This document shows, in pieces, positions 1 to 64,000 of a stretch of 64,000 nucleotides of DNA (positions are counted from its first letter, which is position 1; each line of letters starts with the position of its first letter). Both the position numbers and the translations under genes were made by a program. The notes below the pieces were generated by a model. The model did no database searches. It worked only from the letters and a program-made list of their open reading frames with translations, and was not told where the DNA came from. This stretch comes from Paracoccaceae bacterium (GTDB lineage: Bacteria > Pseudomonadota > Alphaproteobacteria > Rhodobacterales > Rhodobacteraceae): assembly GCA_017510335.1 (NCBI GenBank), contig JAFWNM010000007.1, forward strand, positions 124,001-188,000, read 5' to 3'.

Positions 1-1
1 G

Positions 2-604
2 CGGTTGGGGGTTTCCCGAACCCCTGTGCGTGGGGCGCTGTCTGTGCTGGCGGTCGAAGGGTTGCTGGAATACACCCCCAATAGCGGCTATCGGGTCCGC
101 AGCTTCGGTTCCAGCGACATTCAGAATGTCTACGCTGTGCGCGCCAATCTTGAAGGACTGGTCGCGCGTCAGGCGGCGGTGAACGGCCTGTCCGATCATG
201 CACGCGGCACCGCGCACCGTATTGTCGACGAAACCGCAGCGCTTGTGCGCATGCAATCCTGGGGCGACACTGTGCGCGCATCCTGGGAAAAACTGAACCA
301 TGAATTTCATGAAGTGCTGCGTGATGCGGCGCAGAACGAATATCTGGTGCAGATGATCCGCCGCACCGATGAAATACCCTTTTTCGGTCTGATCCGCTTT
401 CAATGGTATGATGCGGAATATATGCGCAGCGCGCATGAAGAACATATCGAAATTCTGGATGCCATCATCAACCGTCAGGCAGGCCGCGCGGAAGCTCTTG
501 AAACCGAGCATGTCTACCGTTCCGGTCGCCGCCTTGCGCGCCAGTGGCAATTGATCGAGGATCGCAAGAAACCCTCATCCGATGCAAGCGCCGTGGGTAT
601 GTGA
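2..604 (+). CDS. GntR-family regulator, FCD type (5' truncated by window edge)
   Basis: DNA-binding regulator of the FadR/FCD branch of GntR proteins. The visible part opens inside the winged helix-turn-helix: the frame begins with LGVSRTPVRGAL, the recognition-helix signature of the family, so the true start lies before the window. An all-helical effector domain follows, with YAVRANLEG near its start and HEEHIEILDAI towards the end, typical of the metal/ligand-binding FCD fold. About 200 residues are present, and only the first 30 to 40 seem to be missing. No target operon is visible; its partners are probably upstream. The family is certain, the ligand unknown. Confidence 0.85.
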   Translation, partial: RLGVSRTPVRGALSVLAVEGLLEYTPNSGYRVRSFGSSDIQNVYAVRANLEGLVARQAAVNGLSDHARGTAHRIVDETAALVRMQSWGDTVRASWEKLNHEFHEVLRDAAQNEYLVQMIRRTDEIPFFGLIRFQWYDAEYMRSAHEEHIEILDAIINRQAGRAEALETEHVYRSGRRLARQWQLIEDRKKPSSDASAVGM

Positions 605-795
605 AATACCGGCCGCACTGCATTGGCTTTGCGAATGCGCAGTATCATCAGCCTGGGCAGGGGGGCGGAACCCATAGCGGCCGCGTTGCGGTATGTATCG
701 GCACCCCCCTGTGTGACTGATGGGAACATACGGCACAACCAGCGCAGCCTGTGGCGGCGCGTCATCACGCAGTCACACTAGCCGGGATACCCAGC

Positions 796-1698
796 ATGGA
801 GCTTTGGATCACCCTGTCGATCGCCGCCGCCGCGTTTCAGACCCTTCGCTTCATGCTGCAAAAACACCTGAGCATGGGGGCGCTTAGCGCCGGGGGCGCA
901 ACGCTTGCGCGTTTTTTCTATTCCGCGCCTTTTATCGTTGTGCTTGCGTTCGGGTATCTGATTGTCAGCGGGGCAGGGGTGCCGGGTCATGCGCCGGTGT
1001 TCTGGAGTTATGCCGTGATCGGGGGGCTTGCGCAGATACTGGCGACATGGTGCGTTGTTGCCCTGTTTGCGGCGCGGAACTTCGCGGTCGGGATCACCTT
1101 CAAGAAAACCGAAGTGGTCCAGACGGCGATTGTGGGGTTTGTCATTCTGGGGGACCGCATAACCCTGCTTGGAACAGGTGCCATCGTGCTGGGGTTTGTG
1201 GGGGTGCTGCTGCTGTCAGACACGCCCGGTCTGAACCGGGTATGGTGGCGGCGGCTTGGCAGTCGGGCAACACTTCTGGGGCTGGCGTCCGGCGCTTTCT
1301 TTGCCATCTCGGCCATCGGGTATCGTGGGGCAACACTGGAAATCGCCAGCGCCGATCCGGTGTTGCGCGCGGCGCTTGCGTTGTGCGTGGTTACCCTGTT
1401 GCAGGCGGTCGGCCTGTCCTTCTGGCTTATGTGGCGCGAACCCGGTCAGGTTGGGCGGGTTATTGCGGCACGGCGCACTGCGGTGTGGATGGGCTTGACG
1501 GGAATGGCCGGTAGCCTGTGCTGGTTCACTGCCTTCACATTGCAAAATGCCGCACTGGTTTTCGCGGTTGGTCAGGTCGAGGTGATTTTTTCCCTTTTCG
1601 CCGCAGTGCTGTTTTTCGGCGAAAGGATCACATTGCGCGAAGGCATCGGGATCGCGCTGATTACCCTGTCTGTGGTCGCGGTCGTGGCATTTCGTTAA
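796..1698 (+). CDS. EamA/DMT-superfamily transporter
   Basis: Inner-membrane permease of the drug/metabolite transporter superfamily, about 300 residues with roughly ten hydrophobic segments arranged as two EamA repeats. The ATG at 796 (MELWITLSI) is preferred because the first transmembrane helix starts there; an in-frame ATG at 751 would add a non-hydrophobic leader. The second half ends with a GERITLREGIG segment typical of the last EamA loop, followed by a final helix. It stands alone between a GntR gene and a convergent phaC. The substrate cannot be deduced; exporters of amino acids or metabolites are common in this family. Confidence 0.8.
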   Translation: MELWITLSIAAAAFQTLRFMLQKHLSMGALSAGGATLARFFYSAPFIVVLAFGYLIVSGAGVPGHAPVFWSYAVIGGLAQILATWCVVALFAARNFAVGITFKKTEVVQTAIVGFVILGDRITLLGTGAIVLGFVGVLLLSDTPGLNRVWWRRLGSRATLLGLASGAFFAISAIGYRGATLEIASADPVLRAALALCVVTLLQAVGLSFWLMWREPGQVGRVIAARRTAVWMGLTGMAGSLCWFTAFTLQNAALVFAVGQVEVIFSLFAAVLFFGERITLREGIGIALITLSVVAVVAFR

Positions 1699-1738
1699 GC
1701 GTTTGTGGCGCTCCAACGAAATGCCAGAATGCGACGGG

Positions 1739-1800
1739 GCATGTTGCTCAAATGCGGGAACCGGTTTTAAGCTTTTTGGATATGCGACATGCGCTAGGAT
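1739..1800. repeat. Dispersed intergenic palindromic repeat, copy A
   Basis: Copy of a repeat seen four times in the window. It is bounded by GCATGT (1739-1744) and ACATGC (1787-1792), with a core containing GGGAACCGGTTTTAAGC. It lies between the convergent EamA and phaC genes and runs slightly into the phaC 3' end. Related copies are at about 28531, 49890 and 56388. It may work as a bidirectional terminator or be a mobile palindromic element. Confidence 0.6.
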
Positions 1801-3611
1801 TGAAAGACATAGCTGCCGGGCGCGGCCATTAAGGGCGCATAGCCTTTCTCTTGGGTGCCGATGGCTGGCGCGGGCACCATAGCGCCCCCATTAGCCCGAA
1901 GCCACGCGACCCAGTCCGGCCACCATGACCCGGGCTTTGGTGCATGTCGGGCCAGCCAGGCGTCCGGGCCGATATACAAGGCCCCTTCGGGCCGGTGCGA
2001 CATACGGTAGTGGCGCCCCTTATGGCCCGGCTCGCTTAGGATGCCGCCATTATGGCCCCCTTTTGTCAGCACAAAAGTCAGGTCGCTCTCGGTGAAAAGC
2101 TGTGTCTTGTAGACGGAGCGCCACGGCGCAATGTGGTCGGTTTCCGTGCCGATGACGAATAACGGCGCCGAGATGTTCTTCAAGGCGATGACCCGCCCTT
2201 CCACAGCGAACCGTCCCGCCGTCAGACGGTTTTCCAGAAACAGCGCGCGCAGATATTCCGAATGCATCCGCGCAGGCATGCGGGTGGTGTCGGCGTTCCA
2301 AACCCCTATATCGCTGGGCAGATCATCACGCCCCAGAAAGTAGCGCTGGACATTGCGGGTATAGATCAGGTCTTCCGCCCGGATTGCGGCGAAAGCCCGC
2401 GCCATTTGCGGGCGGTCAAGATAGCCCTGTTCCCACATCAGGTCTTCCAGAAAGGCAATCTGGCTTTCATCCAGAAACAACAGCAATTCGCCCGCTTCCT
2501 CAAACTCCACTTGCGCGGCCATCAGCGTGACCGATCCCAGGCGCGCATCACCATCGCGTGCCATGGTGGCCGCCGTGATGGCCAGCATTGTGCCCCCAAG
2601 GCAATAGCCCACAGCCTGAACAGGGGTGTCGGGCACAATGGCGCAGACCGCATCCAGTGCGGCCAGAACGCCACTTTTCCGGTAATCTTCCAGCGACAGC
2701 CCTGCCTGTTGGGCAGTGGGGTTGCACCACGAAATCATGAAGACCGTGAACCCCTGACTGACCAGATACTGCACCATCGAATTATGCGGCGACAGATCAA
2801 GGATGTAGTATTTCATAATCCATGCAGGCACGATCAGGATGGGCCGTTCCTGCACCTGCTTGGTTTGTGGCGCATACTGGATCAGTTCGAACAGGTCATT
2901 GCGAAACACCACCTGACCGGGGGTGCAGGCCAGATCCTTGCCGATCTGATAGCCTTCGGGGGCGGGGTCGCGTTGTCCGGTCAGCGTTTTGTGCATGTCA
3001 TGGGCAAAATGGGCCATGCCTTCCGTCAGGTTCTGGCCGCCGGTCTTGCGCGTCGCCTCGATGATTTCGGGGTTTAGCATGGGGAAATTTGACGGCGCAA
3101 TCAGGTCAAGCATCTGGCGGGCCAGAAAACGGGTGCGTTCGGCGTCGCCCTTGCGCAGGCCGCGCATTGGTTCGGTGGCATGGTCCCACCAGTCCTGCAT
3201 CGCAAGAAACCCTTGTTGCCACATGTGGAACGGCTGTTTTTGCCAGTCGCTGTGGCTGAAACGGTGGTCATAGGGTTTCGCGCGAAAGGGCGCATCGGCG
3301 CTTGGGTCTGTCAGCACGCCAAGCAGTTTAAGCGCGTTTTGCTGCGCATGCTCGGTCAGTTCCAGTTGCCGCCCGGGGGACCGTGCGATGTGCTGCGCCC
3401 AATCGCTCCAGGCTTCGATGAAGGCATGGGTGGACACACCGCCGCTTAGGCGGGCCATGACGCCGCGTGCCGCGCGGTCGAAATTCCCGTGCCCGGGTGC
3501 GGCAGAAGGTGCGGGTGCCGGGGCAGGTCCGGCCGGGGGCGATGTGATGGGCAATTGCGCGCCCGCTGGCCGGGCTTTCGGTTTTCCGGGGCGTCTGGTC
3601 GATGGGGTCAT
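1794..3611 (-). CDS. phaC: Class I polyhydroxyalkanoate synthase
   Basis: Polymerises (R)-3-hydroxyacyl-CoA into polyhydroxyalkanoate storage granules in the cytoplasm. The protein is 605 residues, normal for class I PhaC. After a Pro/Ala-rich N-terminus comes the PhaC N-terminal domain and then the alpha/beta-hydrolase core. The lipase-like box GYCLGG is at residues 335-340 with the catalytic Cys at 337, and the C-terminal part carries Asp (IGTETDHIAPW) and His (TKGGHNGG). The ATG at 3611 is chosen because it would form an ATGA overlap with the shifted end of ftsH and removes a low-complexity leader. Translation is probably coupled to the upstream protease gene. No phaA, phaB or phasin gene is nearby. 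Confidence 0.9.
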   Translation of the reverse strand: MTPSTRRPGKPKARPAGAQLPITSPPAGPAPAPAPSAAPGHGNFDRAARGVMARLSGGVSTHAFIEAWSDWAQHIARSPGRQLELTEHAQQNALKLLGVLTDPSADAPFRAKPYDHRFSHSDWQKQPFHMWQQGFLAMQDWWDHATEPMRGLRKGDAERTRFLARQMLDLIAPSNFPMLNPEIIEATRKTGGQNLTEGMAHFAHDMHKTLTGQRDPAPEGYQIGKDLACTPGQVVFRNDLFELIQYAPQTKQVQERPILIVPAWIMKYYILDLSPHNSMVQYLVSQGFTVFMISWCNPTAQQAGLSLEDYRKSGVLAALDAVCAIVPDTPVQAVGYCLGGTMLAITAATMARDGDARLGSVTLMAAQVEFEEAGELLLFLDESQIAFLEDLMWEQGYLDRPQMARAFAAIRAEDLIYTRNVQRYFLGRDDLPSDIGVWNADTTRMPARMHSEYLRALFLENRLTAGRFAVEGRVIALKNISAPLFVIGTETDHIAPWRSVYKTQLFTESDLTFVLTKGGHNGGILSEPGHKGRHYRMSHRPEGALYIGPDAWLARHAPKPGSWWPDWVAWLRANGGAMVPAPAIGTQEKGYAPLMAAPGSYVFQS

Positions 3612-5508
3612 GGCAATGACTGTCCTGATATTGGGGGGGGCGGTGCGGCACAAACGGCGTGATCTTCGCCTGTGGGTCAAGGCAGGTGCGAAGGGCCGCC
3701 AGATCCAGCGTTTCCTCGGCTTCCAGTCTGGCGATAAGGCGCATGATCCGGTCGCGGTGCTGTTCGATCAGCTCTCCCGCGTCTTTCTCGGCGTTTTGCA
3801 GCAAGGATGCCACGGCCTGATCCACGCGCGCCGCCGTCGCGTCCGAGAAGCTTCTGGGTTGCGCGATCTGTTGCCCAAGAAAGGGGTGATCTTCGCTGTC
3901 GCGCAGGTCGATGGGGCCAATGTCGGCGTCCATGCCCCAGCGTGCCACCATTGAACGCGCCAGCGCGCTGGCGCGGCGGATGTCGTCATCAGCCCCAGAG
4001 CTGACGGACCCAAGCAAAAGTTTCTCTGCCACGCGCCCGGCCAGAAGCGTGACCAGTTGCGCCCGCAAGAATTCCTCGGTCAGGGTGTGGCGGTCATGGT
4101 CGGGCAGCATATGGGTGCTGCCAAGGCTGCGCCCGCGTGGGATGATCGTCACCTTGTAGACCGGATCACCGGCAGGGGTGTAAAAGGCCGCAGCCGCATG
4201 TCCGGCCTCGTGAACGGCAAGGCGGTGCTTTTCGTCTGGTTGTATGGCCAGTGTGCGCACTGTGCCCATCATCACCTTGTCGCGCGCTGCATCCAGGTCC
4301 GCAGGGGTAATTTCGGCAGCCCGGCGGCGCGCGGCGGCAATGGCGGCTTCGTTCAGCAGGTTCTTCAGATCAGCCCCTGAAAACCCCGGTGCGCCCGCCG
4401 CCACAAGGTTCAGGTCCACGTCCTGGCGCAGGGGCAGGCCCCTGACATGAACATCCAAAATGGCCCGCCGCGCGTCCTTGTCGGGCAAGGACAGGGTTAC
4501 ATGCCGGTCAAACCGTCCCGGTCGCAACAGCGCGGGGTCCAGCACATCGGGGCGGTTGGTCGCGGCCAGCACCACGACCGCTTCGCGCGCGCTGAACCCG
4601 TCAAGTTCGGCCAGAATCTGGTTCAGGGTCTGTTCGCGTTCATCATGGCCACCCCCCAGCCCCGTGCCGCGCGTGCGCCCGACACTGTCCAGTTCATCAA
4701 TGAATATGATCGAAGGCGCATGTTTGCGCGCGGCTTCAAACATTTTGCGCACGCGTCCGGCACCGACGCCCACGAACATTTCCACAAATTCGGACCCCGA
4801 CGTGGAAAAGAACGGCACCTCCGCCTCGCCGGCCAGGGCGCGCGCCAGAAGGGTCTTGCCGGTGCCGGGCGGTCCCATCAACAACACACCATGGGGCACG
4901 GTTGCGCCGACCTTCTGGAACCTGTCGGGGTCGCGCAGGAATTCGACCAGTTCCGACACTTCGCGCTTGGCCTCATCCTGCCCGGCAACATCTGCAAAGG
5001 TCACCTTGCGGTCTGCTCTGGCAGGTTTCGCCGCACGCCCGCCCAGAAAATCGCCCATGCCACCGGGCAATCCCCCGCCAAGGCCACCTGTCACGCGGCG
5101 GCTTAGCCAGAAATAGAACGCGATAATCAAAATCCACGGCAGCGCCCAAATCAGGGCCGATGGCGTGCGCGGTTCTTGGGCGGTCACCGTGACGCCCATC
5201 TCTTCCAGCAGGGGTAACAGCGCGGGATCGGGTTGTTGGGGCGTGATTGCGCGCAGCACCGTGGCCCCGTCGGCACGGCGTTCTTGCAGCACAGCCACAA
5301 TGGCTGTTTCTTCCAGCGTTGCGGCGTTCACATCGCCGTTGCGAATAAGCGTCTTCATCTCGCTGTAGGAAACTGGCGTTGGCGCGGCTGACTGTGTGGG
5401 TTGCTGCGTCAGAAGCACGCTAAGCGCGACCAGTCCAAAGACAAAGAACCACAATATCGGGGGCAAGCCCGTCTGTTCAGGTGGTTGTGGCGTGTGCTGG
5501 GTGCCCAT
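3328..5508 (-). CDS. ftsH: ATP-dependent zinc metalloprotease FtsH (C-terminus shifted at a poly-C tract)
   Basis: Membrane-anchored AAA+ protease that extracts and degrades membrane and soluble proteins. Two transmembrane segments (about residues 18-33 and 118-135) flank a periplasmic domain. They are followed by Walker A GPPGTGKT (212-219), Walker B IFIDE (268-272), the arginine finger region GRFDRH and the zinc motif HEAGH (433-437). As written the frame runs 726 residues and overlaps phaC by 284 bases, and the last ~100 residues are Arg/Pro-rich and unlike FtsH. One extra C in the eight-C run at 3633-3640 would end the protein after 633 residues with a TGA at 3610-3608 that overlaps the phaC ATG. 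FtsH is usually beside tilS, so this copy next to phaC is probably a paralogue. Confidence 0.88.
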   Translation of the reverse strand: MGTQHTPQPPEQTGLPPILWFFVFGLVALSVLLTQQPTQSAAPTPVSYSEMKTLIRNGDVNAATLEETAIVAVLQERRADGATVLRAITPQQPDPALLPLLEEMGVTVTAQEPRTPSALIWALPWILIIAFYFWLSRRVTGGLGGGLPGGMGDFLGGRAAKPARADRKVTFADVAGQDEAKREVSELVEFLRDPDRFQKVGATVPHGVLLMGPPGTGKTLLARALAGEAEVPFFSTSGSEFVEMFVGVGAGRVRKMFEAARKHAPSIIFIDELDSVGRTRGTGLGGGHDEREQTLNQILAELDGFSAREAVVVLAATNRPDVLDPALLRPGRFDRHVTLSLPDKDARRAILDVHVRGLPLRQDVDLNLVAAGAPGFSGADLKNLLNEAAIAAARRRAAEITPADLDAARDKVMMGTVRTLAIQPDEKHRLAVHEAGHAAAAFYTPAGDPVYKVTIIPRGRSLGSTHMLPDHDRHTLTEEFLRAQLVTLLAGRVAEKLLLGSVSSGADDDIRRASALARSMVARWGMDADIGPIDLRDSEDHPFLGQQIAQPRSFSDATAARVDQAVASLLQNAEKDAGELIEQHRDRIMRLIARLEAEETLDLAALRTCLDPQAKITPFVPHRPPQYQDSHCHDPIDQTPRKTESPASGRAIAHHIAPGRTCPGTRTFCRTRAREFRPRGTRRHGPPKRRCVHPCLHRSLERLGAAHRTVPRAATGTDRACAAKRA

Positions 5509-5647
5509 GATGCGTCCCCAATTCGTGACGGTGCCATTCTGGCCGGACGCATGAAAATATGCATCCTGCGGGCAGGATACACAGGCGCACTCAGCCCCGC
5601 TTTGACCCAGATCAGTATGCGCGCGCCCGCCCCGTCACTGGCGCGCG

Positions 5648-5672
5648 GCCCGAAGCGTTGCCCCCTTCGGGC
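5648..5672 (-). terminator. Possible stem-loop terminator after the luciferase-like gene
   Basis: Perfect 8-bp inverted repeat GCCCGAAG (5648-5655) and CTTCGGGC (5665-5672) with a nine-base loop. It sits 23 bases downstream of the stop of the monooxygenase gene and ahead of ftsH. No T-run follows, so termination may be weak or Rho-assisted. Confidence 0.4.
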
Positions 5673-5694
5673 AGGACGGCGGGCTGTCACATGC

Positions 5695-6702
5695 TCAGGC
5701 CGCTTTGGTTTGCTGGCGCATATCGGTCAGCACCTGTGCCGCAATTTCGAAGGACCGCACGCGCGCTGTGTGGTCATGTATCATGCCGGTCACCATCAAT
5801 TCATCCGGCTTGAAGGTGGCAATGATCCTGCTCAACTGCTCTTGCACATCCTGGGCCGTGCCTGTGGCGGAATGCGACAAGGCATGCTGGACTTGCGCCA
5901 TCACCGGCGCGGGAATTTCCGCGTCGATATGCTGTGTGGGGTGGGGCAGTTTGCCGGGCTGCCCGCTTCGAAGGCGGGCGAAGGCAAGAAGTTGTGAACT
6001 GCGCAGCAATGTTGCCTCGGCCAGTGTGTCGGCGGCACAGACATTGGCGGTCATCATCACATAGGGGTGTTTCAGGTGCACCGAGGGTTGAAAGCTGCTG
6101 CGATAGACCGACAGCGCCTGTTCCAGCATCGCTGGCGCAAAATGCGACGCAAAGGCATAGGGCAGGCCCAGATAGGCGGCCAGTTGCGCACCATACAGGC
6201 TGGACCCCAGAATCCAGACAGGAACATGCGTGCCCGTTCCGGGGATGGCGCGCACAGCGTCCGTTTCGGACCTGTCGCTGAAATAATGGATAAGTTCCTG
6301 CACATCTTCGGGAAAACTGTCCTGTGCGGCCAAATGGCGGCGCAAGGCCCGCGCGGTGGCCATATCCGTGCCCGGTGCGCGCCCCAGCCCCAGATCGATC
6401 CGCCCGGGATACAGCGTGGCAAGCGTTCCGAACTGTTCGGCAACAACAAGCGGGGCATGGTTGGGCAGCATGATCCCGCCAGCGCCGATGCGTATGGTTT
6501 GTGTCGCCGCCGCGACATGGCCAATCACCACAGCCGTTGCCGCACTGGCAATGCCCGGCATGTTGTGATGCTCGGCCAGCCAGAAGCGGTGATACCCCAA
6601 GGCTTCGGCGGCGCGCGCCAGATCGGCAGTCGCACCAAGGGCATCTGCGGCGGTTTTTCCTTCCGGGATGGGCGAGAGATCAAGAAGTGAGTAATGTTGC
6701 AT
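5695..6702 (-). CDS. Luciferase-like (LLM class) flavin-dependent monooxygenase
   Basis: FMN/F420-type TIM-barrel oxidoreductase of the bacterial luciferase-like family, 335 residues. The N-terminal strand [12 protein letters not shown] and the segments [12 protein letters not shown] and [16 protein letters not shown] are typical of the MsnO8-like subgroup. The substrate is unknown. The start is put at 6702 (MQHYSLL) where homology-like sequence begins; the 18 codons upstream are not family-like. The gene is monocistronic or weakly linked to ftsH 186 bases downstream, and is divergent from the Mrp operon. Confidence 0.85.
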
Positions 6703-6923
6703 GGCAGCCTCCGTCAGGGGGCAGTTAAGCATCCCGCAGCGGTGCGCCAAGGGCATATATGCAAATCAGGTGACGCGCGCGGCCCCCCGCCCGTGGCACA
6801 AGGTGCGCGACCCGCTATTGTCTGCCCACAAGATGGACAGCACGGGGGGGCAGGTGCGCACCTTGCGTTCCCCGCGCGGCTATGGTGTTGACCCCCGCAC
6901 TGGGCGCACATTACACTTGCCCC

Positions 6924-7409
6924 ATGGACAAGATTTTCCTGAAGGCCGCATTTCACCGCGCCATGCTGTTTGCGGGGGGCTGGCTGGTCCTGACAAATGC
7001 GCAGCATGACGCGCTCGCGCCTGGACTGGGTGTGTCAATTGCGGCGACCTGGCTTAGCCTTCGGCTGCTTCCCGCCCGCCACCCCGTCATGCTGTGGCGG
7101 CTGGCGCGCCATCTGCCCCGGTTCGTTGCAGGGTCGTTAAAGGGCGGTGTGGATGTGGCGCTGCGCGCCTTTTCACCGCGCATGCGCCTGAACCCCGGCT
7201 GGATTGAAGTGTCGTGTGATTTGCCCGATGGCGCGCGCGCCGCGCTGGGCGGGGAATTGTCGCTGATGCCGGGCACATTGGCCGCCGGCAGCGCGGAGGG
7301 TAAACTGCTTGTGCATCTGCTGGACACCGATGCGGGCCATGACACCGCCATCCCGCGCGAGGCGGCCTATATCGCGGCACTTATCGGGCGCAGGTCCCAA
7401 CAGGCATGA
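6924..7409 (+). CDS. mrpE: Mrp/Mnh-type Na+(K+)/H+ antiporter subunit E
   Basis: First gene of an eight-gene operon for a multisubunit monovalent cation/proton antiporter of the inner membrane. 161 residues: an N-terminal membrane segment (AMLFAGGWLVL), a second hydrophobic stretch, then the soluble MrpE domain with LNPGWIEVSCDLPDG and the conserved SLMPGT and VHLLDTD motifs. The ATG at 6924 is chosen since upstream in-frame codons encode no membrane helix. The stop is one base from the mrpF start. The 221 bases upstream, shared with the divergent monooxygenase gene, must hold the operon promoter; I see no clear operator there. Confidence 0.88.
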   Translation: MDKIFLKAAFHRAMLFAGGWLVLTNAQHDALAPGLGVSIAATWLSLRLLPARHPVMLWRLARHLPRFVAGSLKGGVDVALRAFSPRMRLNPGWIEVSCDLPDGARAALGGELSLMPGTLAAGSAEGKLLVHLLDTDAGHDTAIPREAAYIAALIGRRSQQA

Positions 7410-7410
7410 C

Positions 7411-7743
7411 ATGACCGTGTGGTTGCATATTGTGGCTTTGGGCTTGCTTGCCAGCCTTGGGGGCGCGCTGTGGCGGGTATGGCGCGGCCCGTCACAAGCG
7501 GACCGCATGATGGCCGCGCAGCTTGTCGGCACGGGCGGGGTGGGGGTGATGGTTGTCCTTGCTGCCCTGCAGGATTGGGGGTTGCTGGTGGTGGCCTTCG
7601 CGCTGGCCTTGCTTGCAGGACTGGCGGCTGTGGGGTTTGTGCAGGCGCAAACCCCCGATGGCGCGGGCGATCCCGAAGAAACCGCGCCATCCCGCCCTTG
7701 GAAAGACGCCCTTGCCGCAACGCAGGCGGAGAAGAAACCATGA
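7411..7743 (+). CDS. mrpF: Mrp/Mnh antiporter subunit F
   Basis: Small integral membrane subunit, 110 residues, with three hydrophobic segments. The typical MrpF sequence WRGPSQADRMMAAQLVGT follows the first helix. MrpF is one of the small subunits packed between the antiporter-like modules. The charged C-terminal tail (about 35 residues) is longer than usual. The gene starts one base after mrpE and overlaps mrpG by four bases. Confidence 0.87.
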   Translation: MTVWLHIVALGLLASLGGALWRVWRGPSQADRMMAAQLVGTGGVGVMVVLAALQDWGLLVVAFALALLAGLAAVGFVQAQTPDGAGDPEETAPSRPWKDALAATQAEKKP

Positions 7744-8030
7744 TGGCAGATCTGGCAACCTATGTCCTGACTGCGCTTGGGCTGGTGTTCTTCGTGGCAG
7801 GCACAGTGGGCCTGCTGCGCTTTCCGGACACATTCAGCCGCCTGCACGCACTGACCAAGGCGGACAATCTGGGGCTGGGCTTCATCGCGCTGGGAATTGC
7901 GTTTCAAACCGAAACCTGGGCACAACTGGCCATGCTGGCCCTGATCTGGGCGTTGGCGTTGCTGGCTGCAGGCACAGTGGCGCAACTGGTCGCCCGCGCC
8001 GCCCTTGCCACCACGCAGGAGGAAGAATGA
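7740..8030 (+). CDS. mrpG: Mrp/Mnh antiporter subunit G
   Basis: Small membrane subunit of 96 residues with three helices. It carries the conserved MrpG segment GLLRFPDTFSRLHALTKADN after the first helix, followed by the glycine-rich second helix. It overlaps mrpF (ATGA) and the following gene (ATGA). Two consecutive ATG codons at 7740 and 7743 are equally plausible starts; the first keeps the four-base overlap. Confidence 0.9.
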   Translation: MMADLATYVLTALGLVFFVAGTVGLLRFPDTFSRLHALTKADNLGLGFIALGIAFQTETWAQLAMLALIWALALLAAGTVAQLVARAALATTQEEE

Positions 8031-8956
8031 CCCTCGCGCTGGATCTTGCGTTATGTGTGCTGATTTTGGGGGTTGCGCTGGCCAGTGTGGCCGGCGGGGG
8101 TGTGTTCCGGGCGGTGATTTTCTTCATCACCTACGGGCTTTTTGTGGCCATGGCCTGGGCGCGGCTGGGCGCATTGGACGTGGCCCTGGCCGAAGCGGCC
8201 ATTGGTGCCGGGCTGACGGGTGTGTTGCTTCTGGCCGCGCTTGGGCGGTTGCGGCGCATGAACGCCACATCCCCCCCACACCGCACGGGCCTGCACCTGC
8301 CCGCCGCGTTTGCCGGTGCAGCACTGGCCTGCGCATTGGGGTGGGCATGGTTTGCACTGCCCGCCCCGTCCCCCCCTGATCTGGGGCCGGTTATGCCGCA
8401 ATCAGGGGTCGGCAATCGGGTGACAGCTGTTTTGCTGAATTTCCGGGCGTGGGACACATTGCTGGAAAGCATTGTGCTGCTGGCTGCCCTGCTGGGCGTG
8501 TGGATGCTGGCGCAGGACAAGGATTGGACCGCCCCGTTGGGACCACGCTATCACGCGCAGGCAGGCGGTGTTCTGGCCAGTTTCGGGCGGCTGCTGCCGC
8601 CTGTCGGGCTGGCGTTCGGGGTGTATCTGGTCTGGGCGGGGGCGGATTCCACTGGTGGGGCATTTCAGGGCGGCACGGTTCTGGCCGCAGTCGGACTGGT
8701 CGCGCTGATGTCGAATGTGATGCGCCCGCCGCGTGTGTCGCAGGGCGTGTTGCGCGCGGCGCTTGTTCTGGGGCCGGCTGTGTTTCTGTGCGCCGGATTA
8801 CTGGCCACGGCGTCGGGCGGCGCATTTCTAAGCCTGTCGCCCGCGCTGGCCAAGCCCGTGATCCTGACGATAGAGGTGGCGTTGACCATCTCCATTGCGG
8901 TGACGCTGGCATTGCTGGTCATCGGCGCGTCAGGCGATGGGGAATACGCCCCATGA
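8027..8956 (+). CDS. Fused DUF4040 / MbhE-like / MnhB subunit of the Mrp complex
   Basis: Membrane protein of 309 residues combining three modules normally found at the C-terminus of MrpA and in MrpB. Residues ~1-80 resemble DUF4040/MbhD (LDVALAEAAIGAGLTGVLL). A middle segment resembles MbhE (GNRVTAVLLNFRAWDTLLES). The C-terminal part is MnhB-like (ADSTGGAFQGGTVLAA). No full-length MrpA exists in the operon: its N-terminal antiporter part is instead supplied by separate antiporter-like subunits. It overlaps both neighbours by four bases. The module assignment is from motif recognition; the domain limits are approximate. Confidence 0.8.
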   Translation: MTLALDLALCVLILGVALASVAGGGVFRAVIFFITYGLFVAMAWARLGALDVALAEAAIGAGLTGVLLLAALGRLRRMNATSPPHRTGLHLPAAFAGAALACALGWAWFALPAPSPPDLGPVMPQSGVGNRVTAVLLNFRAWDTLLESIVLLAALLGVWMLAQDKDWTAPLGPRYHAQAGGVLASFGRLLPPVGLAFGVYLVWAGADSTGGAFQGGTVLAAVGLVALMSNVMRPPRVSQGVLRAALVLGPAVFLCAGLLATASGGAFLSLSPALAKPVILTIEVALTISIAVTLALLVIGASGDGEYAP

Positions 8957-9273
8957 CGCTGACATATTACGCGTTGACGGGGGCTGTGCTGGTGGGGCTG
9001 GGGGCCTATGGCCTGCTGGCAGTGCCGCATCTGATCCGCAGGATCATTGCCTTCAACCTGATGGGGTCCGGGCTGTTCCTGTTTTTTGGCGCGGCGGGCG
9101 CGCGCGGTGGGGTGCCCGATGCCATTCCGCAGGCGCTGATTATCACGGGCATTGTCGTGGCGCTGTCGGCCAGTGCGCTGGCCGTTGGGTTGGTGGTGGC
9201 GCTGGCGCGACGGTCTGGCAAGGCATTTTTGCCCGATGACTATCCTGCTGATGACGAAGACCGCGCGCCATGA
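8953..9273 (+). CDS. mrpC: Mrp/Mnh antiporter subunit C (NuoK-like)
   Basis: NuoK/MrpC-type subunit of 106 residues with three transmembrane helices. The family signature LIRRIIAFNLMGSGLFLFF follows the first helix and DAIPQALIITGIVVALSASAL forms the third, with the DPxPQALVLT-like motif that marks MrpC. Short acidic C-terminus. Four-base overlaps with the genes on both sides indicate translational coupling throughout the operon. Confidence 0.9.
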   Translation: MTLTYYALTGAVLVGLGAYGLLAVPHLIRRIIAFNLMGSGLFLFFGAAGARGGVPDAIPQALIITGIVVALSASALAVGLVVALARRSGKAFLPDDYPADDEDRAP

Positions 9274-10742
9274 GTGCGCTTGTGGCTGTTCTGACGCTGC
9301 CGCTTGTCGCCGCCCTTGGGGTGTTTGTGGTGCCTGCGCGCCTGCGTGTGCCGATGGCGCTGGCCAGTGCGGCCATGATCACAGGGGCGGCGCTGGCACT
9401 GTGCGTGACGGTGGCGCGCGGCGGGCCGGTCATGCTGATGGCCGGGGGATGGGCGCCGCCCATCGGAATTGCCCTGCGCGCGGACGGGTTGGCGGCTGCG
9501 CTGATCATAATGACCGCGCTGGTCATGGGGGCTGTGACATGTGCCGCATGGTTTGAAGCAAGCCCCGCCCGGGCCGGGCCGCGCATGGCTTTCGGGTTCT
9601 GGCCGCTTATGCTGCTGCTTTGGGGGGCGCTGAACGCGGTTTATTTGTCGCGCGATCTGTTCAATCTGTATGTGGGCCTTGAATTGATCAGTCTGGCGGC
9701 AGTGGCGCTGGCCGCACTTTCGGGCACGGCACAGGCCTTCGCAGCGGCGCTGCGCTACATGATTTTTGCCTTGGCAGGCTCGCTGCTGTATCTGGCGGGG
9801 GTTGTGCTTGCCTATGCCGCGCATGGCACGCTGGATATCGGGCTGTTGACTGCGCGCACCCCTGCCCAAGGCGACGCGCTGGCCCTGGGGCTGATGACAG
9901 CGGGCCTGCTGGCCAAAACGGCGCTGTTTCCGTTCCATGTCTGGTTGCCCCCTGCCCATGCCAGCGCACCGGCACCCGCCTCGGCGCTGTTGTCGGCGCT
10001 GGTGCCAAAAGCGTCTTTCCTGATCCTGATGCGGCTGTGGTTCGAGGCAATGCCCGATCTGGCGACCCCGGCTGCGCTGCTGGCGCTGGCCGTCCCTGGC
10101 GCGGCGGCGGTGTTGTGGGGCGGGGTGCTGGCGCTGGTGCAAAAACGCCTGAAACTGATCATCGCCTATTCGACTGTGGCGCAATTGGGATACATGTTTC
10201 TGGTGTTCCCGCTGGCGGGCGGGGGCGGGGCGGCGCAGCCCTGGGCGGCCGGGGCATGGACAGGGGCGGTCTTTCATGCGCTAAGTCACGGACTTGCCAA
10301 GGCTGCGATGTTTCTGGCCGCAGGCATTTATATCGCCGCTGTCGGCAGTGACCGGCTTGGGGATTTGCGCGGTCTGGCACGCGCGTTGCCGATGACGGGC
10401 TTTGCCTTCGCGCTGGCCGCGATCACGCTGATGGGACTGCCGCCATCGGGCGGGTTTACCGCGAAATACCTGCTGATGACATCGGCCTTTGCGGCGGGGC
10501 AATGGCCATGGGCGCTGCTGCTTGCGGGCGGGGGCTTGCTGGCGGCGGGCTATTTTTACCGCCCCATGGTGGCACTGTTTGCGCGCGATGCCCGCGTGCC
10601 CCTGCTGCGTTCGATCCCGCGCGCATGGCAAAGCGTGCCGCTGGTGCTGGCTGTCCTGTCCATCATGCTGGGCCTGCTGTCTGCCACACCGTTCGATCTG
10701 TTGCAGGTGGGGCGGCCACCCCCCGCATCGGAGGGGTTATGA
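9270..10742 (+). CDS. mrpD: Antiporter-like proton-conducting subunit 1 (MrpD/NuoM-N family)
   Basis: Large membrane subunit of 490 residues from the proton-conducting antiporter family shared with complex I. Key ion-path residues are present: a TM5 Glu in NLYVGLELISL, a TM7 Lys in LLAKTALFPFH with the HVWLPPAHA loop, a TM8 Lys in LVPKASFL, and the helix-breaking KLIIAYSTVAQLG segment. This is the best MrpD candidate of the three paralogues here. It overlaps the next paralogue by four bases. Confidence 0.88.
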   Translation: MSALVAVLTLPLVAALGVFVVPARLRVPMALASAAMITGAALALCVTVARGGPVMLMAGGWAPPIGIALRADGLAAALIIMTALVMGAVTCAAWFEASPARAGPRMAFGFWPLMLLLWGALNAVYLSRDLFNLYVGLELISLAAVALAALSGTAQAFAAALRYMIFALAGSLLYLAGVVLAYAAHGTLDIGLLTARTPAQGDALALGLMTAGLLAKTALFPFHVWLPPAHASAPAPASALLSALVPKASFLILMRLWFEAMPDLATPAALLALAVPGAAAVLWGGVLALVQKRLKLIIAYSTVAQLGYMFLVFPLAGGGGAAQPWAAGAWTGAVFHALSHGLAKAAMFLAAGIYIAAVGSDRLGDLRGLARALPMTGFAFALAAITLMGLPPSGGFTAKYLLMTSAFAAGQWPWALLLAGGGLLAAGYFYRPMVALFARDARVPLLRSIPRAWQSVPLVLAVLSIMLGLLSATPFDLLQVGRPPPASEGL

Positions 10743-12202
10743 CCGCTGCCCTGCCTGTGCTGATCGTGCTGACCTCGCTTGTGCCGGCTTGCGTGACGTT
10801 CTTTCTGGCGCAGGACAGCCACCGCCTGCGCAATGGCCTGAACCTGAGCGGGGCAGTGCTGAAGCTGGCGCTGATTGTCTGGATGCTGTTTGCGGTGGCG
10901 GGTGGTGCCAGCTATGAAGCCACGCTGCCGCTTGCACCGGGCCTTGTGATCTTGCTGCGGGTGGACGCGCTGGCGCTGCTGTTCATTTCGCTTTCTGCGG
11001 CGCTGTGGTTTGCGACCACGATCTATGCCATCGCCTATTTCGGCAAGAAGGCAGAATTATCGCGCTTTTTCGGGTTCTTCAGCCTGTGTGTGGCCGCGAC
11101 CACGGGGCTTGCGCTGTCGGGGTCGCTGATTTCGTTTTTCATCTTCTTTGAATTGCTAACCCTGTCCACATGGCCGTTGGTGGCGCATAAGCAAGACAAG
11201 CCCTCGCTTGCGGCGGCGCGGGCGTATCTGGCTTATGCCTTGCCCGGATCGGCGGCGCTGTTATGGGCGATCATCTGGCTGGAAAGTGCCACAGGGCCGG
11301 TTCTGTTTACCGACCCCCCTGACCTGAGCGTGCTGGAGCCGGGCGCGCTGCGCGCCATTTTCGCGCTGTTCATCATCGGGGTGGGGGTCAAGGCCGCGCT
11401 GGTGCCGTTGCATGGCTGGTTGCCTGCCGCAATGGCCGCGCCTGCGCCGGTGTCGGCATTGCTGCATGCGGTGGCGGTGGTCAAGGCCGGCGCATTCGGG
11501 GTGGTGCGCGTGATCTATGATGTGTTCGGCGCGGGCAATGTTGTGGCGCTTGGGGTGGGGTGGCCCTTGGCCGTGCTGGCATCGGTTACCATTCTGTGGG
11601 GGTCGCTGCGTGCCTTGCAGCAAGATGAAATCAAGAAACGGCTGGCCTATTCCACAGTCAGTCAGGTCAGTTACATCATTCTGGGGGCGGCACTGGCCAG
11701 TCCGCTGGCCATGATCGGCGGGTTGGTGCATCTGATCCACCAGGGATTGATGAAAATCACGCTGTTCTTCTGCGCGGGTATATATGACGAGCGTGCGGGC
11801 GTGAAAAAGATTACGGGCCTGAATGGCATGGGGCGGCGCTTGCCCTGGACGTCTGTGTGCTTCAGTCTGGGGGCTATGGGCATGATCGGGCTGCCGCCAA
11901 TGGCAGGGTTTGTCAGCAAGTTCTATCTTGGTCTTGGGGGGCTGCAGGCGGGCGCACCGTGGGTGCTGGGGGTGCTTGCGGCATCGACATTGCTGAACGC
12001 GGCCTATTTTCTGCCCTTGCTGTATCGGTTGTGGGTTCTGCCTGCGCCTGAAGATGCAAAAGGCGATGAACGCGCGCCCGGGCTGGTGGTGCCAGCGGTT
12101 GTTACGGCGGCTGCCTCCTTGGGGGTGGGTTTGCTGGCGGCCAGCCCGATAAGCCCGCTAAGCTGGGCCACACTGATTGTCACGCGGGAGTATGGACCAT
12201 GA
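10739..12202 (+). CDS. Antiporter-like proton-conducting subunit 2
   Basis: Second antiporter-family subunit, 487 residues, about 14 transmembrane helices. It keeps the TM5 Glu (FFIFFELLTLS), the TM7 Lys (GVGVKAALVPLHGWLPAAM) and the TM8 Lys (HAVAVVKAGAF), so it should be able to conduct protons. It also has KKRLAYSTVSQVSY, typical of the half-channel helix. It may take the place of the N-terminal module of MrpA, which is otherwise missing. It overlaps its neighbours by four bases on each side. Confidence 0.86.
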   Translation: MTAALPVLIVLTSLVPACVTFFLAQDSHRLRNGLNLSGAVLKLALIVWMLFAVAGGASYEATLPLAPGLVILLRVDALALLFISLSAALWFATTIYAIAYFGKKAELSRFFGFFSLCVAATTGLALSGSLISFFIFFELLTLSTWPLVAHKQDKPSLAAARAYLAYALPGSAALLWAIIWLESATGPVLFTDPPDLSVLEPGALRAIFALFIIGVGVKAALVPLHGWLPAAMAAPAPVSALLHAVAVVKAGAFGVVRVIYDVFGAGNVVALGVGWPLAVLASVTILWGSLRALQQDEIKKRLAYSTVSQVSYIILGAALASPLAMIGGLVHLIHQGLMKITLFFCAGIYDERAGVKKITGLNGMGRRLPWTSVCFSLGAMGMIGLPPMAGFVSKFYLGLGGLQAGAPWVLGVLAASTLLNAAYFLPLLYRLWVLPAPEDAKGDERAPGLVVPAVVTAAASLGVGLLAASPISPLSWATLIVTREYGP

Positions 12203-13854
12203 CCGCGCTGTATTCGGGCACATTTTTGCCGTTGGGCGTGCTGGTCTGGCCGCTGCTGGTGGGGTTGGTGGCCATGGTGGTGTGGTCGCGGGGGGCGTTG
12301 TGGGTCTTGCCGCTGGCCCCGGTGCCCGCGCTGGGCTTTGTGGTGGCGGGGGCGCCGGGCAGTGTGGTGGTGCCAGACCTGCTGTTGGGGGTGCATCTGG
12401 GCATTGTTCCGGGGGGCGCGTTACTGCTGGGCATGACCGCGCTGGTGTGGACAGTGGCTGGCATGCATGCGGCGCTGACCCTGCGCGCGGGGCCGCAAGC
12501 GGCGGTTTTCGCGGGTTTCTGGTGCGTGACACTGGCGGGGAACTTGGGCGTTTTTCTGGCGGGTGACATTGTCACCTTCTATCTGGCATTTGCGGCGGTG
12601 TCGCTGGCGGCGTGGTTTCTGGTGATCCATGAACGCACCCAAAAGGCGCTGGCGGCGGGCAGGCAGTATATTACCCTGGCGGTTCTGGGCGAAGCTGCGC
12701 TGTTGGTCGGCCTGATGATAGGGGCGGCCGCTGCGGAAGATTTGCACATCGCGTCAGTGCGCGCAGCCTTGGTTGATGCGCCGCTGGGGCCGCTTGGCGT
12801 GGCGGCGCTGGTTCTGGGGTTCGGGATAAAGGCGGGGATGGTGCCGCTGCATCTGTGGTTGCCGGTTGCGCATCCGGCGGCCCCTGTGCCCGGTTCGGCG
12901 GTCTTGTCGGGCGCGATCGTCAATGCCGGGCTGATTGGCATGATGCTGTTCGTGCCAGACGGCACAGGATGGGGGGATGTGCTGGTGGCCGCGGGTCTTG
13001 TGGGCGGGTTCGGGGCCGCGCTTTGGGGCCTGACGCAGCGCAACCCGAAGGCAGTTCTGGCCTATTCCACCATCAGCCAGATGGGGTTGATGCTGATGCT
13101 TGTGGGCGCAGGGTCGGCGGGTGTGGCGTATTACGCGTTCCATCACGGGCTTGCGAAGGCGGCCTTGTTTTTATGCGTTGGTGTCATGGCCGCAGCGCAG
13201 ACCCCGCGCCAGCGCGGCGCAACGCTGGGGCTTGTCGTGCTTGTGGCGCTGTCGGTCGCGGGGCTGCCGCTGACGGGCGGGGGGGTGGCGAAACTGGCGG
13301 GCAAACAAGGGCTGCCCGACGCCCTGTCCCTTGTCCTGACGCTAAGCAGTATGACCACAACGCTTGTCTTGGTGTGGTTCGTGCTGCGGCTGGCGCAGGC
13401 CCCCGCACCGCCACTGGCCCCGTCCCCCCTGTGGCGCAGCCTGTTTGCCGGTGCGGCGGTTCTGGGCGGGCTGGCGCTTGTTGCGCCCTGGGCAGTTTGG
13501 GGCCATGCAACCGGGTTGCCCACCGGCTATCCGGCGCAGCCCGCCAATATGTTTGCAGGGATATGGCCCTTGCTGGCAGGGCTGGGTGCCGCCGCGCTGA
13601 TCCCGGGGCAGAGGCTGCCGGAATACCCCCCCGGCGATATTCTGGCGCTGCTGCGTTGGCGTGGCGGGGGCTGGTCAGGTCGGGCGGGGGCCGCACGGTC
13701 TGCCGCCCCGCGCCGACACTGGCGGCGGGCGGTGTTGCGCGCCTTGCTGCATGTCAGGCGTCTTGAAACCCATATGCGCCCCTGGCCGCGCGCCGGTTGG
13801 GTGTTGATCGTCACGGCATTGACGTTCTCGGGCCTTGTCTTGTGGACACTCTGA
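12199..13854 (+). CDS. Antiporter-like subunit 3, degenerate ion-path residues
   Basis: Third and last antiporter-family subunit, 551 residues. The TM7 Lys is present (GFGIKAGMVPLHLWLP) and so is AVLAYSTISQMGLM. However, the position of the TM5 Glu reads YLAFAAVSLAAW and the TM8 Lys position reads AIVNAGLIG. Both residues needed for proton transfer in this family thus seem to be replaced. The C-terminal ~70 residues are Arg-rich and hydrophilic before a final helix. It may be a structural or lateral subunit rather than a proton channel. The stop is only 12 bases from the convergent DUF1428 gene. Confidence 0.8.
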   Translation: MTALYSGTFLPLGVLVWPLLVGLVAMVVWSRGALWVLPLAPVPALGFVVAGAPGSVVVPDLLLGVHLGIVPGGALLLGMTALVWTVAGMHAALTLRAGPQAAVFAGFWCVTLAGNLGVFLAGDIVTFYLAFAAVSLAAWFLVIHERTQKALAAGRQYITLAVLGEAALLVGLMIGAAAAEDLHIASVRAALVDAPLGPLGVAALVLGFGIKAGMVPLHLWLPVAHPAAPVPGSAVLSGAIVNAGLIGMMLFVPDGTGWGDVLVAAGLVGGFGAALWGLTQRNPKAVLAYSTISQMGLMLMLVGAGSAGVAYYAFHHGLAKAALFLCVGVMAAAQTPRQRGATLGLVVLVALSVAGLPLTGGGVAKLAGKQGLPDALSLVLTLSSMTTTLVLVWFVLRLAQAPAPPLAPSPLWRSLFAGAAVLGGLALVAPWAVWGHATGLPTGYPAQPANMFAGIWPLLAGLGAAALIPGQRLPEYPPGDILALLRWRGGGWSGRAGAARSAAPRRHWRRAVLRALLHVRRLETHMRPWPRAGWVLIVTALTFSGLVLWTL

Positions 13855-13866
13855 CCGGCGCATCCC

Positions 13867-14592
13867 TCAGGGGGGGGATGCGGAATCAAACAAGGGTGTA
13901 AAACCCGCCCACATCATCCGCATACCGTCAAAGGGCATTTCCGACATGTCCATTTCGCCCATGTCGGCCTCCATCGCCTTGGCTGCGGCATCGCAGGTGG
14001 CGCGGTCGGGCCAGGCGGTCCAGCTGAAGACGGGCACTTCGCCGTCCTTGGCCTTGGTTGCGCGGTAGAAATCCGTCACCTTGCCATGGGGTACATCTTC
14101 GCCCCAGCCTTCGACCATGCCTGTTGCGCCGCCCTTGCTGAACATCTTCCACCCCTCATCCGCCATTTTTGCATAGGCGGTCTTGTTCTGCGCGGGAACT
14201 GCCAGAATAAAACCCTGATAATAGCCCGCCCCCATAAATGCCCCTGCTGAATAAACGGGGGCAAATCCCCCAAAGATCATGCGCGTGCCATCAAAGGGCA
14301 TTTTGGGCAGGTTGGCCATTGCCGGGTCGTTTTGCATTTTTGCCCATGCGGCATCCGCCGTCATTTTGTCGGGCCATTCGATCCAGGAAAAGGTGATCGC
14401 TTCATCTGGCTTGGCATCCACTGCGCCATAGAAGTCCGTGACCTTGCCCTTCGGCACATCCTCGCCCCATGTTTCAACCATGCGGTTGGCCCCATAGGAC
14501 TGGAACAGGGGCCAGGTTGCCGCGACATGGCGTGCATAATCGGTTTTATTGGCAGTTGGCACGGCTGCGACCGCGCCTGTGAAGTAAGTCAT
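13867..14592 (-). CDS. Tandem DUF1428 (YbaA-like) protein
   Basis: 241-residue protein made of two consecutive DUF1428 domains, each with the dimeric alpha/beta-barrel-type fold. Each half opens with FTGAVAAVP or QGFILAVP and carries the same landmarks: MVETWGEDVPKGKVTDFY versus MVEGWGEDVPHGKVTDFY, and MPFDGTRMIFGGFAP versus MPFDGMRMMWAGFTP. Single-domain YbaA is about 117 residues, so this is an internal duplication. Function is unknown in the family. It is divergent from an HxlR regulator that probably controls it. The stop codon follows directly on a C-run at 13870-13877, so the exact C-terminus depends on correct homopolymer length. Confidence 0.85.
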   Translation of the reverse strand: MTYFTGAVAAVPTANKTDYARHVAATWPLFQSYGANRMVETWGEDVPKGKVTDFYGAVDAKPDEAITFSWIEWPDKMTADAAWAKMQNDPAMANLPKMPFDGTRMIFGGFAPVYSAGAFMGAGYYQGFILAVPAQNKTAYAKMADEGWKMFSKGGATGMVEGWGEDVPHGKVTDFYRATKAKDGEVPVFSWTAWPDRATCDAAAKAMEADMGEMDMSEMPFDGMRMMWAGFTPLFDSASPP

Positions 14593-14659
14593 GCTATGTC
14601 ACCTTTTTGCTGGGGGGTGCCCGGGCGATTCCCGCTTGAAGTTTCAGCGTGTCACGGTT

Positions 14660-14676
14660 AGTTGTAAAAAACAACT
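14660..14676. promoter_or_regulatory. Palindromic operator candidate for the HxlR regulator
   Basis: Perfect inverted repeat AGTTGT (14660-14665), spacer AAAAA, ACAACT (14671-14676) in the 99-base region between the divergent DUF1428 and HxlR genes, 16 bases before the regulator start. HxlR proteins bind as dimers to such sites, often containing GTA/AC-type half-sites. The location suits control of both genes. Confidence 0.55.
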
Positions 14677-14691
14677 ATTGGTATTAAAAGA

Positions 14692-15348
14692 ATGGGAAGA
14701 AAAGTAAAGGATACGCGCATCCGCTATGATGAAGGGTGCCTGGCGGCGCATGCGCTGAACCTTGTCGGGGACCGCTGGGCGCTGTTGGTCGTGCGTGAAC
14801 TGATGTTCGCGCCCAAACGCTTCCAGATGATCCGCGCAGGCATGCCCGGCGTTACGGCAAGTGTGCTGACCGGGCGTCTGGCGCAGCTTGAACAGGCGGG
14901 GGTTGTTGATCATGATGACCGGCTTGGCATTTATGCGCTGACCCCTGCCGGGCGCGGTTTGCTTCCGGTGCTGGAAGCGCTGTGCCGTTGGGCGCTGCTT
15001 GTGCCCGGGCATGATCCGACGCGATTCATCAGCCCGTCGGCATTGATGATTTCCATGGGCGTTAATCTGGTGCCGGACCTTGCGCAGGGGCAAACAGTGC
15101 TGGCGGGGTTTGATTTTGGCAGCGAAGCTTTCGAGATGCGCTTGGCGGTGGGGCGCTTGCGGACAGTGTCTGTCCCCGAACCCGATGCACCCTTCGTGCT
15201 GTCCGGCACGGGAAACACATTGGCGATGGCGGTTTATGGACCCCAGCCGTTGGCCGTGTTGACATCGCAAGGCAGTGTCGGCGCCCAGGGTGATCTGGGT
15301 GCCGCACAGGAATTTTTGGCGCTGTTCAGACTGGCCCCGCAGGCGTGA
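14692..15348 (+). CDS. HxlR-family transcriptional regulator
   Basis: Winged-helix regulator of the HxlR/MarR-like group, 218 residues. The N-terminal DNA-binding domain shows LVGDRWALLVVRELMFAPKRF and TASVLTGRLAQLEQAGVV, the family hallmark. The C-terminal ~100 residues form an extra domain found in longer HxlR proteins, whose role is unknown. It is divergent from the tandem DUF1428 gene, with a perfect 17-bp palindrome between them. Its stop lies seven bases from the convergent GH42 gene. Confidence 0.88.
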   Translation: MGRKVKDTRIRYDEGCLAAHALNLVGDRWALLVVRELMFAPKRFQMIRAGMPGVTASVLTGRLAQLEQAGVVDHDDRLGIYALTPAGRGLLPVLEALCRWALLVPGHDPTRFISPSALMISMGVNLVPDLAQGQTVLAGFDFGSEAFEMRLAVGRLRTVSVPEPDAPFVLSGTGNTLAMAVYGPQPLAVLTSQGSVGAQGDLGAAQEFLALFRLAPQA

Positions 15349-15355
15349 CCCGCAT

Positions 15356-17470
15356 TTATGACTGTGGCCCCAGATCAAGCACCAGCCCGTCACGGGCGGG
15401 CACGCTGATCCTGTCATCTGTTGGTTTCGCCCCCCAAAGCGCTGCCTGCGGCACCACGGCCTTGCCATCAAGCAGCAGACGCCCGCTTTGTGCGGTGTGC
15501 GTGGGGTTGATAACCCAAAGATAGCGATGCGCCCTGTCCTGATGCAGCCGCGCGACCAGATGCGGGTTTGCGGTGGCAATGCGCGGGCGCAGGGCGGCGA
15601 AATCCAGACAGGCGCGGAACCACGCGGCCCCGTCATTGCGCCCCGCTTCTTTGGCGGCCCAATAGCCGACCGAAACGTGACTTCCCACCAGCAAGGTTTT
15701 TCCCTTGCCGAAACTGTGGGAAATAATCGCATGTCCGCCCTCCACGAAGGACGCCAACGCGGTGCCACCTTTGGGCAGATAGCTTTGCCGGAAGCCACCG
15801 CAGGGCAGCATATGGCCATCCATGACAATGGCGGACCGCCCCGCAATGTCTGGCATGAACTCCACGTCGTCCTCGGTCGCGCCGAAAACGCTGTCAAGCT
15901 GGTTGCCGGGCTGGCGAATGCGCACGCGCCCGCGATCCCCGAAATACCCCGGGCAGGCTTCTGAAATCAGGGTGCCGCCTTGTTCGACCCAGTCGCACAG
16001 GCGCGCGACCAGTGCCTGCGGCAGCAAGATGGGGTAGGGCGCATACAGCGTGTCATGGCTGTCAAGATCATCGGAATGCACCCAGTCGGGTTGCACGCCA
16101 AGGTCGAAAAAGCCGCGATATGCCCCCCACATGGCCTGTTCATAGGTTTTGAAGCCGCCTTCATGGCTAAGCAGATAGTCCCAGGACTGTGCCTCGGGGA
16201 CCAGAAGTATGCCGATCTCGCCGCGCACCGGCTGCGCTTTCATTGCGCGGGATTGTTCGGGTGCATTCGTCCAGCGGGCAATTTCGGCCGCCGATTGGGA
16301 CCGGCTGGTGGGTGACCCGTCCATCGCATATGACCCGAAAGCCCCGAAAAGCGGCCCGTCCAGCAAGGGACGATAACGCAGGTTCATCATTCCGCGCGCC
16401 CCCGCCGCAAAAGAGGCCAGCGACCAAAGGCGGATATCCTCGGCGTCTGCAACGCGGGCATCCGCCTTGTCGCGGCCCATCACCTGCGGTTGCATCCATA
16501 GCGGCCCGCCCTGCCGTTCGGCATGCCAGAACGGTTTGCCGCGTGACGCGCCGCGGATCAGGTCGCCAGCGAAGAAATTGCGCCATGGCTGGTTGCCCTT
16601 GCGCGCGGCAATCCATGTATAGCCGTAAGTGTCCACCTGCGCGGCCGCGCGCCAGTCGTTGCAGCCATGCCCGGCCATTGCGGTGACCGCCCCCGCGATA
16701 CCGTGGGACATGATCGCGGCGTCCGGGTCTGCTGCGCGCAGGGTGGCAATCTTGTCGTCGACATGGCGGTAGAAATTGTCCTCTCGGAAGGCAAGCCAGT
16801 CAAGGTTTTCGGCATAGGGCTGCACCTGACGGGGCGGCATGACATCATCCCATTGGGCATAGGAATAGCGGTGCCATGCTGTGGCCAGTGTATCAAGGTC
16901 ACCATATTTCATTTGCAACCAGCGCCGAAATGCAGCGGCTGTCTGGTCCGAGAAATCGAAATCAGGCTGGTAGTTCACCTCGTTGTTGACATCATATCCC
17001 AGTAGACCGGGATGGCCGCGATAGCGGGTTGCCATCACTGTCAGAAACCCCATGACGGCGTCGTGGACCTCTGGCGCGTTCAGCGTCAACGCGCCGGCCC
17101 CGCCCAGCCCCTGCCCGAACCCGCCCACTGCCGCCGACGGACTAAGCGTCGAGGCCATGGTCGTTCCGTCCGCCCGCCGTTGCACCGCATGGGACAGCTT
17201 GCGTTGCAGCCAGTCCGGCGCGGCCATGGTGAATTCGGCAATGACAGTGGCCATGCCATGTTCGGCGGCCAAATCCAGTTGCCGGTCGCAATCATCCCAG
17301 TCATAGACGCCGGGACGGCGTTCGATGGCCGACCACATGAACCAGTGGCGAAACGTGTTCAACCCGTCAGCGGCGGCCTGTGCATAATCGCGCGCCCAGT
17401 CCTGCGCCGGGGGGTTGGATTTGCGGAAATACACGGCACCGAAGGGAACCTGTGGGGGGCTGGCGGGCAT
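15356..17470 (-). CDS. Beta-galactosidase, glycoside hydrolase family 42
   Basis: Hydrolyses beta-galactosides (some members take alpha-arabinosides); cytoplasmic, no signal peptide. 704 residues, close to the usual length. The TIM barrel begins with FGAVYFRK and contains the acid/base Glu164 in YDVNNEVNY and the nucleophile Glu318 in FWHAERQGG. A trimerisation domain and a small beta C-terminal domain follow. It is the last gene of the carbohydrate operon, 40 bases after the reductase gene. Together with the oligosaccharide-type ABC importer it suggests uptake of a galactose- or arabinose-containing oligosaccharide and intracellular cleavage. Confidence 0.88.
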   Translation of the reverse strand: MPASPPQVPFGAVYFRKSNPPAQDWARDYAQAAADGLNTFRHWFMWSAIERRPGVYDWDDCDRQLDLAAEHGMATVIAEFTMAAPDWLQRKLSHAVQRRADGTTMASTLSPSAAVGGFGQGLGGAGALTLNAPEVHDAVMGFLTVMATRYRGHPGLLGYDVNNEVNYQPDFDFSDQTAAAFRRWLQMKYGDLDTLATAWHRYSYAQWDDVMPPRQVQPYAENLDWLAFREDNFYRHVDDKIATLRAADPDAAIMSHGIAGAVTAMAGHGCNDWRAAAQVDTYGYTWIAARKGNQPWRNFFAGDLIRGASRGKPFWHAERQGGPLWMQPQVMGRDKADARVADAEDIRLWSLASFAAGARGMMNLRYRPLLDGPLFGAFGSYAMDGSPTSRSQSAAEIARWTNAPEQSRAMKAQPVRGEIGILLVPEAQSWDYLLSHEGGFKTYEQAMWGAYRGFFDLGVQPDWVHSDDLDSHDTLYAPYPILLPQALVARLCDWVEQGGTLISEACPGYFGDRGRVRIRQPGNQLDSVFGATEDDVEFMPDIAGRSAIVMDGHMLPCGGFRQSYLPKGGTALASFVEGGHAIISHSFGKGKTLLVGSHVSVGYWAAKEAGRNDGAAWFRACLDFAALRPRIATANPHLVARLHQDRAHRYLWVINPTHTAQSGRLLLDGKAVVPQAALWGAKPTDDRISVPARDGLVLDLGPQS

Positions 17471-17510
17471 GATAAGGCCTTTCGCGTTGGCAATAAAACA
17501 GGTGGCGCGG

Positions 17511-18380
17511 TCAAGATGCAGAAAGCCTGTCCAGGGTGCGGATCAGGGCGGAATGGTCCAGGTCCCCGTCACCGCGCCCGACAGCGGCATTCATCAATTG
17601 CTGGACAAGTGCCGTATTGGGCAGGGCAATATCCAGCGCGCGGGCGGCGTCGACGGCCAGTCCCATATCCTTGCGGTGCAGGCGCATGCGAAACCCCGGC
17701 TGGAAGGTTTCGTTGATCATGCGCTCGCCGTGAACCTTCAGGATGGTGCTGTCCGCAAACCCCCCGATCAGGGCTTCGCGCACCTTGGCGGGGTCCGCGC
17801 CTGCCGTGCGTGCCAGAAACAGCGCTTCGGATACGGCCTGTATGGTCAGCCCGACGATGATCTGGTTGCAAAGTTTCGCGGTCTGTCCGTCGCCTGCACC
17901 GCCGACATGGGTAATGCGGCTGCCCATCGTTTCCAGCACGGGGCGCGCGCGCCCAAAGGCTGCGTCCGTGCCGCCCGCCATAATGGTAAGCGCTGCATTC
18001 TTTGCGCCCATTTCACCACCAGACACCGGCGCATCCAGCCAATCTGCGCCAAGGGCTTCTATACGGGCGGCAAAGTCCTTCGTGGCGACAGGGGATATGC
18101 TGCTCATGTCGATGACAAGCGCGCCTTCCTGCAGGCCCGCGGCAACACCGTCCGGCCCGAACAGCACGTCGTCCACATCGGGGGTGTCGGGCAACATCAG
18201 AATGATGACCTGCGCTGCCTGTGCCACCTGTCGGGGCGTTTCGGCCGCTTTGGCGCCCGCTTCAATCAGGGGCATGCTGGCCGTTTTGACACGGCAAATC
18301 GTCAGGTCATGGCCTGCTGCGATCAGGTGGCCCGCCATGGGGCGGCCCATCACGCCCAGCCCGATAAAACCGATATTCAT
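17511..18380 (-). CDS. garR: 2-hydroxy-3-oxopropionate reductase-like (beta-hydroxyacid dehydrogenase)
   Basis: NAD(P)-dependent beta-hydroxyacid dehydrogenase; the GarR/GlxR type reduces tartronate semialdehyde to D-glycerate. 289 residues. It has the Rossmann motif GFIGLGVMGRPM at the N-terminus, the substrate-binding stretch DAPVSGGEMGAK and the catalytic Lys in GDGQTAKLCNQ. The start at 18380 forms an ATGA overlap with the hydroxypyruvate-isomerase-like gene upstream, its usual metabolic partner. In a sugar operon the pair could instead act on a sugar-derived hydroxyacid, so the substrate is inferred. Confidence 0.82.
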   Translation of the reverse strand: MNIGFIGLGVMGRPMAGHLIAAGHDLTICRVKTASMPLIEAGAKAAETPRQVAQAAQVIILMLPDTPDVDDVLFGPDGVAAGLQEGALVIDMSSISPVATKDFAARIEALGADWLDAPVSGGEMGAKNAALTIMAGGTDAAFGRARPVLETMGSRITHVGGAGDGQTAKLCNQIIVGLTIQAVSEALFLARTAGADPAKVREALIGGFADSTILKVHGERMINETFQPGFRMRLHRKDMGLAVDAARALDIALPNTALVQQLMNAAVGRGDGDLDHSALIRTLDRLSAS

Positions 18381-19144
18381 GTCTGCCTCCATGCGTTGCG
18401 CCAGCCAAGGGTTTGGGACGTGCCTGCGGATGGTTTGTATTCACACCCCACCCAGCCAGTGTATCCAAGGCGGTCCAGACTGGAAAAAATATGGTCGTAG
18501 TTGATTTCGCCCGTCCCCGGTTCGTGACGGCCGGGATTGTCCGCAATCTGGACATGGGCAATGTGGTTTTGCAGACGCTCGAATGTCGGAACCAGATCGC
18601 CTTGCATGATCTGCATGTGGTAGAAATCATATTGCAAGAACAGGTTGTCTGACCCGACAGCAGCGTAAATACGTTCATACTGGTCAGTGCCAGTGACCAG
18701 AAAACCCGGAATATCACGGGTGTTAATGGGTTCCAGCAACAGGCGAATGCCGGCCTCCCCCAGTGTGTCGGCGGCGAATTTCAGGTTTTCGACCAGCACC
18801 GTTTCAGATGCGGGCGGGGCAATGCCCGACAGACAATTGACCTGCGTGCAGTTCAGGGCCTGCGCGTAGCGAATGGCTTGTTCAACCCCGTCGCGGAATT
18901 CCTGCTTGCGGTCGGGCAGGCCGCCCAGTCCGCGTTCCCCTGCCGCCCAGTCCCCGGATGGCAGGTTGAAAAGCGCCTGCGCAAGTCCGCTATCGGCAAG
19001 GGCCTTGGCGACTGCTTCGGGGGGGTGGTCATAGGGTGACATGTATTCCACCGCACCGAACCCGTCCGACGCCGCCGCGGCGAAGCGGTCAAGAAAAGCA
19101 TGCTCCTGATAAAGCATTGAGAGATTGGCTGAAAATCTTGGCAA
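18377..19144 (-). CDS. hyi: Hydroxypyruvate isomerase-like TIM-barrel protein
   Basis: Member of the xylose-isomerase-like TIM-barrel family, 255 residues; Hyi interconverts hydroxypyruvate and tartronate semialdehyde. The metal-site signature is visible: Glu in LLEPINTRDIPGF, Asp and His in LQYDFYHMQIMQGDL, the loop HVQIADNPGRHEPGTGEINY, and Glu in GWVGCEYKP. It overlaps the reductase gene by four bases and starts nine bases after the ABC ATPase stop, so it is in the same operon. It suggests a glyoxylate- or C3-type product from the imported sugar. Confidence 0.85.
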   Translation of the reverse strand: MPRFSANLSMLYQEHAFLDRFAAAASDGFGAVEYMSPYDHPPEAVAKALADSGLAQALFNLPSGDWAAGERGLGGLPDRKQEFRDGVEQAIRYAQALNCTQVNCLSGIAPPASETVLVENLKFAADTLGEAGIRLLLEPINTRDIPGFLVTGTDQYERIYAAVGSDNLFLQYDFYHMQIMQGDLVPTFERLQNHIAHVQIADNPGRHEPGTGEINYDHIFSSLDRLGYTGWVGCEYKPSAGTSQTLGWRNAWRQT

Positions 19145-19153
19145 ACTATCCTC

Positions 19154-20902
19154 CTACGGGGCTACGAAGCGGGTTCGGTGCAGCATGCGTTTGTCGCGGG
19201 GGTCGGGGTTCGGAACCGCCGAGACAAGCGCTTGCGTGTAAGGTTCGCGCGGGGTGGTGCATATCTGTTCGGCTTGTCCTGTTTCGACAATGCGGCCCTT
19301 ATGCATGACCACCACGCGGTCGCAGAAATAGCGCACCACCGAAATGTCATGTGCAATGAACAGGTAGGACAGCCCCAGTTTGGCTTGCACTTGCAGCAAA
19401 AGGTCCAGAATTTGCGCGCGGATTGACACATCCAGTGCAGATGTCGCTTCGTCCAGAACAATCACCTGCGGGTCCAGCGCCAGGGCACGCGCAATCCCGA
19501 TACGCTGGCGCTGCCCGCCGGAAAAGGCGTGGGGGTAGCGTTCCATGGCTGTGGGGTCCAGCCCGACAAGCGACAGCAACTGCGCCACCCTGTCGGTGAT
19601 CTGGCCCTTGGTCAATGTGCCAGAAACGATCAGCGGGTCCGCGATCACCTGCTTGATGGTCATCCTGGGGTTCAACGATGCAAAAGGGTCCTGAAAGACC
19701 AGCCGCACCGCGCGCCGATATTCAGACAGCCCGGCACGGCCCATCGCTGTGACATCGCGCTGCGTGCTGTCAGCTTGTGCGGCATTCGGGGTCCAGAGAA
19801 CACGCCCTGACGTTGGTTCGATGACACGCAACAGCATCCGGCCCAGCGTGGTTTTGCCCGACCCGCTTTCGCCCACAATTCCAAGGTTCTCGCCGGGCCA
19901 AAGGTCCATGTCCACATGGTCCACCGCGGTCAGGGCGAAAGTGGTCTTGCCCCGCCAGCTTTTCTTGCCAAAGGCCTTGGTCAGTCCGCGCGCGGATAAC
20001 AGGGGCGGCCCGTCAGTGGGCGGGGCGGCGCGTGTGGACGCGCGGTCCAGCCGCTGTGTCGCGCCAAGCAGCGTGCGCGTATAGGCATCTTTGGGGGCGT
20101 GGAAAATGTCATCAACCGCGCCCTGTTCCACAATCCGCCCCCAGCGCATGACGGCCACTTCGTCGGCCACTTCGGCCACAAGGCCCATGTCATGCGTGAT
20201 CATCAGCATCGCCATGCCGCGTTCGACCTGAAGGCGCTTGATCAGATCCATGATTTCCGCCTGCGTCGTCACGTCCAGCGCGGTTGTGGGTTCATCGGCT
20301 ATCAGGATTTCGGGGTTGCAGGCCAGGGCCATGGCAATCATGGCGCGCTGGCGCATTCCACCCGAAAACTCGAATGTGTAGCGGTCGGCCATCTGTTCGG
20401 GGTTGGCGATTTCCACCTGTTTGAGCAGGCGCACGGTTTCGGCCTTGGCATCCGCCACCGACATGGGACGATGCAGGCGCACGGATTCGACGATTTGCGC
20501 GCCAATGGTGCGCACCGGGGAAAGCGATGACATGGGTTCCTGAAAGATCAGCCCGATACGCGCGCCACGAATGGCGCGTATTTCGCGGCTGTCCGCGCCC
20601 AGACGGTCAAGGCGCACTTCCCCCTTGGGGCCAGCCAGCGTGATGGACCCGCCCGCCACCTTTGCCAGCGGGTCGATGATGCGCAGCAGCGCGCGCGCGG
20701 TGACGGATTTGCCCGACCCGCTTTCGCCCACAAGGCACAGCGTGCGCCCCGCCAGCAGGTCGAAGGACACATCCCGCACCGCATGCAGGATATGGGTGCG
20801 CAAATGGAAATCGATCGACAGGTTGCGCACCGACAAAAGCGCGGTGGGCGCGGGCGCGGCTGTGGGGCGCGCCCCGTCACGGGACAGGGAAAGTTGGGTC
20901 AT
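19154..20902 (-). CDS. Fused double ATP-binding protein of an oligopeptide/oligosaccharide ABC importer
   Basis: 582 residues holding two complete nucleotide-binding domains, equivalent to separate DppD and DppF. Domain 1 has Walker [11 protein letters not shown], signature FSGGMRQR and Walker [13 protein letters not shown]. Domain 2 has [18 protein letters not shown] and [12 protein letters not shown]. Each ends with the OppD/F-type C-terminal extension. This fusion is common in alphaproteobacterial importers of the PepT family, which also carry oligosaccharides. It overlaps the permease gene by one base (TGATG). Confidence 0.92.
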
Positions 20903-22119
20903 CAGGTTTCATACGGGTCAGCGGCATCGCGCATCCCGTCCCCCAGAAAGTTGAAGGCAAGCACTGTCACAACGACGGCACCGGCAGGCCAGACCAGCAG
21001 CCACGGGGCTGTGGCAACTGTGCGAATGTTCTGCGCATCCTGCAAAAGAACGCCCCAGCTGACGACCGGCGCCTTCAGCCCGATCCCAAGGAAGGAAAGC
21101 GCGGTTTCCGCCACGATCATGGTCGGGATGGCCAGTGTGACAACCGCCAGGATATGCGATGTCAGCGATGGCAGGATATGGCGGAAGATGACCCGGCGCT
21201 GCGACGACCCGTCAAGGATGGCCGCAGTCACGAAATCTTCGTCCCGCAAGGAAAAGAACCGCCCGCGCACCTCTCTCGCCAAGGATGTCCAGGCCAGCAG
21301 CGATACGATCAGCGTAATGATGAAATACACACTTAGCGGGGACCATGTGACAGGAATTGCCGCCGCCAGCCCCAGCCATAGCGGGATCATCGGCATGGCC
21401 GAGATGACCTCGATCAGGCGTTGCACCGAAAGGTCGACCCAGCCCCCGTAATAGCCCGAAAGCGCCCCCAGAACGACACCGATAATCAGCGATGACACCA
21501 CGCCAATCAGCCCGATGGACATGGAAATGCGCGTGCCATAGATCAGCCGCGTCAGCAGATCACGCCCAAGCCGGTCTGTGCCCAGCAGGTTCATGGGCTG
21601 CGTAGGGTCCAGCGGGCCGAAAAGATGGCGGTCAGTCGGGAACAGCCCCCACAAGTCGTAGCTTGCGCCCCTTACAAACAGCCCCACCGGCACCACGCTG
21701 TCAGGGTCCACCACGAAGCTGCGGCGCAGGCTGGCAGGGTCCACGGACATGGTATATCCTTTCACATGCGGCAGCCAGCTTCGCGCGCCGGTATCGTCTG
21801 TCACAAAGAAGGCAATGGGCTGTGGCGGCGCATAGGTGAAGCGCGGCTGCGCGGTGGATGGCAGGCCGGGTGCCAGAAATTCGGCAAACAGGGCAATGAA
21901 ATAGAACAGAAGAACCACACATCCTGCAGCAACGGCCACCTTGTTGCGGATGAATTTGTGCCAGATCAGTTCCCATTGGCCGGCAACGGCAATTTTTGAC
22001 GGGTCGTCGCCGGGGCGCAGCGGGCTGATGGCCGGTCCTGTTTCGGGCGCGGACGGCGTGCTTGCCATAGTGGGCCGGGACATATGCGCGGCGGGCTGTG
22101 GGGGGAAGGCATCGGTCAT
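20902..22119 (-). CDS. ABC importer permease (DppC/OppC type)
   Basis: Inner-membrane permease, 405 residues, longer than classical DppC because of an extended N-terminal tail and a periplasmic insertion after the first helix. It keeps the permease coupling sequence (LDGSSQRRVIFRHILPSL). The ATG at 22119 is preferred over one 14 codons upstream, as it follows the previous permease stop by seven bases. It works with the adjacent DppB-type subunit and the fused ATPase. Confidence 0.88.
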   Translation of the reverse strand: MTDAFPPQPAAHMSRPTMASTPSAPETGPAISPLRPGDDPSKIAVAGQWELIWHKFIRNKVAVAAGCVVLLFYFIALFAEFLAPGLPSTAQPRFTYAPPQPIAFFVTDDTGARSWLPHVKGYTMSVDPASLRRSFVVDPDSVVPVGLFVRGASYDLWGLFPTDRHLFGPLDPTQPMNLLGTDRLGRDLLTRLIYGTRISMSIGLIGVVSSLIIGVVLGALSGYYGGWVDLSVQRLIEVISAMPMIPLWLGLAAAIPVTWSPLSVYFIITLIVSLLAWTSLAREVRGRFFSLRDEDFVTAAILDGSSQRRVIFRHILPSLTSHILAVVTLAIPTMIVAETALSFLGIGLKAPVVSWGVLLQDAQNIRTVATAPWLLVWPAGAVVVTVLAFNFLGDGMRDAADPYET

Positions 22120-22126
22120 GGCGTCC

Positions 22127-23113
22127 TCAGGTAAAGCGAATTCGCGGATCGAGCGCGGCAAGAAGAAGGTCCGAAATCAGCATGCCAACCAGTGTCAGTA
22201 TGCCCATAAGCAGGATAAACGACCCGGCAAGATACATGTCCTGACTGACCAGCGCGCGCACCAGAAGTGGCCCGGCGGTGGGCAGGTTCAGCACGATGGC
22301 CGTGATTGTCACCCCTGAAACAAGCTGTGGCAGCACCCAGCCAATGGCAGATATGAACGGGTTCAGCGCGATACGCACCGGGTAGCGCATGATCACCTGA
22401 TATTCCGGCAGCCCCTTGGCGCGCGCCGTGATGACATAGGGTTTCGACAATTCGTCTGTCAGGTTGGCCCGTAGAATGCGGATCAGCGCAGCCGTGCCGG
22501 ATGTGCCGACCACGACAACCGGGATCCACAAATGCGTCAGCATGTCGCCCACGCGCCCCCAACTCCAGGGCGCACCGATATATTCAGGCGAGAAAAGACC
22601 GCCCACGGACTGGCCGAAATACTTGTAGCTGACAAACATCAGCACCAGCGCAAGGATGAAATTGGGAATTGCCAGCCCAAGGAAACCGAAGAACGTGAAG
22701 AAATGGTCCCCGAAGGAATGCCTGCGCACGGCTGAATAGATGCCGATGGGAAGTGACACGGCCCACACAAAGACCAGCGCTGCAACAGAAACGCCCAGCG
22801 TTGCCCCCATGCGGTCCCAGATCAGTTCCGAAACAGGGCGCCCCCATTCGAAGGAATACCCGAAATCGCCGCGCAGCAAGATGCCGCTGATCCATTTCCA
22901 GTATTGCACGATCATCGGGTCATCCAGACCATAGACCTGTCGCATTCTGGCAATTTCGGCGGGGTCCACTGTCTGGCCGGAATCCGCCATCATCGCCAGA
23001 ACCGAGGTCAGGTAATCCCCCGGCGGCAACTGGATGATGAAGAACGCGATAATCGACATTCCGATCATGGTCGGAAACATCAGCAAAATGCGTTTGATGA
23101 CATAGCCAAGCAT
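22127..23113 (-). CDS. ABC importer permease (DppB/OppB type)
   Basis: Inner-membrane permease with six helices, 328 residues. It begins with the typical MLGYVIKRILLMFPTMIG and carries a coupling helix motif in TARAKGLPEYQVIMRYPVRIAL. Pairs with the downstream permease. It is separated from the GHL6-like gene by only 22 bases that include an eight-C run, so it is co-transcribed. Confidence 0.9.
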   Translation of the reverse strand: MLGYVIKRILLMFPTMIGMSIIAFFIIQLPPGDYLTSVLAMMADSGQTVDPAEIARMRQVYGLDDPMIVQYWKWISGILLRGDFGYSFEWGRPVSELIWDRMGATLGVSVAALVFVWAVSLPIGIYSAVRRHSFGDHFFTFFGFLGLAIPNFILALVLMFVSYKYFGQSVGGLFSPEYIGAPWSWGRVGDMLTHLWIPVVVVGTSGTAALIRILRANLTDELSKPYVITARAKGLPEYQVIMRYPVRIALNPFISAIGWVLPQLVSGVTITAIVLNLPTAGPLLVRALVSQDMYLAGSFILLMGILTLVGMLISDLLLAALDPRIRFT

Positions 23114-23135
23114 GTGCCCCCCCCTTTTCGCTGCG

Positions 23136-25256
23136 TCACTGCCAGTCGAAGCGGACCGCTTCCAGCGTATCGATCCCCGGCACTGTCACTGTGGCCCGCG
23201 CGCCGCTGCATGTCACCGCCAGATCTGCGCCTGTTGTCACAAGCTGCGCGGTCGCGCCGGTCCTGCCTGCCGGAATTTCGACTGTGATTGTCTGCGCCCC
23301 CACAGGGTATGTTTCGCGGATCGGCCCTTTCATCATCATCGGGTTGGTCAGGTTCATCAGCAAAACGGCTGTGATGTCTGCGCCTTCGCGCACGGCCACA
23401 TCCAGCACGCCCTTTCCTGTCACCTCGACCATTGGGCGCTGGCCCAGCCCCCAATGCACTGCATTGGTGATAAGGCGCCCATGGTCGGGCATCATCATTT
23501 CCCAGAATGTGGCCCCGATGTTCCACGGAATATGCACTGCCCGCCCGCCCGCTTGGGTGGTGCGTGTTGTCACGGCCGGTTGGGTTGCGGCGTGGCGCGG
23601 ATACACTTCTTCCATGGGCAGGTCGGGGAAGTCAGGGACATACAGGAACGCCGCGTCGGCCCGGGTGGCGGCCACGCCGGTCAGCATGGTGCCGCCGATA
23701 ATCCGCAAGGCGCCGTCATACCCTTCGGTCAGGGCATGCGGGCGGCGCAGTTCGACATAGCTGTTCTTGACCGGCCCGCGTGGCGCATGTGTCATGGTCG
23801 TGCCTGTCACATCACCAAGCGCGAAATCAGCGCGGGGGGCGCCCGTTTCATCGCATGTGCCACTGGCCCCCGCCACGATGATGCTGCCGCCCCGATCGAC
23901 CCAGGCGCGGATCATCGCGGCTTGCGCGTCTGACAGGCATATCGCATTGGGCACGATCAGCAGCTTGAAGCGGTCAAGCAAGCTGTCGGTCATCGCGTGG
24001 TCCGAAAGAAACTCGAACGGCAGGCGGGCTTCAACCAGCGCATGGTAGAAACCGTGTTCATCGGCTTCTATTGTGGCGCGGTCTGTCCAGTCGTATTGGC
24101 GCAGCGTGGTCGTTGCGTCCAGAATCGCAATTTCGGTCGCGGGCATCGTTTGCGCCATCAGCGGTTCCAGCAGTGCATGCAGATTGAACGCAGTTGCAAC
24201 GGGCGCAATCCAGCGGGTGTCAGGCACAACGCCATTGAATTTTGTAAACCATGGCAGCATGCCATGGGTTGTGCCATTATTCATCCAGGCTTCTATCTCG
24301 GGGCCGGTCGTTACGCTGTCTTTCCAGCGGCGCACCGGATTTTCCGGCCCGATGGAGGTAATCAGGATAACGGGCCGGTCCCGGAAGGTGGCGCGAATGC
24401 GCTTGGCGTCGCGGCCGGCCATCCAGACAGGTTCGGTCCCGTTGCGGCCTTGATTGTCCACAACAAGGAAGGGACAGTGTTTTTCGATCAGGGCAAGATC
24501 AAATTCCATCAGGGACGCGCCGCCCATATTGGGGATAAAACTTGCATGGGGTTTGATGGCCTTTACGGCCTTGTCCCAGTCGATGACCATGCGCGTCAGC
24601 ACATCGCGCCGCCATACGGTCCAGGCGCGCCAGTCGGGGTCAGCGGGGTCTGTGGTTTGCGGCAGGTCGCGGCCATGGGCGGCATGAAACCGCGTGCGGC
24701 AGTTGTCGCAGTAGCACACGCCATGCCCCTGCCAGCGATTGGCAAATACCGCGTCAATATCATAATCGCGCACCAGTTCCTTGACCACTTCGGGCATGAA
24801 GATAGTGTTGTAATCGCCATATGCGCAGGTCACCCACACATCGGGGAACGCCCAGTGGCGGCGTTTGTTGCCCTCGCGGTCACGGGCGACCCATTCGGGA
24901 TGGGCATCTGCGGCATCTTGATGAATGGCGTGCGGGTCCACGCGCGCCATGACATGCATGCCCAGATCGCGCGCGCCCTCGACAAGCCTGCCGAAAGGGT
25001 CACCATCCCCGATGAATTTTGAAATATAATGCAGCGGCACTTTCGACGGGTAATAGGCAATGTATCCCCCCGCGCTTAGGCAGGCGGCGTTCGACCCCGT
25101 TTTGCGGAAAATGTCGATCCATTGATCGGGGTCAAATTTTACCGGATCATCCTCGGCCAGGGTCAGTTGGGTCCAGCGCGTGGCGGTGCGATACCATTGC
25201 GCTGTGCGCAAGGGGGTGTCCGTCCGGGGCTGGGCGATTGATTTATGGACTTGCAT
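23136..25256 (-). CDS. GHL6-like putative glycoside hydrolase with GATase-like domain
   Basis: 706-residue protein. The N-terminal half resembles the hypothetical glycosyl hydrolase GHL6 TIM barrel: FRKTGSNAACLSAGGYIAYYPS, HVMARVDPHAIHQ, then a Cys cluster in VCYCDNCRTRF. The middle has a class-I-glutaminase-like domain (FKLLIVPNAICLSDAQ, VDRGGSIIVAGASG) as in the trimerisation domains of GH42 enzymes, and a beta-domain closes the protein. No enzyme activity is established for this family. The start at 25256 (MQVHKS) removes a Pro/Cys-rich leader. The gene lies between the binding protein and the permeases, so it almost certainly acts on the imported compound. No secretion signal is seen. Confidence 0.75.
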   Translation of the reverse strand: MQVHKSIAQPRTDTPLRTAQWYRTATRWTQLTLAEDDPVKFDPDQWIDIFRKTGSNAACLSAGGYIAYYPSKVPLHYISKFIGDGDPFGRLVEGARDLGMHVMARVDPHAIHQDAADAHPEWVARDREGNKRRHWAFPDVWVTCAYGDYNTIFMPEVVKELVRDYDIDAVFANRWQGHGVCYCDNCRTRFHAAHGRDLPQTTDPADPDWRAWTVWRRDVLTRMVIDWDKAVKAIKPHASFIPNMGGASLMEFDLALIEKHCPFLVVDNQGRNGTEPVWMAGRDAKRIRATFRDRPVILITSIGPENPVRRWKDSVTTGPEIEAWMNNGTTHGMLPWFTKFNGVVPDTRWIAPVATAFNLHALLEPLMAQTMPATEIAILDATTTLRQYDWTDRATIEADEHGFYHALVEARLPFEFLSDHAMTDSLLDRFKLLIVPNAICLSDAQAAMIRAWVDRGGSIIVAGASGTCDETGAPRADFALGDVTGTTMTHAPRGPVKNSYVELRRPHALTEGYDGALRIIGGTMLTGVAATRADAAFLYVPDFPDLPMEEVYPRHAATQPAVTTRTTQAGGRAVHIPWNIGATFWEMMMPDHGRLITNAVHWGLGQRPMVEVTGKGVLDVAVREGADITAVLLMNLTNPMMMKGPIRETYPVGAQTITVEIPAGRTGATAQLVTTGADLAVTCSGARATVTVPGIDTLEAVRFDWQ

Positions 25257-25368
25257 CTGGCCTGTTGACTTTCGATCTGGTGGCTGGGGTGGGCGGACAC
25301 AGGCGGCAGCGTTCCCGCCCCCATGACAAGGCAGGTTGGCGCCGCACTGGAAATCCGCGGGGCAGGGG

Positions 25369-25392
25369 GGCGGCGGGCGCAATGCCGCCGCC
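25369..25392 (-). terminator. Intercistronic stem-loop after the solute-binding protein gene
   Basis: GGCGGCG (25369-25375) pairs with CGCCGCC (25386-25392) in the 145-base gap between the binding-protein gene and the rest of the operon. Such hairpins often give partial termination or protect the upstream mRNA, so that the binding protein is made in excess over the permeases. There is no T-run. Confidence 0.4.
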
Positions 25393-25401
25393 GCGCTGGC
25401 G

Positions 25402-27282
25402 CTACGCCTTGAAGAACTGTTCAGGCCGCGAAGGGCCGGGCGTGGGCCAGCCGAAGCTGTTGGGCATCACATCCATGGTGTTGACCATGTCGTTCTTGAC
25501 CACCCCGTAGCCATCCGGCGGCAGGCTTACGCCGAAAACAAGAAACTGGTCCGCCGCGCGTTCTAGGATTGCCGCCATTTTTTCCTGTTGTTCTGCAGGG
25601 TCACCCGTGGCCAGCAATTCCCGATATGCCTGCTGCTGCAGCTTGACGCCTTCGGGCGGTTCTATCGCATCGGGGTTGTCGGGGCTGGCATAATACAACG
25701 CCCAGCCCGGTGCATAGATCGCATTCGGGTTGAAGGGGATGAAATACCGTGGGTCAAGCATTGCAGCAATGCCCGAATTCGCCCCGAACTGGTGGGCTGT
25801 CGCGTCGAATTCGCGGCCATTGCGCACGCGGGTTTCCCATAGGGACCGGTCCATCGTGCGAATTTGCGCATCCAACCCCACCGCCTGAAACATGGGGATG
25901 GCAAGTTCGAACATGTCGATAAACGTGGTGCGCGTCTGGTCTATCTCGAAGATGATGGACAACCGCCGCCCCGAGGCATCAAGCCGGTATCCGCTGCTGT
26001 CCTTTTCGGGCAGAAGGCTGTCCAGAAGTTCGATTGCGCGGGCAGGGTCATATTCGGTGTGCTGTTTTGCCAGCCGTTCATTATACAGCGGGTCCCCTTC
26101 CGCGATGGACGGCTGCGCGGGCGCACCTTGCCCGACAAGAACCGCATCGATCAGCGCTTCGCGGTCAATCGCCACGGACAGCGCCTCTCGGAAGTCGCGT
26201 GTGTTGAACAGTTCGTTTTTCACGGGATCGGTGTGATTCAGGTTCAGCTGGAACACCATCACATTTGCCGCTGTTTCGCGCAGGGTGTAGAACCGGAAAT
26301 TGCCGGTGTCCTGCGCATCGAACAGCACGGGTTTGTTCGTCGGCGTGGCGATGTATTGATCCATCATGTCAATCTCGCCCTGAAGGGTTTTCAGCAACAA
26401 AACCTCCGGGTCGGAAACCATTTGATATACAACCCGGTCAAAATAGGGCAGTTGCGTGCCTTCGGTATCAACCTTGTGGTAATAAAGGTTGCGTTCTGCA
26501 ATTGCGCGTTCGGTGTTTTCCCCCGGCGCCGAGGTGAACGCCCAGGCGTTCAATGTCGGACGGTTGGAGTTCTGGTAAAATACATTATCCTGATCAAGCC
26601 CGTGTTCGCGCTGGAACAGGGCGATCCAGCTTTGCATGCCGCGCTGTTGTGCCAGCGCGTTTGCGTCAGGATTGTATTTCAGGTGAAACTGCTTCAGGTA
26701 ATGGGCTGGCACGCGGGTCATTGTATCTTGCTGCGCCCATGCAATCTGTTGTGCGAAAAAGCCGTTTGGCCCTTTGAACCGCACCTTGAATGTCACGTCG
26801 TCGATGATTTCAAGCTGCCCGACTTCGCCATCCACATACCAGTGTTGCTGGCCCAGGCTGGACGGCGCATCAGGGTCCTGGAAAATATCCTCATACCAGA
26901 AGCGGATGTCTTCTGTTGTGTAGGGCGCACCATCCGACCACCTGTGCCCGCGCCGCAAGGTGAACGTATATTCCGTGGAGTCCGCGTTTACATCGTAGCT
27001 TTCCGCGACATTGGGTTCAATGCCACTCCAGTCCGGGTTGAAGCGCAGCAAGGGTTCATAGCCCTGATACCGCAGCAGCATGGACAGGGACCCCCCGCCA
27101 ACCAGCGCGTGGTTCCATGTGCCCCCCTGTTGTCCGGGTCTTTCTGTGGGGGTTATGACCAGCGGGTTATCGGGCAAGTTGGGGTTCGTTCTTTCTTGCG
27201 CGAATGCGGGGAAACCCGCCAGTCCGCCGCCCGCCAGCGCGGTCCCTGAAGCCAGAAAAAGACGTCTGCTAATCTCGGCCAT
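25402..27282 (-). CDS. ABC importer solute-binding protein, family 5 (Opp/Dpp type)
   Basis: Periplasmic binding protein of SBP family 5, 626 residues. The N-terminus has a twin-arginine-type signal (SRRLFLASG followed by a Gly/Ala-rich stretch and AFAQ), so export may use the Tat route. Family landmarks are AESYDVNADSTEYTFTLRRG and WSDGAPYTTEDIRFWYED. Family 5 proteins bind peptides, but also oligosaccharides and nickel; the neighbouring glycosidases favour a sugar ligand. It is the first gene of the operon and divergent from the LacI regulator. Confidence 0.9.
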   Translation of the reverse strand: MAEISRRLFLASGTALAGGGLAGFPAFAQERTNPNLPDNPLVITPTERPGQQGGTWNHALVGGGSLSMLLRYQGYEPLLRFNPDWSGIEPNVAESYDVNADSTEYTFTLRRGHRWSDGAPYTTEDIRFWYEDIFQDPDAPSSLGQQHWYVDGEVGQLEIIDDVTFKVRFKGPNGFFAQQIAWAQQDTMTRVPAHYLKQFHLKYNPDANALAQQRGMQSWIALFQREHGLDQDNVFYQNSNRPTLNAWAFTSAPGENTERAIAERNLYYHKVDTEGTQLPYFDRVVYQMVSDPEVLLLKTLQGEIDMMDQYIATPTNKPVLFDAQDTGNFRFYTLRETAANVMVFQLNLNHTDPVKNELFNTRDFREALSVAIDREALIDAVLVGQGAPAQPSIAEGDPLYNERLAKQHTEYDPARAIELLDSLLPEKDSSGYRLDASGRRLSIIFEIDQTRTTFIDMFELAIPMFQAVGLDAQIRTMDRSLWETRVRNGREFDATAHQFGANSGIAAMLDPRYFIPFNPNAIYAPGWALYYASPDNPDAIEPPEGVKLQQQAYRELLATGDPAEQQEKMAAILERAADQFLVFGVSLPPDGYGVVKNDMVNTMDVMPNSFGWPTPGPSRPEQFFKA

Positions 27283-27391
27283 CCCATTTTCCTCCCGAAA
27301 ATTGTTGCCAATCTTTTACTAAAAATTAGCATTTCATTTGTTCATATGTTAGGTAAAGCGTTATGTGAAAATTTCGTTGCGGCAGCGCAGT

Positions 27392-27421
27392 ATCAGATAT
27401 TTTTTATGGTTTTCATCTGAT
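27392..27421. promoter_or_regulatory. Inverted repeat upstream of the LacI-family gene
   Basis: Perfect 7-bp arms ATCAGAT (27392-27398) and ATCTGAT (27415-27421) spaced by 16 bases in the AT-rich region between the divergent binding-protein and LacI genes. A shorter palindrome, CTAA-AAA-TTAG, lies at 27319-27329. Either could be the regulator's binding site. Neither has the central CG typical of LacI operators, so the assignment is tentative. Confidence 0.35.
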
Positions 27422-27463
27422 TATATCTATTTTTCGGCGGCGCAGCATGGAAAGTGATCAAAG

Positions 27464-28480
27464 ATGTCAAGAATAACATTGCAAAACATTGCGTCCGAAA
27501 CCGGCCTTTCAAAATTTGCCGTGAGTCGGGCCTTGGCAGGCAAATCGGGCGTCAGCGAAGACACCCGAAACAAGGTAATCGATGCGGCGGAACGCCTTGG
27601 ATATCGGCGCACCGGGGAACCGGAAGGGTGTGTGGTGGCCGCGATCTTCGATGCGCGCGACCAGTTCAATGGCGAACAGCACATGCAGGTCCAAAGCGGC
27701 CTGCAGAGCGAAGCGCTGAAATGCGGCTGCACTGTCAGAATGCACTGGACCCATGACACAGATGATCTGCCGCGGGTGATTTCCGATTGTCATGCCATTC
27801 TTGCTGTCAATATTGCCGCGCCCGAATCTGTTGCCCTGCTGCGCGATAGCGGCAAGCCGCTGCTGCAATCCGGGTGGTTCGACGTGCTGGACCCGGTCAG
27901 CACCATCAACGGCACTGACCATGCTTCTGGGCATGCGGTGGGCAGTTATCTTTTGGAACGGGGGCACCGCGAAATTGTGTATGTTCACGGCGACGCCCAC
28001 TTGCGCGGGCGCAGAAAGCGCCTGAACGGCCTGCGCGAGGCGCTGTATGAAGTGCCTGAGGCGCGCTATCATGACCTTTGGTGGGACGCCTCGTCATCTT
28101 TTACGTCGCGCATGAATGATGTGCTTGCGGCGGGCGGGCGCCCGACGGCCTTTTTCTGCGCAACGGATGGGCTGGCCATCACGGCAATCAGTGATTTGTT
28201 GGCGCGCGGCTGGAAAATTCCGCAAGATGCGTCTGTCATTGGCTTTGGCGATTTTAGCGCGGCGCAGCAGGTCCGCCCCGCGCTGACAACGATGAAAGTG
28301 CATGGGCAGCATATCGGGCGTTCGGCCTTGCGCCATCTGATTGCCCGCCTGCGAACCCCGGACTGGCCGTCCTATCCGGTGCAGTTGCTGATACCGCATA
28401 CACTGGTCGAACGGGCCTCCACGGGGCCTGCGCCCGGCTTTGCGGGACCGGCCACCCCCGACGGCGCGCAACGCATTTAA
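27464..28480 (+). CDS. LacI-family transcriptional regulator
   Basis: 338 residues: an N-terminal LacI helix-turn-helix (TLQNIASETGLSKFAVSRALAGK, shown here across two helices, then NKVIDAAERLGYRR) and a periplasmic-binding-protein-like effector domain ending with TTMKVHGQHIGRSALRHLI. A GGAAAG ribosome-binding site is nine bases before the start. It is divergent from the solute-binding-protein operon and probably represses it until the imported sugar or a breakdown product binds. Confidence 0.9.
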   Translation: MSRITLQNIASETGLSKFAVSRALAGKSGVSEDTRNKVIDAAERLGYRRTGEPEGCVVAAIFDARDQFNGEQHMQVQSGLQSEALKCGCTVRMHWTHDTDDLPRVISDCHAILAVNIAAPESVALLRDSGKPLLQSGWFDVLDPVSTINGTDHASGHAVGSYLLERGHREIVYVHGDAHLRGRRKRLNGLREALYEVPEARYHDLWWDASSSFTSRMNDVLAAGGRPTAFFCATDGLAITAISDLLARGWKIPQDASVIGFGDFSAAQQVRPALTTMKVHGQHIGRSALRHLIARLRTPDWPSYPVQLLIPHTLVERASTGPAPGFAGPATPDGAQRI

Positions 28481-28530
28481 CGCATGTCGCCCACATGCGC
28501 AGGCACACGACAGGCTTTGTCTTGGTGTTG

Positions 28531-28579
28531 CGCATGTTCGAGACGCTCTAACCGGTTTCCGGTTTTGAACGAAATGCGA
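28531..28579. repeat. Dispersed intergenic palindromic repeat, copy B (inverted orientation)
   Basis: Between the convergent LacI and SDR genes. Ends CGCAT (28531-28535) and ATGCG (28574-28578) enclose AACCGGTTTCCGGTTTTGAAC. Read on the minus strand it aligns with copy D, sharing ACCGGTT, CTCGAACATGCG and their order. Confidence 0.55.
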
Positions 28580-28594
28580 TGCCGCCGTGGCGTG

Positions 28595-29515
28595 TCAGTC
28601 AAACGCCAGCGGAACGCCAAGCGGTTGGATCGCCCCTTCGCTGAAGTCGGGCCATTGTTCGGTCAGGTGCTCCACATGCCAGCCGCCGCTTTGTGTGGCA
28701 ATCCGCACTTCTGCAGGGTGCGTCCACAGCGACAGGCGGTCCCCGCCAATGCCGATGCACTGCCCCGTTATGCCACGCGCCGCGCCAGAGGCCAGAAACA
28801 CAACCAGCGGCGCAATATCCTGCGCTGTGCCAATTCCGTGTTTGGCCCGCAGGTTTTCGGGCAGCGGTTCGCCGCGCTCCAATGCTGCGACATGGGCCGC
28901 AAGGGCGGGGATGGTGGCAGTCATGCGTGTCAGCGCGGTTGGAACAACGGCATTGACCGTCACCTTGTCGCGCGCAAGTTCCAGCGCGTGGCTGCGCATC
29001 ATGCCGACAATGCCTGCCTTGGCCGCCGCATAGGCCCCTTGACCGAAATTGCCCGATTGCCCCGCAGGTGACGCAGCATAGATCAGACTGCCGCCCCCCC
29101 CCTGCGCGCGAAACTGGCGCACTGCCGCACGCGCGCATTGAAATGTGCCGCGAAGATGGGTCGCAATGACCAGATCAAACGCGTCATCTTCGGTTTTCCA
29201 TAAAACACTGTCGCGCAGCACACCGGCATTGGCAAACAGCCCGTCCAGCCGCCCGAAATGGTCAACCGCTGCACTGACGCAGGCTTCGGCTGCACCATCC
29301 GTGCCAATGGCGGCAATCACGGCATGGGCCTGCCCGCTATTTGCGCGTATGGTGTCACACACCGCATGGGCGGCGTCCGCGTCCAGATCATTGACCACAA
29401 CCGCAGCGCCTGCGCGCGCAAGCTCCAGCGCTGTGGCGCGCCCGATGCCCTGACCTGCGCCGGTCACGACCACCACTTTGCCATCCAGCCTGCTGTTGTC
29501 GGGGTTACCGCCCAT
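28595..29515 (-). CDS. SDR-family oxidoreductase (hydroxyacyl-CoA dehydrogenase-like)
   Basis: NAD(P)-dependent short-chain dehydrogenase, 306 residues. It has cofactor motif TGAGQGIGRA, NAG in LFANAGVL, and a catalytic centre with Ser in YAASPAG and YAAAK. The C-terminal ~50 residues go beyond a normal 250-residue SDR and resemble multifunctional-enzyme-2-like dehydrogenases. The start at 29515 overlaps the enoyl-CoA hydratase gene by 11 bases, so the pair should carry out successive hydration and oxidation of a CoA thioester. The poly-G run inside the gene (29094-29102) keeps the frame intact. Confidence 0.85.
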   Translation of the reverse strand: MGGNPDNSRLDGKVVVVTGAGQGIGRATALELARAGAAVVVNDLDADAAHAVCDTIRANSGQAHAVIAAIGTDGAAEACVSAAVDHFGRLDGLFANAGVLRDSVLWKTEDDAFDLVIATHLRGTFQCARAAVRQFRAQGGGGSLIYAASPAGQSGNFGQGAYAAAKAGIVGMMRSHALELARDKVTVNAVVPTALTRMTATIPALAAHVAALERGEPLPENLRAKHGIGTAQDIAPLVVFLASGAARGITGQCIGIGGDRLSLWTHPAEVRIATQSGGWHVEHLTEQWPDFSEGAIQPLGVPLAFD

Positions 29516-30317
29516 GATACACCGCCTTGCGTTTTTCGATGAAGGCGCGCGGCCCTTCGCGCGCATCCTCCGTGGCCATGACAATATCCTTTGCGCGGTC
29601 TTCCAGGTCGAAGCCGTCATTCAGTGTCAGCCCGCTGGCGGCGGTGACAGTGCGCTTGATTTCACGCACAGCAATCGGGGCGTTTTCGGCAATGCGCTGG
29701 GCAATTTCCATGGCTGCGGGCATCAACGCGTCACTGGGCACAATCCGGCTGACAAGCCCCGCTTTCAGCGCGGTTTGCGCATCAATCGCGGTGCCTGTCA
29801 GCAACATTTCCATGGCCAGCGCATAGGGTATCTGGCGCGGCAGGCGCACCAGCGCGCCCGCAAAGGGAATGACACCGCGCGCCGCTTCGGGCAGCGCAAA
29901 GCGCGCATGCGGCACAGCCAGCCGGATATCGGTGCCCAGCAACATTTCCATACCGCCCGCCATGCAGGGGCCATTGATGGCGGCAATCACGGGTTTGTTC
30001 ATCTCGAACCCGCGAAAGGCGATGCGCGCATCCAGCCCGTCTTCATTCAGCAAGCGGTGGTCCCAGTCGGTTTGGGGGGCACGCGCGCCCGACAGCAGCG
30101 GCAATGACAGCGCCAGATCGCCCCCCGAACAGAATGCCTGTTCCCCGGCCCCTGTCAGGATAAGGCAGCGGATGGCGGGGTCTTCGGCGGCGTCGGCCAG
30201 CGCGTCGGCCAAACGGCAGATCAGTTCGGGGCTAAGCGCGTTGCGCGCTTCCGGCCGGTTCAGCGTCAATACCAGAACCGCGCCATCGCGTGTTTTCAGC
30301 AAGGGGGAATGTGTCAT
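29505..30317 (-). CDS. Enoyl-CoA hydratase/isomerase-family protein
   Basis: Crotonase-fold enzyme of 270 residues. The oxyanion-hole sequences FCSGGDLAL and NGPCMAGGMEM are present, and both glutamates of true hydratases are kept: one in AGGMEMLLG and one in ALPEAARGVIPFAG. It overlaps the CoA ligase gene by four bases and the SDR gene by 11. Ligase + hydratase + dehydrogenase gives a beta-oxidation-like route for a carboxylic acid side chain, for example an aromatic propenoate; the actual acid is not determinable. Confidence 0.88.
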   Translation of the reverse strand: MTHSPLLKTRDGAVLVLTLNRPEARNALSPELICRLADALADAAEDPAIRCLILTGAGEQAFCSGGDLALSLPLLSGARAPQTDWDHRLLNEDGLDARIAFRGFEMNKPVIAAINGPCMAGGMEMLLGTDIRLAVPHARFALPEAARGVIPFAGALVRLPRQIPYALAMEMLLTGTAIDAQTALKAGLVSRIVPSDALMPAAMEIAQRIAENAPIAVREIKRTVTAASGLTLNDGFDLEDRAKDIVMATEDAREGPRAFIEKRKAVYHGR

Positions 30318-32032
30318 CTGGGCACTGCCTGTATTGTGCCATCTGCAATGGCCGTCGCCGCCATGTCGCGCAGCGCAAATTTCTGGATCTTGCCATTTGC
30401 CGTCATGGGCATCTGGTCCACAAGGGAAATATATTTCGGCATCTTGTGGCGGGCCATGCGGCTTTTGCAGAACGCCTGCAAGTCGGGTTCCGTGGCGGTG
30501 CTGCCCTGCGTGCCTACGACGAAGGCGAAGATCTCCTCGCCCAGTTCGGGATCGGGGACGCCCACGACCTGCGCCTGACTGACCATCGGGTGATCCAGCA
30601 GGCAGGTTTCAATTTCCACCGGATACACGTTTTCACCGCCGCGGATGATCATGTCCTTCAGCCGCCCGACAATGCGCAAATGGCCGCTGGCGTCCAGCAC
30701 CGCCAGATCGCCGCTATGCAGCCAGCCGTCACTGTCGATTGTTTCGGCGGTCTTGTCGGGCATGTCGAAATAACCGGCCATTGTCAGATAGCCGCGAATG
30801 CACAATTCGCCTGCCATCCCGAACGGGACCACAGCACCCGAATCGGGATCAATGATGCGGATTTCCGTATGCGGCAGGGGGGTGCCCGCCGTTTGCAGGC
30901 GGGTTTCAAGGTCGTCATCGGGCCATGTCTGGGTAATGACGGGGCTGCATTCGGTCATGCCCATAATGATCAACGGCTCGCCGCCGGTCTGGTCGCGCAT
31001 GCGGTGCATCAGGCTGGGGGGGATGTTGGTGCCGCCGGAAATAACGCGGCGCAGCGTGCGCAGGTCGGTGCGTGCGGCGTCGGGGTGTTCCAGCATACGC
31101 GTCATCATGGTGGGCACCGCATTCAGCAAGCTGGGGCGTTGGCGCTGCCACAGGGCCAGCATGCGCGCAGGGTCGAACGCATCCATTGTGACCAGACACC
31201 CGCCACAGGCCAGCATGGCCATGACATTGCACACGCACCCCGCCGTATGAAACAGCGGCATGGCCGACAGCATGATGTCATCGGGGGTGTATCCGCCGCG
31301 ATCTGCCATCAGGCGGGCGTTGTTCAGCGTGGAATAATGCGTCAGCATGGCCCCCTTGGGTTTGCCGGTGGTGCCGCTGGTATATTGAATTTGCGCCACA
31401 TCGCGGGCCTTCACTGCGGCCTGACGGGTCTGGCGCGCGCTGTCGGGCACAGTGTCGCCCAAATCCAGCATATCCGCGAAGGGGCGCGCAAAACTGCCAC
31501 CGCCCTGACCGATGCAGACCAGATTGCGCAGCAGCGGAAATTGTGCAGGCGCGTCGCGGTGCCCGTTGGTGACAGTGGCCAGATCAGGCATCAGCGCCAG
31601 CAGGTCCGCGCCAATATCCGCGCCGCGAAAGCTGGGCGCGAAGATCAGCATGCTGACGCGCCCCTGCACCAGCACATAGGCCAGTTCATCCCGCTTCAGC
31701 GCGGGGTTTACCGTCACCAGAACCGCGCCCACCTTGGCCAGCGCATATTCCAGCATGACCCATTGCGCACAGTTGGCCGCCATCAGTGCCACACGGTCCC
31801 CCGCCTGCACCCCCAGCGCCATCAGCCCCCGCGCGGCGCGGTCCGCATGATCGCGCAGCTGCGCATAGGTCCAATGGGTGGTTTGCGCCTGCGTTGCATC
31901 ATCCACGCAGACCGCCGGGCGTGGCCCGAACTGCGCGGCCTGACGGTCCAGCATGTCACCAAGTGTCATATCCACAAGGGCGGGGCCGTTGCGATCCGCG
32001 GGCCAGATGGCGGGGTCGGGGGTCGGGGTCAT
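30314..32032 (-). CDS. AMP-forming acyl-CoA synthetase
   Basis: Activates a carboxylic acid as its CoA thioester with ATP. 572 residues. P-loop-like motif YTSGTTGKPKGA, adenylation motifs MGMTECSP and GWLHSGDLA, hinge GRLKDMIIRGGENVYP, and catalytic Lys in TANGKIQK near the C-terminus. The start at 32032 (MTPTPD) is chosen because upstream in-frame codons would run through the putative operator. First gene of the three-gene CoA operon and divergent from a MarR regulator. Confidence 0.9.
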   Translation of the reverse strand: MTPTPDPAIWPADRNGPALVDMTLGDMLDRQAAQFGPRPAVCVDDATQAQTTHWTYAQLRDHADRAARGLMALGVQAGDRVALMAANCAQWVMLEYALAKVGAVLVTVNPALKRDELAYVLVQGRVSMLIFAPSFRGADIGADLLALMPDLATVTNGHRDAPAQFPLLRNLVCIGQGGGSFARPFADMLDLGDTVPDSARQTRQAAVKARDVAQIQYTSGTTGKPKGAMLTHYSTLNNARLMADRGGYTPDDIMLSAMPLFHTAGCVCNVMAMLACGGCLVTMDAFDPARMLALWQRQRPSLLNAVPTMMTRMLEHPDAARTDLRTLRRVISGGTNIPPSLMHRMRDQTGGEPLIIMGMTECSPVITQTWPDDDLETRLQTAGTPLPHTEIRIIDPDSGAVVPFGMAGELCIRGYLTMAGYFDMPDKTAETIDSDGWLHSGDLAVLDASGHLRIVGRLKDMIIRGGENVYPVEIETCLLDHPMVSQAQVVGVPDPELGEEIFAFVVGTQGSTATEPDLQAFCKSRMARHKMPKYISLVDQMPMTANGKIQKFALRDMAATAIADGTIQAVPR

Positions 32033-32083
32033 TATGCGATGCTCCAGCTTGTGCCGAAAGAACGGCTGGACAAAAGGTATATG

Positions 32084-32109
32084 TGATGTTATCAAATAGT
32101 TCGACATCA
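32084..32109. promoter_or_regulatory. Inverted repeat, candidate MarR operator
   Basis: TGATGT (32084-32089) and ACATCA (32104-32109) form a perfect inverted repeat with 14-base spacing in the 96-base region between the divergent CoA ligase and MarR genes. MarR dimers bind such palindromes and usually autoregulate; CoA thioesters are known ligands of the CouR/BadR-type members. Confidence 0.5.
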
Positions 32110-32128
32110 ATCAATATGGTGCAGAACA

Positions 32129-32623
32129 ATGCTGGCAAAATCTGTTTTGGTTCAACCTGATGTGGATGACACTTCACGTGACGCGCTTGAACTGCAGCCG
32201 GAACTGGCCAGCAGCATCAACTTTCGTCTGCGCATGGCGCAAATCCTGGCCTATAAATCCTTTGAGGCCTGCACCCCCGACCATGGCGGCGCGGCGCGCT
32301 ATCTGGGGCTTTTGTCCATTATTTGCGCCAATCCCGGCCAACCACAGCACCGCGTTGCCGAAGCCGTGGGTTTGCAGCGCTCCAGCCTTGTTCCCATTCT
32401 GGACCGGCTGGAAGCCAACGGGATTGTGGAGCGTCGCGCAGTCGAAGGGGACCGGCGCAGCAATGCAGTCTGGGCCACACCGCTGGGCGAGGAAATCACC
32501 GCTGAACTGACCCGCAAGGCGCAGGCGGTCGAAGACCAGACCCTTGCAGGCTTCACCGAGGCCGAGGTGACCGCACTTCTAAGCGGGCTGGACCGCGTTA
32601 TTGCCAATCTGAAGCGGCTGTAA
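32129..32623 (+). CDS. MarR-family transcriptional regulator
   Basis: 164-residue winged-helix regulator with the MarR core: AEAVGLQRSSLVPILDRLEANGIVERR (split here between recognition helix and wing) and DRRSNAVWATPLGEE. It is divergent from the acyl-CoA ligase operon and 82 bases ahead of the TRAP importer genes on the same strand, so it probably controls both uptake and activation of one acid. MarR proteins in such a setting often sense the CoA thioester of the substrate. Confidence 0.88.
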   Translation: MLAKSVLVQPDVDDTSRDALELQPELASSINFRLRMAQILAYKSFEACTPDHGGAARYLGLLSIICANPGQPQHRVAEAVGLQRSSLVPILDRLEANGIVERRAVEGDRRSNAVWATPLGEEITAELTRKAQAVEDQTLAGFTEAEVTALLSGLDRVIANLKRL

Positions 32624-32705
32624 CCGTCCGGCCCGACATATGACCGGCGCGCATGCGACATGCCGCGCCGCTGACCAATTCATGCAACATCAGGGAGGAT
32701 ACAGC

Positions 32706-33731
32706 ATGACTGCAAAATTAATGACAACAGGGGCAGCGCTTGGTCTGGCCATGGGCAGTGCCGTTACCGCGCAAGAAGTCACCTTGGCGCTGTCGCATTG
32801 GTTGCCGCCGGTGCACGAGGTGCACACCGACGGCATGACCGAATGGGCAGACTCGATCGCTGCAGCATCGGACGGGCGTATTCAGGTTGATCTGTATCCC
32901 GCCCAGCAACTTGGGTCCGCGCCGGACCATTACGACCTTGCGCGCGATGGCATTGTCGATATCGCCTTCGTCAATCCGGGCTATCAGGCGGGGCGTTTCC
33001 CGATTATCGCGGCAGGGGAACTGCCGTTCCTTGTGTCCAACGGCACCACTGCCAACCGCGCCTTGCATGAATGGTATATGCAGCACGCCGCGCAGGAAAT
33101 GCCGGATGTGCATGTCTGTCTGGTCAACCTGCATGATCCGGGCACGTTCCACGCCACACGCGGGCCTATCGCTGAACCGGGGGATTATGCGGGCATGAAT
33201 ATTCGCCCCCCGCAGGGCACAATTGCCCGCATGATCAGCCTGATGGGCGCAAGCCCTGTGCAAGTGCCGGTTCCTGAAATGCGCGCGATCCTGTCATCCG
33301 GCGGGGCGGACGCAACTGTGTCGCCATGGCACAGCCTGTCGGTATTCAACGTGGCCGATATTGTGACCCACCATCTGGACCTGCCGCTGTATTCGGTGAC
33401 ATTTGTTTACGCCATGAACCAAGGCGTATATGACAGCCTGTCGCCCGAAAACCGCGACGTGATTGACGCGCATTGCACGCCCGAATGGTCCGAACGGATT
33501 AACGCAGCCTGGGCCGAACAGGAATCCTCTGGTCGTGCGCGCCTTGTGGATCAGGAAGGGCATGTCTTCCACACCCCTGATGATGCGCAGATGGCACAGT
33601 GGCAGGCGCTGTCGGACCAGTTGCGCGAAGAATGGGCGCAAGCGGCGGCGGCTGCCGGTCTTGCTGACCCTCAGGCCGCGCTGGAGGATCTGACAGCACG
33701 CCTGCAGGCCGTGGGCGCGGCTTACGAATAA
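32706..33731 (+). CDS. dctP: TRAP transporter substrate-binding protein
   Basis: Periplasmic binding protein of a TRAP importer for an organic acid, 341 residues. Signal peptide of about 22 residues with cleavage near AVTAQE. Family landmarks are LALSHWLPPVHEV, the Pro-rich NIRPPQGTIARM and GADATVSPWHSL. A strong GGGAGG ribosome-binding site precedes the ATG at 32706; an upstream in-frame ATG lacks one. Together with the next two genes it forms a complete TRAP system, probably feeding the CoA ligase. Confidence 0.9.
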   Translation: MTAKLMTTGAALGLAMGSAVTAQEVTLALSHWLPPVHEVHTDGMTEWADSIAAASDGRIQVDLYPAQQLGSAPDHYDLARDGIVDIAFVNPGYQAGRFPIIAAGELPFLVSNGTTANRALHEWYMQHAAQEMPDVHVCLVNLHDPGTFHATRGPIAEPGDYAGMNIRPPQGTIARMISLMGASPVQVPVPEMRAILSSGGADATVSPWHSLSVFNVADIVTHHLDLPLYSVTFVYAMNQGVYDSLSPENRDVIDAHCTPEWSERINAAWAEQESSGRARLVDQEGHVFHTPDDAQMAQWQALSDQLREEWAQAAAAAGLADPQAALEDLTARLQAVGAAYE

Positions 33732-33801
33732 ACCATGATTGCGCGCGCCTGCCATACGGGCGCGCGCTGCCCCTGTTTGCAGGTAATCCAGTGGTGTCGG
33801 A

Positions 33802-34329
33802 ATGATGCGTCTGCTTCATCTATACATGCGCGCTGTGGAGCTGGTTGCGGCAGTCCTTCTGGGGGCTGTGACGCTGCTGGTCGTGGCGTCCACCCTTGGG
33901 CGGTATGTGTTTGCCCTGCCGGTGCCTGACAGTTTCGATTTTTCGCGCCTGCTGCTGGGGGCGTGCCTGGCATGGGGGTTTGCGGTCATCGGGTTGCGCG
34001 GCGGCCATGTGCAGGTGGATATTGTGGCGCAGACCGTCAGTCCGCGTATTCGTCGTGCCATTGACGCGCTGGCTTGGGCGTTTTTGCTGTGTTTTGCCGT
34101 TCTTGTGGCATGGAAAATGCTGGGGCGGGTGGACAGTGCGCGCCTGTCGGGGGAAACCACGTTTGACTTGCGCATCCCCATCTGGCCGTTTCTGGGGCTG
34201 ATCTGGGCGGGCATTGCTGCCAGTGTCGTGACAATTTTCATCAAACTGGTGCGTATCATCAGCGGCCATGACCAGGTGGAATCGTCCGAAGACATTGATT
34301 TCAAAGAGGTGACCCGTGGCATACGCTGA
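33802..34329 (+). CDS. dctQ: TRAP transporter small permease
   Basis: Four-helix membrane protein of 175 residues with the DctQ feature STLGRYVFALPVPDSFDFSR (two adjoining stretches), where a conserved Arg and acidic residue follow helix 1. It overlaps dctM by 14 bases and lies 70 bases after dctP. Confidence 0.87.
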   Translation: MMRLLHLYMRAVELVAAVLLGAVTLLVVASTLGRYVFALPVPDSFDFSRLLLGACLAWGFAVIGLRGGHVQVDIVAQTVSPRIRRAIDALAWAFLLCFAVLVAWKMLGRVDSARLSGETTFDLRIPIWPFLGLIWAGIAASVVTIFIKLVRIISGHDQVESSEDIDFKEVTRGIR

Positions 34330-35608
34330 TATTGTCGCCATCAGCGGTTTCGCTGCGCTGTTTGCCATGCTTTTGCTGCGCGTGCCGGTGGGTGTGGCGC
34401 TGGCCTTGGTGGGTGTGGGCGGGTTTGCCGCCATACGCGGCTGGACGCCCGCGCTGAACCTGCTGGCCACGTCGCCCATTCGCGTTCTGACGGATTTTCA
34501 CCTGAGCCTTGTGGTGTTTTTCATCCTGATGGGGACACTTGCCACCAATTCCGGCCTAAGTCGCGAAGTGTTCCGCGCCGCCAGTGCATGGTTCGGCCCG
34601 CTGCGCGGCGGGGTTGCCATGTCCACAGTGGTGGCCTGTGGCGGGTTCGCCGCCATATCGGGCAGTTCGGTGGCCACTGCCGCCACAATGACGCGCGTGG
34701 CCCTGCCTGAAATGCGCCGCTATGGCTACCGCGAGGATATGGCCACTGGCGTAATTGCGGCGGGCGGCACATTGGGCATCATGATCCCGCCTTCGGTGGT
34801 GATGGTCATCTATGCGTTTATTACCGAAACCGATGTCAGCCAGTTGTTTATCGCGGGCATCATTCCCGGGCTGATGGCGATTGTGCTCTATATGCTGACC
34901 ATTCGCATTGCCTATGGGCGGGGCCTGCCGGACGGGCAACCGTTTGTGCTGCGCGAGGCGGTGGCGTCGCTGTCGGGCATCTGGGCGGTGCTGCTGTTGT
35001 TTGCCGCGGTGATCGGGGCCATCTATCTGGGGGTTGCCACCCCGACCGAGGCTTCGGCCCTTGGCGCCATTGCCACGCTGGCCATCGGGGTTGCGCGAGG
35101 GCAGTTGAACACCGACAAGATTTTGCGGTCCCTGGTGGAAACCCTGCGCATTTCGGTGTCCATTTTCACAGTGCTGATCGGGGCGGTGCTGTTTGGCTAT
35201 TTTCTGGCCATCACACGCTCGCCGCAAAAGCTGACAGCATGGCTTGTCAGTCTGGACATGTCCGCGCATGGCACGCTGGCGCTGATCCTGATTGCGTTTA
35301 TCATCGCGGGTTGCATTCTGGACACGATGGCCATGATCCTTTTGTTGGTGCCCATCGTGTTTCCGGTGGTCATGCATCTGGGCTTTGACCCGATATGGTT
35401 TGGCGTCATCATCGTTATGGTTGCGGAACTGGGCATGATTACCCCGCCCATGGGGATCAATGTTTTTGTCATCAACACCTTGGCCAAAGGGGTGCGGCTG
35501 ACCACCATCTTCCGCGGTGTATTCCCTTTTGTCGTGACCGATGTGATACGTCTGATCCTGCTGATCCTGTTTCCGGCGCTGGTGCTGTTCTTGCCCAATA
35601 CCATGTAG
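34316..35608 (+). CDS. dctM: TRAP transporter large permease
   Basis: Secondary transporter subunit using an ion gradient, 430 residues and about 12 helices. DctM landmarks: AISGSSVATAATMTRVALPEM near the first re-entrant loop and ITPPMGINVFVIN near the second. Translation starts at a GTG inside the end of dctQ, giving a 14-base overlap. Its stop lies 16 bases before the convergent sensor-kinase gene. Confidence 0.9.
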   Translation: MAYADIVAISGFAALFAMLLLRVPVGVALALVGVGGFAAIRGWTPALNLLATSPIRVLTDFHLSLVVFFILMGTLATNSGLSREVFRAASAWFGPLRGGVAMSTVVACGGFAAISGSSVATAATMTRVALPEMRRYGYREDMATGVIAAGGTLGIMIPPSVVMVIYAFITETDVSQLFIAGIIPGLMAIVLYMLTIRIAYGRGLPDGQPFVLREAVASLSGIWAVLLLFAAVIGAIYLGVATPTEASALGAIATLAIGVARGQLNTDKILRSLVETLRISVSIFTVLIGAVLFGYFLAITRSPQKLTAWLVSLDMSAHGTLALILIAFIIAGCILDTMAMILLLVPIVFPVVMHLGFDPIWFGVIIVMVAELGMITPPMGINVFVINTLAKGVRLTTIFRGVFPFVVTDVIRLILLILFPALVLFLPNTM

Positions 35609-35624
35609 CGGGCGCAGGCATGTT

Positions 35625-35990
35625 TTATGGCGTGATCTGCCAGCCGGTCGCCGCCTGCAGTTCTGCCAGAAGATCGGCTTTCCTAAGGGGTTTGCTCAAG
35701 AACCCCTGAAAGCCGCGTTGCAGATAATCGGCTTTGCGCCCATCCATGACATTGGCGGTCAGCGCAATGACAGGCACCTCTGCTGCCGGGCAGGGCATCT
35801 TGCGCAGCGCCTTCAGGGTTTCGGGGCCATTCAGGACCGGCATCTGCATATCCAGAAAAACAAGATCGACATTTTCCCGCGACAGGATGTCAAGCCCCTC
35901 GCGGCCATTTTCGGCTTCCAGACAGGTCAGGCCCAGCGGGCGCAGCAGGCCAAGAACCACGCGCCGGTTGATGCGGCTGTCATCAATCAC
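35625..35990 (-). pseudogene. Receiver domain of a hybrid histidine kinase, separated by frameshift
   Basis: Response-regulator receiver domain: acidic pair in IDDSRINRR, phosphoacceptor Asp in VDLVFLDMQMPVLNG, Thr in VIALTANV and Lys in GFLSKPL. Only an internal GTG could start it as written. The frame is open upstream (sequence FTHPEKDRTILVIDD) back to the poly-C run at 36061-36069, where it would join the kinase if one C were added. It is best read as the C-terminal domain of the same protein. Confidence 0.8.
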
Positions 35991-37096
35991 CAGAATGGTG
36001 CGGTCTTTTTCAGGATGCGTGAAGGACCCCGCCTGATGGGGCTGTGCCTTCTGTGCGGTTGGGGGGGGGCTGCCTGCGCGCTGAAGGTCAGCACAAATCT
36101 GGACCCTTTTTCTGGGCTGGAGGTCAGCGTGATATCCCCGCCCATCAACTGCGCCAGCTTGCGTGAAATGGCCAGCCCCAACCCCGTGCCGCCATAGGTG
36201 CGCGCAATAGTGGCGTCTGCCTGTTCAAAGGGCTTGAACAGGCGCTGTTGCACCTCGGGTGCGATGCCCAGCCCTGTATCCTCCACGCTCAGTGCGATGG
36301 TCCAGCCGGTTCCTGCCGCCACCGCCGACAGGGAAACCGTAACGCGCCCGGCGGGCGTGAACTTGATTGCATTGGATACAAGATTGGCCAGACATTGCCG
36401 GACCCTGACGGAATCGAAAATGGCGTATTCGGGCACATCCGCGTCCACCAAAAAGACCAGGTCAAGCCCCCCTTCGGCCGCGCGCCCCCCGAACAACTGA
36501 ACTGTATCGCGCGACAGTTTCACCAGCGGCTGGCGCGCCGGATCAAGCGAGATTTCACCAACCTCAATCTTTGACAGGTCCAGAACATCCGCGATGATGC
36601 CCATCAGCAACTCGCCCGACTCCCCGATCATGCGCAAGGCTTCGCGCTGTTCTGCTGTCAGTTCTGTGGATTCCAGCACTTGCGCCATGCCCAGCACACC
36701 ATTTAGCGGGGTGCGGATTTCATGGCTCATATTCGCCAGAAACTCTGTCTTTGCGCGGTTGGCCACATCAGCGGCCATCAGGGCGCGGCGCAATTCGGAT
36801 TTCACGCTCAGAATCCGTTCGACAAGCGAATACCCGAACAGCACTGCAGGTGTCGCCACCGCAATGGCAACAATGGCCGCAGCCGCCACAACAGCGCCAA
36901 AAACACCGGGTTGCGTGTCAAATGAAAGTAAACTTGAGAAAGCACGCCACAACACTGCCATCAACAGCGCACTTGCAAAAACGATGCCCAGGATTAGGCC
37001 AATGTTAAAGCGCCATGGATTGCTTTGTTCCGCATGCTTCAGGAAATCCTCGAACACCACGAGCAAGCGCTTGCGAAATTTTCTGAAGGCGCGCAT
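35987..37096 (-). CDS. Hybrid sensor histidine kinase, kinase part (frameshifted at poly-C)
   Basis: Membrane-bound sensor kinase. Two helices (about residues 31-50 and 67-89) are followed by the dimerisation domain with His125 in FLANMSHEIRTPLNG, and the ATP-binding domain with N box NLVSNAIKFTP, G1 DTGLGIA and G2 GGTGLGLAI. As written it ends after a 28-residue unrelated tail. With one more C in the nine-C run at 36061-36069 it continues into the receiver domain, giving a 490-residue hybrid kinase. The start at 37096 is preceded by a GGGGGA ribosome-binding site. No sensory domain other than the membrane region is visible, and its signal is unknown. Confidence 0.85.
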   Translation of the reverse strand: MRAFRKFRKRLLVVFEDFLKHAEQSNPWRFNIGLILGIVFASALLMAVLWRAFSSLLSFDTQPGVFGAVVAAAAIVAIAVATPAVLFGYSLVERILSVKSELRRALMAADVANRAKTEFLANMSHEIRTPLNGVLGMAQVLESTELTAEQREALRMIGESGELLMGIIADVLDLSKIEVGEISLDPARQPLVKLSRDTVQLFGGRAAEGGLDLVFLVDADVPEYAIFDSVRVRQCLANLVSNAIKFTPAGRVTVSLSAVAAGTGWTIALSVEDTGLGIAPEVQQRLFKPFEQADATIARTYGGTGLGLAISRKLAQLMGGDITLTSSPEKGSRFVLTFSAQAAPPQPHRRHSPIRRGPSRILKKTAPFW

Positions 37097-37470
37097 GGCA
37101 CATTGTCCCCCGGCACAATCTACACCCCACATATGCGGTTTTGGACAACAAGGCTGCTAAAATAAGTAGCTTACTGGAAAAACGCACGTTCTTTGGTCAA
37201 TCTCTCTTAATCCGTGGCGTTGATCAACCACTTCCTGCGCAAATTGCCGGTTCATTTAGATACATTCATATCCATTAATGCAGCATTAAGCTAAAGGTGC
37301 GACGCGCGCCGCCTTTGCAATGGGGGCCGGCGCAGGGCGATAGTATACCAAAGACAATTTACCCTGCGCGCCCGGTGCCATAGGGTATAGCGCAAACCCC
37401 ATCCCTTGGACGGGGCGCATGAAGGGGCCGGAACGCCATCATCTGCCGAACACCAAAACAAGGAGCTTCC
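37097..37470. other. Divergent intergenic region of 374 bases
   Basis: Unusually long gap between the hybrid kinase and ghrA genes. It contains an AT-richer stretch (about 37150-37290) that probably holds both promoters. It also has a perfect inverted repeat, GCGCAGGG (37330-37337) and CCCTGCGC (37362-37369), with TAGTATACCA between the arms. The repeat could be an operator or an mRNA hairpin upstream of ghrA. No open frame with coding character or RNA gene was recognised. Confidence 0.5.
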
Positions 37471-38403
37471 ATGAAAGTCGCCGTTTACCTGCCCGCTGCA
37501 GAAAAGATCCAATGGTGGGTCGACATGCTGAAGGGGCTTTTGCCCGGTTGGGATGTGGTGTCCCTAGAGGATGTGGGCAATCCGGATGCTGTTGACTATG
37601 CCGTGGTCTGGCGTCCGCGCAGCGGTGACCTGGCGCGGTTTCCCAACCTTCGGGCGATTGTGTCAATCGGGGCGGGCATTGACCATGTTCTGGCCGATGC
37701 AAAGTTGCCCGCGCAGGTGCCCATCATCCGCACTGTAGGGTCGGACCTGACGCAAAGAATGCGGGAATATGTGGCGCTGCATGTCTTGCGCCATCACCGT
37801 GACATGCCGCGCCAGTTGCGTGCGCAGTCCGAACGCGACTGGCATGCCATTGTGGTGCCTGTCGCGCCGCGTCGCACTGTCGGGGTCATGGGGTTGGGAA
37901 ACCTTGGAACGGCGGCGGCGCAAACATTGGCCGGGCTGGGGTTTGCAACCCGTGGCTGGGCCAGATCGTCCAAGGTCATCGAGGGGGTGGACTGCCACTC
38001 CGGGCCAGAGGGGTTTGCGCGGTTTCTGGACGGGTGCGAAATTCTGGTGAACCTGCTGCCGCTGACCGATGCCACGCGCGGCATCATGGACGCGGCCCTT
38101 TTTGAACGCCTGCCGCAGGGGGCGTGTGTGATCAATTGCGCGCGCGGTCCGCATCTGGTGGATGATGATCTGCTGGCCGCGCTGGACAGTGGGCATATCA
38201 AACAGGCCACGCTGGATGTTTTCCATCAAGAACCGTTGCCGCAGGATCATCCGTTCTGGACCCATCCGGCCATTACAGTGACCCCGCATGTGGCTTCGCA
38301 GATCGATGCGGCAACAGGTGGGCGGATCATTGCCGCCAACCTGCTTGAATTTGCCAAAACCGGCACCTGCAAGGATGTCGCTGACGCGGCGCGGGGGTAT
38401 TGA
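37471..38403 (+). CDS. ghrA: Glyoxylate/hydroxypyruvate reductase A-type 2-hydroxyacid dehydrogenase
   Basis: NAD(P)H-dependent reductase of glyoxylate or hydroxypyruvate, cytoplasmic, 310 residues. Rossmann motif VMGLGNLGTAAA, and the catalytic triad of D-2-hydroxyacid dehydrogenases: Arg in NCARGPHLV, Glu in VFHQEPLPQ and His in TVTPHVASQ. A clear AAGGAG ribosome-binding site precedes the ATG. It stands alone, with a strong bidirectional hairpin directly after it. It could work with the hyi/garR pair at 17.5-19.1 kb, but there is no genetic link. Confidence 0.87.
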   Translation: MKVAVYLPAAEKIQWWVDMLKGLLPGWDVVSLEDVGNPDAVDYAVVWRPRSGDLARFPNLRAIVSIGAGIDHVLADAKLPAQVPIIRTVGSDLTQRMREYVALHVLRHHRDMPRQLRAQSERDWHAIVVPVAPRRTVGVMGLGNLGTAAAQTLAGLGFATRGWARSSKVIEGVDCHSGPEGFARFLDGCEILVNLLPLTDATRGIMDAALFERLPQGACVINCARGPHLVDDDLLAALDSGHIKQATLDVFHQEPLPQDHPFWTHPAITVTPHVASQIDAATGGRIIAANLLEFAKTGTCKDVADAARGY

Positions 38404-38408
38404 CGCCT

Positions 38409-38441
38409 GCTGCAGGAAACCTGTCCCCGGTTTTCTGCAGC
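38409..38441. terminator. Bidirectional stem-loop terminator
   Basis: Thirteen-base arms, GCTGCAGGAAACC (38409-38421) and GGTTTTCTGCAGC (38429-38441), pair fully with a single G-U wobble around a seven-base loop. The hairpin lies in the 52-base gap between the convergent ghrA and gamma-glutamyltransferase genes and probably terminates both. Confidence 0.65.
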
Positions 38442-38455
38442 GTGAACCTGTGGGG

Positions 38456-40120
38456 TCAGATATTGAACGCGACGCCTGCTTCGGCCTGTCCCCCGCCAAG
38501 GGCGGATACGGTGCCATCTGCCCGCCAGCATGCGGCCCCCGTCATCACGCCATCCGCCCCGAACGCGATGGCGTTCATTCCCCCGCCGATATGGGGCACC
38601 ACGCGCACATCATGCCCCTTGGCGCGCAACGCATCCGCATGGTGGGCATAGCCCGGCTCAAGTTCAAGATGCGCGCCTTCGGTCCACAGGCGCGGTGCCT
38701 CCACGGCCTGTTGCGGGGTCATGTTGTGGTCAATCAGGTTGACGATGGCCTGCAACGCGGATGGAAATATCCGCAACGCCCCGGGCAGCCCCAGCGCGAA
38801 GCGGGGGGCGTTGTCGCGCAGCACGATCATGGGCGCCATGGACGTGGGCACCCGTTTTCCCGGCTCGATCGACAGCGCCTTGCCGGGGTGCGGGTCGAAA
38901 TTATACATGTAATTGTTCGGGATGAACCCGGCATCCGGTACCATGATGCGCGCGCCAAACAGCCCGTTGATGGTGTGGGTGGCAGACACAATGTTGCCGG
39001 ACGCATCGGCAACGGTAATATGTGTGGTGGACTGGCTTTCATACCCGCCAGCGGGTAGCGGTGTTGCCCCGCCCGTATCACGCAGGCGCGCAATGCAATC
39101 GCGGGCGTAGTCTTTGGAAATCAGCCGGTCCACCGGAATATCCACAAAATCCGGGTCGCCTGACGCTGCCCGCCGGTCTTCAAACCCTACGCGGATGACC
39201 TCGGCCAGCAGGTGCAGGCGTTCGGTCGTGTCATACCCCATACCGGCCATGTCGAAGCGTTCCAGCATGTTCAGCATCTGCGCCACATGCACCCCCGATG
39301 ATGCGGGGGGCGGCGGGCCTGCAATGTCGAACCCGCGATAGCGGCCGAAAATTGCGTCGCGTTCGCGCACTTTGTAGCGTTGCAAATCTTCTAACGACAC
39401 ATGCCCGTCATCCCCCAGCCGGTCAATCAGCGCGTGCCCCAGCGCACCGCCATGCAGCGCGCGCGCCCCTTCGCGGGCAATCAGGCGCAGGCTGTCGGCA
39501 TATTCGGGTTGAACAAGCGTCTGACCGGGCTGCAAGGGCTGCCCGTCTGGCAGGAATTTTGCTGCAATTGCAGGGTCTTGCGCCAGATCGCCGGCATGAA
39601 GCGCAATGTTCCTGCTAAGATATCCGGTTGCGCGAAACCCGTTGGCCGCCAGCCGGATGGCAGGCGCGATCACATCGGAAAATGGCAAAACGCCATGCTT
39701 TTCGTGCATGCTGCACCACCCTGCCAGATTGCCGGGCACAGCCACCGCAGACGGGCCAACAAGATTGCGCCGCCCTTCGGTTTCCATGTAATCGGGCAGG
39801 TGGTCGGACAGGGGGCGGAACATGTCGGGTTTGGCCGCAGCGCCCGCATGCGACATGCAGTCGAATACGATATGCGTGCCACTGGCCAGCCGCAGATGCG
39901 CAAGCCCCCCGCCCGCGATCCCCACCATCATGGGTTCCACCACGGTCAGCGCCAGCAGGGCTGCAACGGCGGCATCCACGGCATTTCCGCCCGCGGCCAG
40001 CATTTCATGCCCTGCCACCGACCCAAGCGGATGGTTTGTCACCACAACCCCGCCCTGGCCGCTTGCGGGTGCTTTGCGACACAGAAACGGCAGCGCGGGC
40101 AACGGGGTATCTTGGGTCAT
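38456..40120 (-). CDS. Gamma-glutamyltransferase-family protein
   Basis: Ntn-hydrolase of the gamma-glutamyltransferase family, 554 residues, made as a precursor that cleaves itself before a catalytic Thr. The predicted site is SQSTTHITVAD, followed by the family segment HTINGLFGARIMV; the N-terminal part has GNAVDAAVAALLALTVVEP. No signal peptide is seen, unlike periplasmic GGT, so a cytoplasmic amidohydrolase role (as for oxamate amidohydrolase HpxW-like members) is possible. Start at 40120 chosen for its fit to the conserved N-terminus. It lies 34 bases downstream of the LysR gene on the same strand, so the two may be co-transcribed. Confidence 0.82.
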   Translation of the reverse strand: MTQDTPLPALPFLCRKAPASGQGGVVVTNHPLGSVAGHEMLAAGGNAVDAAVAALLALTVVEPMMVGIAGGGLAHLRLASGTHIVFDCMSHAGAAAKPDMFRPLSDHLPDYMETEGRRNLVGPSAVAVPGNLAGWCSMHEKHGVLPFSDVIAPAIRLAANGFRATGYLSRNIALHAGDLAQDPAIAAKFLPDGQPLQPGQTLVQPEYADSLRLIAREGARALHGGALGHALIDRLGDDGHVSLEDLQRYKVRERDAIFGRYRGFDIAGPPPPASSGVHVAQMLNMLERFDMAGMGYDTTERLHLLAEVIRVGFEDRRAASGDPDFVDIPVDRLISKDYARDCIARLRDTGGATPLPAGGYESQSTTHITVADASGNIVSATHTINGLFGARIMVPDAGFIPNNYMYNFDPHPGKALSIEPGKRVPTSMAPMIVLRDNAPRFALGLPGALRIFPSALQAIVNLIDHNMTPQQAVEAPRLWTEGAHLELEPGYAHHADALRAKGHDVRVVPHIGGGMNAIAFGADGVMTGAACWRADGTVSALGGGQAEAGVAFNI

Positions 40121-40154
40121 GTCATGTGGTCCTTCTTGCGGGGGCTGTGCGCCC

Positions 40155-41078
40155 TCAGTCCTTGGGGATAAGCGGCATGTGCGCTTCAAGCGCACGGACA
40201 AAAGCGCGCGCCGCTTCGGTCATGGGGCGGCGTGCCGGTTCCAGCAGATACAGGCTGCGCCACAAATCCAGCCCTGCCACCGGAATAAACCTGATCTGCG
40301 GATCACGAAACAGCATCACGGCATCGCGCGGCAAAAGCGCGACACCAAGCCCGGCGCGGATCATGCACAATTGCGCAATTGTGGAATGGGCCTGCAAGCG
40401 TGGTGACAGAAAGTCATCTGGGATCTGTGCGCATCCTTTCAGCAGGTGCTGTGTGCCGGTATTCGGGTCAAGCCCGATCAGCATACTGGAATCCAGATCG
40501 TCCAGTGTCACGGTGTCTTTGCCGGCCAGCGCGTGATCTGCACAACAGGCAAGCCCGACAGGGTCATGCAAAATGGCGCGCTGGCGCAGGTCGGGCGAAT
40601 GCTGTGCCCGCCCCGCAACGGCCAGATCAAGCCTGCCGTCTGACACCATATGCGCCAGCGTTTCCGCGATGTCGTCATGCAATGTGCAGCGCAGACCCGG
40701 CCGGTTGGACAAGAAGTCCTGAAGAACCGGTACCAGAACCCCGGAAATAGCCGAAGGCGATGCGCCCAATAAAAGCGTGCCATCTTCCAGCCCGGCGCTT
40801 TGGCGCAATCGACTTACGGCGCGGTCCATCCCGTCAAGCAAGGGCTGGGTGTCGCGCAGAAAATCCTGTCCAAGGGGCGTAATGGCCGGGGGGCGGGTGC
40901 GACGGTCAAACAGCGGCGCGCCAATCGTTGTTTCCAACTGCCGCACCAGTTCCGACAACGCCGAAGGGACCACGCTGAGCCGCGCGGCGGCAGCGCTGAA
41001 CGACCCTTCTTCCGCCACGGCATGAAGCGCGCGCAGATGACGCAGATTTAAGTTTATATTTTCTGATTCAAGCTTCAT
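40155..41078 (-). CDS. LysR-family transcriptional regulator
   Basis: 307 residues: N-terminal helix-turn-helix (LRALHAVAEEGSFSAAAARL, PSALSELVRQLE) and a two-lobed effector domain. It is followed on the same strand by the gamma-glutamyltransferase-family gene and is divergent from an SDR gene. An imperfect inverted repeat lies 4-44 bases upstream of its start, suiting autoregulation and control of the divergent SDR. Confidence 0.88.
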   Translation of the reverse strand: MKLESENINLNLRHLRALHAVAEEGSFSAAAARLSVVPSALSELVRQLETTIGAPLFDRRTRPPAITPLGQDFLRDTQPLLDGMDRAVSRLRQSAGLEDGTLLLGASPSAISGVLVPVLQDFLSNRPGLRCTLHDDIAETLAHMVSDGRLDLAVAGRAQHSPDLRQRAILHDPVGLACCADHALAGKDTVTLDDLDSSMLIGLDPNTGTQHLLKGCAQIPDDFLSPRLQAHSTIAQLCMIRAGLGVALLPRDAVMLFRDPQIRFIPVAGLDLWRSLYLLEPARRPMTEAARAFVRALEAHMPLIPKD

Positions 41079-41081
41079 TTA

Positions 41082-41122
41082 ATTCGGATAATATGACAGT
41101 ATCGGTTGCATATCAATCGAAT
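41082..41122. promoter_or_regulatory. Inverted repeat between LysR and SDR genes
   Basis: ATTCGGATAATAT (41082-41094) and ATATCAATCGAAT (41110-41122) match as an inverted repeat at 10 of 13 positions. The repeat lies just upstream of the LysR start and contains T-N11-A-type spacing, as expected for a LysR-type regulator site. Confidence 0.45.
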
Positions 41123-41297
41123 CTGTTCCGGGGGTGGCCGGACATACGACCGCGCCTACAAGTCCCCCCGCTGCATTTGCAAAATACCTTTCGCACGATG
41201 TCCGGACGCCATGCGCCCCGTTTTCTGCGCGGTCCTGGCAATGTTTTCCAAGCCGCGCAGGGGGCACATGGATTGCAAACAAGATGAAAGGTGCGAT

Positions 41298-42038
41298 GTG
41301 AACGACGAACGACCCATCATGCTACTGACCGGGGCCAGCCGGGGAATTGGGCACGCCACAGTCAAACTGTTTCAGGAAAGCGGCTGGCGCATCCTTACAG
41401 TATCGCGCCAGCCATTCTCGCCCGAATGCGCCTGGCCCGAGGCGCGTGAAAACCACATTCAGGCCGATCTTGCCCAACTGGGTGGCATTGACGCGCTTGC
41501 GCAGGATGTCCGCGCGCGGCTGCCGCAGGGCAAGCTGCACGCCTTGGTCAACAATGCAGGTGTTTCCCCCAAAGGGGGCAGTGGCGCACGCCTTGGTCTT
41601 ATGGAAACCGAAGCCGAGGTCTGGACGCGGGTGTTGAATGTCAACCTTGTGTCAACCGCGCTACTGGCGCGCGCCCTGCTGCCGGAACTGGAACGCGCGG
41701 GCGGGTCCATTGTCAATGTCACCTCTATAGCGGGGTCGCGTGTGCATCCTTTTGCCGGTGTCGCCTATGCCGCATCCAAGGCCGCACTGGCGGCGTTGAC
41801 GCGCGAAATGGCCCATGAATTCGGGCGCAGGGGCGTGCGGGCGAATGCCATTGCACCGGGGGAAATTGAAACCTCCATGTTGTCGCCCGGCACCGAGGAC
41901 TTGATCGCTGCCGAAGTGCCAATGGGCCGACTGGGGGACGCATCCGAGGTGGCATCAACAATTCACTTCCTTTGCACCGCCGCTTCATCCTACATCAACG
42001 GGGCCGAGATTCACATCAGTGGGGGGCAGCACGTCTAA
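41298..42038 (+). CDS. SDR-family oxidoreductase
   Basis: Classical short-chain dehydrogenase, 246 residues. Cofactor motif TGASRGIGHA, NNAG (VNNAGVSPK), Ser in VNVTSIAGS and YAASK. The start is a GTG at 41298 with an AAAGG ribosome-binding site six bases upstream; the longer in-frame extension is Arg/Cys-rich and not family-like. It lies 60 bases before the LysR gene on the same strand. Its substrate is unknown; sugar or hydroxyacid dehydrogenation is common in this subgroup. Confidence 0.83.
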   Translation: MNDERPIMLLTGASRGIGHATVKLFQESGWRILTVSRQPFSPECAWPEARENHIQADLAQLGGIDALAQDVRARLPQGKLHALVNNAGVSPKGGSGARLGLMETEAEVWTRVLNVNLVSTALLARALLPELERAGGSIVNVTSIAGSRVHPFAGVAYAASKAALAALTREMAHEFGRRGVRANAIAPGEIETSMLSPGTEDLIAAEVPMGRLGDASEVASTIHFLCTAASSYINGAEIHISGGQHV

Positions 42039-42098
42039 AGCACCTTGGTTCGGACACCGCCCCGCTTCGCGCCGGACGTTTCGTGGAAAGGCACACAG

Positions 42099-43007
42099 AT
42101 GATACGACTGAGAGCGTTGCGCGCCTTCATACTTGTCGCCGAACTGGAAAGCTTTCGAAAAGCGGCGGCGCATCTGAACACCACACAACCCGCAATTTCG
42201 GCGCGCATACGCGGATTGGAGGATGATTTCGGCCGCAAATTGCTGCACCGCGAAGCAAGGCGCGTGCGCGTGACGCGCGATGGGCTGGAAGTTCTGCGCT
42301 ATGCCAAGCCGATTGTGGAACTGACCGACCGCCTGCATTCGATCTTCGAGGCAGAACCCCGCATTACCGGCACTGTGCGCATCGGGGCGATTGATACCAT
42401 CATTTCCAGCTGGCTGGTTGATCTGTTCGAACGCCTGCAGACCGAACACCCCGGTGTCAGTTTCGAGGTGCGCGCCGACACATCGCTGCGCCTGATCGAT
42501 GACCTGAAAAACGGCGAGATCGACATTGCCCTTGTCATGGGGCCGGTGGACGAAGAAGGCATTGAAAACGTGGGCATCGGCACCTTTCCGATGGCCTGGG
42601 TCGCCAATCCGCGCCGGTTCCGTTTTGACAGGCAAATTGATGTCACCGAACTGGCCAATTACCCGATCATCTCTTACCCGCGCGGATCGAAGCCTTATCG
42701 CATGATTGACCGCACATTAGTGGGAACAAGCGCGCGAACCCTGCAGCTGAACTGCTCGAATTCCTTGTCCACCCTTATCCGGCTGGCGGCGGACGGGTTC
42801 GGGGTGGCGGCCATTCCGCCCGTGATGATTGAACGTGAACTGGCGGAAGGGTCGCTGAAGGTTATCCCGGTCCAACAGGAGTTTCCGGGGCTGGAATGCC
42901 ACGCTGTCTATTATACTGCGTCTGGATCCGCCGCCCCCGGTGTCATCGCCGCCATGGCCCGAGAGGAGGCGGGCCGCTTTTGGGCCCGCCACGGTATGAC
43001 ACTGTAA
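42099..43007 (+). CDS. LysR-family transcriptional regulator
   Basis: 302 residues with helix-turn-helix LRALRAFILVAELESFRKAA and TTQPAISARIRGLEDDFG. The effector domain includes TVRIGAIDTIISSWLVDL and ISYPRGSKPYRMID. The start at 42099 (MIRLRA) matches the normal LysR N-terminus. Its stop directly abuts the stop of the convergent RraA-like gene, so it is likely to control the adjacent RraA/amidase/TRAP genes. Confidence 0.88.
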   Translation: MIRLRALRAFILVAELESFRKAAAHLNTTQPAISARIRGLEDDFGRKLLHREARRVRVTRDGLEVLRYAKPIVELTDRLHSIFEAEPRITGTVRIGAIDTIISSWLVDLFERLQTEHPGVSFEVRADTSLRLIDDLKNGEIDIALVMGPVDEEGIENVGIGTFPMAWVANPRRFRFDRQIDVTELANYPIISYPRGSKPYRMIDRTLVGTSARTLQLNCSNSLSTLIRLAADGFGVAAIPPVMIERELAEGSLKVIPVQQEFPGLECHAVYYTASGSAAPGVIAAMAREEAGRFWARHGMTL

Positions 43008-43676
43008 TCACGCAGGTGCCAGATTACCTTCGACCATCTTGCGCGCGCCCGACAGGTCGGCCAGTTTTTCGCCCGCATGAATTTTCGCCAGCAGGCCGAT
43101 TTCACGTTCCTGCATGCCCAAGGCGCGTTCGGCCACCGCATCAACCTGATGGGGTTTCAGAACAATGACGCCGCTTTCGTCACACAGCACCGCATCACCG
43201 GGTTCCACAGACTGCCCACCCACAGAAACGGGAATATTCATGCCCCCGCCCAGACCCAGCAATTTGGTTGTGATGGGCGCAGGGCCACGGCACCACATGG
43301 GCATTTCCTGCGCGCGGATTTCTTCAAAATCCGTGGCAGGGCCGTCAATTACCGCAGCCAGCACACCGGCCTTTTTGGCGGCATGCGTGACCACACCGCC
43401 CCAGCAGGCATGCTTGTCGTCGCCTGCGCGGTCAATGATCAGGATGTCCCCGGGCCGCGCAATACTGACGGCATAATGCAGCAAGGCAGAATCCGGTCCC
43501 GCCAGCCGCAGGGTTACGGCCGTTCCGGCAATGCGCTTGCCTGGCAGAACCGCGCGGATTTCGCGGTCCAGAAAGACATCATGCAGGAAATGGCCAATGG
43601 TTGCAGTTTCGCATTTCGCAAGTTTTTCCGCCATTTCCGTGGAAATTTGCTGTGGCATATCCTTGACTGTATACAT
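43008..43676 (-). CDS. RraA-like / 4-hydroxy-4-methyl-2-oxoglutarate aldolase-family protein
   Basis: 222-residue member of the RraA/HMG-aldolase fold. It has the metal/substrate sequences RPGDILIIDRAGDDKHACWGG (two adjoining stretches), VIDGPATDFEEI and the lid region VEPGDAVLCDESGVIV. Related enzymes cleave 4-hydroxy-4-methyl-2-oxoglutarate or decarboxylate oxaloacetate; catalytically inactive RraA proteins regulate RNase E. The metabolic context (amidase and TRAP importer on the same strand) favours an aldolase or decarboxylase. Confidence 0.8.
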   Translation of the reverse strand: MYTVKDMPQQISTEMAEKLAKCETATIGHFLHDVFLDREIRAVLPGKRIAGTAVTLRLAGPDSALLHYAVSIARPGDILIIDRAGDDKHACWGGVVTHAAKKAGVLAAVIDGPATDFEEIRAQEMPMWCRGPAPITTKLLGLGGGMNIPVSVGGQSVEPGDAVLCDESGVIVLKPHQVDAVAERALGMQEREIGLLAKIHAGEKLADLSGARKMVEGNLAPA

Positions 43677-43701
43677 GGTTTGTTTTCCTTTATTGGGGTA
43701 A

Positions 43702-44550
43702 TCAGGCCGGAACCGGCTGTGGCGTCAGGGTCTTGCCCAGGCGGTGGTGGTGCATGACCGGCATTTTGGCGCGCACGTCATCGGCATAGGACGGGTCAAT
43801 GGTGGCCGTGATGAACCCGACCTTGTCGGGCGCTTTCGCCACGACGGTGCCCCACGGGTCCACGACGATGGACCGGCCATAGCAGACCTTGCTGCCGCCA
43901 TCGTGGTCGAACACCTGTCCGGTGGCCACCACCCATGTCTGTGTTTCGATGGCACGCGCCTTGATCAGGGTTTCCCAATGGTCCTTGCCGGTCATCATTG
44001 TGAAGGCGGCAGGCAGAAAGATGACCTTTGCCCCCTGGTCGCGCAGCGCGCGGAACAGTTCGGGGAACCGCATGTCATAGCAGATGGACAGGCCCGCCGT
44101 CGTGTCCCCGATCGGGCAGGTCACCACGTCCGATCCCGCCTTCATCGAATCCGATTCCCGGTAGGAAATACCGCCGGGCACGTCCACGTCGAACAAGTGG
44201 ATCTTGCGGTATTGGGCAATGATGTCGCCCTGCGGATTGAACACCAGTGTCGTATTGAAGCATTTCCCGTCAGAGCGTTCTGCGATGCTGCCGCCATGCA
44301 CATAAATTCCGTGCTCCCGCGCCAGTTCGGCCATCATCTGGCAGGCCTCGCCATCGGGGATTGTTTCGGAATTTCCGTATTGCACGTCGAAATTGCCAGT
44401 CATGGATGTCCAGGTTTCGGGCAGGCTGACAACATCGGGGCGGTCTTGCGCGACTGCGGCCTCGATCAGGTCGCGGGCCACGCGCAGGTTTTCGGCCTTG
44501 TCGTCGCGTGTGTTCATCTGGATCAGGGATATTTTCAAGATACTCTCCAT
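43702..44550 (-). CDS. Nitrilase-superfamily carbon-nitrogen hydrolase
   Basis: 282-residue amidase of the nitrilase superfamily. The catalytic triad is visible: Glu in VVSLPETWTSM, Lys in IAQYRKIHLFDVD and Cys in LSICYDMRFPEL. The length and motifs resemble omega-amidase/Nit2-type enzymes that hydrolyse dicarboxylic acid monoamides. The start at 44550 (MESILK) gives a standard first strand. It lies between the RraA-like gene and the TRAP genes; a TRAP-imported carboxamide is a reasonable but unproven substrate. Confidence 0.85.
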   Translation of the reverse strand: MESILKISLIQMNTRDDKAENLRVARDLIEAAVAQDRPDVVSLPETWTSMTGNFDVQYGNSETIPDGEACQMMAELAREHGIYVHGGSIAERSDGKCFNTTLVFNPQGDIIAQYRKIHLFDVDVPGGISYRESDSMKAGSDVVTCPIGDTTAGLSICYDMRFPELFRALRDQGAKVIFLPAAFTMMTGKDHWETLIKARAIETQTWVVATGQVFDHDGGSKVCYGRSIVVDPWGTVVAKAPDKVGFITATIDPSYADDVRAKMPVMHHHRLGKTLTPQPVPA

Positions 44551-44575
44551 AGTCGGTTGAAAAGGGGGGCTTGTC

Positions 44576-45862
44576 CTAGCGCGGGCCAAGCACCGTATTG
44601 GGTAGCCACAGCGCGATCTGGGGCACTGCGGCCAGCAGCGTCAGAACGATCAGCAGCGGGATGAAGAAGGGCAGCACTGCGCGCACCACATGTTCCACCG
44701 GAATTTCGGCAATGCGGGCGACAATATACAGACCAATGCCCATGGGCGGGGTCGCAAGGCCCAGGATCAGGCCCATCTGCATGACAATGCCGAAATGGAT
44801 GCGGTCAATCCCGTAAGCATCCACCAGGGGCAGCAGGATCGGCACAAGCAACAGCTTCGCTGTTACCCCGTCGATGAAACACCCCACCACCAGCACAATC
44901 CCGACCACGGCCATCAGAAACAGGAAGGGCCGGTCAATCAGGCCCGGCACGGCGGCAGCAATATCTTGCGGGATGCGTTCCACCGCCAGCAGCCAGCCCA
45001 TACCATTGGCAAACCCGATGATGATCATGATCATCGCAGTAATCAGCATGGTGTCACCTATGGCCGACCAGATCGCGGAAAACCGGAAACTGCCATAGAA
45101 CAGCGACAACAGCAGCGTATAGCCACAGGCCAGAATGCCTGCCTCGGCGGCGGTGGTGGTGCCGGTCAGAATGCCTGCCATGATGATGCCGGGCGCGGCC
45201 AGCGGCGGCGTGCCTTTCAGGATGCAGGTCCAGATCTCGCGCCCGGTGGCCTTGGGTTGGGTCGGCAGGTCCACAACCGACGCATAGATGCGGTTATAGA
45301 TCATCAGCGCCACCGCAATCAGGATCGCAGGCCCGATACCGGCCAGAAACATGCGCGCCACTGAGACATTGGCCAGGAACGCATACACAACCAGCGGAAC
45401 AGATGGCGGGATGAACGGGGCCAGAATGGCCGATACTGTCGTAATCGCCGCCGAGAAGGATGCCGTGTAGCCCCGCTCGCGCATGGCGCGAATTTCCACC
45501 ACACCCAGCCCGGCGATATCGGCCACTGCGGCCCCTGTGCCGCCGGCCATCAACACGGATGCCAGCACATTGACCTGTGCCAGACCGGCCTTGAAATGGC
45601 CAATCAGGGCGTTGGCCATGTTGAACAAACGCTCCGTCAGGCCGACAGCATTCATCAGGTTGCCCGCCAGCACAAAAAACGGGATCGCCAGCAGCGATGA
45701 ATTGTTCACCCCTTCCTGAACGCGCATGGGAATAATCCACAAGGTGGTTTCATACCCTGCCGCAAGCAGCGACCCCAGCACCGAAATGCCGATGGCCATG
45801 GTAATCGGAACCCGCAGCGCCAGCAGCACAAGGAAACCCACAAACAGCAGCATTGCGGTCAT
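44576..45862 (-). CDS. dctM: TRAP transporter large permease
   Basis: 428 residues, about 12 helices. DctM landmarks include PFFVLAGNLMNAVGLTERL, the GGTGAAVADIAGLGV re-entrant region and LGLATPPMGIGLYIV. It overlaps the dctQ gene by four bases. This is the second complete TRAP system in the window; its gene order (P-Q-M) matches the first one at 32.7-35.6 kb. Confidence 0.9.
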   Translation of the reverse strand: MTAMLLFVGFLVLLALRVPITMAIGISVLGSLLAAGYETTLWIIPMRVQEGVNNSSLLAIPFFVLAGNLMNAVGLTERLFNMANALIGHFKAGLAQVNVLASVLMAGGTGAAVADIAGLGVVEIRAMRERGYTASFSAAITTVSAILAPFIPPSVPLVVYAFLANVSVARMFLAGIGPAILIAVALMIYNRIYASVVDLPTQPKATGREIWTCILKGTPPLAAPGIIMAGILTGTTTAAEAGILACGYTLLLSLFYGSFRFSAIWSAIGDTMLITAMIMIIIGFANGMGWLLAVERIPQDIAAAVPGLIDRPFLFLMAVVGIVLVVGCFIDGVTAKLLLVPILLPLVDAYGIDRIHFGIVMQMGLILGLATPPMGIGLYIVARIAEIPVEHVVRAVLPFFIPLLIVLTLLAAVPQIALWLPNTVLGPR

Positions 45863-46383
45863 TGCACACCCCCCGGCACATTTGCGGAAACGGACTCTCC
45901 CTCATCGGGGGCACCGTTGATCAGTCGGTCAACCGTGTCGCGCAGGAAATCCAGCAAGATCAGGGTGCAGGACGCGTAGAACGGCACAGAAAGCCAGTAG
46001 CGCTGCAGACCAACATAATCCATGTTGCCCACCTGACGCGGCAGCAGCGTTTGTGCCTGCCACAAGATGACGCCCATCAGCGTCATGATGACAAGGTTGG
46101 TCAGGATGGTGACGGCGTTTTGCATGCGCAGCGGCATCAGCCGATACACGATGTCCACCTTGATGTCCCGGTTGCGGCGGTAAATCACATAGAACCCCAG
46201 AAACACCATCCAGACAAATAGAACCGTCGTCCAGGGAAACACCCAGATCAGTCCGCGTTCCCACAGGAAACGCGACCCGATATTCGCGATGTTGATAAAC
46301 AGGATGACGATCAGCGCACCGTTGGCGCCGACGAAGAAAACCTTCTCCGTCAGCCCCAGAAAGCGGTCCAGCAGTTGCAACAT
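45859..46383 (-). CDS. dctQ: TRAP transporter small permease
   Basis: Four-helix membrane protein, about 174 residues, with FVWMVFLGFYVIYRRNRDI characteristic of DctQ. The ATG at 46383 follows the dctP stop by ten bases. A GTG at 46401 that overlaps the dctP end is an alternative start; neither has a clear ribosome-binding site, so translation may be coupled. Confidence 0.85.
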   Translation of the reverse strand: MLQLLDRFLGLTEKVFFVGANGALIVILFINIANIGSRFLWERGLIWVFPWTTVLFVWMVFLGFYVIYRRNRDIKVDIVYRLMPLRMQNAVTILTNLVIMTLMGVILWQAQTLLPRQVGNMDYVGLQRYWLSVPFYASCTLILLDFLRDTVDRLINGAPDEGESVSANVPGGVQ

Positions 46384-46393
46384 GGTGCGACTG

Positions 46394-47395
46394 CTATTCA
46401 CGCGTTTCGTTTACAGCATCCAGAAACCCTTCGGGCAGGGTTCCGGCCGCGTCCATTGCCGCATACATTTCGGCCATACGGGAAACAAACGGCGCAGTAT
46501 CCAGATCGCTGAACGTCGCGCCTTCGCCCTTCATGCGCTCGATGGCTTCGTCAGCGATTTCGCCCATGACGCGCGCCGATTCCTGCGCCACCGCATCATA
46601 CGCATCCAGCAGATGGCCCTGCATTTCTTCGTCCAGCTGGTTCCATGAAACGGCACTCATCATGAAGGCCATGCCCTGTTCGTATTCGTCATGGCGCAGG
46701 ATATGGGGCGCAACTTCGTGGAAGCGCATGGATTCGACCAATGCGATGGGGCTGTTCACAGCCTCGACAATGCCGCGCCCGATGGATTCGTAGGTTTCGG
46801 TCCAGGCCAGGGTGCGCACCTCGGCACCCAGATGGCGCCAGCTTTCGGCGGCCAGTTCGTCAGGGTGCATGCGCAGCCTGATGCCGTCCATTTCCTCCAG
46901 TGTTTCGAACTGGCGCGACGCCAGCATCACCCGGTAGGGGCCGCGCACAAACGCTGTGGAATCGCCCAGAACAACAATCCCGGCTTCATCTTCAACGCGG
47001 CCCAGCCAGCCCTGAACCATGTCCGACGCCATGAAGCGCGACCAGTGGTCGCGATCGTCAAACAGAAATGGCGCCGAGGTGAACTGCATCTCGGGGACCC
47101 ATTTCTGAAGGTAGCTGATGCCTTCGGGGTAAATATGGATGGTGCCCAACTGGATTTGCTCCAGCACCGCATCATCTGATCCCAGTTGTTCGCTGGGATA
47201 GACTTCCACGCTCAGGTCGCCGCCTGTGCGTTCGGCCACCTCGTCTGCGAACATCTGGAACAATCGCCCTTCGATAGATTCCGGCGGCATCTTGTGCGAC
47301 ATCCGCCATGTCTGTGCGACCAGCGCGCTTGATGCTGTCAGGCCGATTGTCACCGCGGCAGCACCGCTAACCCACTTCGAAACTGTTATTTTCAT
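46394..47395 (-). CDS. dctP: TRAP transporter substrate-binding protein
   Basis: Periplasmic binding protein, 333 residues, with a signal peptide (AAAVTIGLTASSALVAQ). DctP landmarks: FADEVAERTGGDLSVEVYPS, the conserved Arg in GIRLRMHPDEL and VEAVNSPIAL. First gene of the second TRAP operon, divergent from the Crp/Fnr gene. A bulky dicarboxylate or carboxamide ligand would fit the downstream amidase. Confidence 0.9.
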   Translation of the reverse strand: MKITVSKWVSGAAAVTIGLTASSALVAQTWRMSHKMPPESIEGRLFQMFADEVAERTGGDLSVEVYPSEQLGSDDAVLEQIQLGTIHIYPEGISYLQKWVPEMQFTSAPFLFDDRDHWSRFMASDMVQGWLGRVEDEAGIVVLGDSTAFVRGPYRVMLASRQFETLEEMDGIRLRMHPDELAAESWRHLGAEVRTLAWTETYESIGRGIVEAVNSPIALVESMRFHEVAPHILRHDEYEQGMAFMMSAVSWNQLDEEMQGHLLDAYDAVAQESARVMGEIADEAIERMKGEGATFSDLDTAPFVSRMAEMYAAMDAAGTLPEGFLDAVNETRE

Positions 47396-47475
47396 TGGAA
47401 GCCTCCACTGTAGGAACGTCAGTCAAGGTAGGCAGGAAGTTAATGTGGAATCAAATCTTCATTTTTGCGTCCATC

Positions 47476-47494
47476 CGATAAGAATATTTTATCG
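47476..47494. promoter_or_regulatory. Palindrome in the TRAP / Crp-Fnr divergent region
   Basis: CGATAA (47476-47481) and TTATCG (47489-47494) form a perfect inverted repeat with seven-base spacing in the 242 bases between the second TRAP operon and the Crp/Fnr gene. It is not a match to the TTGAT-N4-ATCAA FNR site. It may bind another regulator, such as the nearby LysR. Confidence 0.4.
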
Positions 47495-47637
47495 CACAGC
47501 ATGTGCCGGAATTTTTGGCGATGGGCGGGGGCGTGCGCATGCGGGCAGCTGCCGGGTGGTCGGCCCTTGACACTTTGCGGCAGGGCACGTCATCTGCTGG
47601 CACACCCTTTTGCTGTTTCCTTGCGGTCAATCATCCT

Positions 47638-48357
47638 ATGCATCCGTGCCAGACGTGCCCTTTGCGCAAGCATGACCTGTTCACGCCCTTCAGTCCTGAA
47701 GACCTGAAGTTCATGATGCAATTCCGCGACGGCGAGGTGACATTGTCGCCCGGTGCGGCGCTGTATCACGAAGGGGATGAAACCGATTATTTTTTCACCG
47801 CACGCGAAGGGCAGGGGGCGCGGTTCAAATACCTGCCCAATGGTGAACGGCAATTGGTGAATTTTATCTTCCCCGGTGACATGGTGGGGTTTCAGGCCAT
47901 GTTGGCAGACGGGGCCGCAACCTCGGCGATTGCCGCAAGCCCGATGGTGCTGTGCCGGTTCCACAAGCGCAAACTGTCTGATCTGTTTCGCAATAATCCG
48001 CCACGGGCCTATGCCCTGACCTGGATTGCCGCAGTCGAGGAACATTTCCTTAATGAGATGATTGCAACCCTGGGCCAGCGCACCGCCCAACAGCGTATGG
48101 CCTGGGCGCTGTTGAAAATTCACCGGCGGCTGGCCGCCGTGGGGCTTGCCCCGAACGGGCGGGCGCAGTTTCCCTTCACGCAACGTGATCTGGCCGATGC
48201 GCTGGGATTGTCGCTTGTCCACACCAACAAGACCCTTGCGCGCCTGCGCTCACTGGTTACATGGGAAAACGGCGTGTTGCAGATCCTGGATGCAAAAGCC
48301 CTGTCTGCACTTGCGCTGGCCGATAGCTTGACGCCGCCGGAACGCCCGCTGCTATGA
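47638..48357 (+). CDS. Crp/Fnr-family transcriptional regulator
   Basis: 239 residues: cyclic-nucleotide-binding-like beta-roll (ALYHEGDETDYFFTAREG, FIFPGDMVGFQAML) and a C-terminal winged helix (FTQRDLADALGLSLVHTNKTLARL). The start at 47638 (MHPCQTCPLRKHDLF) matches the usual N-terminus. Two Cys lie at residues 4 and 7 and another in MVLCRFHKRK, fewer than a full FNR iron-sulfur set, so redox sensing is uncertain. Its last codons overlap the convergent receiver-like gene by six bases. Confidence 0.88.
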   Translation: MHPCQTCPLRKHDLFTPFSPEDLKFMMQFRDGEVTLSPGAALYHEGDETDYFFTAREGQGARFKYLPNGERQLVNFIFPGDMVGFQAMLADGAATSAIAASPMVLCRFHKRKLSDLFRNNPPRAYALTWIAAVEEHFLNEMIATLGQRTAQQRMAWALLKIHRRLAAVGLAPNGRAQFPFTQRDLADALGLSLVHTNKTLARLRSLVTWENGVLQILDAKALSALALADSLTPPERPLL

Positions 48358-48711
48358 TTTGCGTGCGAAATCCGCCACCAGTTGTTGCAGATCCTTGGTA
48401 AAGAAGGGCACACCCAGCACCGGATAGCGCGATCCGTCATCAGGTTGTCGGGATGAATCATCCAACAAAATGACATGCGCGCCGCGCTGTTCAAGGGCCA
48501 TGCGCAAAGGGCTTTGCGAAAAGGCATCGGGCGACAGTTGCACCACCGCCAGCCGCACGGCCGCCCCTTGCGCAAGATCCGTCATCAGGGCAAGCGCCTC
48601 TGCCTCGGATGCGGCAATCAGGGGAATACCGAAACCCAGCTGTTCCAGGGTTGTGGAAACATCCTTTGCCACAATCGAAAAATTTACAAAGACAAGAAAT
48701 GTCCCATCCAT
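48352..48711 (-). CDS. Degenerate receiver-like protein
   Basis: 119-residue stand-alone protein whose pattern of strands (FLVFVNFSIVAKD, VRLAVVQLSPD, HVILLDD, YPVLGVPFFTKDL) follows a CheY-like receiver. The N-terminal acidic pair and the phosphoacceptor Asp are not at their expected places; only the Lys near the C-terminus is. It may be a pseudo-receiver that works through protein contacts. The stop overlaps the convergent Crp/Fnr gene. The family is inferred from pattern only. Confidence 0.5.
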   Translation of the reverse strand: MDGTFLVFVNFSIVAKDVSTTLEQLGFGIPLIAASEAEALALMTDLAQGAAVRLAVVQLSPDAFSQSPLRMALEQRGAHVILLDDSSRQPDDGSRYPVLGVPFFTKDLQQLVADFARKS

Positions 48712-48834
48712 AGCGTCACGCACCTTGCTGTTCCAAAGGCAGCATATGCACAGATATCGCAAAGGCATGCTATAAACTGTGACATAGCACAGCGGGCCTT
48801 GCATTTTTTTGCCAGCGCGCCCATTCAGGATGCT

Positions 48835-49884
48835 GTGATCCAGTCCTTAGACCCCCCTTCCCATTCCTTGGCGGCCCTTGGTTGGTCGGCGTTTTTTGAT
48901 GACCAGCTGACGCCGGATGACGCTGGCCTTGCACGGATGCGCATTGCGACCGTCCATCGCGCCAGAATGACTGCGATTTCGTCACAAGGGCCGGTTCGTC
49001 TGACACTTCCGCCCCGCGCCAACACGGCTGACTATGCTGTGGGCGACTGGGTTCTGGTCCAGACAGATGCGCCGGTATTGGTGCGCAGGCTGGACCGCAA
49101 GGCCCTGCTGCAACGGCGCACCGAAGGCGGGCGCATGCCACAACTGATCGCGGCCAATGTGGACACGCTTTTCATTGTAACCTCTTGCAATGACGACTTG
49201 AACCCCGCGCGCCTGGAACGGTATCTGACCCTTGCGAATGAGGCGGGCGCAACGCCTGTCATTGTGTTGACCAAGGCCGATCAGGTCGATGATACCGCAC
49301 CTTACCGCGCGCAGGTGGCGCACTTGCAGCGCGGCTTGTCGGTCGTGGCACTGAACGCGACTGCACCCGATGCGGCCCTGACGCTGGCGCCCTGGTGCGG
49401 CGCGGGGCAGACCGTCGCGCTTGTCGGGTCGTCCGGTGTCGGGAAATCATCGCTTCTGAACACGCTGGCGGGCAAATCACCCGAAGACGGGCAGATGACC
49501 GGAAGCATTCGTGAAGCCGACGCCAAGGGCCGCCATACGACAACATCGCGGTCCCTGCATCCGGTTGTGGGTGGCGGCTGGGTGATTGACACACCCGGCA
49601 TGCGCACCCTTCATGTCAGCGACAGCGCCGCAGGGTTGGAACAGCTGTTTGCCGAAATCACCGAACTTGCGCCCATGTGCCGCTTTCGGGATTGCACCCA
49701 CGCCCATGAACCGGGATGCGCTGTGCAGGCTGCCTTGGCCGACGGGCGGCTTGACCCCGCGCGCGTGGACAGGTGGCGAAAACTGTTGCAGGAAAATCAG
49801 GCCAACACCCCTGTGCAGTCCGGCCCGCGCGGCAACAGGATAACCAAACCCCCCGGCAGGCCCCCCGGCGGCAAGCGCCGCTGA
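48835..49884 (+). CDS. rsgA: Ribosome small-subunit maturation GTPase RsgA
   Basis: Circularly permuted GTPase that checks late 30S subunit assembly, 349 residues. OB-fold N-terminus, then G4 VLTKAD, G1 GSSGVGKSSLLN, G3 DTPGMR, and the C-terminal zinc site CRFRDCTHAHEPGC, which has the family's Cys-x4-Cys-x-His-x5-Cys spacing. A GTG at 48835 with AGGA four bases upstream is chosen as start since no ATG precedes the conserved part in frame; a TTG about 35 bases earlier is an alternative. Highly basic C-terminal tail. Confidence 0.9.
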   Translation: MIQSLDPPSHSLAALGWSAFFDDQLTPDDAGLARMRIATVHRARMTAISSQGPVRLTLPPRANTADYAVGDWVLVQTDAPVLVRRLDRKALLQRRTEGGRMPQLIAANVDTLFIVTSCNDDLNPARLERYLTLANEAGATPVIVLTKADQVDDTAPYRAQVAHLQRGLSVVALNATAPDAALTLAPWCGAGQTVALVGSSGVGKSSLLNTLAGKSPEDGQMTGSIREADAKGRHTTTSRSLHPVVGGGWVIDTPGMRTLHVSDSAAGLEQLFAEITELAPMCRFRDCTHAHEPGCAVQAALADGRLDPARVDRWRKLLQENQANTPVQSGPRGNRITKPPGRPPGGKRR

Positions 49885-49889
49885 GCTGC

Positions 49890-49967
49890 GCGTGGTTTCC
49901 AGCTTCTCGAACGCGCGAAATCAATAAGTCAACGCATGTCGCGTGAATGCGATTGAACGCGACATGC
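49890..49967. repeat. Dispersed intergenic palindromic repeat, copy C
   Basis: Between the convergent rsgA and tctB genes. It shares AGCTTCTCGAAC, GCGAAATCAATAAG and CGCATGT with copy D in the same order. It ends with a perfect 11-bp hairpin, GCATGTCGCGT (49934-49944) and ACGCGACATGC (49957-49967), with a 12-base loop, which may end transcription from both sides. Confidence 0.65.
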
Positions 49968-50006
49968 CTAAGCTGAAGGCAGGCTTGCCAGCGCGGCGGG
50001 GGCTGT

Positions 50007-50480
50007 TCAGAACAGCATTTGCCGTGACAGCAGGATAGGGGCCAATTGGGTAAACAAAACCCAGAAGACCGCGCCCGCGCAGGCGGACACGATGCCAATG
50101 CCCAATCCGCCCCGCGCGTTGGACCCCGACAGGCACCAGATCGCGCCCGCCATGAACAGTGCCGTTGATACCGCCAGCCCGATATGGCGCACCGCGATAA
50201 AATAGCATCCGGCCCAAAGCAGCCCGGCCGCAACCGGCCATGGGGACAGGGTCAGCACGTCCTCGTGCTTGCTGGTGGGCCGTATCCGCCCCGCCAGAAG
50301 CCCCGCCCCGGACAGGACAATAACCCAATATGCCACCATTGGGATCAGGTGGTTGCCAATTCCCGGCCCCGGCCGCCATGCCCCGTAGCGGATATCCAGC
50401 AGCCCCGCCGCCCCCAGCAGCAACAGCAAGATGCCCAGCAAGATGTCGCGCTGTGCAGCGCCCATGCGTGACGCAGTCAT
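50007..50480 (-). CDS. tctB: Tripartite tricarboxylate transporter small permease
   Basis: Small membrane subunit of a TTT importer, 157 residues with four hydrophobic segments. It begins with a soluble leader and DILLGILLLLLGAAGLLDI, typical of TctB. Overlaps tctA by four bases (ATGA). It is the last gene of the tctCAB unit. Confidence 0.85.
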   Translation of the reverse strand: MTASRMGAAQRDILLGILLLLLGAAGLLDIRYGAWRPGPGIGNHLIPMVAYWVIVLSGAGLLAGRIRPTSKHEDVLTLSPWPVAAGLLWAGCYFIAVRHIGLAVSTALFMAGAIWCLSGSNARGGLGIGIVSACAGAVFWVLFTQLAPILLSRQMLF

Positions 50481-52009
50481 GATGCCTCTCCTTTGGCGGG
50501 GGTGCGGCGCGCGCGGGTCAGCAGCCGGAAAATCACCAGAAGCCCGATTGTCCCGCCATAGATGCCCAGCGCCAGCGGGCTTGTGACCAGATGGGACCAG
50601 TCATTGCGTCCCAGCATCAGCGCCTGCCGAAGCGATTCTTCCAGCCCCGGGCCTACGATGAACCCCAGCACCAGCGGCCCCAGCGGCACCCCGAACCAGC
50701 GCAGCCCCACCCCCAGAACGCCCGCTGCCAACAGCATCCAGACATCCTTGACGGAATTGCCCGACGCATAGGTGCCAAGGATCGCCAGACCCAGCACAAT
50801 GGGCAGCACGAAGCGCGGCTGGATCATCGCCAGACGCGAATAGACCGGCAGCAGCAATTTGGATGCGACCAGATTGAACAGGTTTGCATAGATCAGGATC
50901 ATGAACAAAGCATAGATGATTGGCATGTTGTTTTGCATCATGGTCGGCCCGGGTGTGATGCTCATCATGATCAGGGCCGCACCGAACAGCGCCGCTGTGG
51001 CGCTGCCGGGAATGCCGAAGGCAAATAGCGGGATGAATGTTGCCCCCGATGTCGCGCTGTTGCCCGCCTCGGCGGCGGCCACCCCTTCAAGGGACCCCTT
51101 GCCGAAATCCTGTGGCCTGCGCGACAGTTTTTGTGCCACGCCGTAACTCATGAACGCGGCCAGCGATGCACCCGCCCCGGGCAAGGCCCCGATGAAGGTG
51201 CCCATGCCCGTGCCCAGCATCGTCGCCCTTAGGGTGGAACGGAACGTGGCCCAATCCATCTTGTCTGCCGCCGGGTCATATGCCTGGCTGTCGGACCCTT
51301 GGGCCGCAGTGTCATGGGCCACACGCCGCGCCGCCCATTGCCGCGCAATCTGGACCATGATTTCGGACACAGCGAACACCCCGACCAGCAGCGGAATAAG
51401 GCCAATTCCGCCTGACAGTTCCGGCAGGCCAAATGTCAGCCGCTGTGCCCCGGTAATCGGGTCGCGCCCGATCATGGCCAGCATGACCCCCAGCGCCGCC
51501 GCCGCAATACCGCGCGCCACCTGGCCCATCGTCAGCGCGGCAACCAGTGTCAGCGACACGACATATAGCGCGAAGAATTCCACAGGGCCGAATTTCAGCG
51601 CCACCAGCGCCAGCGGCAAGGCAAGGAAAATCAGGATCAGGTCGCTTGTCGTGTCGCCAATGATGGACGAATACAGCGCCGTATGCAGCGCGCGGTTGGG
51701 CTTGCCCGCAAGCTTGGCCTGATATCCGTCAATGACCGTTGCCGCAGCCCCGGCTGTGCCCGGCACCCCGAATGTTATTGCTGAAATTGACCCCCCGAAC
51801 ATGCTGCCCTTGTAAATGCCCACCAGCAAACCCAGCGCCGCCGCGGGTTCCAGCACGAAAACAAAGGGCAGCAGAACGGCAATTGCCATATCGCCCGACA
51901 GGCCCGGTATGGCCCCCACTGTTATTCCCACCACAATGCCCAGACAGGCGAAAATTATAACCTCTGGCGCGAATGCAAGGGCAAGCGCCTCGTTGAGGAA
52001 TTCCAGCAT
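50477..52009 (-). CDS. tctA: Tripartite tricarboxylate transporter large permease
   Basis: 510-residue membrane subunit, about 12 helices. Typical TctA sequences: VGITVGAIPGLSGDMAIAVLLP (two adjoining parts), GSMFGGSISAITFGVPGTAGA and EAGNSATSGATFIPLFAFGIPGS (two adjoining parts). It forms the translocation path with TctB and receives substrate from the binding protein encoded upstream. Confidence 0.9.
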   Translation of the reverse strand: MLEFLNEALALAFAPEVIIFACLGIVVGITVGAIPGLSGDMAIAVLLPFVFVLEPAAALGLLVGIYKGSMFGGSISAITFGVPGTAGAAATVIDGYQAKLAGKPNRALHTALYSSIIGDTTSDLILIFLALPLALVALKFGPVEFFALYVVSLTLVAALTMGQVARGIAAAALGVMLAMIGRDPITGAQRLTFGLPELSGGIGLIPLLVGVFAVSEIMVQIARQWAARRVAHDTAAQGSDSQAYDPAADKMDWATFRSTLRATMLGTGMGTFIGALPGAGASLAAFMSYGVAQKLSRRPQDFGKGSLEGVAAAEAGNSATSGATFIPLFAFGIPGSATAALFGAALIMMSITPGPTMMQNNMPIIYALFMILIYANLFNLVASKLLLPVYSRLAMIQPRFVLPIVLGLAILGTYASGNSVKDVWMLLAAGVLGVGLRWFGVPLGPLVLGFIVGPGLEESLRQALMLGRNDWSHLVTSPLALGIYGGTIGLLVIFRLLTRARRTPAKGEAS

Positions 52010-52107
52010 TCTTGTCTCCTGATGCGGGGATAGGGAAGGGGGGGGAAGGGGGGCAGGGGACAGGGCTGAAAACGGGCGGACGCATCGCGCCCGCCCGTCA
52101 CAAACAC

Positions 52108-53067
52108 TCAGTCTTCAAAATGATCCAGAATTGCAATCAGATTGTCGATGGTCGTAAGATAGGCCGTCTGGCTGGCCTCTGCGCCCAGTGGCTGGACATC
52201 GGTGCCGGTGCGCTGGCCCAGGGCTTGGGCAGCATCGCTCTCAAGGGCGGCCAGAATGCCCTCTTCAAGGATTGCGCGCCGTTCTTCGGACACATCACGA
52301 TGTGCGAAAATCGTATACCAGGCCGGCAGAACCACGTCATACCCCAGTTCGCGCAGGGTTGGCACATCAGGCTGTGCTGCGACACGTTCTGCCGTTGCAA
52401 CGGCCAGCGCGACAAGGCTGCCGTCATCAATGCCGCCCTGAATGGTCGAAGGTACGGACGCGCCGATATCGACCTGCCCCCCCAGAACGAAGGCCAGCGC
52501 CTGCGATCCGCCGGTTGTGGGCAAGTGGATGGTGCTGAAATCGGCTTCGCTTTCCAGCAGGATCAAGGGCAGATGCGGCACGCTAAGGTGGCGGCCATGC
52601 CCCACGCTGATGGTATCAGGCGCAGCGCGCGCGGCGTCAATCCAGGCTTCAAGGCTGGTGTAATCGCTGTCGGCACGCGCAAAGAAGATCGGCGCGACTT
52701 CGGTGATCTGGGCACTGGGCACCCATTCATCCAGTTCATAGCCCACATCTTCGCGCAGCGCAGTCGTCACCAGCGGGCCGTAATCGGTGATCAGCAGCGT
52801 GTAGCCGTCTGGGTCGGCGTCGCGGACATATTGAATGGCTTCTTGTCCGCCTGCCCCGCTTAGGGAAACAACATCGACGCGCGTATCCAGAAATTCACCC
52901 GACACGCTGGACAGAATGCGCCCTGCAATGTCAACCGCGCCCCCCGCACCATAGGGGCTGATCAGGCGAATGGGCTTTTCGCTGGGAAAGTCGGCAGCGC
53001 TGACGCCCCCCGCCGTGATGCTGGCAACGCTGACGGCGCAGGCCAGTGCGATGTTCTTGAAAGTCAT
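52108..53067 (-). CDS. tctC: Tripartite tricarboxylate transporter substrate-binding protein
   Basis: Periplasmic binding protein of the Bug/TctC family, 319 residues, with a signal peptide ending near GGVSAAD. It starts the mature part with PIRLISPYGAGGAVDIAGR and has ITDYGPLVTTAL and VPTLRELGYDV. Such proteins bind carboxylates and also pyroglutamate-like or amide ligands. Two copies of the GTATAC-type motif lie between this gene and the divergent DUF6282 gene, suggesting control by the GntR protein of the island. Confidence 0.88.
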   Translation of the reverse strand: MTFKNIALACAVSVASITAGGVSAADFPSEKPIRLISPYGAGGAVDIAGRILSSVSGEFLDTRVDVVSLSGAGGQEAIQYVRDADPDGYTLLITDYGPLVTTALREDVGYELDEWVPSAQITEVAPIFFARADSDYTSLEAWIDAARAAPDTISVGHGRHLSVPHLPLILLESEADFSTIHLPTTGGSQALAFVLGGQVDIGASVPSTIQGGIDDGSLVALAVATAERVAAQPDVPTLRELGYDVVLPAWYTIFAHRDVSEERRAILEEGILAALESDAAQALGQRTGTDVQPLGAEASQTAYLTTIDNLIAILDHFED

Positions 53068-53204
53068 GGAATCTTCTCCTGTTGGTGATCTACTTGCCGC
53101 AGCGACATGCGAAATCCGCCTTGGCGTGTCCCTTTCATTTGCTGCTGACCCTGTTCCGTCAGCGGCTGAACGCGCGCCAAATGGTCGCAGCGTCCTGCTG
53201 GTTT

Positions 53205-53222
53205 GGTATACAATCAGTATTC
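53205..53222. promoter_or_regulatory. Shared operator-like motif, site 1
   Basis: GGTATACAATCAGTATTC: two half-sites (GTATAC and GTATTC) separated by five bases, in the 286-base divergent region between tctC and the DUF6282 gene. It is nearly identical to the site at 61002-61019 read on the minus strand (GGTATACAAACAGTGTAC). Confidence 0.6.
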
Positions 53223-53314
53223 ATTTGTCAAAGCTTTGTCATTGTTTTTGTCACCCGCGTTGCGGCAATGCGCAATTGTGCCGGATTGACAGGCATTCGG
53301 CCGAACGGCATAAT

Positions 53315-53332
53315 GGCATACAGTTAGTATAC
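53315..53332. promoter_or_regulatory. Shared operator-like motif, site 2
   Basis: GGCATACAGTTAGTATAC: half-sites GCATAC and GTATAC with the same five-base spacing, 22 bases before the DUF6282 start. It would overlap the promoter or leader of the plus-strand unit. Confidence 0.6.
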
Positions 53333-53353
53333 ATTTTGGCAGGGGCAGAACGC

Positions 53354-54289
53354 ATGTTGTCTGAAGGCGCGGATCTTTTGCGCGGCAGTATCGACTGTCA
53401 TGTTCATGTCTGTCCGCATATGAACGGCCGCAGTGCCACAGTGTTTGACGCAGTGCGTCAGGCCAGTGCCGCAGGGCAACGGGCGATTGTGCTGATGGAC
53501 AATTTCCAGAATTCCGCCGGGTATGCGGCCCTGGCCGCGATGGAACTGGCGGACTTGAATGTAGATGTGCTGGGCGGCGTGATCTTGCAACCCTGCGCCG
53601 GGGGCATATCGTTTGAAGCGGCGCAGATTGCTGTTGATTATGGCTATGGCGCAGGCACCGGCGCGCGGTTCATCTCGTTGCCAACGCATCACACTCGCCA
53701 TGTCGCGTTGCACGAAGGGCGCAGTGCCGCGCAGGCCGATGCTGCCTTTCATGTGCCCGAAAACGGCCTGTTGCCTGAGGCGCTGTATCAGATCATGGAT
53801 TTGTGTGCGGCGCGCGACATTGTGTTTGACTGCGGCCATATCTCTGGCCCCGAAGCGGTGCGCCTGACCGAAATTGCCCGCGCGCGCGGGATCGAACGCC
53901 TAAGGGTGCATTGTTCGGACCATACCCCCGATACGATCCGGGAACTGGCGGCACTGGGGGCGTTTTGCGAATTTTCCTTCTTCGTGCTGTCGCATGCCAC
54001 ACAGGTGGGGCTAACCCATGCGGATGCCGAAAAACACAAGATTGCGGGCATGACCCTGGACGCACAAGTTCAGCGCATTCGCGCCGCGGGCGCACAGGCG
54101 CTGGTGTCGTCGGATGCGGGCATATCGTTGCTTGCCCCGCCGGTTGAAACCTTCCGGCAGTATTTGTTGCTGCTGCGGGCAGCGGGGTTCGATGACACCC
54201 AGCTTCGCCGCATGAGCCGCGACATGCCCGGCGCGTTGTTCGGGATACCCCTGAATGACACCGCCCAACCCCTTTCCCAGCGGAGATAA
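53354..54289 (+). CDS. DUF6282-like putative metal-dependent hydrolase
   Basis: 311 residues with features of the amidohydrolase superfamily: HxH in IDCHVHVCPHMNG, His in FDCGHISGPEAV and VHCSDHTPDT, and Asp in LVSSDAGISLL. The metal ligands would suit a zinc or similar hydrolase. Activity is not established for this family. The ATG at 53354 is chosen because the conserved part starts right after it. It is followed after only four bases by the dihydropyrimidinase gene, so the two are co-translated and may act in sequence on a cyclic amide. Confidence 0.72.
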   Translation: MLSEGADLLRGSIDCHVHVCPHMNGRSATVFDAVRQASAAGQRAIVLMDNFQNSAGYAALAAMELADLNVDVLGGVILQPCAGGISFEAAQIAVDYGYGAGTGARFISLPTHHTRHVALHEGRSAAQADAAFHVPENGLLPEALYQIMDLCAARDIVFDCGHISGPEAVRLTEIARARGIERLRVHCSDHTPDTIRELAALGAFCEFSFFVLSHATQVGLTHADAEKHKIAGMTLDAQVQRIRAAGAQALVSSDAGISLLAPPVETFRQYLLLLRAAGFDDTQLRRMSRDMPGALFGIPLNDTAQPLSQRR

Positions 54290-54293
54290 GCCT

Positions 54294-55682
54294 ATGGACA
54301 TGTTCGACATCGTTATTACCGGGGGAACCATCGCCACCGCATCCGATACGTTTTGTTGCGATGTGGGCATTCGCGGTGGAAAGATTGCAATGCTGGGCGA
54401 CGGGCTGGCGGCCTATGCCAATGAGGTGATTGACGCCACTGGCAAATATGTCCTGCCCGGCGGAATTGACAGCCATGTGCATATTGCCCAACCGTCAGGC
54501 GAGGGGATTGTCATGGCCGACGGGTTCGAAAGTGGCACCCTGTCTGCGTTGTTCGGTGGCAATACCACAATCATGCCCTTCTGCCTGCAGGAACGCGGGC
54601 GCGGTTTGCGCCAGACATTGGCGGAGTACCACGCCCTTGCAGAAGGGAGTTGCTACACCGATGTCAGCTTTCATCTGATCGTGTGCGACCCATCCCCCGA
54701 CGTGCTGGGGCAGGATTTGCCGGCGCTGGTCCATGATGGCTACACTTCGCTCAAGGTGTTCATGACTTATGAAAACCTGCGGCTGAATGATGCGCAATTG
54801 CTGGCGACCTTCGATGTGGCGCGCGATCTGGGCGCAACTGTGATGGTCCATTGCGAAAATGAAGACGCGATTCGCTTCCTGATCGAAAAGCACGAAGCGG
54901 CGTCGCTGCTTCGGCCGTCCAGCCATGCGACCACGCGCCCCGTCGCAGCCGAACGCGAGGCAACACATCGCGCAGTGTCACTGGCCGAAATCGTCGATAT
55001 TCCGGTGGTTATTGTCCATGTGTCGAACGGGGCCGCGATTGATGAAATCACGCGCGCGCGGCAGCGCGGGTCCACAGTGACCGCTGAAACCTGCCCGCAA
55101 TATCTGGTTCTGACTGCGGCCGATCTGGACGGGATGGACTGGGAAGGTGCAAAATTCGTCTGCTCCCCCCCGCCGCGCGACACTGCCGATCAGCAAGCGT
55201 GCTGGCAAGGGCTGCGTGATGGCACCTTCGATCTGTTTTCATCAGATCATTGCCCTTACAAATATGACAGCGTGGACGGCAAGCTGAACCCCAAAGGCGC
55301 GCGCCATTTCCGGCATATTCCAAATGGCATTCCCGGTGTTGAAACGCGCATGCCGATCCTGTTTTCCGAAGGGGTGCGCAAAGGGCGCATTGATATCAAC
55401 CGCTTCGTGGCGCTGACCTCGACCAACCACGCGCGCAGCTATGGGCTTTATCCGCGCAAGGGCACCATCGCCATAGGGGCGGATGCCGATATCGCCATCT
55501 GGGACCCCGAACTTGACGTCACCATCCGCCATGACGATTTGCATGACGGCGCCGATTATTCCCCTTATGAAGGGCTAGAGGTGCAGGGCTGGCCCGTCAC
55601 AGTGCTTTTGCGGGGCAAGGTGATGGTGCGTGACCGGATTATGGTGGCGAAAAAGGGTGACGGACAGTATGTTCGGCGCTAA
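54294..55682 (+). CDS. hydA: Dihydropyrimidinase/hydantoinase-family cyclic amidohydrolase
   Basis: Zinc hydrolase that opens a five- or six-membered cyclic diamide or imide ring, 462 residues. Metal ligands are seen in GGIDSHVHIAQPSG, the carbamylated Lys in TSLKVFMTYENL, His in ATVMVHCENED and VVIVHVSNG, and Asp in FSSDHCPYKYDS. A GGAG ribosome-binding site precedes the ATG at 54294. The exact substrate (dihydropyrimidine, hydantoin, allantoin or another cyclic amide) is open. No N-carbamoyl-amino-acid amidohydrolase gene is in the window. Confidence 0.87.
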   Translation: MDMFDIVITGGTIATASDTFCCDVGIRGGKIAMLGDGLAAYANEVIDATGKYVLPGGIDSHVHIAQPSGEGIVMADGFESGTLSALFGGNTTIMPFCLQERGRGLRQTLAEYHALAEGSCYTDVSFHLIVCDPSPDVLGQDLPALVHDGYTSLKVFMTYENLRLNDAQLLATFDVARDLGATVMVHCENEDAIRFLIEKHEAASLLRPSSHATTRPVAAEREATHRAVSLAEIVDIPVVIVHVSNGAAIDEITRARQRGSTVTAETCPQYLVLTAADLDGMDWEGAKFVCSPPPRDTADQQACWQGLRDGTFDLFSSDHCPYKYDSVDGKLNPKGARHFRHIPNGIPGVETRMPILFSEGVRKGRIDINRFVALTSTNHARSYGLYPRKGTIAIGADADIAIWDPELDVTIRHDDLHDGADYSPYEGLEVQGWPVTVLLRGKVMVRDRIMVAKKGDGQYVRR

Positions 55683-55731
55683 TCACCGCGCATGTGCGTA
55701 ATTTCCGGGCCAATACAGGTGTCGCCAAACC

Positions 55732-56388
55732 ATGCAAAAACCGTCCTCCACCTTTGTTTCGCGCACAGGGTCGCTGCCTGACATTGCCGTTCAAAGGATT
55801 ACCGAATTTGTGCGCAACCGCAAATTGGTTGGTGGCGAAGCGATAGTGGAACAAAAACTGGCCGAGGAACTGGGCATTTCGCGCACCCCGCTGCGCGAGG
55901 CCCTTCAGCGCCTCGAAGGCGAAGGGATGCTGGAAAAGGATTCGGGGCGGTCATTCCGGGTGCGCCGCGTCTATATGGAAGAATATCTGCAAAGCCTGAA
56001 GGTCCGTATCTTGCTGGAACCGCAGGCCGCAGCCGATGCCACAGGCCGCATTCCGCCGTCAGAATTATCCGATGTGCGCATGCGGTTGGCGCAATTGCGC
56101 CCCGTTGCCGATACCCCAAGGCAGCAGCACTGGGATTTCGACGATATGATGCACCGCCTTTATACCCGCAATTGCGGAAACGCAGTGCTGCAAGCCATCA
56201 TTGAACGGCTGCGCGTCGCAACCCGGTTGTTTGAAATCGCCGATCTGGGTGCCCGTTTCGAGGCTGACATCGTTGAACACACCGCCATCCTTGACGCCTT
56301 GGAAAACGGTGTTGCCGCAGATGCCCGCAAGGCGGTGCGCGCGCATCTGCGCAGCCTGATGGACTTCTCGCTGCATCAACTGCGCTAG
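55732..56388 (+). CDS. GntR-family regulator, FCD type
   Basis: 218 residues: winged helix with QKLAEELGISRTPLREALQR (family hallmark) and a C-terminal FCD domain (HWDFDDMMHRLYTRNCGN and DIVEHTAILDAL) with possible metal ligands. It lies 49 bases after the hydantoinase gene on the same strand, within the same island. The three GTATAC-N5-GTATAC sites upstream of the island's transcription units are typical of FadR-type operators with GT/AC half-sites, so this protein is the likely binder. Confidence 0.88.
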   Translation: MQKPSSTFVSRTGSLPDIAVQRITEFVRNRKLVGGEAIVEQKLAEELGISRTPLREALQRLEGEGMLEKDSGRSFRVRRVYMEEYLQSLKVRILLEPQAAADATGRIPPSELSDVRMRLAQLRPVADTPRQQHWDFDDMMHRLYTRNCGNAVLQAIIERLRVATRLFEIADLGARFEADIVEHTAILDALENGVAADARKAVRAHLRSLMDFSLHQLR

Positions 56389-56490
56389 CGCATGTTTCTC
56401 AAAAGTAGGGACCGGTTTTGAGCTTCTCGAACATGCGAAATCAATAAGGCAGCGCATGTTGCCCAACGCCGGGAATTGGTTTTGCGCCTT
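56388..56490. repeat. Dispersed intergenic palindromic repeat, copy D
   Basis: Best-preserved copy, between the convergent GntR and bicupin genes. Nested inverted repeats: CGCATGTT (56389-56396) with AACATGCG (56430-56437), and inside them CTCAAAA (56398-56404) with TTTTGAG (56416-56422). It is followed by GAAATCAATAAGG and a second CGCATGTT. The element could fold into a hairpin on both strands. Confidence 0.65.
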
Positions 56491-57252
56491 CTAGGCGCGG
56501 GGCAACGGGTCCCGGTTCCAGTTCTTATAAATCAGGTATCGCGCGTTTTCCCGCCCGATGGCCCCGAACCATTGCGGGCAATACGCCCCCATCCAGATGG
56601 TATCCCCGGCGGTGACAGGATACCAGTCATCTTCCAGCCGGTAAATTCCGCCGCCATCCAGCATGACCAGCCCATGTTCCATGAAATGCGTTTCGACATA
56701 GGGCAGGCTTGCGCCCGGCTCAAAGGTCATGGTGTTGATTTCCATGTCCCATTCCGGCCCTTCGGGCAATAATTTCTGCACCTGCAACCGCGCGTCGCCC
56801 TTCAGGGGGGCGGACGGCACAGCCCCGATCGCGGCAAAATGCGCGGCAGGGGCAGGCGTGTCTGCCTTTGGCACATAGGGCCGTTCCAGAACCAGCAGCT
56901 CTGCGCCCGCGTCTGCGCTGAGTGTATGGGCATATCCGGCGGGCAGAAAGGCATAGTCATCCTTGTGCAGTGTCTTGCGCCCGCATTGGGTGTCAATACC
57001 CACCTGTCCGTCGCGGACCAGCACAAACCGTTCGTGCATTGCGCCGCACTGCGAAACACACAGCGCATCTTGCGCGCGCGCCAGAAACAGCGAAAACCCC
57101 GCCCCTGTCTGTGGCGTGACCAGATGCACAAGGCCCGCGCCCGCCCAGTCGGGCAGGGTGACCATTTCGTGGCTGTCAGGGGTAATCAGCGCGTGCCGTT
57201 GCGCAATCCGTGAACGGGTAAGGCCCAATGTGTTCATCATGGTCGCTTTCAT
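56491..57252 (-). CDS. Bicupin protein, (S)-ureidoglycine aminohydrolase-like
   Basis: 253 residues with two cupin domains, the architecture of ureidoglycine aminohydrolase (UGHY/AllE), which releases ammonia from ureidoglycine with a Mn site. Domain 1 has GRKTLHKDDYAFLPAGYAHTL; domain 2 has YVETHFMEHGLVMLDGGG and DTIWMGAYCPQWFGA. It overlaps the DapA-family gene by four bases (ATGA at 57252). No allantoate amidohydrolase or ureidoglycolate gene is present, so the enzyme may act on a different ureido or amino compound. Confidence 0.8.
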   Translation of the reverse strand: MKATMMNTLGLTRSRIAQRHALITPDSHEMVTLPDWAGAGLVHLVTPQTGAGFSLFLARAQDALCVSQCGAMHERFVLVRDGQVGIDTQCGRKTLHKDDYAFLPAGYAHTLSADAGAELLVLERPYVPKADTPAPAAHFAAIGAVPSAPLKGDARLQVQKLLPEGPEWDMEINTMTFEPGASLPYVETHFMEHGLVMLDGGGIYRLEDDWYPVTAGDTIWMGAYCPQWFGAIGRENARYLIYKNWNRDPLPRA

Positions 57253-58196
57253 GCCAGTAGGTTCGATCCGCAAAGAACCGCGCGCAACCGCGCCAGTTCG
57301 GGTTCTGTCAATTGCCGCATCGGACGGCGGACAGTGTCATGCGGGATGTGGCCCATCAGTTTCAGGCACGCTTTCAGGCGCGCTGTTGCCAGATTGCCGG
57401 GTGTGTCACGGTATATCGCAACTGACAGTGCATACAGGTCTTCGTGACAGGCCCGCGCGGCCACCCAGTCCCCCGCCTGCGCGGCAGCGCATAGCGCAAC
57501 GATGGTTTCGGGAATGATTGCCGCCAGCGACACCTGACTGCCATGCGACCCAATCAGATAGCTTGTCAGCAAATGTTCGTCCCCTGATCCCAGCACCGCC
57601 ACATCAGGGCGCAGGGCGGCTGTCAGGCGCCATGTGTTTTCATAGGCGGCAACTTCCCAGCTGCCTTCCTTGATGGCGGTTATGGCGCTGATCTCTTGCA
57701 AAAGCGCCGTCATCACCGTGTCGGGATAAGACATCGGCCCAGCGGTGACAGGGGCCTTGTAAACCACCAAGGGCAGGTCAACTGCCGCCGCAATGGCCGC
57801 GTGATGGCCCAGGACAATATCCTTGTCAGCGCCCCCGGCCCAATGATTGGGGGGAAACACCAACAGCGCATCTGCCCCCGCCTGCGCGGATACGCGCGCT
57901 TCGTCAATGGCGGCGGCGGTCGATTCAGCCGTCACGCCGGCGGTAATGAAGGTGGACCGCGCCGTATTGGCGCGCGCAATCGTGATGACCTGCGCGCGTT
58001 CGTCCTGCGTCAGAAAATGCCCTTCGCCCGCATGACCGTTCAGCAACAGCCCCTTGATACCCGGCGTGTCGCAGGTTTGCGCCAGATGGGCCGCCAGGGC
58101 CTGCGTGTCAATACGCCCGTCCATGTCCATCGGGCAGACTGTGGCCGCGTGAATGCCCCAATGGACGACAGGGTTTGTTGGTGGAACGTTACTCAC
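57249..58196 (-). CDS. Dihydrodipicolinate synthase-family lyase
   Basis: Class I aldolase-type TIM barrel of the DapA family, 315 residues. Schiff-base Lys in ITAIKEGSWEV, Tyr in LVVYKAPVTAG, and the NGHAGEGHFLTQDER loop in place of the usual TTGE motif. It starts at a GTG at 58196 that overlaps the FAD-oxidase gene by eight bases. Family members include 4-hydroxyproline-pathway pyrroline deaminases, which sit beside the same type of three-subunit dehydrogenase found here. The context makes a dehydratase/deaminase more likely than lysine biosynthesis. Confidence 0.83.
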   Translation of the reverse strand: MSNVPPTNPVVHWGIHAATVCPMDMDGRIDTQALAAHLAQTCDTPGIKGLLLNGHAGEGHFLTQDERAQVITIARANTARSTFITAGVTAESTAAAIDEARVSAQAGADALLVFPPNHWAGGADKDIVLGHHAAIAAAVDLPLVVYKAPVTAGPMSYPDTVMTALLQEISAITAIKEGSWEVAAYENTWRLTAALRPDVAVLGSGDEHLLTSYLIGSHGSQVSLAAIIPETIVALCAAAQAGDWVAARACHEDLYALSVAIYRDTPGNLATARLKACLKLMGHIPHDTVRRPMRQLTEPELARLRAVLCGSNLLA

Positions 58197-59331
58197 GACG
58201 ATGTCCTTGCGTTTTGGTGTCAGTGCCGGGCTGCGCCAGCAGCCGGTCAATGGGGAAAAGCGGCATCTCTGGCTCTTGCCCGAGGATGGCTTGCGTGATG
58301 CAGCGCGCCATATACGGCGCGCTTGTATAGCCCGAATGCACGGACCCGCAGACCCATGCGCCATCAAATCCGGGAACCGGCCCGACAGCGGGCAGCGCAT
58401 CGGCGGTTTCGGCCTCGAAGCCGGTCCAACTGCGCACAATGCGCGTGGACCCAAGGCCGGGAATGGCATGCATGGCCAGACGCACATTGCCAATCAGGCT
58501 GCTGTGGCGGACAGAATGGGTGTTGGATGTCCTGTTACCAATGCCCTGCCACCCGCCACCTATGACAACAGTGCCATGCGGGTATTGCTTCAGCGACAAC
58601 AGGCCGCTTGCAATGCCCACCACTGTGCGCATGACAGGGGGCATGCGTTCGGTCACGGCCAGTTGGTTGATCAGCGTTTTGATCGGCAGGTTGACGCCCA
58701 GCCAGCCCAGCATCGGTTCCAGCCAGACCCCGCCTGCGAACACCACCTGCCGGGCGCGCAGCGTTTCATTCGCCAGATGCACGCTATACCCCCCCGCCGA
58801 CGGGTCCACAGTTTGCACGGTGGTATATTCGCGCAGCTCCACCCCTTCCGCGACCAGCGCGCGGCGAAAGGCAAGGCCGGTCAGATAGGCATTGGCAAAC
58901 CCGTCAATCGTGCAATGGCTGGCCATGCGTATGGCGGGGCTGACACCGGGTTCAATCTGGCGGGCCTGTTGCGGGGTGACAAGCCGGATGGGGGCACCCG
59001 CCGCGCGCCGCGCGTCCGCGCGTTCCGACAACAAGGCTTCCTCGGCCTCGGTAAAGGCCAGCGACAGCCCTTCGCAGGACACCACGCCCACATCATGACC
59101 CAGCCATTCCGGCGCACGCACCCACATGTCATGCGCCCGCAACGCATAGGGAATCAGCGCCGCGCGCGTCATTTGCATGGTCAGCGTGCCCGCATTTGTC
59201 CCCGACGCCCCGCGCGCCAGCGCGTCGCGTTCAACCAATGTGACCCGCATGCCCCCGCGTGCGGCAAACAGCGCAATCGCGGCCCCATGCACGCCGCCGC
59301 CAATAACGACAAGATCCACCCCCCCTGTCAT
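58189..59331 (-). CDS. FAD-dependent amino-acid oxidase subunit (DadA/HcnC-like)
   Basis: 380-residue DAO-fold flavoprotein with N-terminal GGGVHGAAIALFAARGG (FAD ADP-binding) and C-terminal WTGFEAETADALPAVGPVPG and VCGSVHSGYTSAPYMA, as in the catalytic subunit of heterotrimeric amine/opine/hydroxyproline dehydrogenases. The start at 59331 makes an ATGA overlap with the preceding flavoprotein gene, supporting a complex of the three adjacent products. Confidence 0.85.
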   Translation of the reverse strand: MTGGVDLVVIGGGVHGAAIALFAARGGMRVTLVERDALARGASGTNAGTLTMQMTRAALIPYALRAHDMWVRAPEWLGHDVGVVSCEGLSLAFTEAEEALLSERADARRAAGAPIRLVTPQQARQIEPGVSPAIRMASHCTIDGFANAYLTGLAFRRALVAEGVELREYTTVQTVDPSAGGYSVHLANETLRARQVVFAGGVWLEPMLGWLGVNLPIKTLINQLAVTERMPPVMRTVVGIASGLLSLKQYPHGTVVIGGGWQGIGNRTSNTHSVRHSSLIGNVRLAMHAIPGLGSTRIVRSWTGFEAETADALPAVGPVPGFDGAWVCGSVHSGYTSAPYMARCITQAILGQEPEMPLFPIDRLLAQPGTDTKTQGHRRE

Positions 59332-60728
59332 AGCGGGGCCGGTTTCGGAACAGGGATGTCTGCATAGTCGAACTGGCCCGCCAGTTGGGCCACCGCGACC
59401 GGGTGCAGGGGGCTGCGCGGTGTCAGGACATCGCCACCGGGTTTCGTGCCCGGGCTGGTGCGCAGCAGGGCGGCTGCATTGGCACCACACATGCGGCCCT
59501 GACATGGCCCCATGCCCAGGCGGGTAAAATGCTTCAGTTGGTTCGCGTCTTGCGCCCCGTCCGCGATTGCGCCGCGCACGGCGCCGACGGTCACATCCTC
59601 GCACCGGCACAGAACCACATCATCCGCCAGACCGGCAATCCGCGCATCGTCCACCTGCATCAAGCTGCAAGACGCATCTGCGAAACGGTCCATACGGCGC
59701 GGCGTTTTTGCAGGTGCCGCACTGAGCGCGCAGCCCGCATCGCGGGCAATGGCAAGGCCCGTTCGGGTGCCCTGGGCGGCTGCCGGCAAGGCCCCGCGAA
59801 TGCGCCCCGCATCCCCAGCGACATACAGTCCGGGAATTTTGCAGCGCCCTTCGTCATCTGCCTCTATGCGCCAGCCCGTTAGGGGGTCTGGCCTGCGTCT
59901 GGCCCCCAGAAGGCGCAAAATCTCGTCCCCGGGCACCAGACTGTTGCCCACAAAAGCGGTGTCCACTTCGAACATCCGGGGGGTGCCGCCGCCAACCGGG
60001 GTAACGTGAACAGCGCCCAAAGCGCCTGCATCATTCGCTTCAGCGCGGGAAATCGCGTGTTTTCGCAGGATGGGCACGCCCGCAAGCGCCAGTTTCGCCT
60101 GCCATGTCAGCCCCTGTCGCAGGGATGGCAGGTGCCCGACAAAGCCACGCAACGCCTGGACCCAACGCCCAAGGCCGTTGAAATCCACCACCGCGACAGG
60201 GGCCTTGCCAAGTTTCAGCGCTTTTGCGGCCACAGCGACCAGCAACGGGCCTTGGCCCGCCACCAGAATTCTGCGCCCGGGCAGGAAGTTTTCGGATTTC
60301 AGCAAAACAGTTGCCGCCGCCAGCCCGAAAACCCCCGGCAAGGTCCATCCCGCGAATGGCACAACGCGTTCCTGCGCGCCGGTGGCAACCAGAAGCCTGC
60401 GGGTGCCAATCAGTTCCGGCCCCTGTGGGCTGGCAATTGCAACCTCGAATCCGTCTTGGGTTGCTGCGACTGACCAAACGACAGTTTGTGCCCGCAACGC
60501 AACGCCCGCTTGCGCGACCTGCGCGCGCAGATGGTTGCCCCGTGTAAGGTCCGGGTCCGGGGGCGGATGGGTGCCCGCTGCGGGCGCGCGCCAGACTTGC
60601 CCGCCGGGGTGTGCGGCTTCGTCAACAAGCACCACATCAAGGCCCGCGCCCGCCGCCGACAGGGCCGCATTGGCCCCCGCTGGCCCCGCGCCTATGATGA
60701 TCAGGTCATGGAAGGGGGCCGCGCTCAT
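59328..60728 (-). CDS. FAD/NAD(P)-dependent oxidoreductase with BFD-like 2Fe-2S domain (HcnB-like)
   Basis: 466 residues. N-terminal FAD site IIIGAGPAGANAALSAAGAG, a second dinucleotide-type site ILVAGQGPLLVAVAAKAL and the ATGAQERVVPFAGW segment. The C-terminal BFD-type iron-sulfur domain carries LCRCEDVTVGAVRGAI and MGPCQGRMCG, so four cysteines in a CxC...CxxxxC arrangement. It forms an electron-transfer subunit of an HcnABC/opine-oxidase-type membrane-associated dehydrogenase. It overlaps both neighbours by four bases. Confidence 0.86.
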   Translation of the reverse strand: MSAAPFHDLIIIGAGPAGANAALSAAGAGLDVVLVDEAAHPGGQVWRAPAAGTHPPPDPDLTRGNHLRAQVAQAGVALRAQTVVWSVAATQDGFEVAIASPQGPELIGTRRLLVATGAQERVVPFAGWTLPGVFGLAAATVLLKSENFLPGRRILVAGQGPLLVAVAAKALKLGKAPVAVVDFNGLGRWVQALRGFVGHLPSLRQGLTWQAKLALAGVPILRKHAISRAEANDAGALGAVHVTPVGGGTPRMFEVDTAFVGNSLVPGDEILRLLGARRRPDPLTGWRIEADDEGRCKIPGLYVAGDAGRIRGALPAAAQGTRTGLAIARDAGCALSAAPAKTPRRMDRFADASCSLMQVDDARIAGLADDVVLCRCEDVTVGAVRGAIADGAQDANQLKHFTRLGMGPCQGRMCGANAAALLRTSPGTKPGGDVLTPRSPLHPVAVAQLAGQFDYADIPVPKPAPL

Positions 60729-60985
60729 CCGGCCGATGCCCCGGCAAGAACCACGCACATGCCATCGCGCACGACAGTTTGACAGGCGCGCTGGATGTGG
60801 CCGTCAATCATGATCGCGCATTCCTGACAGGCCCCCATCAGGCAAAACGCCCCGCGCGGGGCGCGTCGCGCAGGGCTGGTGCGGAACTGATAGATGTCCT
60901 GCGCCAGCAGGGCTGCGGCAACACTCATCCCCGCGCGGCAGGCCAGCGGACGTTGATTCACAGTGATCTGTATCGCATCGGTCAT
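60725..60985 (-). CDS. Small 2Fe-2S ferredoxin-like subunit (HcnA-like)
   Basis: 86 residues with an N-terminal beta-grasp ferredoxin fold (ITVNQRPLACRAGMSVAAAL) and Cys in FCLMGACQECAIMIDG and RACQTVV, giving the four ligands of a 2Fe-2S cluster in this family. First gene of the five-gene operon. The start at 60985 is taken because the fold begins immediately. Site 3 of the shared motif lies 17-34 bases upstream, where a repressor could block transcription. Confidence 0.85.
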   Translation of the reverse strand: MTDAIQITVNQRPLACRAGMSVAAALLAQDIYQFRTSPARRAPRGAFCLMGACQECAIMIDGHIQRACQTVVRDGMCVVLAGASAG

Positions 60986-61001
60986 GGGGCCTCGGATGTT
61001 A

Positions 61002-61019
61002 GTACACTGTTTGTATACC
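61002..61019. promoter_or_regulatory. Shared operator-like motif, site 3
   Basis: On the minus strand GGTATACAAACAGTGTAC: half-sites GTATAC and GTGTAC with five-base spacing, as in sites 1 and 2. It lies upstream of the 2Fe-2S subunit gene and thus of the five-gene dehydrogenase/lyase/bicupin operon. Confidence 0.6.
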
Positions 61020-61137
61020 GAACCCCTGTTGTGTTGCAACCGGATTCGGTCCTGCCCACCCTTGCGCAAACTGGCGACCGCGGGCGGGCCTGTCTGCGCC
61101 GCGCGCGCCGCTTTGGTCCGCAACACCCCGGAATGGT

Positions 61138-61419
61138 TTACGGGTCGGTGTCGTGCAATGCAGCGGGTTCCAGCCCCAGCGCGGTAAGCGCTGACAGACC
61201 ACATGGGCCAGCCAGAATCGTGGTGATGGCCGGGTTGGCGGACGGGGGCGGGTCGGTTTGTTCCTGGTCCGAGGCAAGCCATGCGCCCGGTGGCGCGTCC
61301 GGTTGCAGCCCCGATGCAACGCGATACAGATTGCCCTGACGATCCGCCCACAGCGGCGAGTCGGCGTCGGTCAGTTCGGGGGGGTGGTTTGCCGGTTCTG
61401 CAATTGTCACTCTGAACAT
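61138..61419 (-). CDS. Small hypothetical protein beside spike genes
   Basis: 93 residues, not recognised. Pro-rich (PDAPPGAW, QTDPPPSANPA), without membrane segments, with a hydrophobic C-terminal third. A good ribosome-binding site (AAGGA) is six bases before the ATG, which supports it as real. It is the last of three genes on the minus strand with the same style of AAGGACAC-type start region as the spike base gene, so it may belong to the same GTA- or phage-like unit. Confidence 0.55.
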   Translation of the reverse strand: MFRVTIAEPANHPPELTDADSPLWADRQGNLYRVASGLQPDAPPGAWLASDQEQTDPPPSANPAITTILAGPCGLSALTALGLEPAALHDTDP

Positions 61420-61449
61420 GGTGTGTCCTTTTTCTTCGGATGGGGTGGG

Positions 61450-62799
61450 TCAGATGGACAGCGCGGCCTTCGTGGCCAGCCATGCCTGCAGGGTCATGCG
61501 TTCGGGCCCTGACAGCGCGCGCGGGATCAGCGCGCCCGCATAGAACCGCCCGCTGGAATAGGCACTGCCGGCGTTGAAAATATGCGACAGTCCCGTAAGG
61601 GGGGACAGGCTGCCTGCAAGCGTGCTGATGGTCGCGGTTTGCCCGCTTCGCCATGCCTGTGGGGCGGCTGGTCCGTCGATTTGCACAATATCAACCTGTC
61701 TGCCCTGAACAGATTGCGTGGAAAAATCCGCCTGATTGTCGACGGCCTGATTGCGCCAGCGCAGACCACTGGACACAGTTTTGGTAAAGCGCCCTGTGCC
61801 GCCGAAAATGATCCCCTCGTTGGGGGCGGCGGGCAGGAACGCAATGTCATGCGCGGCCGCAAGCATATAGGATGTCTGGCCCCCGAAAGGGGTTGCGAAT
61901 GCCAGCCGGTCATCCACCCCGTCAAAACCCAGATATTGCACATCATCCTGTCCGGCTTCGGTCACGTCAAACCCGTTTGCAGCCGTGATCTGCACGGCAC
62001 TCGGTTCGCTGGCCTGTTCCAGCTGCGGCGCCGATATGTCCAGCACTGTGTCGATTGCGCCGCCTGACAGGGACAATTGCAACAAGATACGCGTGTTGGT
62101 AATGCCAGCGCCAGACAATACGCCCGTAGCCGCGCGCCGCAAATCATCTGCCAGGCTGTCCAGAAAATTGCCGCCATTGGTTCCGCCCAGAAACCCGGTT
62201 GTGCTGAAATGGGTGTTGATGATTGACGCGCCTGTAATGTTTGCCGTGCTGCCGCCGACCATCTGCACCCAGGCTGAACCTGACCATGTTTGCCCTGTCG
62301 CGCTGGAAACCGATGCGGGGGGCGTGAAGTTGATCTGCATGTTGCCGGTGGGGGTGCCGCTTAATCTGATGCGGGTGTTCGGCCTGCCATTTTTCGGCGC
62401 AATCGAGAGCACCTCGACCGCGCTGTTGGGTATGTTGGAAATGCCCCATGCGGCGGGCAGTGCCCCCCCCGCGCCCAATACGCCGGTTGCAGCGCCATCC
62501 ATGCGGGTGTTGGGCAGGCGGTTGCGCAACCCCGATGCGGGGTGGCGGCCAAATGTCGGGCGGCTGTTGGGCGCGCTTTGGGTCGCGTGCAGGCCCAGCC
62601 CCGACTGGTCGTGCAGGCATGCGACGCTTTGGCCAGGTGTGGTAACGGGCAGGGTGCCCGCGACATCCTGAAACGCCCCTGTATCAGCAGAAAACACCGC
62701 GCCTTGTGACTGGTGTGTGAACAACAGTTGTGGCCGCCACCGTCCTTTGCGGTGCCATGCCGGCATATTGTGCAGGTTTACCGACAGCCCCAGTTTCAT
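61450..62799 (-). CDS. Phage/GTA-like head-spike or tail-structural protein
   Basis: 449 residues, rich in Ala, Gly, Ser and Thr, with beta-type sequence throughout. The opening KLGLSVNLHNMPAWH, the segment FDVTEAGQDDVQYLGFDGVDDRLAFA and the final SGPERMTLQAWLATKAAL resemble lectin-like phage or GTA surface proteins. It overlaps the spike-base gene by four bases, so the pair most likely corresponds to the GhsA/GhsB head-spike proteins described for the Rhodobacter gene transfer agent. This correspondence comes from memory and context, not from a search. Confidence 0.6.
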   Translation of the reverse strand: MKLGLSVNLHNMPAWHRKGRWRPQLLFTHQSQGAVFSADTGAFQDVAGTLPVTTPGQSVACLHDQSGLGLHATQSAPNSRPTFGRHPASGLRNRLPNTRMDGAATGVLGAGGALPAAWGISNIPNSAVEVLSIAPKNGRPNTRIRLSGTPTGNMQINFTPPASVSSATGQTWSGSAWVQMVGGSTANITGASIINTHFSTTGFLGGTNGGNFLDSLADDLRRAATGVLSGAGITNTRILLQLSLSGGAIDTVLDISAPQLEQASEPSAVQITAANGFDVTEAGQDDVQYLGFDGVDDRLAFATPFGGQTSYMLAAAHDIAFLPAAPNEGIIFGGTGRFTKTVSSGLRWRNQAVDNQADFSTQSVQGRQVDIVQIDGPAAPQAWRSGQTATISTLAGSLSPLTGLSHIFNAGSAYSSGRFYAGALIPRALSGPERMTLQAWLATKAALSI

Positions 62800-63059
62800 G
62801 CGACCACCAATGCATGAATGCCGCCCGCTGTGGTGCCGGTTGCCAGCACGCCCCGCACGCCCACAGGCAGCAACGCCAGATCCCCGACAACCACAGTGCG
62901 GGTTTCGTTACGAATGGTGCGTATGACAAGTGTTCCGCCGGTTTCGACATACAGCGCCGAGGCGGGAAACGCCAAATCCGCTGCATCATCCGGGGTGACG
63001 GGCAGAAGATCAGTGGCAGGGCCTGCAGCGGTCAGGGCGTGTGATTTGAAAATGTCCAT
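62796..63059 (-). CDS. GTA-type spike base protein (Rcc01079-like)
   Basis: 87 residues with all-beta character: MDIFKSHALTAAGPATDLLPV, then ALYVETGGTLVIRTI, ALLPVGVRGVLATGTTAGGIHALV. This pattern fits the spike-base family found beside gene transfer agents and prophages of Rhodobacterales. An AAGGA ribosome-binding site is nine bases before the ATG at 63059. No capsid, terminase or portal genes are in the window, so the pair is detached from any visible GTA cluster. Confidence 0.65.
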   Translation of the reverse strand: MDIFKSHALTAAGPATDLLPVTPDDAADLAFPASALYVETGGTLVIRTIRNETRTVVVGDLALLPVGVRGVLATGTTAGGIHALVVA

Positions 63060-63362
63060 GATGGTGTCCTTGTTCAAACTGTTTTGGGGCAATCCCGCCC
63101 CGTTGGCCGGGCCTGAGACGTGTTGCATCATGCCAGTCAGGGTTTTGAATTCGCCTAAGACAGCGCGCGGCACGCCCGCAACAGCCCGAATTTTAGGGCG
63201 TTTGCACTGCTGCGCCCTGTGTGGTCGACCGTGTCATTGACAAGCAGGGCTGAATTCTGAAAGGAAACAGCATCAGGTTCACAAAAGCGCAGGGACATGG
63301 TGGGGCAGGGTCATGGATCGCCCCCGCTGCCCCCGCCACCCTTGCCGGAATTTGGAGCAAAC
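63060..63362. other. Divergent intergenic region of 303 bases
   Basis: Between the spike-base gene and pxpB. Both promoters must lie here. I see no inverted repeat of note, no shared motif copy and no RNA gene; short open stretches look non-coding. Confidence 0.4.
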
Positions 63363-64000
63363 ATGCCCCCGCGCCCCCCTTCCGATTGGCCGGTCATTCG
63401 CACAGTCGGTGTGGATGGCATGTTGGTCAGCTTTGGCGACCGGCTAAGCGAGGGGGCAAACCGTGCCGCGCTGGCCTTTCGTGCCGCACTGGATGGCGCG
63501 CCCGTGCCGGGACAGGAAGAAACCTCGACTTCGCTGGCATCTGTCTATGTGCGGTTCGATTTGCGCGGTTCGGATCATGCGGCGGTGCATTCTGCCCTGA
63601 CAAAGTTGCTGGCCCAGCGCGACTGGTTTGATGCCGCCTTGCCACACGGGCGCAAACGCTGGCGCGTGCCCGCTGTTTTCGGCACTGCGCTTGCCCCGCA
63701 ACTGTCTGAAGCCGCCGCTTTGGCAGGGCTGTCCCCGGATGAGGCAATCCGCAGCATTTGCGCGACCCCCTTGCGGGTTCAAACAATCGGGTTTGCGCCT
63801 GGCCAACCCTATCTTGGCGAATTGCCCCCGCACTGGGATATTCCCCGCCAGACAGGGCTTACCCCGCGCGTGCCCGAAGGGGCGCTTGTGGTGGCCATCC
63901 GGCAAATGGTGGTGTTTTCTGTCAGCGCGCCCACTGGCTGGCGCCATGTCGGGCAGACAGCCTTGCGCCTGTTCCGGCCTGACCAGCCCGACCCTTTTTT
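63363..64000 (+). CDS. pxpB: 5-oxoprolinase subunit PxpB / KipI-like (3' truncated by window edge)
   Basis: Allophanate-hydrolase-subunit-1/KipI domain protein, 212 codons visible. Landmarks: VDGMLVSFGDRLSEGANRAAL near the N-terminus, FGTALAPQLSEAAALAGLSP and the typical IGFAPGQPYLGELP, RVPEGALVVAIRQMVVF. PxpB works with PxpC and PxpA to hydrolyse 5-oxoproline to glutamate with ATP; KipI-type homologues also regulate kinases. A GGAG ribosome-binding site precedes the ATG at 63363. PxpC is expected downstream, beyond the window. The 5-oxoproline theme fits the cyclic-amide chemistry of the nearby island, though they may be unrelated. Confidence 0.82.
   Translation, partial: MPPRPPSDWPVIRTVGVDGMLVSFGDRLSEGANRAALAFRAALDGAPVPGQEETSTSLASVYVRFDLRGSDHAAVHSALTKLLAQRDWFDAALPHGRKRWRVPAVFGTALAPQLSEAAALAGLSPDEAIRSICATPLRVQTIGFAPGQPYLGELPPHWDIPRQTGLTPRVPEGALVVAIRQMVVFSVSAPTGWRHVGQTALRLFRPDQPDPF

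Follow-up and report, generated by a model that had tools for sequence, protein, structure and literature searches.

Paired GTATAC palindromes at three promoters of a catabolic gene island, putative operators of its FCD-type GntR regulator

Gene content of the island

The window, the whole 64,000-nucleotide stretch of DNA analysed here, contains an importer and two enzyme gene units. The importer genes lie on the minus strand: a tctB-like subunit gene (50007..50480; TctB, 7.6e-9), tctA (50477..52009; TctA, 3.7e-125) and tctC, which encodes the binding protein (52108..53067; TctC, 2e-27). The plus strand encodes a DUF6282 protein (53354..54289), a cyclic amidohydrolase of the dihydropyrimidinase/D-hydantoinase family (54294..55682) that scores above the curated cut-offs of both NF009941 (714 bits, cut-off 647) and TIGR02033 (530.4 bits, cut-off 393.25) and, third in the unit, a GntR-family regulator with an FCD domain (55732..56388). 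The remaining operon, on the minus strand, begins with a small 2Fe-2S subunit gene (60725..60985) and continues with an FAD/NAD oxidoreductase having a BFD-like [2Fe-2S] domain (59328..60728), a DAO-family FAD oxidoreductase subunit (58189..59331), a DHDPS-family lyase (57249..58199) and a cupin (56491..57240) predicted to belong to the (S)-ureidoglycine aminohydrolase family (TIGR03214, 256.8 bits, above the cut-off of 200).

Catabolic operons of the hydroxyproline type combine a heterotrimeric dehydrogenase with a DHDPS-family lyase and also encode an epimerase and a ketoglutarate-semialdehyde dehydrogenase. The island resembles them in its trio of 2Fe-2S, BFD-flavoprotein and DAO genes adjoining a DHDPS-family lyase gene, whereas here the set is accompanied by genes for hydantoinase, DUF6282 and a cupin of the ureidoglycine-aminohydrolase-like type. 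Neither a hydroxyproline epimerase nor a (ketoglutarate-semi)aldehyde dehydrogenase was found among the island proteins scanned.

The DUF6282 protein is predicted to form an amidohydrolase-superfamily-like barrel. Its model (11 sequences, mean pLDDT 87) loosely matches structures of that superfamily, the best by E-value being PTE-like lactonases (TM about 0.5, rmsd near 7), and a dihydroorotase gave a TM of 0.60; by sequence, no solved relative was found at E ≤ 0.01. At the limits used, the DUF6282 query detected homologues in 2 of 295 family genomes, the window's own included, and in no plasmid record. Searches of the open-access literature found no paper on DUF6282, none pairing a hydantoinase with a GntR regulator and none on this regulon.

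The presence of a GntR/FCD gene inside the island, claimed in an earlier note on this DNA, was confirmed by Pfam, which places a GntR winged helix (1.1e-13) at the N terminus and an FCD domain (5.7e-19) at the C terminus, both above the gathering score. When the window protein was aligned with 50 proteins that we picked from 79 relatives, E40, R51, T52, R55, D137, H141, H183 and H205 were invariant (51/51). We take the last four to be the Asp/His metal ligands of the FCD domain. DNA-contact roles of the Glu, Arg, Thr and Arg recognition residues are described in PMC7797058.

Three paired palindromes and their promoters

Three sites of the form GTATAC-N5-GTATAC, each composed of one exact GTATAC and one one-mismatch copy with a spacer of 5, lie upstream of the three units where the earlier note had located them. 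Site 1 (53205..53222, plus strand; GGTATACAATCAGTATTC, GTATAC-N5-GTATTC) is 137 bp upstream of the tctC start codon, site 2 (53315..53332, plus strand; GGCATACAGTTAGTATAC, GCATAC-N5-GTATAC) is 21 bp from the DUF6282 start codon and site 3 (61002..61019, minus strand; GGTATACAAACAGTGTAC, GTATAC-N5-GTGTAC) is 16 bp upstream of the 2Fe-2S gene. Recomputed identities were 15/18 for sites 1 and 3, the value given previously, 14/18 for sites 1 and 2 and 13/18 for sites 2 and 3. The window contains three such pairs at ≤1 mismatch and three at ≤2, versus simulated means of 0.000 and 0.125 in 40 windows having the same dinucleotide make-up.

At ≤1 mismatch the three island sites are the only places in the 3,614,859-base (3.61 Mb) genome, and hence a search for unrelated genomic matches of equal score returned no further place. 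At ≤2 mismatches there are 22 places, an unremarkable total beside the 116 of the backwards control (CATATG pairs), and thus the case rests on the ≤1 class. The pattern GTATACANNNAGTATAC at ≤2 mismatches gave four places, these being the three island sites (one mismatch each) and one other at two mismatches; the same pattern reversed, which served as the control, gave 5 + 5.

The DUF6282-hydantoinase-gntR unit has a sigma-70-like promoter (53286..53314, plus strand; TTGACA-N17-CATAAT, 11/12 matches; one found by consensus scan versus a shuffle mean of 0.2), and site 2 directly follows its -10 hexamer. Site 3 overlaps the likely -10 of a dehydrogenase-operon promoter (61012..61039, minus strand; TTGCAA-N16-TATACA) that was recognized by eye; the consensus scan found none there, and relatives have a similar TTG..GTATAC layout at this promoter. 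At site 1 only a weak promoter with a 15-bp spacer was seen by eye and the consensus scan again found none.

The GTATAC hexamers had been described as half-sites. This description is probably wrong because GTATAC is itself palindromic, and we dropped the reading of one long palindrome: each hexamer is probably a whole dimer palindrome, and the sites are better read as two such palindromes 11 bp apart. According to PMC7797058, a dimer of the GntR protein Atu1419 binds one such palindrome. The half-site reading is also opposed by sister clusters, in which the hexamer is GTATAC or GGATCC, both palindromes, in a scan that gave extra score to palindromes. The one exact GTATAC of each site agrees with the FadR-subfamily palindrome NyGTM-N0-1-KACNy, and the partner at 11 bp falls within the 7-12 nt from the centre that defines an extra box, as these are given in PMC4494728.

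Recurrence of the pair around related GntR genes

The 5-base spacer stood out at 84 loci (83 distinct) carrying relatives of the island GntR/FCD gene. At ≤2 mismatches 107 pairs were found in 55 of the loci versus no more than 22 at any other spacer from 0 to 25, and at ≤1 mismatch 15 pairs were found versus no more than three. Similarly, in 53 nonredundant contexts of exact GTATAC (from 98) a like hexamer was counted 33 times at ±11 bp and at most nine times at any other offset from 6 to 33. Note that relatedness among the loci is common (L024 and L064 being a single locus, L071 and L076 near copies), and the counts are therefore not independent events. Moreover, use of all 84 loci as a single set was refined. 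Where a cluster encodes two regulators, the operator goes with the second GntR gene, and thus the regulon claim rests on the 34 loci having core genes like those of the window plus the plasmid records.

Among loci with the like core, 17 of the 24 nonredundant regions upstream of the dehydrogenase operon, which the 2Fe-2S gene leads, carried the pair at ≤3 mismatches (0.41 expected), and 15 did so at ≤2 (0.01 expected). For the hydantoinase gene the count was 11 of 17 at ≤3 mismatches (0.48 expected). At ≤3 mismatches it was absent from 7/24 dehydrogenase and 6/17 hydantoinase upstream regions, and exact GTATAC was absent from 10/29 and 9/17, respectively. In 19 of 20 loci with a divergent importer, a pair lay between the importer and the 2Fe-2S gene that heads the dehydrogenase operon. 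All seven plasmid records with a DAO homologue, which span three proteobacterial classes, had it upstream of the 2Fe-2S gene, six of them at ≤1 mismatch. No pair was found upstream of DUF6282 (12/12 nonredundant loci) and only 3 of 29 loci had one upstream of GntR, probably because both genes are frequently internal to a unit at those loci. One like-core relative (L023, GntR about 51%) has a single exact GTATAC with weak partners. A TctABC importer beside a site was seen only in the window; like cores with different importers occur in alpha-, beta- and gammaproteobacteria. Loss of the motif from orthologous islands that keep the GntR gene, a check proposed in the earlier note, is not the rule, the pair being kept in the larger part.

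It is very improbable, and largely contradicted by these data, that the motif reflects core promoters or base composition, with TATACA-like -10 boxes resembling operators. The dehydrogenase promoter does have a likely -10 that GTATACA overlaps, and smaller peaks occur at these promoters for spacers other than 5 (mainly 13, but also 3, 12 and 14), but a -10 box leaves a partner exactly 11 bp away, as well as the uniqueness of the pair at ≤1 mismatch, unexplained. Exact pairs are also associated with FCD GntR genes. In 248 family genomes exact GTATAC-N5-GTATAC occurs at 13 places, and at nine of these a GntR gene matching the island profile lies no more than 1.5 kb away, versus one of six for spacer 6, which was taken as the control since CATATG pairs are commoner (up to 30 in one genome). 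The seven distant GntR proteins among those nine all have GntR plus FCD domains. Thirteen places are too few for regulon prediction, although informative for neighbours.

Phased GTATAC pairs also stand beside other FCD GntR genes, including a two-mismatch pair in the window's own genome (L120), and where a cluster has two regulators it is the second GntR gene, not the relative of the window GntR, with which the central hexamer varies. The sites could thus be operators of another FCD GntR encoded elsewhere in the genome, with the island GntR having different targets. We consider this unlikely. Exactly one FCD GntR-like frame, the relative of the window GntR, was found within the stretch examined in 34/34 like-core loci, and the pairs recur there. 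The seven plasmid-record loci likewise have, next to the core, a GntR relative with 42-45% identity (L150 has two additional GntR genes). The same paired switch at matching promoters in many related bacteria makes it very probable that the three sites bind the repressor whose gene lies among them.

The proposal that the island forms a single pathway under one regulator therefore fared differently in its two parts. The regulator part is well supported by the uniqueness and recurrence of the motif, which predict binding. Gene neighbourhood favours one pathway, but the close relative L028 has neither hydantoinase nor DUF6282 within the 16.6 kb examined.

A putative repressor and comparison with known systems

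We favour, at a probability of roughly 85%, the reading in which the FCD-type GntR protein from 55732..56388 recognizes all three sites as its operators, putatively repressing the three units through paired dimers until a ligand releases it. Such an operator probably consists of two dimer sites (in some cases three) spaced by one helical turn, and its position at a promoter suggests a repressor. As the two GTATAC-type palindromes are centred 11 bp from each other, a full helical turn, a pair of adjacent repressor dimers or a single tetramer could occupy the same DNA face across the -10/+1 region. The ligand-free protein would block the importer, the DUF6282-hydantoinase-gntR unit and the cupin-lyase-dehydrogenase operon, and since gntR lies within a blocked unit the repressor would limit itself. 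The ligand, which we infer together with the substrate, would probably be a pathway carboxylate bound at the FCD metal site, and its binding would release the repressor.

An array as distant from its gene as site 1 is from tctC could also aid polymerase, such that the protein might be an activator or dual regulator with bound dimers helping RNA polymerase. This seems improbable, as site 2 comes directly after a likely -10 and site 3 overlaps one, an arrangement similar to that reported for the repressor Atu1419 (PMC7797058).

Atu1419 of Agrobacterium fabrum, an FCD GntR protein of the VanR group (PDB 6Z74, 6ZA0, 6ZA3, 6ZA7 and 6ZAB), is among the closest known systems, and its paper was the only one found in the open-access literature for a GntR protein with TGTATACA. 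As given in that paper (PMC7797058), it represses a catabolic cluster, a single dimer binds the 10-mer ATGTATACAT, -10 boxes are overlapped by two of its sites, a looping tetramer was proposed and a folate was the proposed effector. The two proteins share the recognition stretch (SRTPVREAL versus SRTPLREAL). However, the Atu1419 palindromes are separated by 190 bp, or by 109 bp where the partner is degenerate, rather than by 11 bp. Escherichia coli NanR is likewise a GntR-type repressor that places several dimers side by side on a close repeated motif, but according to PMC8012715 its motif is three GGTATA repeats and its cooperativity depends on an N-terminal extension, whereas the window has GTATAC palindromes with an 11-bp period. 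Direct GGTATA repeats were not found in the three sites, GGTATA being present once, unrepeated, in sites 1 and 3.

Operators of this kind are already known from FadR-type GntR proteins with extra boxes at 7-12 nt. Suvorova 2015 (PMC4494728) lists a GT-N2-AC core for UxuR, HypR, PrpR and others, and treats boxes 7-12 nt from the centre as weaker half-sites of unresolved function. In contrast, the partner here is often almost a full palindrome itself, placed at a constant distance of 11 bp, and a third in-phase copy is sometimes present. The fixed pairing turns such extra boxes into a testable adjacent-dimer model. It also ties to one regulator a widespread, uncharacterised catabolic module of hydantoinase, DUF6282, ureidoglycine-aminohydrolase-like cupin, three-subunit dehydrogenase, DHDPS-family lyase and exchangeable importers, and the motif may be used to predict module members and substrates.

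A more tentative reading, to which we give somewhat less than even odds, is that palindromes phased one turn apart are the general operator of a large proteobacterial clade of FCD GntR proteins that bind as side-by-side dimers, with the window regulon as a member serving an undescribed cyclic-amide pathway. One residue of the recognition helix would help set the palindrome: an acidic residue or Gln after SRxPxR would give GTATAC and His would give GGATCC. A test of the code on independent loci yielded only three, all with Glu, two of which have a phased GTATAC array and one none. L014, which has Glu and a GGATCC array that was loosely scored, may be an exception. The central hexamer was readable in 31 of 32 two-regulator clusters, with GTATAC accompanying Asp (11/11), GGATCC accompanying His (18/18) and GTATCC accompanying Thr or His in two; the change across these clusters is probably one evolutionary switch.

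Paired sites and the genes behind them

Each of the three sites is a pair of GTATAC-type hexamers at a spacer of 5 bp (centres 11 bp apart): GTATAC-N5-GTATTC upstream of tctC (site 1, 53205-53222), GCATAC-N5-GTATAC upstream of the DUF6282 gene (site 2, 53315-53332) and GTATAC-N5-GTGTAC, read on the minus strand, before the 2Fe-2S gene (site 3, 61002-61019). Reading of the sequence confirmed these coordinates and the identity of sites 1 and 3 at 15 of 18 bases, both claimed in an earlier note. In 40 simulated windows of the same composition, chance pairs averaged 0.000 at up to one mismatch and 0.125 at up to two. The note had named unrelated matches of equal score as an objection; a scan of the whole 3.61 Mb genome for GTATAC-N5-GTATAC at up to one mismatch returned sites 1-3 and no fourth place. 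The three-site finding is real. Two mismatches occur at 19 further places, a total that is uninformative since CATATG pairs, the backwards control, reached 116 places with up to two mismatches; the class at up to one mismatch is informative. Twelve of the 19 had their locus examined; in one of these, L120, an FCD GntR gene lies no more than 1.5 kb away.

The tctC-tctA-tctB importer genes diverge from a unit encoding DUF6282, a hydantoinase (dihydropyrimidinase family) and the GntR/FCD regulator (55732-56388). Convergent to that unit is a five-gene operon, transcribed in the order 2Fe-2S subunit, BFD flavoprotein, DAO flavoprotein, DHDPS-family lyase and ureidoglycine aminohydrolase-family cupin. 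A TTGACA-N17-CATAAT promoter lies directly 5' of site 2. At site 3 a likely promoter, TTGCAA-N16-TATACA, was read by eye and overlaps the site, a consensus scan having found none there; the candidate promoter at site 1 is weak. This placing suggests repression through a block of RNA polymerase.

The predicted DUF6282 model (mean pLDDT 87, 11 sequences) loosely resembles amidohydrolase-superfamily barrels, with phosphotriesterase-like lactonases as top matches by E-value; H16, H18 and further histidines are kept in 11/11 aligned sequences. A phosphotriesterase-family gene adjoins DUF6282 in locus L035 (4964-6004). A TRAP-type importer (DctP, DctQ) stands a few kb from the island at 45859-47395, with no spacer-5 pair at up to two mismatches nearby. 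The 449-aa reading frame adjoining site 3 (61450-62799) had no Pfam match at E ≤ 1e-5.

The pair in related islands and plasmid records

Among the matches listed, 34 loci share the core genes of the island (identity of at least 60% for DAO, 47% for DHDPS or 48% for DUF6282; L035 and L045 enter through DUF6282 only). All 34 contain exactly one FCD GntR-like frame within the stretch covered per locus. Within 250 bp before the 2Fe-2S gene (29 loci, 24 nonredundant after alike ones were dropped), spacer-5 pairs were found in 15/24 of the loci listed at up to two mismatches and 17/24 at up to three, versus 0.01 and 0.41 expected from dinucleotide shuffles; as the loci are related, counts across them are not independent events. 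The corresponding values upstream of the hydantoinase gene were 5/17 (0.04 expected) and 11/17 (0.48 expected). An importer gene diverges from the 2Fe-2S gene in 20 of the 29 loci listed, and a pair at up to three mismatches lies between them in 19 of the 20. The importer varies. The window has TctABC, Pseudoruegeria (L028) has a TRAP importer, and L029 and L034 have an ABC type whose binding protein belongs to family 3. By similarity to family-3 binding proteins, 19/20 divergent loci have an ABC type.

The motif is retained at the 2Fe-2S, hydantoinase and importer genes of most of these loci. No pair stands upstream of DUF6282 (0/12 nonredundant loci listed, up to three mismatches), and pairs are seldom present upstream of GntR (3/29 listed, same threshold). 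In many loci lacking such a pair the DUF6282 or GntR gene follows closely behind another gene. Exact GTATAC was absent from 10/29 2Fe-2S and 9/17 hydantoinase upstream regions of the core-sharing loci listed; L023 has a single exact copy with weak partners, and L028 has neither hydantoinase nor DUF6282 within the 16.6 kb examined. Spacer 13 gave a second, smaller peak at 2Fe-2S promoters (11/24 listed, up to two mismatches), which we attribute to conserved promoter sequence. By comparison of sequences, the single-regulon reading is well supported. The island regulon is an additional case of an already known regulation type.

Five loci (L036, L039, L043, L051, L055) have second, distant flavoprotein and lyase genes (about 29-36% identity) next to the main cluster and close to phased sites.

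Seven plasmid records (Burkholderia, Paraburkholderia, Pantoea, Acidisoma, two Rhizobium and one Hyphomicrobiales) were chosen by a DAO homologue at E ≤ 1e-90 (54-58% identity). All seven, spanning three classes, have a pair upstream of the 2Fe-2S gene, six at up to one mismatch and the seventh at three; in 3/7 a further pair precedes a GntR gene standing as its own unit. The Paraburkholderia cluster (L114:12510-17427) neighbours genes for an FmdB-type zinc ribbon, DUF3830 and two acetamidase/formamidases, a hint of amide release after ring opening.

One-turn spacing and a possible mode of binding

A profile search with five GntR relatives gave at least 80 loci; four more made 84 (1.29 Mb; L024 and L064 are one locus, L071 and L076 near copies). 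In the loci listed, spacer 5 yielded 107 GTATAC pairs in 55 loci at up to two mismatches and 15 pairs at up to one; no other spacer between 0 and 25 exceeded 22 and 3, respectively. A GTATAC-like hexamer (at least 4/6 matches) was counted 33 times at ±11 bp from the 53 nonredundant exact GTATACs (out of 98); the next-best offset within 6-33 was ±22 (9 times). The signal is therefore a periodicity of one helical turn.

Across 248 genomes of the family, exact GTATAC-N5-GTATAC occurs at 13 places in 12 genomes, 9/13 no more than 1.5 kb from a gene that matches the GntR profile; a spacer-6 control gave 6 places in 4 genomes, 1/6 near such a gene. Two of the nine neighbours are close relatives of the window's regulator and seven distant, all seven with both GntR and FCD domains (Pfam).

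Atu1419, a solved relative (6z74), is described in PMC7797058 as an FCD GntR repressor binding as one dimer per 10-bp palindrome ATGTATACAT, two of its sites overlapping -10 boxes. It has a recognition stretch in common with the window's protein, and by this analogy each GTATAC is likely one dimer site. Two dimers, or a tetramer, would then occupy a single DNA face at each operator and, lying at the promoter, would block RNA polymerase. Some promoters have three in-phase elements; NanR is an example of multiple GntR-type dimers packing side by side on closely spaced repeats (PMC8012715). Suvorova and colleagues had already reported additional boxes at 7-12 nt from FadR-type sites and left their function open (PMC4494728), so the 11-bp architecture is a sharpened form of a known feature.

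Hexamer and recognition residue

Two GntR genes occur in 32 listed clusters (Rhizobium, Agrobacterium and others), of which 11 have GTATAC as the central hexamer, 18 GGATCC and 2 GTATCC, one cut locus being unread; the scan favoured palindromes. Flanking elements still lie 11 bp from the central hexamer. These clusters add support to the reading of each hexamer as one dimer site. In L060-L106 the central operator hexamer is at about position 7000-7160. In the second GntR protein, SRSPMR is followed by Asp where the hexamer is GTATAC (11/11 listed) and by His where it is GGATCC (18/18 listed); the two GTATCC clusters have Thr and His. L014, which is not in this set, combines Glu with a GGATCC array that was loosely scored. 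In the tree of the first GntR protein the GGATCC loci group together, so the hexamer change is probably one switch. Sequence covariation makes Asp/His a candidate one-residue specificity switch.

Among Gln relatives (SRTPLRQAL), 4/5 have a perfect GTATAC-N5-GTATAC (separate loci L025, L026, L082 and L147), and L098 has no pair at up to two mismatches. In most Glu relatives one GTATAC copy is exact and the other degenerate.
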